Source: Vicia villosa
Lineage: Eukaryota > Streptophyta > Magnoliopsida > Fabales > Fabaceae
Length of the DNA: 64,000 nucleotides
Assembly: GCF_029867415.1 (NCBI RefSeq)
Contig: NC_081181.1
Span: 75,736,144 to 75,800,143, forward strand
Direction: 5' to 3'
Shown piece by piece: positions 1-64,000 of the stretch (the first letter of the stretch is position 1; every line of letters begins with the position of its first letter). The translations under genes were made by a program, and so were the position numbers. The notes under the pieces are model-generated. The model saw only the letters and a program-made list of their open reading frames with translations, did not search any database and was not told where the DNA came from.

Positions 1-2
1 AT

Positions 3-3000
3 ATGACTTCTCCAAGCTTTGGGTTCCCTGTATTCGAGGCAGAGGAAGAAGAAGACGAAGAAATATCAAAGGAAATTTCACGATTACTTCAACAAAAGGA
101 AGAGGCCATTCAGCCATACAATGAGTCTCTAGAGATCATTAACTTTGGTTCCGATGGAAACAGAAAAGAGGTTAAGATTGGAGCTTCGCTCAATTCAGAG
201 ATCAGAGAAAGTTTGATACAGTTGCTCAAAGAATTCTCAGAAGTCTTCGCTTGGTCTTATCAAGATATGCCAGGGTTGGATACCAGTATAGTGGAGCATC
301 ACTTACCATTAAAAGTAGAGTTCCCTCCGGTCAAGAAAAAATTGAGAAGAACTCATCCGGAGATGGCCATGAAAATCAAAGAGGAAGTTCAAAAGCAAAT
401 CAACGCTGGTTTCCTCGTCACTTCAGAATACCCTCAGTAGTTAGCTAACATTGTTCCCGTTCCTAAGAAAGACGGAAAAGTCCGCATATGCGTTGACTAC
501 AGAGATTTGAACAAAGCTAGACTTAAGGATGATTTTCCTTTACCACATATTGACATGTTGGTTGATAGTACAGCAAAATCCAAAGTTTTCTCATTCATGG
601 ACGGATTTTCGGGATACAACCAAATCAAGATGGCACCTGAAGACATGGAGAAAACAGCTTTCATCACCCCCTGGGGCACGTTCTGCTATTGCGTTATGCC
701 TTTTGGACTAAAGAACGCAGGGGCAACATATCAAAGAGCCGTGACTACACTTTTCCACGACATGATGCATAAGGAAGTGGAAGTCTATGTGGATGACATG
801 ATTGCCAAATCAGAAAATGAGGAAGATCACAGAATCTGACAAAGTTATTTTAACGCTTACAGAAGTTTCAGCTTCGCCTAAACCCCAAAAAGTGTACCTT
901 TGGTGTCTACTCAGGAAAACTCCTTGGTTTCATCGTCAGCAAACGAGGAATTGAAGTAGAATCAGACAAAGTCAAGGAAATTCAAGAAATGCCTTCACCC
1001 AGAACTGAGAAACAAGTTAGAGGATTTCTTGGACGTCTGAATTACATCTCAAGATTTATATATCTCATGACTGCAACTTGTGCTCCAATTTTCAAACTTC
1101 CACGGAAAAATCATAGTTACGTCTAGACAAACGATTGTTAGAAAGCGTTCGACAGCATTAAGGAATATCTGCAAGAACCACCCATCCTGTCTCCTCCAGT
1201 GGAAGGAAGACATTTGATAATGTACTTAACCGCCTTATTAGATTCCATGGGTTGTGTCCTTGGACAACAAGACGAGACGAGAAGAAAAGAGCATGCCATC
1301 TACTACTTGAGCAAGAAATTCACTGACTGTGAATCCTGCTACTCCATGCTCAAGAAAACCTGTTCTGCGTTGGCCTGGGCTGCCAAGCGTCTCCTCTAGT
1401 ACATGATTCGACATACTACTTGTTTGATCTCCCATATGGATCCAATCAAGTACATCTTTGATAAGCCTACCTTAACCGGGAGAATTACCCGTTGGCAGAC
1501 GTTGTTATCAGAATATGACATTGAGTATCACGCACAGAAAGCCGTGAAAGGAAGCATCCTAGCTGAGCACCTGGCTCACCACCCACTCAATGGTTATGAA
1601 TCGACCAGTTTTGACTTTCCGGACGATGACGTTATGTACCTTAAGATGAAAGATTACGACGAGCCACTACCAAACGAAGGACCTGAGACAGGATCCTAGT
1701 GGGGCTTGATCTTTGACGGAGCTGTCAATGCTTATGGACGAGGAATTGGGGCAACCATTGTTACACCTCAGGGTACCCATATTCCATTTACCTCCAGATT
1801 AACTTTCAAATGCACAAACAACGAGGCCGAATATGAAGCTTGCATCATGGGTCTCGAAGAAGCCGTGGATCTAAGAATCAAACACTTGGATGTATACGGA
1901 GATTATGCTTTGGTCATTAATCAAATCAAAGGAGAATGGGAAACACGCCAACCTGGGCTAATCCCTTACAAAGACTACGCGAGGAGATTGTTACCATTCT
2001 TCGACAGGGTAGATTTTCATCACAATCCTTGTGAAGAAAATAACTTGGTTGATGCATTAGCCATTCTCTCTTCCATGATTAGGATAAATCATTGGAATGA
2101 CATTCCTCATATCGATGTTATGCGACTGGATAGGCCCGCTCATGTTTTCACTATAGAAGCAACCATCGAAGACAAACCGTGGTATCACGGCATCAACAAC
2201 TTTCTTCAAAGACAAGAGTACCCTGTTGGGGCATCAAAGAAAGATAGAAAGACTTTGAGAAAGTTAGCTAGCAGATTCTTCCTGAATGAAGATGTTTTGT
2301 ACAAGAGAAATTTCGACATGGTTCTGCTCAGATGCGTTGACAAGAAAGAAGCAGAAATACTCTTGAGAGAAATACATGAAGGTTCCTTTGGTACTCACAC
2401 CAATGGACATACCATGACAAGGAAAATACTGAGAGCAGGATATTATTGGCTGACAATGGAGTCAGATTGCTACTAGTATGCGAAGAGGTGTCATAAATGT
2501 CAGGACTACGCTGATAGAATTCATGTGCCACCATCTCTTCTAAATATACTCTCTTCCCCTTGGCCTTTATCCATGTGGGGAATCGACATGATTGGAATCA
2601 TCGAGCCGAAAGCGTCCAACGGACATCGCTTCATCTTGGTAGCCATAGACTATTTCACCAAGTGGGTTGAAGCAGCTTCGTACGCAAACGTCACAAGACA
2701 AGTTGTCGTCAGGTTTATCAAGAATCACATCATTTGTCTCTACGGCGTTCCTAGCAAGATAATCATTGACAATGGGTCAAATTTGAATAACAAAATGATG
2801 AAGGATCTTTGTGAAGAATTCAAGATTGAATATCACAACTCATCTCCTTACAGACCAAAGATGAATGGAGCTGTAGAAGCATCTAACAAAAACATCAAGA
2901 AAATCATTCAGAAAATGGTCATCACTTATAAAGATTGGCATGAAATGCTCCCGTTTGCTCTTCATGGTTACCGTACATCTGTACGTACTTTGACTAGAGC

Positions 3001-3427
3001 AACTCCTTTCTCCCTTGTATATGGCATGGAGGCATTCCTACCCATAGAGGTTGAAATCCCATCAACGAGAGTCTTGATGGAGGCAAAATTAACAGAAGCC
3101 GAGTGGTGTCAAAGCAGATTCAATGAATTGAACTTAATCGAAGAAAAGCGCATGAAAACTTTATGCCACAGACAGCTATATCAACAAAGAATAAAGAAAG
3201 CTTTCGACAAAAAGGTTCGACCTCGCCCAATCAAAGAAGGCGACCTTGTACTAAAAAATATTCAATCTTTTCTCACAGATTTGAGAGGGAAATGGACTCC
3301 CAATTATGACGGCCCATACGTGGTCAAGAGAGCTTTCTCAAGAGGAACCTTAATACTTACGACTATGGATGGAGAAGAATTTTCCCTTCCTGTGAACGTC
3401 GACGCAGTCAAGAAATACTTCTCCTAA
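3..3427 (+). pseudogene. pol: Ogre-A pol remnant: RT, RNase H, archaeal-type RNase H, integrase
   Basis: Degenerate reverse transcriptase polyprotein, cut at the window edge just after the point where the Ogre intron would end. It starts in the acidic linker (PVFEAEEEE). RT follows, with FMDGFSGYNQIK and the YVDD catalytic box at 786-797. Then come RNase H, a second RNase H with IFDGAVNAYG near 1710, and integrase with a zinc-binding N-terminus and the DNGSN motif near 2770. In-frame TAG stops lie at 438-440, about 1125, about 1138, 1397-1399, 1697-1699 and 2474-2476. The frame shifts between about 832 and 845. The reading frame after 2525 is open to the end, which matches the end of Ogre-B integrase. 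Confidence 0.92.
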
Positions 3428-3448
3428 ATAAACAAAAGAACAGCTTGC

Positions 3449-3598
3449 TAAATTTAAAACTCGCAAAGAGCGGCTTAGGCAGAAAAGAGCGTCTCGGTGA
3501 ATCGAAAACCCGAAAGGACGATTCAGGCAAAAGTTAGAGACATAAAAAAATATATATAATCAATCCCGGTAGACTTAAAACCCGAAAGGGGTAGTTTA
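3449..3598 (+). other. Three-hairpin cluster after Ogre-A pol
   Basis: Three stem-loops sit at 3449-3477, 3498-3525 and 3570-3598. Each has an outer stem, then AAAA on the 5' side, then a short inner stem closed by GAAA (or GCAAA in the first). The second is cleanest: TGAATCG pairs with CGATTCA around AAAACCCGAAAGGA. The third pairs TAGACT with AGTTTA, including one G-T wobble. The first has a decayed outer stem, but its inner CTC/GAG pairs fully. The same trio occurs in Ogre-B at 50115-50259 (reverse strand). Confidence 0.75.
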
Positions 3599-5042
3599 TG
3601 CAAAAGTTAGGGATATATGGCAAGTAACTGTGTTCAGGACAAACTTGATCATTCGAAATCCATAGCGCATTCATCATCAGTAAATCATCTTCTACGAAGC
3701 ATACATGCAGCGCAATTCAGAATGGAAGGGAAAGATAACGGTCGTCACATTTCATCGTAGCCCTTTTCCTGAAAATTACCAATTTCCAACTTTGTAAATA
3801 CTCCATGGGATCAAGCGTTTGGCTGATTACCATTCCATAAATAATAATTCGAGCCTTGTGCCTTTTCATTGCAATCAAGTCTTATTCAGTTTCTTAAAAT
3901 GCATTTTAAGTTTAAATAGTCATTTTTCTTTAAACAAATGTTTTCATAAAATAAAATGAATTTACTTACAAGAATAAATGTGAAACTTATTTCTGAGGTT
4001 TACAAACAATAGGAAGAATGCAAACAGTTGCTCCGAGAACAGTTGAGACTCCGGGAACCAAAATTTCCCCATGAGTTCGCTTTGCGAACATCTCCCAATG
4101 ATGGATCTTCACCTTAAATCATGTCACTCACTTCAAACAGCGGGCAACTGATAACCAGATATCCCCCAACGGAGTGCATCTCTCAAGAAGAAGACATCTT
4201 CTGATCATCACAAGATTCAAGTTGTATCATAGGATTTCACATCCGCGACAATTCTATTCACATTCAATTTACATTTTATAATCATCATAATATTCATGCA
4301 TACTTCACATCATAATTGCATAGTCAGCATAGTCTAGTTGGGCTTTGATCATGTTAGTGCCCAAAACACTCGGACATGTACTCGAGTTTCCCCTACAAGT
4401 CGCGAAAGAACTTTCTTCTTCATAATGACGGTTCATACGCAAGGATCTCCCCAGCAGGTCAACAAATGGCAGTCTCCTTCAAAGAAATAGTTTGTTCACT
4501 TTTGGATTTCCCCAGCTGGGATTCTCCCGCAGAGCGACACTCGACAATCTTCTTCAGATAAGATAGTTTGTTTCGCATTTGAATTCCTCACAGAGTCGGA
4601 AGGTGTTGTTTCTTCTCCGAGTAGTTCAGATTCATTGGTAAATTTGACAAATGACAATTTGTTTTTCCTCTTGGAAAACAGTTGGATAAATCCCCAGCGG
4701 AGTCAATGAATGATAGTCTTCGTCAGGAAAATAATTCTGATTCCTCAGCACGAGTCGATGAACGACAGTTTTCACCTCAGAAAAAGATTTGTTTCCCACC
4801 CCAGTGGATCGACCAAAGATAGTCCTCCCTCGGAAAATATTTCATCCACCTTCAAGTAAAGTCATTAACCCCTCAAAAGGACGCATGATCATGTGGCATT
4901 CATTCAAGAGCTTTGTATTAAAAGAAAGCATGATGAAGTTTCTTATCAATCATCAAATGGCATCTCTCCAACAAACGCTGATGAGAGATTTGATGAGGAA
5001 ACAAACCTTTGGAAATTTTCTCTTTATCTGCGATATTGTCCA
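3599..5042 (+). other. Ogre-A 3' noncoding region
   Basis: No coding potential. From about 4385 to 4850 the text is a degenerate array of units of about 60-65 bp. Recurring pieces are CCCCAG, a GAGTC-like word, ATGAA.GA.AGT and a TTC-rich end. It looks like a mutated tandem repeat. Hypervariable tandem repeats between integrase and the 3' LTR are known for Ogre elements. Confidence 0.5.
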
Positions 5043-5330
5043 AATTATAACTGAGACCAGTTCCGCGATACAAACATCTGGATCGAGGGGAGGTTATCAC
5101 AACTAAGACCAGTTTCGAGATACGGACATCCGAAACGAGGGGAGGTTGTTTATCATCATTATAACTGAGACCAGTTCCGCGATACAGACATCCGGATCGA
5201 GGGGAGGTTATCACAACTGAGACCAGTTTCGAGATACGGACATCCAAAACGAGGGGAGGTTATTTATCATCATTACAACTGAGACCAATTTCGAGATACA
5301 TACATCCGAAACGAGGGGAGGTTGCTTACC
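5043..5330 (+). repeat. Tandem repeat, five units of about 58-64 bp, in Ogre-A 3' noncoding region
   Basis: Five units share ACTGAGACCAGTT, then ATAC..ACATC, then CGAGGGGAGGTT. They alternate between two types: one carries GTTTCG...CGAAAC and the other GTTCCG...CGGATC. The arms around the ACATC loop can pair in both types. Units begin near 5050, 5103, 5164, 5216 and 5277. Confidence 0.88.
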
Positions 5331-5599
5331 TTTTTCTAAGTATCGAAGCTTAGTTAAAGAAGATGGGTTGCGCATGTTACGTTTCCATCCATGCACCAGA
5401 ATCCACATAACGTATTTTTCTACAGGATTTTGTATCCTTATCCCCCACAGAGTTCAAAGAAAAGATCAAGTCACGCACGAGGATTTATTTTCAATGCAAC
5501 ATCTCAAGGACGCCCAAAATTCGGGCATTCTTTATTATTTAAGTCTCTTTCACTCATAAGAGATCGAGATATCAATCTCTCTCCCTCCAATTGAAAGAA
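5331..5599 (+). other. Ogre-A 3' noncoding tail
   Basis: Unique-looking AT-rich sequence between the tandem array and the polypurine tract. Nothing coding is visible. Confidence 0.4.
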
Positions 5600-5616
5600 A
5601 ATTAAATAGGGGCATC
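5600..5616 (+). promoter_or_regulatory. Polypurine tract of Ogre-A
   Basis: The purine-rich block ending AAATAGGGGCATC abuts the LTR start at 5617. Ogre-B has the same AAATAGGGGCATC next to its 3' LTR (reverse strand, 48343-48355). This tract would prime plus-strand DNA synthesis. Confidence 0.75.
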
Positions 5617-7007
5617 TATCATACCCTAATTTTTACCCCCCTGAGATGTCATATCTTCGAGCTTCTCATCAGATCAAAACAGATACCCAGAGCAGCCACT
5701 TATTCATCTGGAGCTCAATCGAGGATGTTCAAAAAAAAGAACTATGGCAAAGGACCAATCAATAGAGGAATTAGTTTCTAATACAATCATGGGACCCAAA
5801 AGATTCATTTTTATTAACTTATGATTGATTAGACACCCACTCATCTGAACTCAGGTTTTCTCAGGTCACTAGACTAGGGTTTTGAGCCTATCAAGGACTA
5901 TAATCAGGGTTTTTGACCTAATTCACCTAGACAGTTGACTTTTAATCAGAACATGAACCCAAAACTCAAAACATGGTTCAAGAACTTCTATTACCTCAAC
6001 ATAGTCCATTCAAGTCATTCACTTGATGAGAAGAACTCGGTTCATCACAAAAGTCCAAAATCCCACTTCATCTAAAAAAGTTAACTGTACAGTACCACCT
6101 TTGACTTTTAGGTTTTTGGTCAAACCATGACTTCTAAGGATCAATATCATCAATATATGATTATTAAAGTGATTTCACCAAAGAAATTCATGAAAATTCA
6201 CCAAGGATCAAAAAGTCGGGAATTAGGGTTTTTTTAGGGCATTGTGGGAACTCAAAATTTCACCTACACAACTCAAAAAACTTCCAACATGAAAGTTGTG
6301 GATCTTACAAAATAAAACAATATCTTACATAGCAACTTTTTTCAAAAGATCAACCATTTAAGAGATTTGGAATTTTGAAGCTTTAGGACATAAAAACTTA
6401 GAAATTTTTCTAAGTGTTTTTTAACCTAGTTTTCTTCCAACTTTGGGCTCATTTTTCACAGATTTACCAAATGATTCTGAAGAAACCCCAAACTAATGAC
6501 TTGAAGTAGATGTTTAGGGCTTCCCAAATTGTGCTCAACCTTCTCCAAATTCATTTGAGCTAGGAGTTATGCTTGTTCAAAGTTGACCTCATGAAGAGAA
6601 ATTATAGGTCATGCATCATTTTGGAACTTTGCAATTTTGTGCATATAGCCTCACTTATGGATGTTACACGACCCATAACACATCTGCAAACATGCCATGC
6701 ACTCATTCTCACCATGGCATGAGAATTGAAGAAGATTCCCAAAACAATAACATGTGATTATGTAATGATTACATTTGGGAATTTATGGCAAATTGATGAA
6801 TCATCAAAGGAATCTTCCTACCAACCAATTAGAGCTCATTCTGGATCAGAAATATTCCCTAAGATCAGATGGAATCAATGGATAAGGAGCTAGCTCGAAA
6901 ATGCAATGATCACACTTGGATATTCTTTGAAATTTCTTCATGCTTGAGAAACCAAACTCACTTCACTAAGCAAGCTCACTATGTGCAATTGCTCTGAAAC
7001 ATTTGCC

Positions 7008-7015
7008 TATAAATA
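7008..7015 (+). promoter_or_regulatory. TATA box of Ogre-A LTR
   Basis: TATAAATA lies about 1.39 kb into the LTR and is followed by a CT-rich stretch typical of plant core promoters. Ogre-B has TATAAATA at 46754-46761 (reverse strand), about 1.58 kb into its LTR. Confidence 0.7.
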
Positions 7016-7934
7016 CAAGTGCATTCCTCAGTATTAGACACACCAAAGAAACTCTATTCCTTGCTTTCTCTTTCTCTCTCTCTCTCATGCTTATGGTTTT
7101 TCATAGTTCTTTAGCAAGAAGAATCGTTTTCTTCAAACCAGAGCTCTTCTTTGGAAAGTAAGCATTCTAACATCTCAAGGGGGTCCATTTGAGGCGATCC
7201 AAGCACCTGGATCACTTCTGTAAGTGGAGGAACACCATTGTTGCTTTCATTTTGGAGCTCGTGCAGTTGGAGGTCCATAGAGTAATTCAGAAGGTGTCAA
7301 GCAAAGCCAAGCATCCAAACATGTTCCTTAGGTTGTGGTGGAGCTATCCAGATGGCTGCAGCTCATCTGTAACTGCAAATTCATCAACTTCCATGTTCAC
7401 TTGAAGCTCAAATCGAAGGGGTTGGGTGGAGTAATTCTGAGGTATTAGAGCCACAATAAGTATTCAGTTAGCATCACTGAGTCCCAAGGAAGCTTTAAGG
7501 ATCATTCACGCAAGACCAGGTGTTTTCCATCAAGCTCACGACCTCCATTTTCAGAGGTATTTTTTCAAACTCTAACTCACTTATTCAAGTACTATTTCTT
7601 ATATATCTCGATACCAGTTTGTTTAGCATCATCAGAGGATTAAAAACCCTCTACCATCATTCATTTATTCATCGTATCCATCATTTAATTTTAAATTTAG
7701 GGTTCATATGTTCTTCATGTTTTCTGAGAAATTAGGTAGTTGTAGTTAATATAAATAGATATTAGTTACATATCTGGATTCGTGAGGAAATTTGGAGCGA
7801 AATTCATGTTTACACCATCACGTTTGGCTGAGAATCGAGCAAGTTCAGAAATTCAAAAATGGAGAGCTTGAGGTTGAAGATGAAGATGGTGGGTGGCACC
7901 ATTTTTGAATTCTCAGGGGAGGGTTCATATGTTC

Positions 7935-8030
7935 TTCATCGTTTAGCTCACTTGGTCACATGCGCTTCCACTCTCTCTTGCCACAACGTCTGGGGTTCGA
8001 TCCCCCTCCAGACCTTTTGTTTTTATTTTT
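7935..8030 (+). ncRNA. tRNA-like cassette 1 in Ogre-A LTR
   Basis: A box A-like TAGCTCACTTGG at 7944-7955 and a box B-like GGTTCGATCCC at 7994-8004 sit at tRNA spacing. A strong arm GTCTGGGG...CCCC..CCAGAC surrounds TTCGATC. T-runs start at 8014, as a Pol III terminator would. No full cloverleaf acceptor stem is evident, so I call it tRNA-like or SINE-like, not a tRNA gene. Confidence 0.55.
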
Positions 8031-8088
8031 TTATTTTTAACACGCACGCTTTACATATAATCAACCGAAGCTCTCCTTTTGTCACACT

Positions 8089-8156
8089 GAGCGTGTAGCT
8101 CAGTTGGCATTGTTTTGGGGTGATGACTATGAGGGCGTGAGTTCAAGCCTTATTGG
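8089..8156 (+). ncRNA. tRNA-like cassette 2 in Ogre-A LTR
   Basis: Box A TAGCTCAGTTGG is at 8096-8107 and box B GAGTTCAAGCC at 8139-8149. From the end of box A to TTCAA there are exactly as many bases (39) as in the Ogre-B cassette. The region aligning with the anticodon loop reads GTGATGA, with U33 in place. The flanks downstream align with those of the Ogre-B cassette, so the position is the same in both LTRs. Confidence 0.6.
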
Positions 8157-8593
8157 AAACAAATCCAAATTTTTATCACTGTTCTAACTTATTTTTCTTT
8201 GCAACTTTAACTAATTTATTCACCATTTAAGTTAAATCATTTTCACTTCATTTTTTCACACACTTGTTAATTAATATACATAATTTATGAACAACTCAAA
8301 AAATCACAAAAAAATGTTATTTATTTGACATTTTTTTTAGGTTTAAAATAACATATTTTTTAAGTACTTTAAATTACTTTAAATATAGTTTTCTCTTAAT
8401 TTTCAAAACCTAGTCTCCCATAAATACCTTAGTGATAAAACCCTAATCATTTAGGTCTTAATTGGGTATAGACTTTGTCATTATCTCAATTAAGTTGACT
8501 TTTGTCAATTGATTTAAACTGTTTTCAAATCTCCGATTAAACAAACGATTAAGGTTCAAATACCAAAACCTTGTATCTTTTCAATCATCCTTC

Positions 8594-8880
8594 AACTGTT
8601 TCTTTTAAACAGTAATTAAATCTCTGGGCCTCTAATAGAGTGTAAGTCCCAACCCCTTTTCATTTTACACAGTCAATAAAACTGTTTAACAACAATATTT
8701 CTATCATCTTTTTTTTCAAACAACTGTTTCTTTTAAACAGTAATTAAATCTTTGGGCCTCTAATAGAGTGTAAGTCCCATCCATCCCTTTTTTCCTTCAA
8801 TTAATTCTTTTCAAATAACTGTTTTCATAACAGTCACCAGTACTGTAAAGTACTGGGACTCTATTAGAGTGTAAGTCCCA
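8594..8880 (+). repeat. Tandem hairpin repeat (CTGTTT..AAACAG and TGGG..CCCA) in Ogre-A LTR
   Basis: Units start near 8594 and 8723, with a diverged third near 8820. Each complete unit holds CTGTTTCTTTTAAACAG, a perfect 6-bp stem. It also holds a hairpin from TGGG to CCCA (8625-8651, 8753-8779, 8854-8880) with an inner CTCT/AGAG stem. Ogre-B carries a single related hairpin with TGGG...CCCA ends and CTCTC/GAGAG arms at 45237-45271. Confidence 0.75.
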
Positions 8881-8960
8881 ACACCTTTTCTTTTCTTAGT
8901 TTGTTTTCAAAAAACTGTATTTATAAAATATCCTTTCTATTTTAAAAACATTCTTCTGAT

Positions 8961-9441
8961 ATTTGAAGGGCATTATTCCCGGTGAAACTCTTCAGATACC
9001 TATGTGACCTTTGTCCATCTTCACTTCTTCTGTTTTCAAAAACCTTTAACTGTTTTTCGTCAATAATCAACTGTTATCAAAATTGCTGGTAAGCTTTTGT
9101 ACATACTTCTTCAAAGGTCTCCACTCCATCCAGGTTAGGCTTTACAAGCTTTCAATTTACAGTTTTTATTTAAATTACTGTCAAATATAGAACTGTTTAT
9201 ATATTGTTTAGAACTACGTTTGAGTGTAAACCCTAGGACGGTTAAACTATATATATATATATATTATAGGAATATGGCCTAGGATTGAGAATGTCTTCCC
9301 GGTGAAGGCTCTTTCCTAATTAGAAATCTTTAGTTAAAACCCTCAAGATGAATTATTCCCGGTGAAACATCTTGAAAAAACCTTAGAACCCAAACTAGGA
9401 CATATCCACCCAAAGAGGAATTATTCCCGGTGAAACCTCTT
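8961..9441 (+). repeat. Four hairpins with a constant TTCCCGGTGAA loop in Ogre-A LTR
   Basis: The core TTCCCGGTGAA occurs near 8975, 9295, 9355 and 9425. Flanking arms pair but differ: ATTTGAAG/CTTCAGAT (8961-8997), TCAAGATG/CATCTTGA (9343-9375) and AAGAGG/CCTCTT (9413-9441). The second copy has a weaker split stem. Confidence 0.75.
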
Positions 9442-9960
9442 ACCCATTTGCTTAAAGCCAAAATAAGTTCAAAACCACAAAGATTTCTCTTGTGCTATAA
9501 CAAGGACCCTCGATTAGCCTCCTCTTGGGCTTTGTACAAGGACCCACAGGCTTCTTAAAAGCATTTCCAGCTTCCTCTTGAGCTTGTATACAAGGACCCA
9601 TCAGGTTTCTTATAAACATAGAAACAGGTCTTTAGTTACCTTTTAGCCTATCCTGGTGAGTTTCTTTCACTTCAAACCAGATTTTAAACAAGCCAAGTGT
9701 GTCTCAATCTCATATTGAGTACACCTTTTGGAATGAGAGACATGGACAGTCTCTGTCACCGTTATCATTACTAATTTTCCTTAGCAGAGTCTAGGATCCA
9801 TATTTGTTTATCTTCAGTCAGTGTCAACCTTAATCTTGGGCTTTAAAACAAGAAGTCTTAATTAGATAATCTTTCTGCCATCATTCCAAAACCCCTGGAA
9901 AGGGTTAGCCTCCAATCACCCCTTCATTTTAACAAAAACCCCTGGATTTACTCTTGTATT

Positions 9961-10940
9961 AGCCTCCAACCACCTTGTATTCACTCTTCTTGATTAGGTT
10001 CATAAATTCTTCCGCATCATCATCTTTAGTTTCAAAGACGGGTTTAGGGATAACAGGCTCTTCCTTAGGCACATCCTTACGAGGAGGAACTTGTAAAAAA
10101 ATTACTTCTTAGCGTAGGAGGAATTGATGCAAATAAACGATCGCTTCGAGTCATACGACTTTCATCAGCAATGTTCTCAACAGTCGACTCAGGTCCAGAA
10201 CTAACTTCTTCTTCCCCCGTTATGATAGTAGCACCATATCTCCAAGGAATTGTAGTACTTGAATTGTAAGGAAATGGCTTTGGCATTTGAATTGTGAGGG
10301 GAATGGAAGTCATGTTTTGACTATCATAGGATATCTCCATAACTTCGGGGACTGGGAACTCAGCGATCACCACATTAATGTCATCATCTCTTTCATAGGT
10401 AATGTGGAGAGTCCTCTCATCCAACATCTTATGAATTTCTCTTCTGAATTGACACAGCCTCGAGGGTTTACAGAACAAATTCTATAGGCATTATGATCAT
10501 GTTGAAATAAATCCAACCGACATACCCTTATGTGCATTAGGACCAATGGTTCTTTGATGAAACAAATATCCTATACTCGGTACCTCCCAGGGCATCTATG
10601 CACCATGTTAATAGAATGAGTGTCTACACTTCTTTTCTTCCTTGATATACTGATGATTCCTCTATCCAGTAACTTCTGAAGGTCTTTGATCACAGTTCCA
10701 CATCCTTGAATGGAGCTTGAACAAATTGAACAAGCATTGTAATTATGAGGAGGAAAACAGTTAAGTCCACGTAATACAATGTGCATCTGTACCAAAGGTC
10801 GAGTGGATTCACGAACATCATACACACGCTCATATCCAGATTGAGTATGTATAGCATTGACAGTCTCATGGTTGGGCAGTGGATTGTTTTGAACATTAGG
10901 ATTAATATCCTTGAAGATGAGTGATCGATAAAATAGAAAG
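9961..10940 (-). pseudogene. gag: Fragment C: gag/pro-linker remnant of an Ogre-like element
   Basis: Read on the reverse strand, this matches the C-terminal half of Ogre-B gag-pro, roughly residues 520 to 790. Shared landmarks are NPNV...PLPNH, the cysteine cluster CSIC...GC, RRDLQ/KDLQKLLD, INVVI.EFPVPE, VENIADESRMTRS and the linker ending EEFMNLIKKSEYKVV near 9970. Frames shift at least twice, and both ends are cut: by Ogre-A LTR sequence on the left and by element D at 10941 on the right. It is the oldest layer of the stack here. Confidence 0.8.
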
Positions 10941-11144
10941 TGTACTATTCTCACCGATGTAGTAGTAATGGGGAAACTCCAAATATCGAATCTCAAGGAC
11001 TGCTTGATGGTACTGAGTTTAAAATAATTTCAATTTAACAAAAGGTCAAACTGGGGTTTTGGATTGTTTTGAATAAAAAGCAATTACAGTAAATAATTAA
11101 AGTATGGATGGATTAGACAAATATGAGTAGGATGCTAGGGATGG
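10941..11144 (-). repeat. Element D LTR, piece 1 (Athila-like 3' LTR)
   Basis: Starts TGTACTATTCTCACC and abuts gag coding of fragment C. It is interrupted at 11144 by the Athila element. Pieces 2 (32210-32726) and 3 (41116-41774) complete an LTR of about 1380 bp once both insertions and one copy of each target duplication are set aside. Confidence 0.7.
11140..11144. other. Left target-site duplication of the Athila element (GATGG)
   Basis: GATGG directly precedes the LTR start TGTTGAAAG. The same five bases follow the other LTR at 32205-32209. This fixes both element borders. Confidence 0.93.
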
Positions 11145-12299
11145 TGTTGAAAGTATTTGTGGGTAAATATTTTCGGTAATATATCGTATCCACAGGGATT
11201 GGTTAATATCACTGCCGTTCTATAGTTGTTTATTTTGAGTTAGGAAAATTGAGTTTGGTTTGTTTTATACTTCTAATAATATCAAAAGCAAATATTAAAA
11301 TAAAAGCAAGTAAAGGACTTTCTGTTAACAAATAAAGAAAGATGTTGAGCCTTTAGGGTTCATCAACCTAATCCTATACAATTATCAATTAATTCCCAAT
11401 AGAATAATCCTTTGAATCATTATCTTCACTTATCCTCAAATAAGATTCCATGTCTGCAAATCAAATTAGATAAACTTTTACCGGTATGAGATTCGATCTC
11501 TCCAAATATCAATCTCGATAATAGTAATTAAGACCGATAATTATGAAAACCCAATCACAATTCCATCTCTGCAAATTATAATTGAATTAATATAGTAACC
11601 TAGGGCAAAAGTAAAAATCCTCTCTTTCGATCGAAGATTCAACAATGATGTAAATTAAAAGCAAGGTTTCTTATTGATAATAAATTCAAACAATTGTTCA
11701 CAGGAATTAATCAATGGTAATGTATATTCATAGGTTAACTACTACCTTAGACTCAACAAGAGGGATTTAGCTCCCCATAGACATGAAGAACACACAAGAA
11801 TTAATGGAGGGATTCATCTTCATCAATGGAATGTCTTCGATTGGTAAAGAATTGGCCTTCAATTGTTGTTCTTGGCTACAATCTCAGAATGCTCTCCTAA
11901 TTTCGCTCTTCATAAAGTTCTCTAACCACCCTTTCTCTCTTGGAAGCTAGGGCTTTTAAACAGAATTTTTGAACTTTTAACGTCGAGGCCGCGGCGCGGC
12001 AACGGGCTGGCGCGGCGCGCCCTAGGAACTCTCGCGGCGCGCCCTTTGCACTTTCCATCTTTTTCTTTTGCCTTTGAGACTTCTAGCCCTCTATCCTCCT
12101 CATGTTGTTCTTAAGTTCCAATTCAGCTCAAAACCTGCAACAATAACACCCACAAGTGATTCGATTTGCTTTATTCATGAACTAAACTTATTCAGTTCAA
12201 TTCTTCATAAAAACCTATGGATTCATCACATTTTGCATTGGTTTGGAGAAGAAATCGCTTATATTAACACATGAATTTACCATTAATTTACTCCTAACA
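11145..12299 (-). repeat. Athila 3' LTR
   Basis: 1155 bp with TG...CA ends. It matches the LTR at 31020-32204 apart from about 1% substitutions and the absence of a 30-bp GC-rich unit. It contains the CpG-dense block at 11981-12047. Confidence 0.93.
11981..12047. promoter_or_regulatory. CpG-dense cluster in Athila 3' LTR
   Basis: Fifteen CpG dinucleotides in 67 bp, built from CGCGGCGCG-type words, stand out in AT-rich surroundings. In the element's sense direction a TTTAAAA TATA-like word lies just downstream (about 11955). Confidence 0.6.
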
Positions 12300-12608
12300 A
12301 ACTCTCCCCAACTTAGAGTTTTGTTTGTCCATAAACAAAATTACTTACCTCCAGCAAAGTTTACGAAAATCAAGCAACAAGTTTTTCAAAACGTTTTTCT
12401 CAAGTGGTTCAATCTAGCAACTAAGTCAAATACTCCTCTTCTACCTGCAAACTCAGAATATACACATGAAACAAACTTTGAAAGCAAATTACCTCCAGAA
12501 GTTCACAACACTACACAATTGTAATTGAATCAGCACTAATCACTCTCATCAAAAAGTATGATGAATAAAAGAGGGGTTAAACACTCATCCAAACAATTAA
12601 ATCAACAA
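12300..12608 (-). other. Athila polypurine tract and 3' noncoding end
   Basis: On the reverse strand AAGTTGGGGAGAGTT ends at the LTR border (12300-12314) and fits a polypurine tract. The remainder is noncoding 3' sequence that continues after the SIRE-1 insertion at 22196. Confidence 0.65.
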
Positions 12609-12613
12609 AGATC
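12609..12613. other. Left target-site duplication of SIRE-1 (AGATC)
   Basis: AGATC precedes the LTR start TGTTAGAAC and recurs at 22191-22195 after the second LTR. Confidence 0.95.
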
Positions 12614-13192
12614 TGTTAGAACAAGATTTGTTCTGATCAATTATCTTAGTTTTGATGATAACAATAATATGAATTTTGCTTAAGATAATATGGTACTCTA
12701 ATCCAATGCAATTTCCTTTTCAGGAAATATATAAAGAGTATGCATAATTCAGCGCTCAGAAGCTTTGTCTCAAAGGGTTCAGCATGCAACATCAGAACAT
12801 GGTCTGGCAAGACATCAGAAGATGGTCGAAGCAGAATCAGAACATGGGTCTATGGAAGCATCAGAAGAACAAGAGAACAGAAGCACTGAAGTTCTGATGG
12901 TATCACGCTCAGAAGCACTTCAAGGTCAGAAGATCAGAAGATGCTATGCACCAAGCTGTTTGACTCTGATGATATTCAAACGTTGTATTCACAAACATCA
13001 GATCAGAAGAAAGTACAAGTGGCAAGCTACGCTGACTGACAAAAGGAACGTTAAAAGCTACTAAAGGCTACGTCAGTAGACACGGCGTGAACAAGGCTCG
13101 AGGTAGTTGACAAAAGCGTATAACATTAAATGCGATGCTGTACGGAACACGCAAAGCATTAAATGCACTCAACGGTCATCTTCTCCAACGCC

Positions 13193-13200
13193 TATAAATA
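13193..13200 (+). promoter_or_regulatory. TATA box of SIRE-1 5' LTR
   Basis: TATAAATA within CGCCTATAAATATGAAG, conserved in all four Sirevirus LTRs of the window. It would place the transcript start about 30 bp downstream, near 13230. Confidence 0.75.
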
Positions 13201-13441
13201 TGAAGTTCTGATGAGAAGCAAGGTTAACGATTCTGCACCAAAACAACTCATATTAAACTTGCTGAAACGCTATTCAAATTAAAAGCTCAGAATCTTCATC
13301 TTCATCAAAGCTCACTACATTGCTGTTGTAATATATTAGTGAGATTAAGCTTAAACGTTAAGAGAAATATCACAGTTTGTGATTATCGCTTTTAAGAAGC
13401 ATTTGTAATACTCTTAGAATTGATTACATTAAGTTGTAAGG

Positions 13442-13632
13442 AACTAGAGTGATCGTGTGGATCAGAATACTCTGGGAAGTCTTAGAGGTTATCTAAGCAG
13501 GTTGTAACTAGAGTGATCGTGTGGATCAGTATACTCTAGAAAAGTCTTAGAGGGTATCTAAGCAGTTGTTCCTGGAGTGATCAGTGTGTGATCAGAAGAC
13601 TCTGGAAGACTTAGTTGCTGACTAAGTGGAAA
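13442..13632 (+). repeat. Hairpin array in SIRE-1 LTR
   Basis: Three units of about 64 bp. Each has AGAGTGATC...GATC...ACTCT, which can fold, followed by a second stem: CTTAGA/TCTAAG (13481-13497), CTTAGA/TCTAAG (13546-13562) and ACTTAGT/ACTAAGT (about 13607-13625). The same array is at 21809-21999, about 33560-33750 and about 40736-40918. Confidence 0.8.
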
Positions 13633-13825
13633 ACCATTGTAATCCGTGCGATTAGTGGATTAAATCCTCAGTTGAGGTAAATCATCTCTGCGGGGGTGGA
13701 CTGGAGTAGTTTAGTTAACAACGAACCAGGATAAAAATAACTGTGCAATTTATTTTTATCTGTCAAGTTTTTAAAGCTACACTTATTCAAACCCCCCCTT
13801 TCTAAGTGTTTTTCTATCCTTCAAT

Positions 13826-13837
13826 TGGCATCAGAGC
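13826..13837 (+). promoter_or_regulatory. SIRE-1 primer-binding site
   Basis: TGGCATCAGAGC begins two bases after the LTR. It matches the usual Ty1/copia site TGGTATCAGAGC, complementary to the 3' end of initiator tRNA-Met, except for one base. Confidence 0.85.
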
Positions 13838-13909
13838 GCCGGTTCTAAGGTGCAAGCACTTAACCGTGTTTAGAAAAGATTCAGGAAGAGAAAAACGCTT
13901 CAGTAAAAG

Positions 13910-15829
13910 ATGGTTGATGAAAGTGAAAAGTCTACACCTGCATCTACATTTGGCTCTGCTGAGCAATACAACGGTAACAATGGTTATACTAGACCGCCGG
14001 TATTTGATGGTGAAAACTTTGAATACTGGAAAGATAAACTGGAAAGTTACTTTCTTGGTCTAGATGGTGATCTATGGGATCTTCTGATGGATGGTTACAA
14101 ACATCCAGTAAATGCCAGAGGCGTAAAGCTGACAAGGCAAGAAATGAATGATGATCAGAAAAAGCTTTTCAGGAATCATCATAAATGCAGAACTGTTTTG
14201 CTGAATGCTATCTCTCATGCTGAGTATGAGAAGATATCTAACAGGGAAACGGCCTATGACATATATGAGTCCTTGAAAATGACTCATGAAGGAAATGCTC
14301 AAGTCAAGGAGACTAAAGCTCTAGCTTTAATCCAGAAGTATGAAGCCTTCAAGATGGAGGATGATGAAGACATTGAAAAGATGTTTTCAAGATTTCAAAC
14401 TCTTACTGCTGGATTGAGAGTTCTTGACAAGGGATACACCAAGGCTGATCACGTAAAGAAAATCATCAAAAGCTTACCCAGAAGATGGGGTCCTATGGTG
14501 ACTGCATTCAAGATTGCAAAGAATCTGAATGAAGTCTCTCTATAAGAGCTTATCAGTGCCTTGAGAAGTCATGAAATAGAGCTGGACGCAAATGAGCCTC
14601 AAAAGAAAGGTAAGTCTATTGCATTAAAATCCAATATCAAGAAATGCACTAACGCTTTTCAGGCTAGAGAAGAAGATCCTGAAGAATCAGAATCTGAAGA
14701 AGAAGATGAACTGTCCCTGATCTCCAGAAGGCTAAATCAACTCTGGAAGACCAAGCAAAGGAAGTTCAGAGGCTTCAGAAGTTCAAAGAAATTTGAACGT
14801 GGAGAATCTTCTGATGATAGAAGATTTGACAAGAAGAAGGTCATGTGCTATGAATGCAATGAGCCTGGACACTTCAAGAATGAATGTCCAAATCTTCAGA
14901 AGGAAAATCCCAAGAAGAAGTTTCATAAGAAGAAAGGTCTTATGGCAACCTGGGATGAGTCAGAAGTTGATTCAGACTCTGAAGATGAGCAGGCCAACTG
15001 TGCGCTGATGGCGACAGAAGATGACGGATCAGAATCTACATCAGAATCAGATTCTGAAGAGGTATTTTCTGAACTTACTAGAGATGAGTTAGTTTCCGGT
15101 CTAACTGAACTTCTGGAACTCAAGTCTCAGATTAGTCTCAAATACAAAAAGTTGAAAAAGCTATTTGAATTTGAAACAAAGAAGCTTGAGATGGAGAATT
15201 CTGAATTAAAAGAAAAACTTTTAAAATTATCCAATAATGTTGGATCTCCTTCTGATTCAGAAAAATCCACTCCTAGTCTAAACCATATTCTGAAAGAATA
15301 TGATTTAAGTTTCAGGAAGTTCTTATCTAGAAGTATTGGCAGAAGTCAGCTAGCTTCTATGATATATGCTGTGTCTGGAAACAAAAGAGTCGGCATTGGT
15401 TTTGAGGGTGAAACCCCATACAAACTTGAACCTGTTGATGAAATGAAACTCACATACAAGCCATTGTATGATCAGTTCAAGTATGGCCACTCCCATGATA
15501 TTAGGCACACTTCACATGCTCAAAGTTTTCACATAACACACACCAAAAAGCATGTGACACAACCTAGGAAATATCATGAAACTCACATTAAAAATTATCA
15601 TGCTGTTCCTCCTATTGCTTACAATGTTAAACCCAAGTTCAATCAGAACTTGAGAAAATCTAACAAGAAAGGACCCAAGAAAATGTGGGTACCTAAGGAT
15701 AAGATTATTCCTATTGCAGATATCCTTGACTGCAAAAAGGACAAAGCACAACATGTCATGGTACCTGGACTCTGGATGCTCACGACACATGACAGGAAGA
15801 AGGTCTATGTTCCAAGACCTGGTGCTTAA
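13910..15829 (+). pseudogene. gag: SIRE-1 gag with one in-frame stop
   Basis: Starts at the ATG of MVDESEKS, 73 bases after the primer site. The N-terminal part is a Ty1/copia gag (FDGENFEYWKDKLESYF). A TAA at 14543-14545 interrupts it; the same frame then continues ELISALRSHEIELDA, so one substitution broke a single ORF. The zinc knuckle CYECNEPGHFKNEC (CX2CX4HX4C) is at 14846-14887. Acidic and coiled-coil-like stretches follow near 14950-15250. The frame closes with TAA at 15827-15829, past the start of the protease, which is in the +1 frame. It would form the virus-like particle capsid. Confidence 0.92.
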
Positions 15830-18800
15830 GTCTAGTGGAGAAGTCAAGTTTGGAGGAGATCAGAAGGGCAAGATAATTGGCTCTGGAACTATAAAGTCTG
15901 GTAACTCTCCTTCCATTTCTAATGTACTTCTTGTAGAAGGATTAACACATAACCTCTTATCTATCAGTCAATTGAGTGACAATGGTTATGATATAATCTT
16001 TAACCAAGAGTCTTGCAAGGCTGTAAATCAGAAGGATGGCTCAATCCTATTTACAGGCAAGAGGAAGAACAACATTTATAAGACAGATCTGCAAGATCTT
16101 GTGAGTCAGAAGGTGACTTGTCTTATGTCTGTTTCTGAAGAGCAGTGGGTCTGGCACAGAAGATTAGGTCATGCTAGTTTGAGAAAGATTTCTCAGATTA
16201 ACAAACTGAATCTGGTCAGAGGACTCCCTAATCTGAAATTCAAATCGGATGCTCTTTGTGAAGCATGTCAGAAGGGCAAGTTCTCCAAACCTGCATTCAA
16301 GTCCAAGAATGTTGTTTCTACCTCAAGGCCATTAGAACTCTTGCACATTGATCTGTTTGGCCCAGTCAAAACAGCATCTGTCAGAGGGAAGAAATATGGA
16401 TTAGTCATCGTAGATGATTATAGCCGCTGGACATGGGTAAAATTCTTGAAACACAAGGATGAGTCTCATTCAGTGTTCTTTGATTTCTGCATTCAGATTC
16501 AATCTGAAAAAGAGTGTAAAATCATAAAGGTCAGAAGTGATCATGGTGGTGAATTTGAGAACAGATCCTTTGAAGAATTCTTCAAAGAAAATGGTATTGC
16601 CCATGATTTCTCTTGTCCTACAACTCCACAGCAAAATGGAGTTGTAGAACGAAAGAATAGGACTCTGCAAGAAATGGCCAGAACCATGATCAATGAAACC
16701 AATATGGCTAAGCATTTCTGGGCAGAAGCAATAAACACTGCATGCTATATTCAGAATAGAATCTCTATCAGACCTATTCTAAACAAGACTCCTTATGAAT
16801 TGTGGAAGAATAGAAAGCCTAACATTTCATATTTCCATCCTTTGGGATGTGTATGCTTTATTCTGAACACTAAAGATCATCTTGGTAAGTTTGATTCCAA
16901 AGCTCAAAAATGTTTCCTTCTTGGATATTCTGAACGCTCAAAAGGCTACAGAGTATACAATACTGAAACATTGATTGTAGAAGAATCAATCAATATCAGG
17001 TTTGATGATAAGCTTGGTTCTGAAAAACCAAAGCAGTTTGATAATTTTGCAGATTGGGATATTGATATATCAGAAGTTGCTGAGCCAAGAAGCAACGCAT
17101 CAGAAGCAGAGCTTCTCAGAAGCAAAGAATCTGAAGATCAAGTATCAGCTTCTCTGGAGAATCTAAGCATTTCTGAAGAACCATCTGTCAGAAGATCATC
17201 CAGACTCATCTCTGGTCATTCAGAAGATGTCATTCTTGGAAAGAAGGATGATCCAATCAGAACAAGAGCATTCCTTAAGAACAATGCAGATTGTCAATTA
17301 GGTCTTGTATCTTTGATCGAGCCAACTTCTGTTGATCATGCTCTAGAAGATCCAGACTGGATAATTGCTATGCAAGAAGAACTAAATCAGTTTACAAGGA
17401 ATGATGTTTGGGATCTTGTTCCTAGACCAGATGGATTCAATATAATCGGCACAAAATGGGTCTTCAGAAACAAGCTCAGTGAGAAAGGTGAAGTAGTAAG
17501 GAACAAAGCCAGACTGGTGGCTCAGGGTTATAGTCAGCAAGAAGGGATTGACTATACAGAAACCTTTGCACCAGTGGCCAGGTTAGAATCTATTCGTCTA
17601 TTAATTTCATTTGCCACTCAACATAACATCACTCTCTATCAGATGGATGTTAAGAGTGCCTTCTTAAATGGTTATATAGATGAAGAAGTTTATGTCCATC
17701 AACCTCCTGGTTTTGAAGACTCTCTGTCTCCTAATCATGTTTTTAAACTAAAGAAATCATTGTATGGATTGAAACAGGCTCCCAGAGCTTGGTATGAACG
17801 CTTAAGTTCTTTCCTTCTGGATAATGGTTTCACTAGAGGAAAAGTGGACACTACTCTCTTTTGTAAAACCTTTAAAAGGGATATTTTAATTTGTCAAATA
17901 TATGTAGATGATATTATTTTTGGAACATCTAATGCTACACTTGGAAAGGAGTTTGCTGAGTCTATGCAGGCTGAGTTTGAAATGAGCATGATGGGAGAAC
18001 TCAAGTATTTCCTTGGAATACAAATAAATCAAACATCAGAAGGAACGTATGTTCACCAAACCAAGTATGTGAAGGAACTTCTGAAGAAGTTTAATCTTCT
18101 AGACTGCAAAGAAGCCAAAACTCCTATGCATCCAACATGCATCCTAGGTAAGGATGAGGTAAGTAAGAAGGTAGATCAGAAGTTATACAGAGGTATGATT
18201 GGATCTCTTCTATATTTGACTGCTTCTAGACCTGACATTCTGTTCAGTGTTTGTTTGTGTGCTAGATTCCAATCAGATCCTAGAGAATCTCATTTAACTG
18301 CTGTTAAGAGAATTCTAAGGTATCTGAAAGGTACTACTAATGTTGGCTTAGTTTACAGAAAATCTAAAGAATACAACTTAGTAGGATTCTGCGATGCTGA
18401 CTATGCTGGAGACAGAATTGAAAGAAAAAGTACTTCAGGAAGTTGCCAATTTCTTGGAAGTCATTTGATCTCTTGGTACAGCAAGAAGCAAGCAACTATT
18501 GCTCTATCAACAACAGACGCAGAATATGTCGCTGCTGCTGGTTGTAGTACACAGATGCTCTGGATGAAGAGTCAGTTAGAAGATTATCAGATATATGAGA
18601 GTAACATTCCTATATTCTGTGATAATACTTCTGCTATATGTTTATCTAAGAATCCTATTCTTCATTCAAAGGCTAAACATATTGAGATTAAACATCATTT
18701 CATAAGGGACTATGTTCAGAAGGGTGTTATATCTTTAAACTTTGTTGATACAGACCATCAATGGGCTGATATCTTTACAAAACCCCTGGCTGAAGATAGG

Positions 18801-18848
18801 TTTAAGTTCATTCTGAAGAACATCAGTATGGATTTATGCCCAAAATGA
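15654..18848 (+). CDS. pol: SIRE-1 pol: protease, integrase, reverse transcriptase, RNase H
   Basis: The frame is open from 15654 (after a TGA at 15651) to the stop at 18846-18848, with no interruption. In order: protease [13 protein letters not shown] (15759-15797); integrase zinc region with WHRRLGHAS and CEAC; integrase core with [15 protein letters not shown] and [12 protein letters not shown] with [22 protein letters not shown] and YVDD at 17901-17912; RNase H with [17 protein letters not shown] and CDNTSAI. It ends [10 protein letters not shown]. It overlaps gag by 173 bases in the +1 frame, so expression needs a +1 shift or equivalent. No ATG opens it. Confidence 0.94.
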
Positions 18849-19367
18849 GAAGATGAGAAGTTCTTAAGTATGAGTATCTTCTGAAATGAATGTGAATTTT
18901 TTTTTTAATCAGAAGTTCTGATTGAAATCTTTAGAAATTATGATTCGGTTATTACTAACGTTTCATTGTCTAAGTTGATTCAGAATCTCTTTTAAAGCAA
19001 AACAGCTGTAACGTTTTATCTCGGGATGGTAAACCTGTCGTTACTATTCATGGATAAGCGTGCGTGCAGTTGAAGGGACGCCGACCATAGGTAACTGTGC
19101 TAGTCACCTCATTTGTCTTTATTATCTCTCCTCATGTCACGTAACATTAAATGCTATTCATCTTTCGTTTCATTTTATTTTCTTTTAAATACTCTTCAAA
19201 CGCTTCTCCTTCCCTCTCATATTTTCTCTATTTTCTCTATCTCTTTGCATTCCTCATAAAGTTTTTCTCTCTCTCTTCCGTTTTCGTCTCTTGCTCAAAC
19301 AAGTTTTTTCTTTCTTTTAAAAATCCTAGCTCAAACCTAGCGTTCACCCTAAGCCTGTTGAAGATCT
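18849..19367 (+). other. SIRE-1 region after pol: leader-like segment
   Basis: Homologous to the segment before the env-like ORF of SIRE-2, with shared words GTGCAGTTGAA and ACGCCGACC. A TATA-like TTTTAAATA lies at 19183-19191. It is followed by a CT-rich stretch of about 130 bp, resembling a plant 5' leader. Confidence 0.5.
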
Positions 19368-19556
19368 ATGACTCAAAGGCGACAGATCTCTGCATATCTC
19401 GGGATGGCTCTCCTAATACCTCTCAAGTCAGACCTCTTCTTTGATGTTGTTATCAACTTTCACCCAAAGACAGAAGACTTTCTTGAGTTATGGGAGGAGG
19501 TTAAGAATGATATTCTTAACTTCTATGTTAAGGGAAAGCCCCGTTTGCAACATTAG
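19368..19556 (+). CDS. Small ORF of 62 codons where SIRE-2 has its env-like gene
   Basis: ATG at 19368, stop at 19554-19556. I do not recognise the protein, which begins MTQRRQISAYLG and contains PKTEDFLELWEEVKNDIL. It follows a CT-rich leader and is followed by about 270 bp of T-rich, 3'-UTR-like sequence before homology with SIRE-2 resumes near 19830. It may be a captured fragment of another transcript or a chance frame. Confidence 0.3.
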   Translation: MTQRRQISAYLGMALLIPLKSDLFFDVVINFHPKTEDFLELWEEVKNDILNFYVKGKPRLQH

Positions 19557-20413
19557 CTCTCTGTCTGTGAACTGTCCCTCTCTTCCTCTTTGGTCACTTG
19601 GATCTCTCCTACAGTGGAGGTTCTAGTCTGGAAGACAAGAGTCCACCGGGATTCTTGATGGGTTGACACAGAGTGTGTCCTTCTAGGGTGCTGTTTTTAA
19701 TTTTTGTAGTCATTTCCTCTTGGGATGACTTTTTATGTATTTGCTAGGAATGTTTCTCATCTTGTTAAACATAGGAACCTTTTGTAATATCTTTTGATTA
19801 TCAATGAAAAGTTTCTTTGTTTTTTACATTCCAGTGATTTTATTTGTCGTTTTATTCATCTGAATCTTTTGAAATATTCTTTTTGATGATATGACAAAAA
19901 GGGGGAGAAGATAAATGATAAATGATTTGATTAATCTATCAGTTGCTGGGTAAAGCTCCCACACATTTACTAACAAGAACTGCAAGTTCTATATGGTTTA
20001 AGTGTTTTGCAGGTATAAAGCAGTGAAGAGAATCTTCAAAGCAAACACAAGAAGCAAAACCATAAGAAGTGTGATTCTGTAAAAAGAATAAACTCATGGA
20101 AACTGAAGCAAGCTGAGTGCTATCAAGCTTCAGAAATCAGAAGCACTGAAAATAGAATTTAATCCATATCTGTCTATTTGCTTTGACAAAATTCTATTTG
20201 CTCTGATACATTACTTTAGCCTATATGGCTCTGATACATATAATGTGTTCGAATATACATTTTATGTTCTGACTCGTTCATGCTGACTTTTGTCGTTTAG
20301 TTTTTGTTCTGTAACATTTCAGGATGTAAAGATGCTCTGATGATGCTCTGGTACATTCAACAATGTTCTGATACAAATCTAGCATGAAGTGATGTTGGTA
20401 GAAATTCAAAGCT
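19557..20413 (+). other. SIRE-1 3' noncoding region
   Basis: No coding signal. A polypurine-like AAAAAGGGGGAGAAG sits at 19896-19910, and the sequence from there on matches the SIRE-2 3' region. The words CTGATACAT and TCAGAAG recur. Confidence 0.6.
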
Positions 20414-20755
20414 CTGAAGCTATCCGAGGGAAGCAGAAATTCAAAGCTGTGAATGTTCTAAAGATCCAGAAAACTCAAGTTCTGAAGCTGTCCTAGATGG
20501 AAGCAGAAATCAGAAGCTGTGAATGTTCTGAAGATCAAAGAAATTCAAGTTCTGAAGTTGTCCTGAATGGAAGCAGAAATCAGAAGCTGTGAATGTTCAG
20601 AAGATCAAAGAAATTCAAGTTCTGAAGCTGTCCTAGATGGAAGCAGGAATCAGAAGCTGTGAGTGTTCTAGGGATCTAAGAAAATTCTAGTTCTGAAGTT
20701 GTCCAATGGAAGCAGAAGTCAGAAGCTATGAATTCTCTGAAGACAGAAGCTTATA
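20414..20755 (+). repeat. 70-bp tandem repeat, about five units, SIRE-1
   Basis: Units run from GAAGCTGTCC through AATCAGAAGCTGTGAATG to TTCAAGTTCT with a period of 70 bp, with the last units diverged. SIRE-2 has the same array at about 39325-39665. Confidence 0.88.
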
Positions 20756-20816
20756 TGATTGTCTCTACCGAAATAATCAGGGAAGTCTTTTATTAAAGTT
20801 CTTCGAGTATTTATTT

Positions 20817-20866
20817 CAGGGGGAGATTATTTATCTCAGGGGGAGATTGTTAATCTCAGGGGGAGA
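20817..20866 (+). repeat. Three polypurine-like repeats upstream of the SIRE-1 3' LTR
   Basis: CAGGGGGAGA occurs at 20817-20826, 20837-20846 and 20857-20866, each 20 bp apart. They resemble the true tract at 20967-20980. Multiple polypurine tracts are a known Sirevirus trait. Confidence 0.75.
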
Positions 20867-20966
20867 CATATTCATATGCTTATGATATAGCTGTGTAATT
20901 TGTCTTTTGCCGTCTGTTCTTTCTGATCGCAAATTCATATCATTTATATATGTTTTTGTCATCATC

Positions 20967-20980
20967 AAAAAGGGGGAGAT
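20967..20980 (+). promoter_or_regulatory. SIRE-1 polypurine tract
   Basis: AAAAAGGGGGAGAT directly abuts the 3' LTR start at 20981. Confidence 0.9.
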
Positions 20981-22190
20981 TGTTAGAACAAGATTTGTTC
21001 TGATCAATTATCTTAGTTTTGATGATAACAATAATATGAATTTTGCTTAAGATAATATGGTACTCTAATCCAATGCAATTTCCTTTTCAGGAAATATATA
21101 AAGAGTATGCATAATTCAGCGCTCAGAAGCTTTGTCTCAAAGGGTTCAGCATGCAACATCAGAACATGGTCTGGCAAGACATCAGAAGATGGTCGAAGCA
21201 GAATCAGAACATGGGTCTATGGAAGCATCAGAAGAACAAGAGAACAGAAGCACTGAAGTTCTGATGGTATCACGCTCAGAAGCACTTCAAGGTCAGAAGA
21301 TCAGAAGATGCTATGCACCAAGCTGTTTGACTCTGATGATATTCAAACGTTGTATTCACAAACATCAGATCAGAAGAAAGTACAAGTGGCAAGCTACGCT
21401 GACTGACAAAAGGAACGTTAAAAGCTACTAAAGGCTACGTCAGTAGACCCAGCGTGAACAAGGCTCGAGGTAGTTGACAAAAGCGTATAACATTAAATGC
21501 GATGCTGTACGGAACACGCAAAGCATTAAATGCACTCAACGGTCATCTTCTCCAACGCCTATAAATATGAAGTTCTGATGAGAAGCAAGGTTAACGATTC
21601 TGCACCAAAACAACTCATATTAAACTTGCTGAAACGCTATTCAAATTAAAAGCTCAGAATCTTCATCTTCATCAAAGCTCACTACATTGCTGTTGTAATA
21701 TATTAGTGAGATTAAGCTTAAACGTTAAGAGAAATATCACAGTTTGTGATTATCGCTTTTAAGAAGCATTTGTAATACTCTTAGAATTGATTACATTAAG
21801 TTGTAAGGAACTAGAGTGATCGTGTGGATCAGAATACTCTAGGAAGTCTTAGAGGTTATCTAAGCAGGTTGTAACTAGAGTGATCGTGTGGATCAGTATA
21901 CTCTAGAAAAGTCTTAGAGGGTATCTAAGCAGTTGTTCCTGGAGTGATCAGTGTGTGATCAGAAGACTCTGGAAGACTTAGTTGCTGACTAAGTGGAAAA
22001 CCATTGTAATCCGTGCGATTAGTGGATTAAATCCTCAGTTGAGGTAAATCATCTCTGCGGGGGTGGACTGGAGTAGTTTAGTTAACAACGAACCAGGATA
22101 AAAATAACTGTGCAATTTATTTTTATCTGTCAAGTTTTTAAAGCTACACTTATTCAAACCCCCCCTTTCTAAGTGTTTTTCTATCCTTCA
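20981..22190 (+). repeat. SIRE-1 3' LTR
   Basis: 1210 bp, the same length as the 5' LTR. Differences seen by eye are near 21432-21436 (ACCCAGCG against ACACGGCG) and near 21842 (CTAGG against CTGGG). It ends CTATCCTTCA before the AGATC duplication. Confidence 0.96.
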
Positions 22191-22195
22191 AGATC
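22191..22195. other. Right target-site duplication of SIRE-1 (AGATC)
   Basis: Matches 12609-12613. Joining the flanks here restores continuous Athila 3' noncoding sequence. Confidence 0.95.
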
Positions 22196-23370
22196 CATAT
22201 CATACGTTCACCGAATTGTTAGCATCAAGTACTGTGGAATCTGAGAATCAGAAGGTCTTTCTAGGGCTGTAATGCGGTTTAGATTCAAAGAAAAGAAGAT
22301 AATCAAGGGTTGTTCCTAATATAGGGAAGCATCCACATCATAACTCATTCCTTCTCCTCTAAAACTCTAATTCCTTTACCTGTCCATCTTGTTCATTCAT
22401 TCGTAGCTTGATTCTTCTTTTTCACTTTTTTTTTTCAACAATCGTTATATTCAAACGTTGTTACTTCTCTTTTTTTTTTTCAAGCTACGACTTTTTTATC
22501 TTTCACCGATTACCATAAGTACTTACTCTTCTTTTGAATGTGACTCTCCCCAACTTGGAGATCAACCTGTATTCAGATTATATGAATGCTCCCCTACTTT
22601 CTAAAAAGGTCACAGAGAAAACACATCACCAGATTTTATGGTTGATGGTCCAGAACAAAACTTTTTATTGAGATCAACACTCACCAGGTATTTTCCTTGG
22701 TGCATATTATGATGCTTATCTTGACCTCAGGCTCAAAGAATGGTTAGCAAAAGATCACACTCTCACCTAAGCAAATAAGTTTTTCATTGGAATAGGCTAA
22801 AAGAACTCTCAGATTCAAACAAGTGCCTAAATCACTTTCACAGATTTCCACAAACGATGCAACAAACGGTTTAGCATGATACAAACACGTCAAAATAATT
22901 GATGGTCTCCTGCATATAGTAAACAATGGAAAGCTTTCCTCACAATGGTTAAGGCTAAACCAATTCAATACAATAGTGTACCATAAAGAACTTCTGTTAA
23001 GAATTTACTAACAACCTAAATTTCATGCACACATTAGGAGTTTGAGTTCAAAAATTCATACCTGCTTTGTCACTTTATTGAAAAAAGAAAGTGAAACTTT
23101 AAAAAAATTTCACTCACTACCACTTTCACGCATGTTGCTCCATTGTTGGTACTTTGCTTGCGATTTTTCATTATGCTATGGGACTACTCACTCTAAATCG
23201 AAACAGAGAAGAAACAACTAATTGCAATACTTAACATAAATTTTTAAAGCAATAAACAAGTCATAGTGACCCTAAGGTTCACCAGAGTACAGGTCAGATA
23301 AAAACAAATAAAACAGCAGCAGTATTATCATCAACTCAGTTACCAGAACTAAACTCTTATCACTCCTCTC
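22196..23370 (-). other. Athila 3' noncoding region between env-like ORF and LTR
   Basis: AT-rich sequence without a supported ORF. It contains poly-T runs and no clear tandem repeat. Confidence 0.6.
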
Positions 23371-24633
23371 TTACATCTCCTCACACAAACATCGCATCAA
23401 TATCAGCTTCAATGTCTTCATCCTCTCGCTCTGGATTACCATTCCCAGAACCACCTTCACCTGCATCACTTGTACCTGCACCCCCCCAACAGGAAAGGGG
23501 TTGGTCTCCGGCCATCCACAGTATGTGAAATAGCTCTCACGGGTTGGGAAAGTCCTCTCTTCAGGTGCAACAGACAGGTTCCTGAATTGCTGCTGCATGG
23601 CATCGTGCAAGAAAATCTGCGACTTCCTATTCGCTTCAAACATAGCCGAATAGTAGTGATGAGCCACTAGAGGATCAAAAGGAGCTGCATTACCCTGAGG
23701 TGGTGCTGCAGAAGCAGAAGGTCCAGCTGGAGGAGAATCGGCTGATTGATCCTTGTAGTATGGCTTTGCATAAAACCTGTCAATATAAACATCATCAATG
23801 AAAGTGTTAATAACGTGATGTCCCTGTGCAGGAATTTCCACTCCGGCGTCTTTACAAAGACCCATAATCAATCCAGGTAATGGCAACACACATTTGGCAT
23901 TAATGCCATGTTGTGTGTCACTCAAAGCAGGTCGTCGCAATTCCTGCGAGAGGATGAAGGCGACATCAACAGTGTTTTCCGTCATGATTGCGGTTATTAG
24001 GAAAGCCACATCAAGGGGAATGGTATGAGTCCTTGGCCGGATGTTGTAGAGGATCACTGATAGAATTCCCCTTGCTTGAATATTCAAATTCTTCCTGTTG
24101 TAGTGGGTTGGGTTCCCTTGCCGACTAAGCTCTGGTCCTCGCCCCCTGTCACAAATTGTCTCTGTCATCAACTCCACCATGCTGGCACAATTGTTGACAT
24201 TTTGCCTGTAAAAGCATTTTTCATTCTCACCCAATTGGAGAGGTTCCCCTAAAAACTCACTGATTGACTCTCTGTCGAATGCCACAGTTTTGCCTCTCAC
24301 ATAGGATTGGTATGAATACGCGACAGATTCATCAGTAGTCTTGAGGGCATTGGCATAAAATTCCTTGACTATGTCGTAGTCAATTACAGTATGCGGTTCA
24401 AACACCTTCTCCCAATTCCTTTCTTCTAGAAAACCCCACAAATTAGCATAAGGGCCATCTTCATCTTCCCGAGGTACAACAACTTTCTCAGCCAAGATGG
24501 TTCTAGAGCCCAGAATCTTGAACCTGTCGGCTTGAGCCCGACCTAAAAACTTCTCAGATTGGTTGCCCGTAGCACGGGATCCTCTAGGACCAGAGCTTGT
24601 GGACTTGGTGCGCACTCTCTTGGCCGGATTCAT
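23371..24633 (-). pseudogene. Athila env-like ORF (putative plant transposon protein domain)
   Basis: 420 codons from ATG at 24633. It lies after integrase, where Athila elements carry an env-like gene. The N-terminus is basic (NPAKRVRTKS). Residues about 80-280 resemble the plant transposon-protein domain seen in many Ty3 and Ty1 third ORFs (VFEPHTVIDYDIVKEFYANA, SYVRGKTVAFD). The C-terminal part is proline- and alanine-rich. No signal peptide or clear membrane helix is visible, so a true envelope role is doubtful. A run of seven G's (reverse strand of about 23482-23488) shifts the frame; the neighbouring frame would end with an acidic tail. Confidence 0.75.
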
Positions 24634-25415
24634 CTACAATTATCACAACAAATGACAGAGCAGCATATAGGGTCAGAAAAACAAAACAAAATTTTTCAAA
24701 AAACTCCAGCCGCGGCGCGACTGCGGTTTCCCACGGCGCGGCTGCGGCGCAACTGAGGGTTTCCTTCCCTGCATTGAACCTTCTTTGAAGGCCCTAACAC
24801 CCTTAATCAGACCATAACAGAGCAATTGAACACAAAATCAATGTCTTCTACCCTAGGGTTCACACAAATGTCATTAAATTCCTAATACCTAAGATTTAGG
24901 GTTACCTTCAAGTGAAACAAACATGCTAGAACACAAGAGTAGAGAATGAGGAACATACCTTGCTGTAGATTGAGTAATGATGAGTGAGAATGAACAAGAT
25001 TAGTGGGCAGTACTGCAGATTCGCGAGATTTCGCTCTGAGGAGTTGGAGGTTTGAAAACACAGAATGAGGGGGAAGTGAGCAGTTTTCAAATTAAAGTCT
25101 ATTTTCTATTTTCACCCTACCGCGGCGCGCATGGTCACTCCCGCGGCGCGCAAATATCTCTGTTTGGCGTCGCGGCGCCCCCAAAAGGTCCGCGGCGCGG
25201 TATTAAAATTTTTTTTTTCTTTTTCTGCTTGCTTCCCCACTTCAGTGTTTTATAACCTTCCTTGTGCTTATTGCACTGATTTGATGATAAACATATAGAA
25301 ATTAACAGAAAAATTAAAAGGACTTACTTAAAATTAAAGGAACTTACTTTGTTGGGTTGCCTCCCAACAAGCGCTTCGTTTAACGTCGCATGGCTCGACG
25401 GTCGAACTCCTTTGA
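24634..25415 (-). other. Spacer between Athila integrase and env-like ORF, with two CpG clusters
   Basis: 782 bp without an ORF. CGCGGCGCG-type clusters lie at 24707-24752 and 25120-25200, separated by AT-rich sequence. On the sense strand a TATA-like CCTATATGC lies near 24667, between the first cluster and the env-like ATG. A potential splice acceptor (ATTGTAG) directly precedes that ATG. Confidence 0.6.
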
Positions 25416-26786
25416 CTAGGAGTTCAACAGGGAGATTGTGCATACTTCTCTATCAAACTCTCCCCCAAGATAGCTTTTTAACCGTTCTCCATTAACGGTC
25501 CAACTGTCTTTGGTCTTACCATCTTCAATAGTAATGGCCCCGTAGGGTTTAACTTCCTTGATTATAAACGGTCCTGACCACTTAGACTTTAATTTTCCTG
25601 GGAAGAGCCTGAGCCTGGAGTTGAATAGTAATACAAGGTCGCCTACCTTGAACTCTTTCTTTTTGAGTCTCTTATCATGGTACCTTTTCATATTTTCCTT
25701 ATAGATTTTATTAGACTCATATGCTAGGTACCTGAATTCCTCAAGTTCATGGAGTTGATTCTTCCTCTTCTTATACGCCAAACTATCATCTCTATTGAAG
25801 AAACGAAGGGCCCATAGTGCTTTGTGCTCCACCTCCACCGGTAAATGACATGCCTTACCATAAACCATTTGAAAAGGTGATGCACCAGTTGGTGCTTTGT
25901 ATGCTGTCCTATATGCCCACAAGGCATCATCTATCCTTACCGACCAGTCTTTACGGGACTCAGACACTGTCTTCTCGAGAATGTTCTTGATTGCTCGATT
26001 GGAAATCTCTGCTTGCCCGTTGGTTTGGGGATGATAAGGTGAAGCTATCTTGTGGTTGATATGATATTTGTCCAGCACTTTTGCCACCTGTTCATTAACA
26101 AAATGAGATCCACCATCGCTTATGATCACTCTAGGCATGCCAAAACGTGTGAATATGTTACGATTGAAAATTTTTAGCACTGTTTTGGCATCCGCCTTTG
26201 GTGTAGCGATGGCTTCAACCCACTTGGACACATAATCCACTGCAACTAAAATATATTCGTTAGCAAAAGAGGGAAGAAATGGCCCCATAAAATCGATGCC
26301 CCAACAATCAAAAACTTCTACTTCAATGATGGTTTGAAGTGGCATCTCATCCCGTTTACTTATCCCACCAACTCTTTGGCATTTGTCACAACTCTTTGCA
26401 TGGTGATGGGCGTCTTTGAAAATTGTTGGCCAGAAAAATCCGGATTGGAGGACCTTTGTTGCCGTCCTCCATCCATTAAAATGACCACCACTTGGTGAAT
26501 TATGACAATGCCACAAGATTTGTTGGGCTTCTTCTTCAGTCACACATCTTTTTAGAATTCCATCCTTACCTATCTTGAACAAGTATGGGTCGTCCCACAC
26601 ATAGTACTTTGCATCGGCTAACAACTTTTTCTTTTTGTTCCAGTCAAAGTCCTCCGGTATCATACCGGTTGCTTTATGATTAGCCAAGTCGGCGAACCAA
26701 GGTCTTGTTTGTATTTCAAAAAGTTGTTCATCCGGGAATGTCTCATTTATTTCAGTTTCTTGGTTGGTGACATTTACATTGACCAA
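25416..26786 (-). CDS. pol: Athila integrase
   Basis: About 456 codons. The zinc-binding N-terminus reads [11 protein letters not shown]...CDKCQ. The catalytic core has [26 protein letters not shown] and [15 protein letters not shown]-terminal chromo-less tail carries [18 protein letters not shown]. It joins the upstream RNase H through a single-base frameshift near 26797 (TTTT where TTT is expected), so the two parts were once one polyprotein. Confidence 0.93.
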
Positions 26787-26789
26787 CCG

Positions 26790-29280
26790 AGATAAAATGA
26801 TCTGCTACCACATTTTCTGACCCTTTTTTATCCCGGATTTCTATGTCAAATTCTTGTAAGAGAAGGACCCAACGAATGAGTCTTTGCTTCGAATCCGGTT
26901 TGGTGAGCAAATATTTTATGGCTGCATGGTCAGTATAAATCACCACTTTTGACCCAATGAGATAGGATCTGAATTTTTCAAGAGCATACACTATAGCTAA
27001 AAATTCTTTTTCTGTGGTAGCATAATTGACTTGAGCGTCATTTAGCACCTTGCTTGCATAGTGTATGACATGAAAAACTTTTCCTTTCCGTTGGCCTAAC
27101 ACCGCACCTATGGCATAGTCGCTAGCATCACACATGAGTTCAAAATGGTTGTTCCAATCTGGTGCTACTATAACAGGTGCGGTAGCTAGCCGTTCTTTCA
27201 GGTCATTGAAGGCTTTAACACAAGATTCATCAAAATTAAAACACGTACCTTGATTGAGTAAATTACTCAAAGGCTTGGCGATCTTGGAAAAATCTTTAAC
27301 AAACCTTCTGTAGAATCATGCATGACCTAAAAAGCTTCGTACTCCTTTGACATTTATTGGAGGTGGGAGTTTTGAAATTACCTCCACCTTGGCTTGGTCT
27401 ACTTCAAGTCCTCTTGAAGATACTTTGTGTCCGAGTACAATTCCTTCTGTTACCATAAAATGGCACTTCTCCCAATTAAGTATCAAATTGGTCTCAATAC
27501 ACCTTCCAAGTGCCACGTCTAGATTGTTCAAGCATATATCAAACGTCTTTCCGAACACTGAAAAGTCATCCATGAATACTTCAATACTCTTTTCGATAAG
27601 GTCAGAGAATATGGCTTGCATGCATCGTTGAAAATTTGCTGGGGCATTGCATAGTCCAAATGGCATCCTCCTATATGCGAAGATTCCAAATGGACATGTA
27701 AATGCTGTCTTCTCATGATCCTCTGGGTTGACTACGATTTGATTGTATCCGGAATACCCATCCAGAAAGCAATAGTAATTCTGCCCCGATAATCTCTCAA
27801 GCATTTGATCCATGAATGGTAATGGAAAGTGGTCTTTCCTTGTTGCTTTGTTGAGTCTCCGGTAATCTATGCACATGCGCCACCCGGTCACAGTTCTAGT
27901 AGGTATGAGTTCATTTTTGTCATTACGGATTACCGTCATGCCCCCCTTCTTTGGAACAACTTGCACCGGACTTACCCATGCACTATCAGAAATTGGGTAA
28001 ATCATTCCTTCTTCTAGGAGTTTGATCACCTCTTTCCTTACTACCTCTTTCATTGTTGGATTCAGTCTTCTTTGTGGTTGGGCCACTGGTTTGAAGTCTT
28101 CTTCTAACATAATCTTGTGCATGCAATATGCAGGGCTGATACCTTTCAAATCTGCCAATACCCATCCGATTGCTGCTTTATTCTTTTGAAGGATTTGTAT
28201 GAGTCTTGCCTCTTCTGTAGCATTTAATTTTGAGCTAATAACGACCGGTTTACTTCCCTCTTCATCTAAAAATACATACTTCAAATGAGTTGGGAGCGAT
28301 TTTAGTTCTAGCTTCAACTCTTTCACTTCTTTTTTCAGCTCCAAATCCTCCACTTTGTCTTCTTTGTTGGATGTGTTGCCACCTTTCTCTAATTCTTTTA
28401 GAAACAACTCAATTTCTTTTTCTTCTTCTTGAGTGAGGACATTAAATGAATCAACAAGAGATCTCTCTAAGGGGTTAGAAAGATGAATTTGGCTTGCTAC
28501 TTCTTCGGCACTTGCTTCAGTTACATCCATGCGAAAGCAATCATTCTTGTCTTTGGGTTGTTTCATGGCATCAAAGAGGTTAAAACATACCTCTTCATCT
28601 TGGACTCTTAGCTTCATTATACCGTCATCGATGTCAATCATCATCTGGGTTGTTTTCATGAATGGTCTTCCAAGAATGATAGGTGAATCTTTATCTTCTT
28701 CCATATCAATCACCACAAAATCTACCGGAAACAAAAATTTGTCAACTTTCACTAACATGTCTTGTGCAATTCCATATGGGAGAGTGGTAGACTTGTCTGC
28801 TAGTTGCAAAGTCATTCTTGTTGCTTTCATCTCAATATTTCCCAACCGCTTGACTATTGATAAAGGAATTAAATTTATGCTTGATCCGAGATCAATTAAT
28901 CCATTCCCAATATTTTGATTTCCTATTGTGACCGGTAAAGTGACTCTTCCAGGATCTCTCGCCTTTTGAGGAAGGCGCGATATGATAGCACTACATTGTG
29001 CATCAAGTATAACAACCTCTTCTTCTTCCGGTCTTTTCTTCTTTGTCAAGATATCTTTCATAAATTTCGCATATTTTGGCATTTGGGCAATAGCTTCAGA
29101 GAATGGAATATTAATTTGTAGTTGCTTAAAAATTTCCATAAACCTGGCATATTGTCTAGCGTTGTCTTTCTTTGAAGGAGCATGAGGATATGGCAAATGT
29201 TGACTTGGAATCGTGTTGTTCGCCATCTTATCTTTAGCACTCCTTCTTTTTAATTTCTCCTTCTTGACTTCTCTACTCAT
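26790..29280 (-). pseudogene. pol: Athila protease, reverse transcriptase and RNase H
   Basis: Starts in a lysine-rich linker. The aspartic protease motif DLGSS is at 28879-28893, and an L at its second position is usual for Athila. RT follows with WRMCIDYRRLNKATRKD, FLDGYSGYNQI and FMDD at 27565-27576. A TGA at 27316-27318 interrupts the frame in the FYRRF region. RNase H continues with [16 protein letters not shown] and [11 protein letters not shown] frameshift near 26797 separates it from integrase. Apart from these two lesions the domain set is complete. Confidence 0.93.
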
Positions 29281-30890
29281 ATCTTCCTCTTCAGCCCCTT
29301 GTTAATAATTTCATATTCTTCATCTTCTCCATCATGTTTTTCATCTTCCTTTTCTTTATCGTCTTCGACCTCATTAGTTTCCGTCTCATCCTTTCCACCT
29401 TTTTGTCCAGACCTTGTTACCACTGCTTTGCAATGTTCCCTTGGGTTTTCTTGAGTGTTGGCCGAGAAAGTTGCATTTGATTGATTAGTGGCAATCTGCT
29501 TAGCAAGTTAGCCCACTTGAGTTTCCAAACTCTTTATAGCTGCGTCTTGATTCTTTTGATTTGTCACGGACATTTGCATAAATTGTGTCATAGTTTCTTC
29601 TAGCTTTGATTGTCCTCCTTGTTGTGGTGGTGGTTGAGTGTACGGTTGGAAGGCTTGTTGTTGATACCCTTGATTCGGTGGCCTTTGTTGGTACCCTTGA
29701 TTGTTATATCTTGGTGGATATCCTTATTGGTATGGCTGATTTTGATATTGATTCGGCCTTTGTCCTTGATTATTATTCATGTAATTCACTTCTTCTTCTT
29801 GCACTGGTGGACAGAATCCTGTTTGATGATCTCCCTTGCATAATTCGCACTTAGCAACTTGATATGAATTAGATACCCCGTTCAGCTCCTTGATCTGTTG
29901 TGGTAATTTAGACATTTGTTGTGTCAAAAGTTCCACTTATGAAGTTAGCAATTTGTTCTGAGCAAGTAGAGCATCACTGTTGTTCAACTCTAACATTCCG
30001 GGTTTCTTATCTCTTACTGTTCGATCATGATTGCCTTGACGATCATTTAGAGCCATTCGCTCTATTATCTGAGTAGCTTCTTCAGGTGTTTTGGACATGA
30101 GAGAACCACCAGCTGTGGCGTCCAAAAGTGTCTTGTTTGTAGCTGTGAGACTGTTACGGAACATATGGATTTGATCAACGTCTGAAAAACCGTGTCCTTT
30201 GCACTTTCTCAACATAGCTTTATACCTTTCCCATGCTTCATTCAAAGATTCATTACTACCTTGAGAAAATACTGCTATTGCTGTTTTTGCTTCAAAGAAT
30301 CGGTTTTGAGAGTAAAACCTTTCCAGAAATTTTTCTTCCAATGTGTTCCAATTAGTCATCACTGCTTCGGGTTGATCCAGATACCAATCTTTTGCCTTAG
30401 ATAACAAAGAATGTGGGAACAACCTCTTAAATAATGCTTCCTCATCAGCTTGAGCGACACCCGTAGTACCCGCTAACTCATAGAATCGAGTAAGATGCGT
30501 GTACGGGTCTTCATGGTCCAATCCGGCGAAAGGACTTGCACAAATAAATTGTATGATACCGGTCTTCAGTTCTGTCGGTCGCCCGTTGGCGGCAGTTCTA
30601 GCGAACTGAGGATTGAGTCTTGGACTATTAGCACATGGACCATTAGCGGCCATGTTGACAACAGTAGGTTGTATAAAAACTTCCTGTTCTTCCTCCGTGA
30701 ATAGTTCGTGAAAGAAGAATCCTTCTTGCGACTCGTCAATGGTTTCAAGTTGTTGTGACGATGTCGCGGTTGCGTTGTCTCTTGCTTTTGTTATATTTTC
30801 TCTTTTTCGTGCTTTGCTATTTAACCTCCTAGCGGTCCTTTCGATCTCGGGATCAAAAAGAAGTTGATCGCTAGAAACTTTGCTGCGCAT
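29281..30890 (-). pseudogene. gag: Athila gag with stops, ending in a protease linker
   Basis: ATG at 30890 (MRSKVSSDQLL). The retrotransposon gag domain spans roughly residues 100-260 (FAGLDHEDPYTHLTRFYEL, AKDWYLDQPEAV, NEAWERYKAMLRKC). A TAA at 29937-29939 and another at about 29724 interrupt the frame. Between them is a zinc knuckle CELCKGDHQTGFC of the CX2CX3HX4C form. A Q/P/Y-rich stretch follows, then the frame changes before the protease part near 29290. Confidence 0.88.
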
Positions 30891-30994
30891 ACACGATCTT
30901 CTTCAAAAACTAGCAAACACGTGAAACAACCAAGTAGAGAAAATAAAAATTAAAACTCAAAATAAGAACTATTGCAATGCGTGCAATATTGACA

Positions 30995-31016
30995 CCAATC
31001 CCCGGCAACGGCGCCA
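30995..31016 (-). promoter_or_regulatory. Athila primer-binding site
   Basis: On the reverse strand TGGCGCCGTTGCCGGGGATT lies three bases from the LTR end at 31020. This is the classic Athila/Tat-type primer site. The gag ATG follows only about 105 bases later, so the leader is very short. Confidence 0.92.
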
Positions 31017-31019
31017 ATT

Positions 31020-32204
31020 TGTTGAAAGTATTTGTGGGTAAATATTTTCGGTAATATATCGTATCCACAGGGATTGGTTAATATCACTGCCGTTCTATAG
31101 TTGTTTATTTTGAGTTATGAAATTTGAGTTTGGTTTGTTTTATACTTCTAATAATATCAAAAGCAAATAATAAAATAAAAGCAAGTAAAGGACTTCGTGT
31201 TAACAAATAAAGAAAGATGTTGAGCCTTTAGGGTTCATCAACCTAATCCTATACAATTATCAATTAATTCCCAATAGAATAATCCTTTGAATCATTATCT
31301 TCACTTATCCTCAAATAAGATTCCATGTCTGCAAATCAAATTAGATAAACTTTTACCGGTATGAGATTCGATCTCTCCAAATATCAATCTCGATAATAGT
31401 AATTAAGACCGATAATTATGAAAACCCAATCACAATTCCATCTCTGCAAATTATAATTGAATCAATATAGTAACCTAGGGCAAAAGTAAAAATCCTCTCT
31501 TTCGATCGAAGATTCAACAATGATGTAAATTAAAAGCAAGGTTTCTTATTGATAATAAATTCAAACAATTGTTCACAGGAATTAATCAATGGTAATGTAT
31601 ATTCATAGGTTAACTACTACCTTAGACTCAACAAGAGGGATTTAGCTCCCCATAGACATGAAGAACACACAAGAATTAATGGAGGGATTCATCTTCATCA
31701 ATGGAATGTCTTCGATTGGTAAAGAATTGGCCTTCAATTGTTGTTCTTGGCTACAATCTCAGAATGCTCTCCTAGTTTCGCTCTTCACAAAGTTCTCTAA
31801 CCACCCTTTCTCTCTTGGAAGCTAGGGCTTTTAAACAGAATTTTTGGGCTTTTAACGCCGAGGCCGCGGCGCGGCAACGGGCTGGCGCGGCGCGCCCCTC
31901 AAACTGAGATATTTTCGCGGCGCGCCCTAGGAACTCTCGCGGCGCGCCCTTTGCACTTTCCATCTTTTTCTTTTGCCTTTGAGACTTCTAGCCCTCTATC
32001 CTCCTCATGTTCTTCTTAAGTTCCAATTCAGCTCAAAACCTGCAACAATAACACCCACAAGTGATTCGATTTGCTTTATTCATGAACTAAACTTATTCAG
32101 TTCAATTCTTCATAAAAACCTATGGATTCATCACATTTTGCATTGGTTTGGAGAAGAAATCGCTTATATTAACACATGAATTTACCATTAATTTACTCCT
32201 AACA
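31020..32204 (-). repeat. Athila 5' LTR
   Basis: 1185 bp, TG...CA. It has one more CpG-rich unit than the 3' LTR. The CpG block spans 31855-31950, and in the sense direction TTTAAAAGCCC lies just after it (about 31825-31835) as a TATA candidate. Confidence 0.94.
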
Positions 32205-32209
32205 GATGG
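32205..32209. other. Right target-site duplication of the Athila element (GATGG)
   Basis: Matches 11140-11144. Confidence 0.93.
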
Positions 32210-32726
32210 TGAATGATTTGATCATGCAACAAATACATCTATATCTTGCAACAACTGGTTTGACAAATTGACTATCAATTCTTAAGGTTTATTATTCCCA
32301 AGTCCTCAGGTAATAATTCTTTAATCCCTCAACCTAATCACCATGTCCACGGAAAATTAAGGTTGATATTAAGCTTTCCAATACCAAGAATATTCTGATT
32401 ATTGAAGGGTATTCCTAGTCCTAGGTAATATCTACTACAATATATTCTCAAACAGATCATGAAGAACAACTTGTCCGGCTTAATTGTATCACACAAAATC
32501 AATTTTCGTTTGTCCGACAAAAAAAGCAATAAAACAGTAAGAGAATAAGTCAATGTAGAACAAACCAAATTATCATTGCAAAAATAAAAATTAATTCATT
32601 ACAGATCAAAATTAGGGTCACCCCCTAGCATTGGGGGGTTTAGCTACTCATAACGAAAACAAAAAACATAGTTTTGATTGCAGACATTACAGATAAGTGA
32701 AAGAATCAGATCTTCAATGGAAAAAG
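32210..32726 (-). repeat. Element D LTR, piece 2
   Basis: Noncoding sequence lying between the Athila and SIRE-2 insertions. It contains a short inverted repeat around CCCCCTAGCATTGGGGGG near 32620-32638. Its last five bases AAAAG are the left target duplication of SIRE-2. Confidence 0.65.
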
Positions 32727-33780
32727 TGATAGAACAAGATTTGTTCTGATCAATATTCTTAGTTTTGATGATAACATGGATATTAATTTTGTATGAGATA
32801 ATGTGGTACTCTAATACATTGCAATTTCCCTTTCAGGAAATATATAAAGAGTATGCACAAATCAACGCTCAGAAGCTTTGTCTCAGAAGGTTCAGCATGC
32901 AACATCAGAACATGGTCTGGCAAGACATCAGAAGATGGTCAAGGCAGAATCAGAACATGGGTCTATGGAAGCATCAAAAGAACTTGAGATCAGAAGCAGA
33001 AGCACTGAAGTTCTCGTGGTATCACGCTCATAAGCACTTCAAGGTCAGAAGACAAGAAGATGCTATGCACCAAGCTGTTTGACTCTGATGATATTCAAAT
33101 ATTATATTCACAAACATCAGATCAGAAGAAAGTACAAGTGGCAGGCTACGCTGACTGACAAAAGGAACGTTGGAAGCTATTAAAGGCAACGTCAGTAGAC
33201 ACAGCGTGAACAAGGCTCGAGGTAGTTGACAAAAGCGTGAAACATTAAATGCAATGTTGTACGGAACACGCAAAGCATTAAATGCTCCCAACGGTCATCT
33301 TCTCAAACGCCTATAAATATGAAGTTCTGATGAGAAGCAAGGTTAACAACGATTCTGAACAAAAATTATTCTGAAAGACTTGCTGAAACGCTGTTCAATT
33401 CAAAGCTCAGAAACTTCACCTTCATCAAAGCTCACTACATTGCTGCTTTAATATATTAGTGAGATTAAGCTTAAACGTTAAGAGAAATATCACAGTTGTG
33501 ATTATAGCTTTTCAGAAGCATTTGTAATACTCTTAGAATTGATTACATTAAGTTGTAAAGAACTAGAGTGATCGTGTTGATCAGAATACTCTAGGAAGTC
33601 TTAGAGGTTATCTAAGCAGTTGTAACTAGAGTGATCGTGTTGATCAGGAAACTCTAGAAAGTCTTAGAGGGTATCTAAGCAGTTGTTCCTGGAGTGATCA
33701 AGTTGTGATCAGAATACTCTAGAAGACTTAGTTGCGGACTAAGTGGAAAACCATTGTAATCCGTGCGATTAGTGGATTAA
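32727..33780 (+). repeat. SIRE-2 5' LTR, truncated
   Basis: Starts TGATAGAAC (TGTTAGAAC in the other copies) and runs to GATTAGTGGATTAA, where the LTR at 39898 continues for about 160 more bases. The join to gag shows a short AA overlap. Confidence 0.93.
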
Positions 33781-35045
33781 GGAGTCATGAGATTGAACTT
33801 GACGCTAATGAACCTCAGAAGAAAGGTAAGTCTATTGCATTAAAATCTAATATTAAAATATGCACTAACACTTTTCAGGCTAGAGAAGAAGATCCTGAAG
33901 AATCAAAATCTGAAGATGAAGATGAACTGTCCATGATCTCCAGAAGGGTAAACCAACTCTGGAAAAGCAAGCAAAGGAAGTTCAGAGGCTTCAGAAGTTC
34001 AAAGAGATTTGAACGTGGAGAATCTTTTGATGACAGAAGATTTGACAAGAAGAAGGTCATGTGCTATGAATGCAATGAGCCTGGACACTATAAGAATGAA
34101 TGTCCAAAACTTTAGAAGGAAAATCCCAAGAAGAAGTTTCATAAGAAGAAAGGTCTTATGGCAACCTGGGATGAGTCAGAAGATGAATCAGACTCTGAAG
34201 ATGAGCAGACTAACTGTGCGCTGATGGCGACAGAAGATGATGGATCAGAATCTACATCAGAATCAGATTCTGAAGAGGTATTTTCTGAATTATCTAGAAA
34301 AGAGTTAGTTTCTAGTTTAACAGAATTTCTGGAACTCAAAGCTCATCTTAGTATCAAATACAAAAAGCTGAAGAAGCAATTTGAATTTGAAACTAAGAAG
34401 CTGGAATTGGAAAATTCTGAACTGAAGGAAAAAGTTTTAAATCTATCCAAAAATAGTGGATCTCCTTCTGAAACAGAAAAAGCCATTCCTAGCATGAATC
34501 ATATTCTGAAAGAATATGACTTGAGCTTCAGAAAATTTCTATCTAGAAGCATTGGCAGAAGTCAGCTAGCTTCTATGATATATGTTGTGTCTGGGAACAA
34601 GAGAGTTGGCATTGGTTATGAGGGTGAAATCCCATACAAGCTTGAATCTGTGGATGATATGAAAATATCATACAAGCCTCTGTACAACCAATTTAAATTT
34701 GGCCACTCCCATGATATTAAGCACACATCACATGCACAAAGTTTTCACATAACACACACCAAGAAGCATGTGACACAATCTAAGAAATATCCTGGAACTC
34801 AGAATAAGAAGCATCGTACTGTTCCTCCTGTTAAATATTTTGCTAAACCCAAGTTCAATCAGAACTTGAGGAGAACTAACAAGAAAGGACCCAAGAAAAT
34901 GTGGGTACCAAAGGAAAAGACTATTTCTATTGCAGATTCTCTTGGTGACAAAGAAAACAACATTCAACATGTCATGTCACCTGGACTCAAGATGTTCTCA
35001 ACACTTGAAGGGAAGAAGGACTGTTTTCCAAGTCCTGGTACTTAA
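33781..35045 (+). pseudogene. gag: SIRE-2 gag C-terminal part
   Basis: Starts mid-gag at SHEIELDANEPQ, homologous to SIRE-1 from about 14564. The zinc knuckle CYECNEPGHYKNEC is intact. A TAG at 34113-34115 replaces a CAG. The frame then closes at the same TAA as in SIRE-1 (35043-35045), beyond the start of the protease frame. Confidence 0.9.
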
Positions 35046-35340
35046 ATCTGCTGGAGAAGCTAAGTTTGAAGGAGATCAGAAGAGCAAGTGTATTAGTTCT
35101 GGAACCATCTGTTTAGTTTGTTTCTAAAGCAATGGTGTTTCGTTCTTGGTTATTCTGAATGCTCTAAAAGCTACAGAATATACAATATTGAAACATTGAT
35201 TGTAGAAGAATCAATCAATATCTGGTTTGATGATAAACTTGGTTTTGAAGAACCAAAGCAGCTTAAGAACTTTGCAGATATAGTTTGTCATATCAGAAGC
35301 TGCAGAACCAAGAAGCAAATCTCCAGAAGCTGTGTATATC
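34870..35340 (+). pseudogene. pol: SIRE-2 pol remnants
   Basis: The protease start is in the +1 frame (MSCHLDSRCSQHL), with the catalytic G of DSG changed to R. It ends near 35108, where the sequence jumps about 1 kb to the end of the integrase region (LGYSECSKSYRIYN, 35140-35280). Further scraps match the integrase-RT linker to about 35460. RT and RNase H are absent. Confidence 0.85.
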
Positions 35341-35854
35341 ATAAGTAATGGATCAAAAGATCATTCAGACTTACAGTAGCATACTTCAGAAGATGTGATC
35401 CTTGGAAGGAAAGATGATCCTATCAGAACCAAATCATTTCTTAAGAATGACAATCAGAAGCCGTGATCAGAATCTGAAGGCGTAAAGTCTATTCAAAATA
35501 CAGCTGTCATCTACTCTCTGATGATGAACACGTGTCTGTACGGTTGGTACAAAGCGTGCAGTTGAAAAGACGCCGACCTAGGTAACTGTTCTAAATCATT
35601 TCTTTTACCACGTTCTCTCTCCTTACGTCACTCATCATTTAATGAAATTGATTTCTTTTGATTCTGGAACTGTTCATTTTTTTTCTCTATTTCAAATCCG
35701 TCTCTATATATTCTTTTCAAATCATTTCATATATCTTTTTCGCTCCGTGTCTCTCTTTCTTCTTGCATACTCTCTCTTGAAATCTTCTTAGTCATTTTTA
35801 AAACCCTAACCAATAACCCAGAATTTGTTCCTCTTAGTTGTTCATTCTGTTTCA
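35341..35854 (+). other. SIRE-2 spacer before env-like ORF
   Basis: Deletion junction followed by leader-like sequence. TATATA at 35705-35710 is followed by about 145 bp rich in C and T up to the env-like ATG. This layout is also seen in SIRE-1 before 19368. Confidence 0.55.
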
Positions 35855-38648
35855 ATGGCTGCTTCTTCATCTCAAAATGTTGGTTCATCTACCACTCTCC
35901 ATATTCAAGATGAAGTAAATCAGGAACTTTCTCCAGTTGTTTCGTGCTCCGTTCCCAAGGATGAATTGGAAGTTCTTTGTGAACTTATGGTTGATTTTGA
36001 TAATATTGAAGAACACGAATTTCATCTCAAAGAAGATATAATTTTTCAAGGATGGACTTCGTTGTTTGCTGAGTTCTGTGGACCAGTCTACCCAGATCTT
36101 GTCAAGGAATTTTGGATACATGCAGTTGTCGCCCCAAAATCCATCTTGTCCTTCGTCCATGGAAAGTTTGTGGTAGTAACTGAGAACATTCTGAGAATGA
36201 TGTTTGATCTGAGAAACCCTGAAGGAGCTTTTGAAATCGATAAAAGAGTTGATTGGAAGACTGCGTTATCTACTCTTTACTTAGATATAAATGAGACTAA
36301 GAGTGTCAAGGACATGAAGGGTCTCTACAAAATCTGGACCAAGATTCTTCTTGGATGTTTCTAGCACAGAAAAGGGACACATTCTTCTGACTTCGTTAAC
36401 AACGAGCAAAAATACATTCTGTATTGCATTGCCACCAAGAAGAAGGTTGATGCTATCTACATTATCTTCAACCATATGTGGAAAGCTGTGAAGGATTCCA
36501 GAAATGCCTTTAGAGAAAAAGGTGGGACAATCATTCCTTTTGGTAGAATTATTACAAACCTTCTGGTGCATTCCAAGATTGTTGAGAGCCTGGAATCTGA
36601 AGGTATTATTAAGGACCTTGTTGTCACCTCTGGGAGCTGCCTGAGTGCTTTCACTCTAAAGAAGATGAATATTATTGACTCTGTCATCAAAATTCCTCAA
36701 CCTCCTACTGGAACAAGAATTAGAAGAAAACCTGTTCTAGCCGACTTTGAAACCTTCTTCAATAGTGAGGTACCTGAAGTCAGAACTAAGTATCTGAAGT
36801 CACAAAAAGAGGATAAGAGTCTTAAAGATCAAGACAAAGGTGCTCCTATTAAAGTGAATCGCAAGAAGGAAGAAAGAACCAAAAGAAAGTTTGATCATCC
36901 CTCTATCAATCAGGTGAAGGTTGTTAAGAAAGCTGCTGCTACCACTAAGAAAGAAGTGGTTCCAGAAGAAGTCATTGCAAAAGTTGTTAAGGCTGTCTCT
37001 GCTGATTTTGAGAAGAAAAAGAAGGAAGCTGAGAATAAGAAGAAGAAGTCAGATAATAATGCTGAGATTGTTGAAGTTGTTGAGAAGAGGAAAACCAGAA
37101 AAAGGAAGTTGCTTCTTCAAGAATCTGATAAAGAAAATGTTGCTCAAGAAGCTGTGAATCAACAGGATGTTCTGGCAAGCGTCAGAAGGAAAGAGATCTC
37201 TAGCGGCAAATCAAAGATTGTTGAAGAGCCGAAGAGTAAGAAGAAGAAGAAGACCGAGGCTGTGATCCAAGCTCTTCAGAAAACATCCAAAGGTATATGT
37301 ATTTCTGAACCTGATTCTACTCCTGCTGGTATTTCAGAAGTTGCACCAATAGCGGTTACCCCTATCCCTGAACCAGAAAAAGCCACATCAGAATCACCTA
37401 TAACTGTCAATGTTCTTACACCTCCATCTTCTCCTGTAACCATTCCTTCTTCTCCACCCACCATCAATCCTGTTCTGGATATACCACCCCTTCAAACTCT
37501 CTTTCCACCTCACTCAAATATCTCAATCTCTCAACCTCCTCCCAATGCCAACTTTGAACACATTCCTTCCACCTCTCAAAACAACCAGAGTGGTTCTGAT
37601 CTTCCATCCTCTGCATCACATGAGCAACTGCTCCGTGACTGTAACTACACTCCCAAGCCTCGTCCTGAAGCAGAATTGGTAGTGTTAGATTCTGATACTG
37701 AAGCAGAATCTTCCTATAGGTTGGATAGAGAACCTCAACCGTACTTCAATCCCAACCCTGCCTTTTCAAAAACCCAATTAAAATCCCAACCCATCTACCC
37801 TATTGGTGAAATTTTTGAAAAAGTAAAAAGGAATCACAGAAGTATCTTTGATACTCTCAGAATTGCTGAAAGTTCTGGCTTGAATGATGTTGCTATGCGG
37901 ATTTTCTTGAGGATCTTACGCAGAGAATCAGATGCTCTGTTTCTAGAACTTCAGGAAGCCTGTATAGAAGCTGCTCCACGGCCTCGTGGAATTCTGAGAA
38001 GCTATGAAGACTTCTGGTTTGTTCGTCTCAGAGGAAGACATCTTTTGGAAGAGAAGCCCTTTTTGGATGAATTGGAACAAGCAAGGCTGGCTGCTGCATT
38101 AGAAGCTAATCCATGCAGGGATATTGTTATTTGGATTCCTGTTTATCCTGTTCTTCTTGGAGATTTCAAGACCCTCCTTGACTTTCTGAGGGAAAACCCT
38201 TCTGAGAAGACCCAAGCTTGGTTATTCCAGAAGTTGTTGACCCCCAGAAGTTGAAGGTCCTTCTGCCCCCAGGAATCTAGCTGCCATTCTTCAGGCACTT
38301 GAGAATGGAGACTCTGATATTCCGGATGCAGAATATGGAGATGCTTCTATGCAAGAAGCAGATGTAGAAGATCATGTTAGTGAATCAGTTCCTGTTGAGG
38401 AAATCCCTGCAAATGATCTATCTATGGAAGCTGCAGATCACAATGTCATCCCTGTGGATAGAAGCTGTGAAGCTTCTTCTAATGAATTTTCCCGTCTTGC
38501 AAGAAAGCTGGAAGTTATTCAGAAGAACCAGGATGAGCAAAGCTCAATCAATGCTGAGTTTAGAGCTTTCATGGAGAGGCAAGATGGACACAACAATATG
38601 GTTCAAGAGATGCTGGCTAAGATCATGTCAAGGCTAGGGCCGTCCTAG
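35855..38648 (+). pseudogene. SIRE-2 env-like ORF
   Basis: ATG at 35855 (MAASSSQNVGSS). Residues about 65-170 resemble the plant transposon-protein domain (WTSLFAEFCGPVYPDLVKEFW, SFVHGKFVVVTEN). A lysine-rich, nuclear-signal-like middle is followed by a proline/serine-rich stretch and a C-terminal coiled coil (RKLEVIQKNQDEQSS). A TAG lies at 36362-36364. Near 38240 a CCCCC run marks a frame change: the old frame ends at 38252-38254 and the new one runs to 38648. No signal peptide or membrane helix is visible, so 'env-like' is positional. About 930 codons in all. Confidence 0.82.
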
Positions 38649-39324
38649 ATTGAGTCTATGTTGTTTCATGCTTTTTTGCCTTTGCTGCATCTGTTTTTTT
38701 TATGCATCTTTCCTTCCTTCTCTCCTTGTACTTCTGTACTTCTGGATTTTTAAGCTTAAATGAAATTTCTTTTCTTTTTCTTCCCTGTGTTTCTTTGTGT
38801 TTTTCATCTGAATCTTTTATGTTTTTGATGTTATGACAAAAAGGGGGAGAAATATGTGATAAATGATTTGATTTAATCAGTTGCTTCACTAACAGAACTT
38901 GCAAAGTTCTATGTTTTTAAGTTGTGTTGTTGCAGGAATCAAAGATTCAAGATCAACATAAGAAGCAACCAAATTAATCAAGCTCTTGGATTCTTGAAGC
39001 AAGCTGAGTGCTAGGAAGCTTCAGAATCAGAAGCAAGAAAGAAGAATGATCAGAAATTCTGATAATAGAATATGATCCAAATCATTGTCTATTTGCTCTG
39101 ATACATTGTCTATTGGATCTGATATATTCTGTATGGCTTATATGGCTCTGATACATATTTTGTGTTCTGATACACATTTTATGTTCTAACTCATTCATGC
39201 TGACTTTTGTCGTTTAGTTTTGTTCTGTAACATTTCAGGATGTAGAGATGCTCTGATGATGCTCTGGTACATTCAACAATGTTCTGATACAATCTAGCAT
39301 GAAGTGATGTAAGAAGAAATTCAA
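38649..39324 (+). other. SIRE-2 3' noncoding region
   Basis: T-rich stretch, then AAAAAGGGGGAGAA near 38838-38851, then sequence matching SIRE-1 19890-20410. Confidence 0.6.
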
Positions 39325-39665
39325 AGCTCTGAAGCTATCCGAGGGAAGCAGAGATCAGAAGCTGTGAATGTTCTAAAGATCCAAAAAACTCAAGTTCTGA
39401 AGCTGTCCTAAATGGAAGCATGAATCAGAAGCTGTGAATGTTCTGAAGATCAAAGAAATTCAAGTTCTGAAGTTGTCCTAAATGGAAGCAGGAATCCGAA
39501 GCTGTGAATGTTCTGAAGATCAAAGAAATTCAAGTTCTGAAGCTGTCCTAAATGGAAGCAGGAATCAGAAGCTGTGAGTGTTATAGGGATCTAAAGAAGT
39601 TCAACTTCTGAAGCTGTCCAATGGAAGCAGAAGTCAGAAGCTATGAATTATCAAAAGACAGAAGC
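39325..39665 (+). repeat. 70-bp tandem repeat, SIRE-2
   Basis: Same unit as SIRE-1 20414-20755, about five copies, with a few substitutions. Confidence 0.88.
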
Positions 39666-39883
39666 TTATGTGATCGTCTCTACCGAAATAATCAGGGAAG
39701 TCTTTTATTATTAAAGTTCTTCGAGTATTTATTTCAGGGGGAGATTATTCATCTCAGGGGGAGATTGTTAATCTCAGGGGAGACATATTCACATGCTTAT
39801 GCTGTAGCTGTGTAATTTGTCTTTAGCCGTCTGCTCTTTCTGATCGCAAATTCATATCATTTATATATGTTTTTGTCATCATC

Positions 39884-39897
39884 AAAAAGGGGGAGAT
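39884..39897 (+). promoter_or_regulatory. SIRE-2 polypurine tract
   Basis: AAAAAGGGGGAGAT next to the 3' LTR. Three CAGGGGGAGA-like copies lie 110-160 bp upstream (about 39736-39785), the third one base shorter. Confidence 0.88.
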
Positions 39898-41110
39898 TGT
39901 TAGAACAAGATTTGTTCTGATCAATATTCTTAGTTTTGATGATAACAAGGATATGAATTTTGTGTGAGATAATAAGGTACTCTAATACATTGCAATTTCC
40001 CTTTCAGGAAATATATAAAGAGTATGCACAAATCAGCGCTCAGAAGCTTTGTCTCAGAAGGTTCAGCATGCAACATCAGAACATGGTCTGGCAAGACATC
40101 AGAAGATGGTCAAGGCAGAATCAGAACATGGGTCTATGGAAGCATCAGAAGAACTTGAGATCAGAAGCAGAAGCACTGAAGTTCTCGTGGTATCAAGCTC
40201 AGAAGCACTTCAAGGTCAGAAGACAAGAAGATGCTATGCACCAAGCTGTTTGACTCTGATGATATTCAAATATTATATTCACAAACATCAGATCAGAAGA
40301 AAGTACAAGTGGCAGGCTACGCTGACAGACAAAAGGAACGTTGGAAGCTATTAAAGGCAACGTCAGTAGACACAGCGTGAACAAGGCTCGAGGTAGTTGA
40401 CAAAAGCGTGAAACATTAAATGCAATGCTGTACGGAACACGCAAAGCATTAAATGCTCCCAACGGTCATCTTCTCAAACGCCTATAAATATGAAGTTCTG
40501 ATGAGAAGCAAGGTTAACAACGATTCTGAACAAAAATTATTCTGAAAGACTTGCTGAAACGCTGTTCAATTCAAAGCTCAGAAACTTCATCTTCATCAAA
40601 GCTCACTACATTACTGCTGTAATATATTAGTGAGATTAAGCTTAAACGTTAAGAGAAATATCACAGTCGTGATTATAGCTTTTCAGAAGCATTTGTAATA
40701 CTCTTAGAATTGATTACATTAAGTTGTAAGAAACTAGAGTGATCGTGTTGATCAGAATACTCTAGGAAGTCTTAGAGGTTATCTAAGCAGTTGTAACTAG
40801 AGTGATCGTGTTGATCAGGAAACTCTAGAAAGTCTTAGAGGTTATCTAAGCAGTTTTTCCTGGAGTGATCAAGTTGTGATCAGAATACTTTAGAAGACTT
40901 AGTTGCAGACTAAGTGGAAAACCATTGTAATTCATGCGATTAGTGGATTAAATCCTCAGGTGAGGTAAATCACTCCGTGGGGGTGGACTGGAGTAGTTTA
41001 GTTAACAACAAACCAGGATAAAAATAACTGTGCAATTTATTTTTATTGTACAAGTTTTTAAGACTACACTTATTCAAACCCCCCCTTTCTAAGTGTTTTT
41101 CTATCCTTCA
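39898..41110 (+). repeat. SIRE-2 3' LTR
   Basis: 1213 bp, TG...CA, complete. It ends CTATCCTTCA before the AAAAG duplication. Confidence 0.94.
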
Positions 41111-41115
41111 AAAAG
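41111..41115. other. Right target-site duplication of SIRE-2 (AAAAG)
   Basis: Matches 32722-32726. Confidence 0.92.
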
Positions 41116-41774
41116 CTCATGGAATTCTTCACTCCTTGCCTCAACCTTGAATAATTTATCCTCTCTAATGCATTTTCGCACCCAAATTTGTCCAACCCTT
41201 CTCCAAACGCACTCTGGTTCTTTTATTTCGGAGTTTCTGGGTTTATCGAGCCAAAAGCCCATAACAGCTCGTGCACACGCGTTTGGGAGTGTGTTTGGCA
41301 AGGTGAAACGCATCCTAAGACGCGTCCTGGGAGAGGGACCATTTTCCTTTGTTTTTCTTCCTCATGAAACGCGTCTGGGGACGCGTCCCGTATTGTGACA
41401 CGCGTTTGGGAACACGTTTTGGTATAAGGCTTCGTCCTAGTGCATCTGGGCAGAGAGGGACGCATCTAGGGACGCGTTTCCTCAGCAGACCTCACTTTCT
41501 CACTTCCACACGCGTCTAGGGACGCGTTTTAGCAGTAGGAGGTGCTTTAACAAGCTCCACAGGCGCGTGGGGACGCGTCTAGCCAGGCCATGTGCTTTTT
41601 CTTCGGTTTCTTCACATTTTCACTATATTTTCTCCACTTCATTCATCTGAGTCTACAAACACTTAAACACACAATCAAAGCATAACAAGTGGAATAAAGA
41701 AATAAAACACTTAATAAAATACTTCAAATGCAACTAAAAACAACTGTTAATATACGTGTGAAAACCACTGATCA
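41116..41774 (-). repeat. Element D LTR, piece 3, with ACGCGT clusters
   Basis: Continues the LTR split at 32726 and ends at CTGATCA. Between 41276 and 41585 the word ACGCGT or close variants occur about ten times, often as ACGCGTCTGGGGACGCGT. This CpG density is unusual for the surroundings. Confidence 0.7.
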
Positions 41775-42191
41775 AACTCCCCCAAACTTAAACTGTTGCT
41801 TGACCTCAAGAGACAATTATAAGAGTTAATGACGTTCAAGGCACACCGGTGTTCATACGTGAGATATCCGTTTGTATTGATAAAGAAATAGTTTGTCCGA
41901 AATTCACATGATGCGACGAGTTTATGCTACAACAATAAACCTTAAGCTCCCATTTCAGATACCTCTCCAACATGTTTTGCACTTAAGTCTCTTTCCGATT
42001 TTCTTCTTCTTTCATTCGGACAACAACATTAAGGCAATGTATTTCTTATAATAATCATCACTGCATGAGACGAATCAAGGCTTTTTATTTTCTTTTTATG
42101 GCACCAAACGAGCAGCATTCGCTACTTTTTAATTACCGATAAATTTTTCAAACTTTGCAGTTATATATTGTCCTTTTTGGACGACGTTTGG
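41775..42191 (-). mobile_element. Element D interior: polypurine tract and 3' noncoding sequence
   Basis: On the reverse strand AAGTTTGGGGGAGTT abuts the LTR. The sequence is alignable with the Athila interior end at 12300 (AACTCTCCCCAACTTAG against AACTCCCCCAAACTTAA). This places D in the Athila group, reverse orientation, and it is interrupted by element E. Confidence 0.6.
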
Positions 42192-43325
42192 TGAAGGTGT
42201 TTTCATGTTGGCTGCATTTATGGTAAAACAAACCTGGTTGATATTGTTTTATGCAGGTTGCATATGTGTGAAGCTAATACAGGTTTTGTAGTGAATGTCA
42301 TGATTGATGTCATGACATCCGTGTGTGACAGCAAGAGCTGTTATTGTTTATTAATTGTGTTTCCTGATTTATCCCTTTTATCAGTTTAGGAAACTTTTTA
42401 TTGAGTGTTGCATATTTCGTCCAGAAGATCCTACTGACAACACATTGTGTAAGAGACAGTTGGCGTGTGAGTTAGGTTAATTGTGTTAACCCTAATTTGT
42501 TTCTTAAAAAGCCCAAGGCCCAAGACTGCATATAAAAAGGACTGCAATCCTATTTTGGAACGTAGACAGAAGATTTTGTATTATGAAGGACTGTTGTTCT
42601 GTAACTGTCTCTTGTGATCCAAGCAATTGTCCTTGATGATTGCGTTGGAATTTTTTTAGTTTTTGTAATGTCACTCTAAGCTTTTAAGAACGAGTGTGTG
42701 TCTCTTGATTGAAGATTTTGAGCAGATCAAGGTGTGTTTTTGAAGTGTATCTTCTATCTGTAATTGTTTATGTGCTTATGTGTAATCACTATTGTGATTG
42801 AGGGGGAGTGGAATGGAGATATTCCATATCTAGGTAGAACCTAGTTAGAAGGGTCATTGGGTAGTGATTAAGTGAGAAGTTGTAAACGGGGGAGTTTATC
42901 TTTGAATTGATACTACTGATATTGGACTTCATCCCTGGCTTGGTAGCCCTTAGAGTAGGTTGTTTGAAGCGAACTGGGTAAACAATTTTGTGTGTTCTTT
43001 ATTGTTTTTATGTTGTTTTGTTATTTCTGTCTGTGCTGTGTAATTATGGATGTCATAACATCCAGTTTGACATCGAACGTGTGTTACTAGAATTTTCATT
43101 TTGCATCAAAGCAGACACCCTGCCTGTTTACATCTGGGTGAGATCTAGGGATAACAAAATTCTGGTACTATGGAGAAGGAGCTGTTAGTGTTTGGAAATA
43201 GACCACCTATCCTGGATGGCTCTAACTATGACTACTAGAAAAAGGCCTGGAGAGCTGTTGAAAAATGATGGAAACATCCTGAGAAAATTCTGGAAGATGG
43301 AACCACTGTTCTAATTCCTGAAACT
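42192..43325 (+). mobile_element. Element E: Ty1/copia 5' LTR and gag start, interrupted by Ogre-B
   Basis: LTR about 42192-43098 (left border approximate). It has TATAAAAA at 42531-42538 and ends TTTTCA. A degenerate primer site TTTTGCATCAAAGC follows at 43099-43112, related to TTGGTATCAGAGC. The gag start follows and stops at the Ogre-B insertion at 43326. Confidence 0.72.
43170..43325 (+). pseudogene. gag: Element E gag N-terminus
   Basis: ATG at 43170 opens MEKELLVFGNRPPILDGSN, a Ty1/copia gag start. A TAG at 43236-43238 and a TGA at 43266-43268 replace tryptophan codons (TGG). Both are G-to-A changes, as cytosine methylation of the other strand would give. Ogre-B interrupts the frame. 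Confidence 0.75.
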
Positions 43326-44011
43326 TGTCGAGGGCGAAAAATCGTTTTGTTCCTCTTTTTTGTGGGATGAGACACCTGATGCCTTCTTTGGGCTCGAGTG
43401 CTCATAAAATGATTTTTCTTTTGTACCGACCAAACTTTTTATTATTTCCAAAGGGAGGAAAAGGAAAAAAGCTGCAATAACCTAAAAGTGGGGGGAGATC
43501 TTGGGTAAGAGGGTTGGTTATACGAAGGGAAGGTATTAGCACCCAACGTATCTATAGTACTCTATAGGTTTCTTTGCTTTGTTTTTCATTCCATGTTATT
43601 GAGAGGTTCTTGTGAAATAGGTGGGACCTAAGGTGTTTGTTTGATTATGCTCGCAAAGATCATCGCGATCCTCTGCATACATATCCCTTAGAGGGAATCA
43701 GAGCATCTGTAGCTCGGGGTCTACGGGTGCTAAGGTTTGAATGGGTTTTTTTTGTTTTGTTTTGCTCGCCAAGGATCGACCTTGTGCCTACGTATTCTCA
43801 AAGGGATGTTGAGAAAGTCAGAGCAATCGTAGTTCCCACTTATGCTAGTGGAAGCAAAGGAAAATAGCCAAATGTCGTCTAAATGCTAGATGTATCTAAT
43901 CTATATCATCACATACATCTATTTGATTTTTGTTTGAAAATCTTTTCATTATAAGCCCGGGGCCATGCCACTTAGGGTGCTTAGAATGATAAAGATGTTT
44001 TTGTGTTTAAC

Positions 44012-44230
44012 CAGCCTTGTGGCAAAAGTTTCAATGAAGTCAGCCTTGTGACAAAAACTTTGATTAATCAGCCAGCCTCGTGGCAAAAGTTTCAATGAAG
44101 TCAGCCTTGTGACAAAAACTTTGATTAATCAGCCAGTATGGTGGCAAAACGGTTTGATTGATTAGCCAGCCTTGTGGCAAGAAAAAGTTTGATTGATTAG
44201 CCAGCCTTGTGGCAAAAAAAGTTTGATTGA
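44012..44230 (-). repeat. Tandem repeat of CAGCC..GTGGCAAAA units in Ogre-B LTR
   Basis: Units of about 30-60 bp with CAGCCTTGTGGCAAAAGTTT and CAGCCTTGTGACAAAAACTT alternate about seven times. The same array lies at about 61479-61697 in the other LTR. Confidence 0.85.
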
Positions 44231-44334
44231 TTGATTGTTTGTGATGATATATAAGAGATACTCCTAGCATAGAGATGAAAAATGTCTAATCTCCTAGGGT
44301 ATTTGATTTTGGATATTGGGGAATGCTTATAAGA

Positions 44335-44500
44335 AGCCCGTGGGTCCTTGTACGAAGCCCAAGAGGAGGCTATTCGAGGGTCCTTGCATTGTAAGCCCAA
44401 GAGGAGGCTATGGGAGGGACAATCCAGGGTCCTTGCATTGTAAGCCCAAGAGGAGGCTATGGGAGGGTCACTCGTTTGTACAAAGCCCAAGGGGAGGCGT
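44335..44500 (-). repeat. Tandem repeat with AGCCCAAGAGGAGGCTAT in Ogre-B LTR
   Basis: About four units, each with GGGTCCTTG, TGTAAGCCCAAGAGGAGG and CTATGGGAGGG. Ogre-A has related words near 9500-9610. The other LTR copy is at about 61802-61967. Confidence 0.85.
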
Positions 44501-44625
44501 GGTATAGTTGGTTTGAGCTCTTAGAGCGATTTCACCGGGAAACCATACTCTATGTCCTAACCTAAACTAGGGGAGATTCTTTGCACGAAGCCCAATAGGA
44601 GGCTATGGGGAACCTAGTGTTATAC

Positions 44626-44760
44626 TAAGTTGAACAAGCATATATAACACAAACACATATATGAACAAGTACGAACAAATATGAACAAGTACATGCACAA
44701 TTATGAACAGTTATATGAACAGATATGAACAAGTATGAACAAGCACATATATGACAAAGG
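44626..44760 (-). repeat. Short tandem repeat GAACAA(G/A)TAT in Ogre-B LTR
   Basis: About nine imperfect copies of a 10-12 bp word (GAACAAGTAC, GAACAAATAT and similar). It is also at about 62093-62227. Confidence 0.8.
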
Positions 44761-45726
44761 GTGTGTATATAATGGAGTTTATGAAGGAAATATACCTGTA
44801 AGCATGCTCCATTTGTATACACAGGGGCTCGGGACTCATCCTCGGGGAGAGGCCCTCTTGAGTTTATTCAAAAGCTATGTAAATAGGTATTTACAAAGGG
44901 CTTGGGACTTATACCTACATGGAGGCCCATGATATTTTTGGGAAGATTTAAAGAAACCTTCATTTTTGGTTTGTTATTCAAAGTTTAAAAAACAGATTGA
45001 TTGAGATATGTACAAAAAGGCGTACAATGAAATACCTAATTTCATGTACTGGAATGGGTATGTACAAAAGGGGCTTGGGACTTATACCTACATGGAGGCC
45101 CATGTTTTATTTTATAAAACATGGTGGATTGTTTTAGTTACAGACGCGTCGTTTGAAAAAAAACTGTTTGAAAAGTATTGTTTTGAAAGAAGTTTATTTG
45201 TTTCGAACAAAAAGACTGTATAAAAAGAAAAAGGAGTGGGTCTTATACTCTCTAATATTTGAGAGGCCCCACATCGTTTTGAAAATCAATTGATCAATTA
45301 AAAAGATTTAATCAAAAGTTTCAAAAAGAAATGGTTTATCGTTTTTGAAAAGAATCGCGATCGCTTGTTTTAAAACGATTTGAATTTTGGAAGAAGTCAA
45401 TTTAATCAAGATAAACAAAAGATTATCCTTAATTAACACTTAGATGATTAGGGTTTGCTTCAAAAAATATTTACAAGTGATTAACTTTGAAAATCAAATG
45501 AAAAATAATATTTAAAAGTATTAAAATTACTTAAAAACAAGTCATTTTAAAACTATTAAAAAATATATCAAATAAATGTTTTTTTGATGATTTTTTTTGA
45601 TATTCTTAAAATATATATATTAAACAAGAAGTGTGTAAAAAATGAATGAAAAATGAATTAATTTCATTGGTTAAATAATTAATTAAAGTTGTTAAAGAAA
45701 AATGAAAAAAAATAGTGTTAAAAAAA

Positions 45727-45820
45727 ATGGTTTGGCCCCTAGGAGTGTTGAACTCGTGACCTTGAGGTTATTATCCAAAAACTTAGCCAACTGGACCACG
45801 CGCGTGGTCTGTTAATACTT
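45727..45820 (-). ncRNA. tRNA-like cassette in Ogre-B 3' LTR
   Basis: Reverse strand. Box A-like TGGTCCAGTTGG lies at 45787-45798 and box B-like GAGTTCAACAC at 45745-45755. A T8 run follows (45720-45727). The T-arm ACGAG/CTCCT pairs at four of five positions. The anticodon-loop position reads ATAATAA with U33, and the stretch TAATAACCTCAAGGTCACGAGTTC resembles plant tRNA-Ile(AAU) from memory. The acceptor stem does not pair. The 16-bp palindrome GACCACGCGCGTGGTC (45794-45809) overlaps the 5' end. The second copy is at about 63193-63287. Confidence 0.6.
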
Positions 45821-46753
45821 GCAACGAATTAAAATATATTTTGAGATGATTTCCAAATTTCAGTTTCAAAAATATGGCGCCAAGAACACAACCCTAATTT
45901 GAATTTGAAAATTCTGAAAACTAGATTGTTTTGATCAAGTGAATAGCCTATCTTGCTCGATTTTCCACAAGGAACATGATGGTATCATTTAATTTCATTT
46001 ATTTTCACTCTAAGATCATTAATTTTCTGATGAACACGAAGAACCCTAATTCTGAGTTTCAATCTGAAATCGTGTGTGTGCATGATAAGTTGCAATTGAT
46101 TGAGGGTTAATGATCCATACATATGCAGAAACAAGATGGCATGGCAGTTTTTCATTTATGATGCATGTATGATAGAGTTTGAAGTTTAAGAGAGCTTACC
46201 TTAAAAATGTCAAAACTGGAAATCGAATTCTGCAAATGAGGGATTCCAGATGTTGTTTCTTGATTTGAACACCTTCAGTGGACCTTATGGAACATGTTTG
46301 AAGTCTTGGAATGAACTGAAAACCTCTTGATCAGTTTGTGGCACCCGATCTGCAGAGCTATGGTGTGAGGATCGAATTTGATGATTTTGATGTTTCAGAT
46401 CACGGATGATGATTGGGATAGTTCATACATGGTACATGGATGGTGTTTGGATGATTAGTTTGGACAGATATGGGCCTGGATAAAAATTGGCATGATAAGT
46501 CTCATGTTATGCATATTTGGAAAGTGAGGTAGTGATTTTGAGTTTTAGGTGTTTTTGGGGTGTGTGGATGGTTCAAACACATCATATGTGATGTTTATGG
46601 TTTGTGAGAAGCATCACTTTGGTCAGAACTTGCAAGGGATGGAACTTGCATTTTCTCCTCTTTGAAACTTTATGAAACTTGTAATTCAAGAAAGAAGAGA
46701 GAAACCTATCTTTTGTGAGGTTTTGGTGTGAATTTGAATGAGGTAAGGACCTC

Positions 46754-46761
46754 TATTTATA
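46754..46761 (-). promoter_or_regulatory. TATA box of Ogre-B 3' LTR
   Basis: TATAAATA on the reverse strand in GGCCTATAAATAGAGG. It splits the LTR into a U3 of about 1.6 kb and R-U5 of about 3.4 kb, so the tRNA-like cassette is in the transcribed part. Confidence 0.7.
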
Positions 46762-48342
46762 GGCCAAGGTTTCTGAATACAAAGCTTTGCAAGTTGATCA
46801 AGAATTGGTGATTTGGCATTTGAAGATAAAATGGAATCTTTACATTTAATGCACATGGTTAAAAGTGACTAAACCATGGTTAAAACTCTAGCTTCTTATC
46901 CTCTTCCATTCTGATCTCAAATCAGAAAAATATCTCCAATTATTGCATCTATGCATCATTACTTGGATCATTTGGCAAAATGGTTCATAACTTTGGCAAA
47001 ATGACTTGAAATTTCAAGTGAAAAGTTCACTAATGTCAAAATTCAAAACCATGGCTACACTCCATATTTTTTCATGCTCTTTGACATTTTGGAAAGCTCA
47101 TATTACACACTTCAAAACCCTAGTTGAAAGTTTCTTCAAACTCTTTAAGGAAATGAGTGAAAAAGATCCATGAACTTTGAGAAAAATGAAGTTTTAAGTG
47201 AAGTTTTCACAAAGTACCAACTTTGAAGCTCCATATCTCTTAAATGGTTGATCTTATGGAAAAAAATTATATGTGTCAAAGTTGTTTATTGGATCAAAAT
47301 CTACAACTTTCATGTTGGAAGTTTTTTTCAGTTTGTAGGTGAAATTTTGAGTTATTCCCTTCCAAAGTTTGGAAAAAACCATTGAAAAACACTTAGAAAT
47401 TTTTCTAAGTATGAAAAGTCAAACTTTGACTTTTTGATTCTTGATTGATTTTCTTGATTTTTCTTGATCAAATGACTTCTCCTATCATATATTGATGATT
47501 TAAAACTTCAAAAGTCATGGTTGACCAAAATTCCCCAAAAGTCAATGGTGATTCTGTACAGTTGACTTTTTCAGACGAATCGCGTTTCTGGAGTTTTCAA
47601 ATGAAACAGGCTATCCTCACCAAATGAGTGGTATGAATGGATCATATTGAAGCATTAGAGGATATTGAGCCATGGTTTGAGTTGTGGCACCATGTCCTGA
47701 TTAAAAAGTCAGTTGTTTAGTGAATTAGGTCAAAACCCTAATTGTCGACCTGATGAAATTGATGACTGTGGACCTTGAATTGAGATGCAATTTCCATGGG
47801 ATATTGTCATAGGGATTATTTGAGGATGATTGAAACCTTTGATTGACTTCCTGGGGATTTATAGGGTTTCCCAAATGTGATCCCTGATTTCAGTCCCTGA
47901 TAGTTCAAAACCCTAATCTGATGATTTGAAATTTCACTGTTGATCAATCCTTGTGTAGGAGATGTTATGAGCCAATGGATTAGGTCAAAATTATGTACTT
48001 GGGGTCTTGAGGTCATGTCCCAAGTCATTAGGTCAAATCCTGAGCAAAAGTCAGGAGTATGCTATCTTCAGTCAAAACCCTAATCTGGTTGATTCAGAGC
48101 CTTTGAGCTTGCTGAAATGAATCTCTGAGGACCAAATGTTGATTGTTGATGAAGATAATTCTTTTGAAATGAAGGGGGAACAAAACCCTAATTGATTTGT
48201 ACTTGTACTGATGAGTGATTTCCTGATTAAACCCTGTTGAGTCACAAGTAGCAAACACAAGCTATGCAATTTGTTAGAGATGCAAATGATGCATATGCAA
48301 TGATATGAGGTGGTATCTTAGGTCAAAAATTGGGGTATGACA

Positions 48343-48355
48343 GATGCCCCTATTT
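48343..48355 (-). promoter_or_regulatory. Ogre-B polypurine tract
   Basis: Reverse strand AAATAGGGGCATC abuts the LTR start. It is identical to the Ogre-A tract. Confidence 0.85.
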
Positions 48356-50114
48356 AAGTTTCTTCAACCTGAGACATGAAGATTGAAAATCTTCGTTTTG
48401 ATAGGGTGGAAGAGACTTAAATATCAGAAGACGCGAATTTTGGACCTAAGATACCAAAATCGCGAATGATGCAAGGATATCTTTACCAAGGGATATCAAA
48501 ACTGACTCCACTGGGGACAAGAGATCGGGAAGGATGTCTCAATCCGTTTTAGGAAGAGAATCCGTTTCCTTTCTTTTCGGGAAAGCAAGTGTATGCTTCA
48601 CCGGGGAATGATAGCTTTGTAAGAAAAGCTTACCTATCGACATTACCGACTATCTGCACAGGGATAGACTTGTTAATAATGCGAAGGTGAAAGGTATGAA
48701 ACTATATTACCGACTATCAGCATGGGGATAGACATGTTAAATAATATAACCAGAACAAAAGGTTACCGACTACCAGCCTCGTGATAGTGGTTTCGAAGAC
48801 ATGATCAATTATCAGCCGAGTGATAAAATGATCCTGGAGACTTTGCTAGGGAAATTACTGGTTATTCAGCTTTGTGAACAGTAATAAGGCCCTGATTGTC
48901 AAATGGTCTTCATGATTGATTTCCTAGAGAGGAAAATCTTTTGAAAGAGACATAAGCTACTCAGATGATGAGGCTATTGCTTATTGTCTGTTTTTCGCGA
49001 CTCTGTTTGAGGAATCGGAATTTGAATCTCTGGTAAAGACAAGGTTCTATCCAAGAATGAATTGGAAAGAAATAGTCAAACAAGACTTTGCACCCACGAG
49101 GAATGAACTCGAATGGGGATTTCCTCCTTTGTTTTGAAAAGGAGAAACTAAAGCAACCTTCTTCCACGAGGAATGATCTCAGTGGGGAACTGGAGAAACA
49201 AGATGTTCTTTCTGCTTATGGGTGACAATCTATTTGGAGAGATGACACGCCCATACTTGTTTCTTTTTTCTTTTTTCTTTTTCTCTCTTTTTTTCTCTTG
49301 GGACAGATATATCCTGAACAAGTAATTTCGAAGAAAACACTGAAAAATGCAAGAATGCATAAATGATGTAAATATGTATGAATGATGAATGTCATGAATG
49401 TAGCATGCATACTGACAATACTGACAGACAAAGAAGTATATACTGGAGAGGGACCGATGTCGCAATACAACCAGATACTCGGCAAATGTTCTTCAACACG
49501 GTGTAGATAACACAGGTGATGAATGGTGTTGCGTGTTTTCAACTTCTTTGGGGAAGATAAGCATCTCTTCTCATTGAGACGGAAGAATCTTTTCACTGGA
49601 GATGGAAAATCTTCGTCACTGGGGATAGAAGAGCCTCTTCACTGGGGATAGAAGAGCTTCGTCCTATGGAGATAGCTGTTGATGTTCCTTCTGTTGTTCA
49701 CAACTCAAAGGAAAGTTTCGCTTTTATTTTGAAAAAGTGAAGTAAATTCATTTAAAACTTTTTTTCATTTTTTTTTCAAAAGTGAATAACACAATTAAAG
49801 CGTCATTTTGTAAGCTAAAAGAAATTAGAGATTGCAAACAAATGGGCACAAGGCTCAAATTTATTTAATAGGATGGAAATCAGCTAAAGGCGTGATTCCA
49901 TGGAGTATTTACAAAAGTTGGAAATGGTAATTATGCGGAAAAGGCTACATTGAAAGCAATAACCATTATTCCCTCTAACAACTTTGAGTTCCAACTGTGC
50001 TTGTTGCTTCAGATTGGCGATGATTTGATTGAAGATCCTTTGATGAAAAAGACTCCTCAGGTGACGAAGTATGGACTGATGCAGTTACTTTGTCATAAAT
50101 CCCTAATTTTTGCC
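48356..50114 (-). other. Ogre-B 3' noncoding region with repeat arrays
   Basis: No real ORF; apparent frames in 49148-49596 are low-complexity. It contains an array of hairpins of the CTATC..GATAG type (48650-48884), a GGGGATAGAAGAG repeat near 49600-49680 and poly-T stretches. Unlike coding parts, it differs strongly in content from the Ogre-A counterpart. Confidence 0.75.
48650..48884 (-). repeat. Five stem-loops in Ogre-B 3' noncoding region
   Basis: Stems at 48650-48667 and 48714-48731 (CTATC/GATAG), 48769-48788 (ACTATC/GGTAGT in sense, with a wobble), 48809-48826 (TTATC/GATAA) and 48855-48884 (TTACTG/CAGTAA). Most loops contain CAGC on the plus strand. Units are about 40-65 bp apart. 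Confidence 0.65.
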
Positions 50115-50259
50115 TAGATTGCCCTTTCAGGTTTTCAATCTACCAGGATGAATTTTTCTGTTTATTGTCTCTAATTTTTGCCTGGACCGCCCTTTCGGGT
50201 TTTCAGTCCACCGAGACGCTCATTTTTGCCTAAGTCGCCCTTTGCGGGTTTTCGACTTA
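50115..50259 (-). other. Three-hairpin cluster after Ogre-B pol
   Basis: Stem-loops at 50231-50259, 50183-50210 and 50115-50142 in sense order, the first about 24 bases after the pol stop. Sense stems are TAAGTCG/CGACTTA, TGGACTG/CGGTCCA and TAGATTG/CAATCTA. Each encloses AAAA plus an inner stem closed by GCAAA or GAAA. They align one-to-one with 3449-3598 in Ogre-A. Confidence 0.8.
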
Positions 50260-50282
50260 CCGAGCTGTTCTTTTGTTCTTTT

Positions 50283-53200
50283 TTAGACAAAGTATTTCTT
50301 GACTGCATCAGCATTCACAGGATGTGGGAGTTCATCACCATCCATGGTTGCAAGAGTCATGGCGCCGCCAGAAAATGTTCTTTTGACAACATACGGGCCT
50401 TCGTAATTAGGAGACCATTTGCCCCTAGAGTCTGGTTGAAAAGACAAGATCTTTTTAAGCACGAGGTCGCCTTCTCGAAATTCACGAGGTCGAACCTTTT
50501 TGTTGAAAGCTTGTTTCATCCTTGCTTGGTATAACTGTCCATGACATAGAGCAGTCATACGTTTTTCTTCGATTAAGTTCAACTGATCGTATCTGCTTTG
50601 ACACCATTCAGCCTCTGATAACTTAGTCTCCATGAGGACTCTCATTGATGGTATTTCGACTTCTACGGGGAGCACAGCTTCCATGCCATATACTAGAGAA
50701 AAGGGAGTTGCCCCTGTTGAAGTACGCACTGAAGTACGGTACCCATGTAAAGCAAATGGCAGCATTTCGTGCCAGTCTTTGTAAGTGACGACCATTTTCT
50801 GGACGATCTTCTTAATGTTCTTGTTAGCAGCTTCAACGGCGCCATTCATTTTTGGTCTGTAAGGAGAAGAGTTATGATGCTCAATCTTGAATTCCTCACA
50901 TAATTCTTTCATCATCTTGTTGTTCAAGTTTGAACCATTGTCAGTAATGATCTTACTGGGAATACCATATCGGCAAATGATGTTATTCTTGATGAACCTC
51001 ACAACCACTTGTCTTGTAACATTGGCATAAGATGCTGCTTCGACCCATTTGGTGAAGTAATCAATTGCCACTAAGATGAAACGATGACCGTTTGAAGCTT
51101 TCGGTTCGATCATTCTGATCATGTCGATACCCCACATGGAAAAAGGCCACGGAGATGATAGAACGTTGAGTAGAGTCGGTGGTACATGGATCTTATCTGC
51201 GTAGATTTGGCACTTGTGACATCTTTTCACGTGTTTATAACAATCAGATTCCATTGTCAACCAATAGTATCCTGCTCTTAAGATCTTCTTGGACATTGCA
51301 TGCCCGTTTGAATGAGTTCCAAAGGACCCTTCATGCACTTCATGCATTAACATGTCTGCTTCGTGTCAATCCTCGCATCTGAGCAAAACCATGTCGAAAT
51401 TTCTTTTGTATAGCACATCTCCGTTCAGGAAGAAACTGCCAGAAAGTCTCCTTAGAGTTTTCTTATCTTTGTTTGATGCCCCAAGTGGGTACTCTTGAGT
51501 TTGAAGGAAGCGTTTGATGTCGTGGAACCACGGTTTATCATCGATGACTGCTTCAGTTGCAAACACATAGGCGGGCCTTTCAAGGCGCGTAATTCTGACT
51601 GTAGGCATATCATTCCAGTGATTAACTTTGAACATGGAAGATAGAGTAGCCAAGGCGTCTGCCATTCGATTCTGATCTCGAGGTATATGATGCAATTCAA
51701 CCTTGTTGAAGAAAGTCAACAGACGTCTTGCATAATCTCTGTAAGGAATCAAGCCAGGGTGATAAGTTTCCCACTTGTCTTTGATTTGGTTGATCACGAG
51801 GGCTGAATCTCCATATATGTTTAGGATTTTGATCCTTAAGTCAATGGCTTCTTCGAGACCCATGATACAAGCTTCATATTCTGCGATGTTGTTGGTGCAA
51901 TCAAATAGCAATCTGGCGGAGAACGGGATATGAGTACCCTTGGGAGTGATGATGATTGCCCCAATTCCATTGCCAAAAGTGTTTACTGCTCCATCGAAAA
52001 TTAGGCCCCATCTTGATCCGGGCTCAGGACCTTCTTCAGGTAATGGTTCGTCACAATCTTTCATCTTCAAGTACATGACATCTTCATCAGGAAAGTCAAA
52101 CTTGAGAGATTGATATTCATTAATTGGTTGATGCGCCAAATGATCGGCGAGAACGCTTCCTTTGACCGCTTTTTGAGCACGGTATTCAATGTCATATTCG
52201 GATAACAGCATTTGCCATCGGGCAATCCTTCCTGTTAATGCAGGCTTTTCAAAGACATACTTGATCGGATCCATTCTGGAGATTAACCAAGTAGTATTGT
52301 TGATCATGTATTGGCGGAGACGTTTTGAAGCCCAAGCCAAAGCACAACACGTTTTTTCGAGCATGGAGTAACGAGACTCACAGTCTGTGAATTTCTTACT
52401 CAAGTAATAGATGGCATGTTCCTTCTTACCGGTTTCATCTTGCTGTCCAAGCATACAACCCATGGATTCTTCCAACACAGTAAGGTACATGATTAATGGT
52501 CTTCCTTCAACTGGAGGAATCAGTATTGGTGGTTCTAACAGGTATTCTTTGATACTGTCGAACGCTTTTTGGCAATCTTCAGTCCATACGACCCCTTGAT
52601 CTTTGCGGAGAAGCTTGAAAATCGGCCCACAAGTAGCAGTCATTTGAGAGATGAATCTGGAGATATAGTTCAATCGTCCGAGAAATCCTCTTACTTGTTT
52701 TTCAGTTTTTGGTGCAGGCATCTCTTGAATAGCTCTGACTTTGTCGGGATCTACTTCAATACCTCTTTGGCTGACAATGAAACCCAAGAGTTTTCCAGAT
52801 CTAACCCCAAAAGTACATTTGTTAGGATTCAAGCGAAGCTGATATTTCCTTAGTCGTTGAAACAACTTCAACAGGTATTCAATATGTTCTTCTTCTGTGC
52901 TGGACTTGGCTATCATGTCGTCCACATAAACTTCTATTTCTTTATGCATCATGTCATGAAAGAGAGTAGTCATTGCCCTTTGGTAAGTTGCGCCTGCATT
53001 CTTTAATCCAAATGGCATCACTTTGTAGCAAAATGTACCCCATGGGGTGATGAAAGATGTCTTCTCCATGTCTTCAGGAGCCATCTTAATCTGATTATAG
53101 CCGGAGAAACCGTCCATGAAGGAAAAGACGTTGAACTTAGCGGTGTTATCAACCAGCATGTCAATATGTGGTAATGGAAATTCATCTTTTGGACTAGCCT

Positions 53201-53748
53201 TGTTCAAGTCACGGTAGTCAACACACATTCTGACTTTGCCATCTTTCTTCGGAACTGGCACTATGTTAGCCAACCATTGAGGATACTCAGAGGTGACAAG
53301 AAAACCTGCGTCGAGTTGCTTTTGAACTTCCACTTTGATCTTGTTAGCCATATCAGGGTGAGTCCTTCGTAATTTCTGCTTAACTGGCGAACATTCTGGC
53401 TTCAATGGCAAGTAATGCTGAACAATATTGGTATCCAACCCAGGCATGTCTTGGTAGGACCAGGCAAACACGTCAACATATTCTTTGAGAAGGTCTGTCA
53501 ACTTACTCTTGATATCAGCATCAAGCAGCGATCCAATGGTCACTTCTTTTTTGTCTTCTTCAGAACCCAAGTTGATCTTTTCTAAAGGCTCTTTGTGAGG
53601 CAGAATGGCTCTTTCCTCGTGCTTAAGTAATCGAGAGATCTCGTCCGGGATCTCCTCTTCTTCCTCTTCTTCGGCTTCGAACACAGGAAACTCAAAGTTG
53701 GGAGAGGGCATAGGGTTATTGCATTCAATGGGTTTATCAATAGTAAAT
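50283..53748 (-). pseudogene. pol: Ogre-B pol (exon 2): RT, RNase H, archaeal-type RNase H, integrase
   Basis: Begins at the predicted splice acceptor (KFTIDKPIE after joining). An acidic linker leads into RT, with FMDGFSGYNQIK and YVDD at 52917-52928. RNase H follows (SMGCMLGQQDE, KKFTDCESRYS), then the second RNase H (LIFDGAVNTFGNG, NNIAEYEACIMGL), typical of the Tat/Ogre lineage. Integrase follows with a zinc domain (HEGSFGTHSNGH...CHKC), a core (GIDMI, ITDNGSN, RPKMNGAVEAANKN) and a C-terminal tail. The only lesion seen is a TGA at 51366-51368, probably from CGA. About 1150 codons. Confidence 0.94.
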
Positions 53749-54105
53749 CTGCACATGTGATTTATATTTATTTCAGAAATTTTATGAATGCAGGAGTGTA
53801 TGCAGATTTTTTGAAAAGTTTTTTTTTTTTTTATTTATTTTGGTTTTTTAGGATTACCATTTCCAGAAAAAGCAAAAATAAAACATATAATGTAGGGAAT
53901 TCAAAATGACACTTTATTTATGATTCATTTTTTAAACAAAGCCCTAAACACAAACTCATTTGTCTTGGGCAGGACAAAGAGGGAAACCCTTAAAACAAAG
54001 CCCTATACACAAAGTTATTTGGGCGGAACATTAAAAGCAAAGCCCTATAAAACATCTCTCTGCTTTGGGCAAGGCAGGAGGTCAAAATAACAGCGAGGTG
54101 ATTAC
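53749..54105 (-). other. Predicted Ogre intron between protease and RT (357 nt)
   Basis: Reverse strand: donor AAA/GTAATC at 54105 and acceptor TGTGCAG at 53749. The sequence is AT-rich with several stops, including TAA directly at the donor. Splicing joins AA of the last pro codon to A of the next, keeping frame into pol. A spliced intron at this place is a documented Ogre hallmark. Confidence 0.78.
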
Positions 54106-57100
54106 TTTGAGCGGCGAACAACATTCGGAACGTCGACAGCCTTCCAGTAGCAACGAACTCCTATGTGTATTATGTATTCAGGAAAATTTCCCTCGGAATT
54201 ATCTTCAGTATTGACATTGACCGCTGGTCGAGCAGGATTTGAAGGTCCTGGTTTGTCACCCTTGTTCTTTGTAGAGTTGAAACGGTCTTCTTCTATTTCT
54301 TGAAGAGCATAAGACGAGTCACAATCTTCAGAATTTTCAGGATGTATTTCCCAGTCTTCAGGATGAAGAGACTCATTGTCAGAGACACTTTCTGAGTCAG
54401 TTGCGGGACCATCTTCCCCTTCATCTTCAAAAATGGCATTTATGTGATAATAACCATCTTCAGGATTATAAACCTTGGTAGATGCGTTGAAGCTGAAATC
54501 TTCAGTAATTTCAGGCTGCTGAGAAAATTGAGAGCATTGGTAAGCCTCTTCTGGTTGACTATTATATTCAAAGGAATCTCCCCATCCAGTTGGTTGGATA
54601 TCTTCAATCGCAACCTTTGAACTTTCAGGTGCAGTGTATTTCACCATATAATCAAATTTTCCACTTGGTTGTCCCAAGGTGTCCCAGATCTCTGCAGGAA
54701 CAGGCTCAATTTCTTTGCCTTTAGTTTTCTCATATGGTTCTTCCTGAGATATATATCCCGAGTCATTGAGATAACCCTTCCATTCTTCTTCAGGATCAGG
54801 TAGACCCTCTTCAATGCATTCTTCGATAAGGACATTAACCTCTTGAGGAATTGGGTTAAGGAATCCTCCACTAATGAATGTTTCTTTGATCGGACGAAGA
54901 GTTTCATCCTTCTTAGTGCAGTTTGAGAATATTGGTGAACATCCGAGACCTGCTCTAGTTTCATTCTTGGTGGGGATCACAACTTGCCCCCAGCCAGTGG
55001 TAGTTCCATCTTTCACTACTTTTACCGCCTCTTTGTAAGAAGAGATCGATGCTTTCTTCTTGGAAGACTCGTCTTCTAAAGAGAGACCTTGGAACTGCGT
55101 TCCTTCCACATCATCAGCACCAATGAAAGAGAAATTGGATAAATGGCTCACCATCAAGGCTTGTTCTCCACTTATTGTTACCAATTTTCCATTTGTTACA
55201 AATTTTAACTTTTGGTGGAGCGTAGAAGTTACTGCCCCTGCCTCATGGATCCATGGTCGTCCTAACAGACAGCTATACGCAGCTTGGATGTCCATGACCT
55301 GGAAGGTGATTTGAAATGTATGTGGACCAATTGTCATGGGAAGGTTGACTTCGCCGATAACAGATTTTCGCGATCCATCAAATGCTTTGACAACTACACC
55401 ACTGAACTTCATAGGCATTCATTGGTAAGACAAGCGAGCAAGAGTCGTCTTTGGCATCACATTCAAGGAAGATCCGGTATCTACTAGCACATTTGACAAA
55501 GAGTCTGACTGACAGTTCATAGAAATGTGCAAAGCAAGATTGTGATTTTTACCCTCCTCGGGGAGTTCTTCATCACAGAAGCTTAAATTGTTACAAGCTG
55601 TTATGTTGGCTATTATCCCATCAAAGTGATCAACAGTCACATCATGATCTACAAAAGCTTGATCCAAGACCTTCATCAGGGCTTCCCTGTGGGCTTCTGA
55701 GTTTAAAAGCAATGAAAGTATCGAGATCTTCGAAGGAGTCTGCATAAGCTGATCCACAATCTTGTATTCACTTCTTTTGATAAGTTTCAAAATTTCATCA
55801 AAGTCAGGATTCACATTGGTTCCACTGGATTGACCAACATCAGTGCTTGTATTACTGACAGGAGTTTCCACAGGATTTCCCACTGGTGTATCAATAGGAT
55901 TTTGTCCGGTTGTAGGAACAACAGGCTGCTTTGGAGGTAGCGGAGTATACACACGTCCACTTCTTGTTACACGACTTACATCAGCAATGTTTACAACAGA
56001 TGAGAGAGTAGGCAAAGGAACTTCTTGTCCATCTTTTATCATTGTAGCATTGTAGTTGTATGGAACTGCCTTGTCAGAGTCACAAGGAACAGGTCCAGGT
56101 AGACAAATGATCAAAGGAGCAATAGGAACCTTCGGCTTGTTGTAAGTAACTTCCATGCGCTCAGGCATGTTGAAATGAGGAACGATGATGTTAACTTTAG
56201 GCATTTCCGAGTTGATATCTGAGACTAAAAGCTCATGCGGATAACATCCTATCATGTTAACTTCATTTTCATCCCTATTTCTGTAGATCTGAATAGTACC
56301 ATTATCCAACAGTACTTGGAGATCTCTTCTCACAATCGAACATCCATGAGGATCTACACAACATATGCTACAGGAACCGTAGTGATGCATGCGGAAATTT
56401 TGCCCTTGACAGAGAGTGGCGTGCATTTGTACCAAATCGGCTCTTGAGAAGTTGATATTATAGACTCGGTATGGACCAGGACATCCGTACACCATGTTCA
56501 CAACATGCCCTCCATGATTGGGCAGCGGACTTGCATGCACATTAGGATTCAAATTTCTGAAAGAGAGGAGATTAGATCTAACCAACCTCTGAACTTCATA
56601 TTTCAAAGCTATGCAATGCTCAAGATCATGGCCAGGTGCTCCTTGATGATAAGGGCATGAGACCTCAGCTTTGTACCACCATGGGAGTTTCTCAGGTACG
56701 GGTGGTGGTGCTTTAGTTTGAACAAGGCCTCTTTCAATCAAAGCAGGGTACAATTCTGTGTAAGTCATTGGAATCGGATCAAACTGTGGAGCTCTTTGCA
56801 CACGATTCTGATTATTGTTAAACTGCTGAGCCTGTGGTCGAGGCTGTTGTTGTTGAAACTGCGGAGTAAACCCCGGATTCGATGCTGTATTAACAACTGG
56901 CGCAATAGCAGCTACCTGTCGTTGACGATTGACATTTCCTTTTGGCCTCCCTTGGGATACCATGTCAACACTTTGTTCCTTCTTCTTTGGGAAACCACTT
57001 CCAAACTTTTTGGTTCCGCTTGAAGATCCACCTTCTTTAGTTAGACGTCCGGTTCGGACTCCTTCTTCTAGACGCATCCCCATGTTTACCATTTCGGTGA

Positions 57101-58121
57101 AATCACTTGGAGCACTAGCAATCATGCGTTCATAATAAAACGGACTAAGAGTATTCAAGAAGATCTTTGTCATCTCTTTCTCTTTTAACGGTGGATTAAT
57201 CTGAGCAGCAGTTTCTCTCCATCGTTGGGCAGACTCTTTGAAAGCTTCATGGTCTTTCTGAGCCATGGATCGAAGCTGATCTCTGTCTGGAGCCATATCC
57301 GAGTTATACTTGTATTGTCGGACAAAGGCCTCACCTAGGTCATTGAATGTTCGAATATTAGTGCTATCCAAGCCCGTGTACCACTTCAGTGCGGCACCAG
57401 TTAAACTGTCTTGAAAGTAATGGATAAGCAACTGATGATTATCTGCATAAGTAGACATCTTCCTGGCATACATCACAAGATGGCTTTGTGGACAAGAACT
57501 ACCTTTGTACTTTTCAAAGTCAGGGACCTTGAATTTAGCAGGTATTTGTACACTGGGAACCAAACATAGCTCCTGGGCATTCTTTCCAAACAAATCTTTT
57601 CCACGGATAGCTTTAACTTCCAACTGCATCTTGTTAAACTGCTCTTGGAGATCTTCCACAAGGTTACGCTGATTTATGCTATCATCCTGATCATGATAAA
57701 TCTCATTGCCACCATAAGGAACAGTGTGAACCGTAGGGGTCGGAACTGTCATAGTGGGTTGAGAAAGTGCCATAGTGATTTGGGAAAAAGTTACCCCTGA
57801 ATGTGGAATAAACGCCGAACCCTGTGCAGCAGGCGCTTCAGTTGTAGCTGTTTGAACCCCAGAGACATTATGGCGGAAACCTGTACCGAAGCTGAAAGGC
57901 GGGCCCCAACCTTCTGGCATGGAGAAAGATGGAATACCGAATGCAACTGTAGAAACCGGAGTAGTGACTTCAGATGTTACCGTCGCTTGACTGTTGGGTG
58001 GCGGCGGCTGATTCTGTGCGGCCATTAAGGAGTCAACCAGAGTAGTGAGACTTTCCAACTTTTCCTGAAGGGTGGTCACTGTACCACGAAGCTCAATATT
58101 CTCTTGTTCAGAGTGTTCCAT
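54106..58121 (-). pseudogene. gag: Ogre-B gag-protease (exon 1)
   Basis: ATG at 58121. Residues 1-38 form a coiled coil. The gag core is about residues 190-355 (FKVPDFEKYKG, AALKWYTGL). A histidine/cysteine motif CPYHQGAPGHDLEHC is at about 489-503, with a second cysteine cluster after it. A long linker with TRSGRVY follows, then the aspartic protease LVDTGSSLNVMP with DTGSS at 55467-55481. A TGA at 55419-55421 breaks the frame inside the protease, likely from GGA. It then continues through LLGRPWIHEAGA to the intron donor. The acidic C-terminal part leads into pol after splicing. Confidence 0.93.
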
Positions 58122-58450
58122 TACTCTTCTTCTGTTCGAACGAGTATTGTATCTGTGATCTGATTGCGAGCGCGGTCGAGAAACTTTGAGACGCGACAGC
58201 TTGACGATCTATTGGAGAAAGATCCAAAAGATGAGACTCTATACAACAGACTCGATATGCAGAATGATGCATGCAAAAAAAAGAAATTTATGATTTTTCC
58301 AAATATTTTAAAGATTATTTCCTTGCAAACATTTGAACACAAACAAATCTTTTATTCATTCATTTTTTTTTATTGCAATAATGGGAAATGTTACAACATT
58401 GGAGCGTAGCTCCTTACAAAAGCAAATGAAAAATAAAAAGCTAAACAATC
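58122..58450 (-). other. Spacer between Ogre-B ORF1 and gag
   Basis: About 330 bp, AT-rich in the middle. No ORF and no clear motif. Confidence 0.6.
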
Positions 58451-59974
58451 CTAAGCATCTTCATCAGACGAAGAACCAAATGCATTGTGCAGCTTGAGCT
58501 TCATGATTTCTTTCCCATAGTGAGCTTTCAATTCGGCCTTTTCAATTCTCAGCTTGTCAACAACATTCTTCCAATCATCAGGAGTCGGAGCGTTGCTTGT
58601 CGAGCCTTCAAGATTTTTCTTGCTTTCTTTGATGTACCTCTTGATTGCAGCGTCTTTCTGACGAATCTTCTCATCTTTACTCATGAGCCATCCATCTTGA
58701 TAATAGAGAGTTTCTTCGTGATCTTTCACTCTTTTCTTCAACTTTCTATTTTCCACCTCAGTGCTACGAAACTTTTCTTCCCAAGCATCTTTTTCTGCCC
58801 TCATCTTAGCCAAAGTGTCTTGGTATTCCTCCATAGTGGGAATGTTGGGTCGTTGAGATACTGCAGGAAACATGGGTTTTTCATAAGCATAAGGCATTTG
58901 GAACTCCTTGGCTCTTTTCTTTACCCAACAGGTGTAGGCGTTCATGGCAATGCAATTTCTTTCCTCACCTTTTTCTTTCCATCGGACGTCGTACCAAGCT
59001 CTCACCATTCTTGCTTTCAACTTTTTAGGATTATCCCCTTCTCGGTAGAAGTATCCTTCCACTGAGGGACCAACAGGTTTAACTGAATTTGCATACCCGA
59101 GTTGTCGTCGGGCTAGGACCGGGTTATAGTTAATTCCTCCTTGCGTACCAATGAGGGGTACGTTGGCGAACTCTCCACAACTATCAATGGTTTCTGTACC
59201 ACAGCGAGCCAAGGTATACCAATGAATATCTTTATTAGTAAGAGACATAAGTCTTCGAGGCCAACGCAAACCTTCTCAGTTTTCCGTGAAAATAGGAGAC
59301 TCAGGTAAGTGTGAAACAATCCATTTGAACAACAAAGGTGCACAACATACAATGATTCCACCGCCTTGGCGATTCCTATGATGGACAGAAAAATACATGT
59401 CACCAAGCAAAGTCGGAACAGGATTTCCAATCAGAAAGATCTTTATGGCATTGATATCGACAAAGTTGTCGACATTGGGAAACAGAACCAACCCATAGAT
59501 GAGCAAGGCTAGTATAGCTTCAAAAGCTATCATGCTACCAGTTTCGATGAAATCAAAGGCTTTCTTTATCAGGAAGTGTGAGGCTAAACCCGGGAGGTTT
59601 CCTTTGGTAGTCCAATTACTCTCTACTTCAGATTTCTTCAAGTGGATACTTGATGCAATGACGTGTGACTTAGGAATGGCTTCCAAACCATTGAAGGGTA
59701 TTTTGTCAGACACAGGAATACCCAAAAGATTGGCATATTCTTCCAAGGTCGGTACCAACTGGTAGTCTGGAAAGGTGAAACACCGGTAGACGGGATCATA
59801 GAACTGAACCAGAGTTTTGAGAAGTCCTTCATCAACATGAGTGTTCAAAATAGGCAAAAGCTTTCCATAACTTTTCCTAAAATTAGAAGGATCTTGTACA
59901 GAAGATGCTAACTCTATCAGTCTTTCTACATCAGGTGCTTTGAAACCGTACTTTTTGGTATACCTTTTTTCCAT
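58451..59974 (-). pseudogene. Ogre-B ORF1
   Basis: ATG at 59974, upstream of gag, where Ogre elements carry an extra ORF of unknown role. The N-terminal half (FYDPVYRCFTFPDYQLVP, TLEEYANLLGIP) resembles the plant mobile-domain-like proteins common in plant transposons. The C-terminal 130 residues are charged and coiled-coil-like (EEKFRSTEVENRKLKKRVKD) with an acidic end (SSSDEDA). A TGA at 59276-59278 splits it into 232 and 272 codons in the same frame. About 507 codons in total. Function unknown. Confidence 0.88.
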
Positions 59975-60769
59975 AACTTAATCCTATAATGTTTGTAAAG
60001 AAAATTCTCTAAATTTTGGAAAAATCATGTTTTTTATGGAAAAAGATGGGTTTTTTAATGAATGTATGAATGCATGGATGCGTGGATGCCACATATTCAA
60101 ACATGGTAAGGCAAACATGGTAGTTCAAACATGGTAACATGGTACTACAAACATGGTATACAAACATGGTAACGCAAACATGGTAACGCATAAGTTCAAC
60201 GGTCCAGCGTCACGAGCATGAGGTCAGAGAACCAAAAATGGGATAGATCTAGTTAATCACCTGCATGACATGTTCTACTGATACGTCAGAGTCTACATTT
60301 TTCTTTCGGATATTACCGGCCTTCCACAATTAAACTCATGAGCCAGTAATATTCTCAAGAAAAACTCGTCTGAGTGTGGTTCTCCGCATGACAACTAATC
60401 CAAGTCTTCACCTGGATAGTTTCTGCACCACAACCTAATAAGGCCAGGATGGGTTGGGGTTCTACGGTCTCTCAGCTTCTACAGTTCAATGAAAGTAATA
60501 ATGTCTTCGCTACGAAACATGCTAAACATATATTACCAACAAGGAACCTCCACTGAGCGGAAGGATTCTCACGTGCGCCTGCACATGACTATACCCTCCA
60601 CCTAATTCTTATGTGTACTTAATCCGGGTTAGGATTTGTCCATAATGTATCACTTGTAACAGAACCACACAAGTAACAGAACCAAAGAACCAAACAAGTA
60701 ACAAGAATAAAATAAAAACAAAATAAATAGAAATAACCCTTCCTTTGGAAACAATAAAAAGATGGTTAT
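59975..60769 (-). other. Ogre-B 5' leader
   Basis: Untranslated leader between primer site and ORF1. At 60099-60188 the reverse strand holds seven copies of TACCATGTT, each with an ATG in the same ACCATGT context. The rest shows no repeat or ORF. Confidence 0.7.
60099..60188 (-). repeat. Upstream-ATG array in Ogre-B leader
   Basis: Seven TACCATGTT copies (AACATGGTA on the plus strand), mostly 14-15 bp apart with one pair only 8 bp apart. They lie 120-215 bp before the ORF1 ATG in sense direction. Confidence 0.8.
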
Positions 60770-60786
60770 CCCCAGTGAAGTCGCCA
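60770..60786 (-). promoter_or_regulatory. Ogre-B primer-binding site
   Basis: Reverse strand TGGCGACTTCACTGGGG, six bases after the LTR end at 60793. Ogre elements are described as using a tRNA-Arg type site; the exact tRNA here was not checked. Confidence 0.8.
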
Positions 60787-60792
60787 TTTTTC

Positions 60793-63700
60793 TGTCGCGG
60801 GCGAAAAATCGTTTTGTTCCTCTTTTTTGTGGGATGAGACACCTGATGCCTTCTTTGGGCTCGAGTGCTCATAAAATGATTTTTCTTTTGTACCGACCAA
60901 ACTTTTTATTATTTCCAAAGGGAGGAAAAGGAAAAAAGCTGCAATAACCTAAAAGTGGGGGGAGATCTTGGGTAAGAGGGTTGGTTATACGAAGGGAAGG
61001 TATTAGCACCCAACGTATCTATAGTACTCTATAGGTTTCTTTGCTTTGTTTTTCATTCCATGTTATTGAGAGGTTCTTGTGAAATAGGTGGGACCTAAGG
61101 TGTTTGTTTGATTATGCTCGCAAAGATCATCGCGATCCTCTGCATACATATCCCTTAGAGGGAATCAGAGCATCTGTAGCTCAGGGTCTACGGGTGCTAA
61201 GGTTTGAATGGGTTTTTTTTGTTTTGTTTTGCTCGCCAAGGATCGACCTTGTGCCTACGTATTCTCAAAGGGATGTTGAGAAAGTCAGAGCAATCGTAGT
61301 TCCCACTTATGCTAGTGGAAGCAAAGGAAAATAGACAAATGTCGTCTAAATGCTAGATGTATCTAATCTATATCATCACATACATCTATTTGATTTTTGT
61401 TTGAAAATCTTTTTATTATAAGCCCGGGGCTATGCCACTTAGGGTGCTTAGAATGATAAAGATGTATTTGTGTTTAACCAGCCTTGTGGCAAAAGTTTCA
61501 ATGAAGTCAGCCTTGTGACAAAAACTTTGATTAATCAGCCAGCCTCGTGGCAAAAGTTTCAATGAAGTCAGCCTTGTGACAAAAACTTTGATTAATCAGC
61601 CAGTACGGTGGCAAAACGGTTTGATTGATTAGCCAGCCTTGTGGCAAGAAAAAGTTTGATTGATTAGCCAGCCTTGTGGCAAAAAAAGTTTGATTGATTG
61701 ATTGTTTGTGATGATATATAAGAGATACTCCTAGCATAGAGATGAAAAATGTCTAATCTCCTAGGGTATTTGATTTTGGATATTGGGGAATGCTTATAAG
61801 AAGCCCGTGGGTCCTTGTACGAAGCCCAAGAGGAGGCTATTCGAGGGTCCTTGCATTGTAAGCCCAAGAGGAGGCTATGGGAGGGACAATCCAGGGTCCT
61901 TGCATTGTAAGCCCAAGAGGAGGCTATGGGAGGGTCACTCGTTTGTACAAAGCCCAAGGGGAGGCGTGGTATAGTTGGTTTGAGCTCTTAGAGCGATTTC
62001 ACCGGGAAACTATACTCTATGTCCTAACCTAAACTAGGGGAGATTCTTTGCACGAAGCCCAATAGGAGGCTATGGGGAACCTAGTGTTATACTAAGTTGA
62101 ACAAGCATATATAACACAAACACATATATGAACAAGTACGAACAAATATGAACAAGTACATGCACAATTATGAACAGTTATATGAACAAATATGAACAAG
62201 TATGAACAAGCACATATATGACAAAGGGTGTGTATATAATGGAGTTTATGAAGGAAATATACCTGTAAGCATGCTCCATTTGTATACACAGGGGCTCGGG
62301 ACTCATCCTCGGGGAGAGGCCCTCTTGAGTTTATTCAAAAGCTATGTAAATAGGTATTTACAAAGGGCTTGGGACTTATACCTACATGGAGGCCCATGAT
62401 ATTTTTGGGAAGATTTAAAGAAACCTTCATTTTTGGTTTGTTATTCAAAGTTTAAAAAACAGATTGATTGAGATATGTACAAAAAGGCGTACAATGAAAT
62501 ACCTAATTTCATGTACTGGAATGGGTATGTACAAAAGGGGCTTGGGACTTATACCTACATGGAGGCCCATGTTTTATTTTATAAAACATGGTGGATTGTT
62601 TTATTTACAGACGCGTCGTTTGAAAAAAAACTGTTTGAAAAGTATTGTTTTGAAAGAAGTTTATTTGTTTCGAACAAAAAGACTGTATAAAAAGAAAAAG
62701 GAGTGGGTCTTATACTCTCTAATATTCGAGAGGCCCCACATCGTTTTGAAAATCAATTGATCAATTAAAAAGATTTAATCAAAAGTTTCAAAAAGAAATG
62801 GTTTATCGTTTTTGAAAAGAATCGTGATCGCTTGTTTTAAAACGATTTGAATTTTGGAAGAAGTCAATTTAATCAAGATAAACAAAAGATTATCCTTAAT
62901 TAACACTTAGATGATTAGGGTTTGCTTCAAAAAATATTTACAAGTGATTAACTTTGAAAATCAAATGAAAAATAATATTTAAAAGTTTAAAATTACTTAA
63001 AAACAAGTCATTTTAAAACTATTAAAAAATGTATCAAATAAATGTTTTTTTGATGATTTTTTTTGATATTCTTAAAATATATATATTAAACAAGAAGTGT
63101 GTAAAAAATGAATGAAAAATGAATTAATTTCATTGGTTAAATAATTAATTAAAGTTGTTAAAGAAAAATGAAAAAAAATAGTGTTAAAAAAAATGGTTTG
63201 GCCCCTAGGAGTGTTGAACTCGTGACCTTGAGGTTATTATCCAAAAACTTAGCCAACTGGACCACGCGCGTGGTCTGTTAATACTTGCAACGAATTAAAA
63301 TATATTTTGAGATGATTTCCAAATTTCAGTTTCAAAAATATGGCGCCAAGAACACAACCCTAATTTGAATTTGAAAATTCTGAAAACTGGATTGTTTTGA
63401 TCAAGTGAATAGCCTATCTTGCTCGATTTTCCACAAGGAACATGATGGTATCATTTAATTTCATTTATTTTCACTCTAAGATCATTAATTTTCTGATGAA
63501 CACGAAGAACCCTAATTCTGAGTTTCAATCTGAAATCGTGTGTGTGCATGATAAGTTGCAATTGATTGAGGGTTAATGATCCATACATATGCAGAAACAA
63601 GATGGCATGGCAGTTTTTCATTTATGATGCATGTATGATAGAGTTTGAAGTTTAAGAGAGCTTACCTTAAAAATGTCAAAACTGGAAATCGAATTCTGCA

Positions 63701-64000
63701 AATGAGGGATTCCAGATGTTGTTTCTTGATTTGAACACCTTCAGTGGACCTTATGGAACATGTTTGAAGTCTTGGAATGAACTGAAAACCTCTTGATCAG
63801 TTTGTGGCACCCGATCTGCAGAGCTATGGTGTGAGGATCGAATTTGATGATTTTGATGTTTCAGATCACGGATGATGATTGGGATAGTTCATACATGGTA
63901 CATGGATGGTGTTTGGATGATTAGTTTGGACAGATATGGGCCTGGATAAAAATTGGCATGATAAGTCTCATGTTATGCATATTTGGAAAGTGAGGTAGTG
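60793..64000 (-). repeat. Ogre-B 5' LTR (partial; runs off the window)
   Basis: 3208 bp shown, collinear with 43326-46534 of the other LTR at an offset of 17466-17467. About 15 substitutions and one 1-bp indel were seen. It includes the second tRNA-like cassette: box A 63253-63264, box B 63211-63221, palindrome 63260-63275. Confidence 0.95.

Follow-up and report, generated by a model that had tools for sequence, protein, structure and literature searches.

The locus described here raises the question of why two Ogre-type retrotransposons that have drifted apart in sequence should both carry the same small set of RNA hairpins immediately behind the pol stop codon. Ogre-type elements account for a large share of some legume genomes, including 45% of that of Lathyrus sativus (PMC7004042). 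The window (the whole stretch of DNA analysed, 64,000 nucleotides of Vicia villosa) contains two Ogre-type Ty3/gypsy elements, Ogre-A and Ogre-B, which lie in opposite orientation and are 76% alike across 3.9 kb. The features that define the carrier of the hairpins and its surroundings are the following.

50283..51353, minus strand: Ogre-B integrase ORF, with rve and Integrase_H2C2 domain matches
51366..53756, minus strand: Ogre-B ORF for reverse transcriptase, RNase H and second RNase H (RVT_1, RT_RNaseH, RVT_3)
43326..48342, minus strand: Ogre-B 3' LTR (43326-46534 against 60793-64000, 99.5% identity)
49865..49944, minus strand: second conserved 3' UTR block of Ogre, ~80% alike to Ogre-A 3762-3841 (plus strand)

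The carrier is an Ogre/Tat Ty3-gypsy retrotransposon. Its domains run RVT_1, RT_RNaseH and RVT_3 with rve in the next ORF, so that the reverse transcriptase stands ahead of the integrase and the second RNase H (aRH) between them, a position known for Ogre and Retand (PMC6317226). Ogre-B carries gag, DUF7745 ORFs lie upstream of Retrotrans_gag as the extra ORF of Ogre/Tat-type elements, and a PROT-RT gap (one ORF ends at 54102 and the next starts at 53756) occupies the known place of the Ogre intron, as far as sequence alone can place it. DUF7745 is covered jointly by two ORFs (58451-59974, minus strand), probably the extra Ogre ORF split by a break, and an in-frame stop (51353-51368, minus strand) splits pol between the second RNase H and the integrase despite the 99.5% LTR identity over the part seen. 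The 5' LTR (60793-64000) is cut at the window end, so the pair was compared, and the match seen, across 3.2 kb up to that edge; the full LTR length of ~5.0 kb depends on the inferred 5' edge of the 3' LTR at 48342, a TG following a purine-rich stretch. Ogre-A, on the plus strand, is truncated by the window start and decayed, its pol having in-frame stops and a frame shift. Short tandem repeats occur at 44011-44232 in the Ogre-B LTR and at 5044-5323 downstream of pol in Ogre-A. A repeat of ~1.1-1.2 kb is present in four direct copies (12609-13824, 20977-22191, 32727-33780 and 39894-41111; 92-99.7% alike) that are perhaps LTRs of other elements located between both Ogre copies.

The hairpins form an array of modules of 48-52 nt built to one plan. 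From 5' to 3', each consists of an outer stem P1 of 4-5 bp, the letters GG, a 7-bp stem P2, AAAA on the 5' side only, a 3-bp stem P3 and a GAAA or GCAAA loop; GGCAAAAAUUA joins P2 back to P1 on the 3' side, which makes GG / GGCAAAAAUUA a conserved internal loop. Folding gives P1 of Ogre-B modules 1, 2 and 3 as GCUC/GAGC, GUCUC/GAGAC and AUCCU/GGGAU. The six modules of the window are listed below, with bit scores from a model built from these same six modules.

50218..50265, minus strand: Ogre-B module 1, 48 nt, P1 of 4 bp, P3 CCC/GGG, loop GCAAA, GGCAAAAAU; 14/14 pairs, 68.3 bits
50167..50217, minus strand: Ogre-B module 2, 51 nt, P1 of 5 bp, loop GAAA, GGCAAAAAUUA; 15/15 pairs, 78.1 bits
50099..50149, minus strand: Ogre-B module 3, 51 nt; 15/15 pairs, 74.6 bits
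3443..3490, plus strand: Ogre-A module 1, decayed; 12/14 pairs, 53.0 bits
3491..3541, plus strand: Ogre-A module 2; 14/15 pairs, 74.4 bits
3563..3614, plus strand: Ogre-A module 3, with an extra G next to P3; 14/15 pairs, 70.0 bits

Modules 1 and 2 adjoin directly and a spacer precedes module 3 (17 nt in Ogre-B, 21 nt in Ogre-A). Module 1 begins 17 nt behind the stop codon of the integrase ORF, the pol stop, in Ogre-B and 15 nt behind it in Ogre-A, and the Ogre-B array lies ~1.76 kb upstream of the inferred 3' LTR start. The first-pass annotation had described three hairpins behind the pol stop of both elements, and all the stems it gave, the AAAA bulge and the loops were found again, as were its compensatory changes, two double changes in hairpin 2, one in hairpin 3 and one in the inner stem of hairpin 1. 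Its extent for the array (50115-50259) was too narrow: the hairpins are real, but the modules reach from 50265 to 50099 in Ogre-B and from 3443 to 3614 in Ogre-A, and P1 and the GG / GGCAAAAAUUA loop had been overlooked. Coding for protein behind pol was rejected, with stops in all three sense frames over ~280 nt in both Ogre-B and Ogre-A.

Within the window, all 44 of the 44 pairs are possible in Ogre-B (41 Watson-Crick, 3 G-U and no A-C), and 40 of 44 in Ogre-A (36 Watson-Crick and 4 G-U), the broken ones being 2 A-C and 2 other mismatches. From Ogre-B to Ogre-A, the stem changes amount to 4 double compensated, 7 single compatible and 4 broken pairs; when the same changes were placed at random, a mean of 35.6 pairs were retained versus the 40 observed (P = 0.0003), and at least four double changes arose with P = 0.024. 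The unpaired bases are fixed where the stems vary: compared module to module within Ogre-B, they differ in 0 of 59 cases and stem bases in 34 of 86, and between Ogre-A and Ogre-B the differences number 6 of 62 and 20 of 88, respectively, so that unpaired bases are less fixed between the elements than within Ogre-B. Given the six modules and no structure, RNAalifold returned exactly this fold, with 15 pairs of which 8 are changed on both sides. With the structure named, 95.2% of cells are paired versus 18.6-51.2% with slid partners, and the count of further pair types shows no excess across the six modules (13 versus 14.7 in shuffles, 468 of 500 shuffles being as high). As a sign of the sense strand, G-U stands against A-C at 3 to 0 in Ogre-B and 4 to 2 in Ogre-A, and the antisense fold is less stable in five of the six modules, module 1 of Ogre-A being the exception.

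Folding of longer and shorter pieces gives a mixed picture. The whole array of Ogre-B has z = -3.04 and that of the decayed Ogre-A z = -0.82; module 1 of Ogre-A is absent from its minimum-energy folds, and module 1 of Ogre-B folded alone without flanks adopts a different outer stem. The three broken pairs of Ogre-A modules 1 and 2 are minority states, found in 1-4 of 30 A-like copies including Ogre-A itself, and the U-U mismatch of its module 3 occurs in all 30 of these copies (Ogre-A included).

The array is not confined to the window. In the source assembly (2.03 Gb), the exact core AAAACCCGAAAGGG-N7-GGCAAAA occurs 11,381 times (5,676 forward, 5,705 reverse), and the same pattern read backwards occurs 0 times. 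A map-ordered sample was taken as the first 60 distinct core-match loci, each chosen by the core of one module and not by the rest. Regardless of locus, an Ogre-type pol end (KKYF or KKYY, one residue and the stop) lies just upstream in 60 of 60, and a loose pattern finds three classical modules in 48 loci, two in 9 and one in 3. The first classical module starts 13-27 nt from the pol stop in 48 loci; in the other 12, the distance is 68-111 nt. Module number thus varies among sampled loci, being mostly three and elsewhere four, or one to two classical. At one locus (L050), the array stops after module 2 and is followed by sequence whose start resembles that of an Ogre LTR (TGTCATACCCC); something has probably inserted there. 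Four Ogre-like loci (L087, L094, L141 and L098) have one or two classical modules after a purine-rich stretch that could form a hairpin ending GGCAAAA-like.

B-like copies, A-like copies and a third family were also surveyed. The 40 best of 499 B-like candidates are identical over 145 nt, which as the selected top of a list was not used as evidence; in 8 B-like places compared, similarity is 95-98% in the pol flanks and 87-96% in the downstream flanks. In 30 A-like loci (of 40 scored, window copy included), the model finds 90 modules, three apiece, with 1278 of 1320 cells paired (G-U 83, A-C 7). A tight pattern applied to the same 30 loci gives three modules in 23, two in 6 and none in 1, with the pol end seen in 28, counts that undershoot the model. 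By the tight pattern, 29 of 30 third-family loci (of 40 scored) have three modules and one has two; the latter (L053) is presumably the query's own copy with a repeat inserted in module 2. Candidate relatives in viral contigs (1 place) and genome contigs (6 places) look like chance matches in prokaryotic or phage-like contigs, 6 of the 7 scoring 13-20 bits, and were rejected.

Model matches in the 60 loci provided the material for tests of covariation across copies: 181 reached E up to 0.01, and the best 150 were aligned, of which 52 were distinct. Among these 52 modules, 97.1% of 731 cells pair versus 22.2-52.2% in slid controls, and 120 cells hold double changes versus 41.3 in shuffles. Counted by pair, two measures give no support: 9 pairs with a double change compare with 7.1 in shuffles (71 of 500 as high), and 17 further pair types compare with 21.1 (500 of 500 as high). 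Rows were picked and aligned by the model of the window modules and pairing is therefore favoured, a bias of which the tests within the window are free.

A tree-aware null was built by placing the same number of changes per column at random on a FastTree tree (2000 simulations). The observed paired fraction of 97.1% exceeds both the mean (75.5%) and the maximum (89.3%) of this null, and the excess is seen stem by stem (P1, P = 0.0005; P2, 0 of 2000 simulations; P3, P = 0.0145). The two sides of a pair changed on the same branch 8 times versus 2.55 expected (P = 0.0015), and one of these events, in the final P2 pair, produced a non-pair; by stem, P2 has 3 versus 1.59 (P = 0.2) and P3 has 1 versus 0.23 (P = 0.22). 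A home-made, R-scape-like test of single pairs passed 1 of 15 pairs at E < 0.05 and 0 of 1260 other column pairs. The power of this test is low because stem columns hold 0-7 events each, with a mean of 2.23 compared with 1.33 per unpaired column. The large-alignment comparison with phylogenetic background put forward in the first-pass annotation, approximated within one genome, is therefore divided: pairing as a whole lies far above the null, but when the 15 pairs are taken one by one, a single pair reaches significance. Its suggestion of selection on RNA structure is well supported by the null for Ogre-A against Ogre-B, the RNAalifold result, the fixed loops beside variable stems and the tree-aware null, and the array is almost certainly a conserved RNA structure.

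Which part of the module may be recognised is suggested by a family with four modules, found at 8 of the 60 sampled loci, in which the first two modules are short. This Ogre-like family (L085, L111, L112, L119, L123, L124, L125 and L136) has the pol end KKYYA. The short modules keep P1, P2, the G-rich J1 and the GGCAAAANUUA side, and the AAAA bulge, P3 and the tetraloop are replaced by another small hairpin. Folded in isolation, the second short module behaves as expected and the first prefers another pairing; the whole array of L125 has z = -2.46, with some modules missing from its minimum-energy fold, and further arrays do not fold unusually well (z = -1.59 for one). Since the same internal loop is found in the short modules, we infer that the J1/J2 loop is the common denominator. 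In the 60-locus sample, J1 starts with G in 163 of 165 classical modules, and J2 begins GGCAAAA or CGCAAAA in 160 of 163, a count that is partly circular because the patterns used to choose the loci and to read J2 demand nearly that string. The J1/J2 loop is probably the protein site, framed by P1 and P2; most likely it, unmentioned in the first-pass annotation, and not the GNRA loop, is the recognised part.

With high probability, the genomic RNA of Ogre (Ty3/gypsy, Tat clade) carries in this array a modular element that acts in cis. For the function of the array, the reading that we favour is a protein-binding element that assists the export or the stability of Ogre RNA retaining its intron, comparable to the CTE and RTE of animal retroelements, although on this analogy it falls just short of an even chance, and the narrower claim that export or stability of that RNA is the main task stands slightly lower still. 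A sequence-specific RNA-binding protein would bind at the GG / GGCAAAANUUA internal loop and perhaps also at the AAAA bulge, repetition of the module would supply several linked binding sites, and the bound protein might be a host export or RNA-stability factor. Ogre RNA retaining the pol intron would then reach the cytoplasm intact and serve as gag-pro message and genome. Both spliced and unspliced RNA would carry the array, which therefore could not by itself tell them apart.

Export elements of animal retroelements are located near the 3' end, the CTE has repeated protein-binding internal loops, and the IAP RTE and MusD MTE are positioned between pol and the 3' LTR. Modules arranged in tandem behind pol, their internal loops fixed, would suit a role of this animal type, which is therefore offered as the best explanation. 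Structured cis elements help intron-retaining RNA of animal retroelements out of the nucleus (PMC3856414, PMC12786077), the IAP RTE and the MusD MTE acting in export of full-length RNA (PMC12786077), and Ogre transcripts retain their intron in part (PMC6317226). As a cis RNA structure of a reverse-transcribing element, the Ogre array is a candidate counterpart of the structures that bring unspliced RNA out of the nucleus by way of NXF1 (PMC3856414) and of the IAP RTE and MusD MTE, structured export elements of mouse LTR retrotransposons (PMC12786077). It differs from the CTE in having no Rfam match, several separate modules and other loop letters, and from the MTE, described with a pseudoknot and a kissing loop, in being a plant element made of tandem simple modules. 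Rfam searches gave 0 gathering hits in the window and 8 chance-level hits below gathering in 49900-50300, and Rfam may lack CTE/RTE elements. A role in 3' processing, which the first-pass annotation had listed beside packaging, dimerisation and stability, is unlikely because the array lies ~1.76 kb upstream of the inferred 3' LTR start.

The main rival is a packaging or dimerisation signal, in which Ogre Gag would bind the repeated internal loops and select full-length RNA for particles. Repeated identical sites would suit a multimeric Gag, and yet packaging signals are usually close to the 5' end and the model (default filters) finds no module in the 5' region present in the window. In Ty3, retrotransposition needs cis sequences at either end of the RNA and can do without nt 429-4979, and packaging of the RNA relies on sequences in the UTR or POL (PMC4974528), which speaks for a signal of this kind. 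Dimerisation in particular is weakened by the GAAA loop, which is not self-complementary, so that loop kissing is not expected, and by the J2 complement TTTTTGCC, which occurs once per Ogre-B LTR and nowhere in the first 11 kb, where Ogre-A lies; on the same counts, the idea that the GGCAAAAA loop pairs with the LTR was rejected. Packaging or dimerisation is thus a rather unlikely function, though the strongest competitor of export or stability.

Next, and less probable again, the array may stabilise the message from a position close to the stop codon and protect it against nonsense-mediated decay, as the RSE of Rous sarcoma virus (RSV) does. That element differs in lying as a stretch of ~400 nt behind gag, its action being tied to gag termination, and it is not known to be a repeat of one small module. 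In RSV, the 400-nt element directly behind the gag stop counters decay (PMC5580461), and the Ogre array likewise directly follows a stop codon, the first classical module being 13-27 nt past it in 48 of 60 loci and a 3' UTR of ~1.9 kb extending to the inferred LTR. The remaining 12 loci, at 68-111 nt, fit less well, and the array follows the stop of pol and not the gag-pro stop of the unspliced RNA. Results from plants point both ways, as a readthrough structure downstream of the stop codon of a plant virus stabilised a reporter, but in the same assay an unstructured start of the 3' UTR protected and added structure abolished the protection (PMC6277124).

It is very unlikely that shared descent alone explains the array, with pairing a functionless by-product of copied hairpins. 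The few independent changes (0-7 events per stem column) and the single pair of 15 that passes would agree with descent, as would the near identity of the best-scoring B-like and C-like copies in the array, although those lists were selected for similarity. Against this, stem columns changed more than unpaired ones (2.23 versus 1.33 events) yet remained paired, the random placement of changes between Ogre-A and Ogre-B gave P = 0.0003, and from 36 nt past the array the identity of the two 3' UTRs falls to 35-46% over 100 nt. This poorly conserved stretch parts the array from the second 3' UTR block (49865-49944 / 3762-3841). The least probable reading, by a hair, is that the array does not serve Ogre but is bound by a host repressor or yields small RNAs from its hairpins: host RNA pathways could sample the repeated hairpins of so abundant a repeat, but Ogre would be expected to lose such an array, and P2 (7 bp) with P3 (3 bp) is short for Dicer-like processing.

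Two other features of retrotransposon 3' regions invite comparison with the array. The ENE of Evade and other plant LTR retrotransposons is likewise a structured module and lies in the spacer that separates the ORF from the 3' LTR (PMC12501189). Unlike the Ogre array, whose loops are G/A-rich and have no U tract, it depends on U-rich internal loops to clasp the poly(A) tail; identity with an ENE was rejected, as the loops are GG, AAAA and GGCAAAANUUA and no U-rich internal loop between G-C pairs was found. The hypervariable tandem repeats of Ogre 3' UTRs also lie between pol and the 3' LTR, but these vary and feed satellites (PMC7004042), whereas the array is conserved, few in number and structured. 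No description of an Ogre hairpin array was found in the open-access papers searched, and one may exist in subscription papers. The array can be grouped with the cis-acting RNA structures known from other retroelements, but has its own architecture.

These findings bear on both the recognition and the biology of Ogre elements. A small repeated module with co-changing stems and fixed loops could act as bait RNA for the partner protein, the module structure provides a model for searching other plants, and the array could become a structural marker for Ogre/Tat elements beyond protein domains. A 2025 review states that RNA export of LTR retrotransposons has not been directly studied in plants (PMC12786077). 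The array, as a tandem set of internal-loop modules recruiting a plant export receptor or adaptor, might conceivably be the first element for RNA export to be recognised in any family of plant LTR retrotransposons, a possibility that we regard as rather unlikely. If true, it would explain how Ogre moves its intron-retaining genomic RNA and became so abundant.
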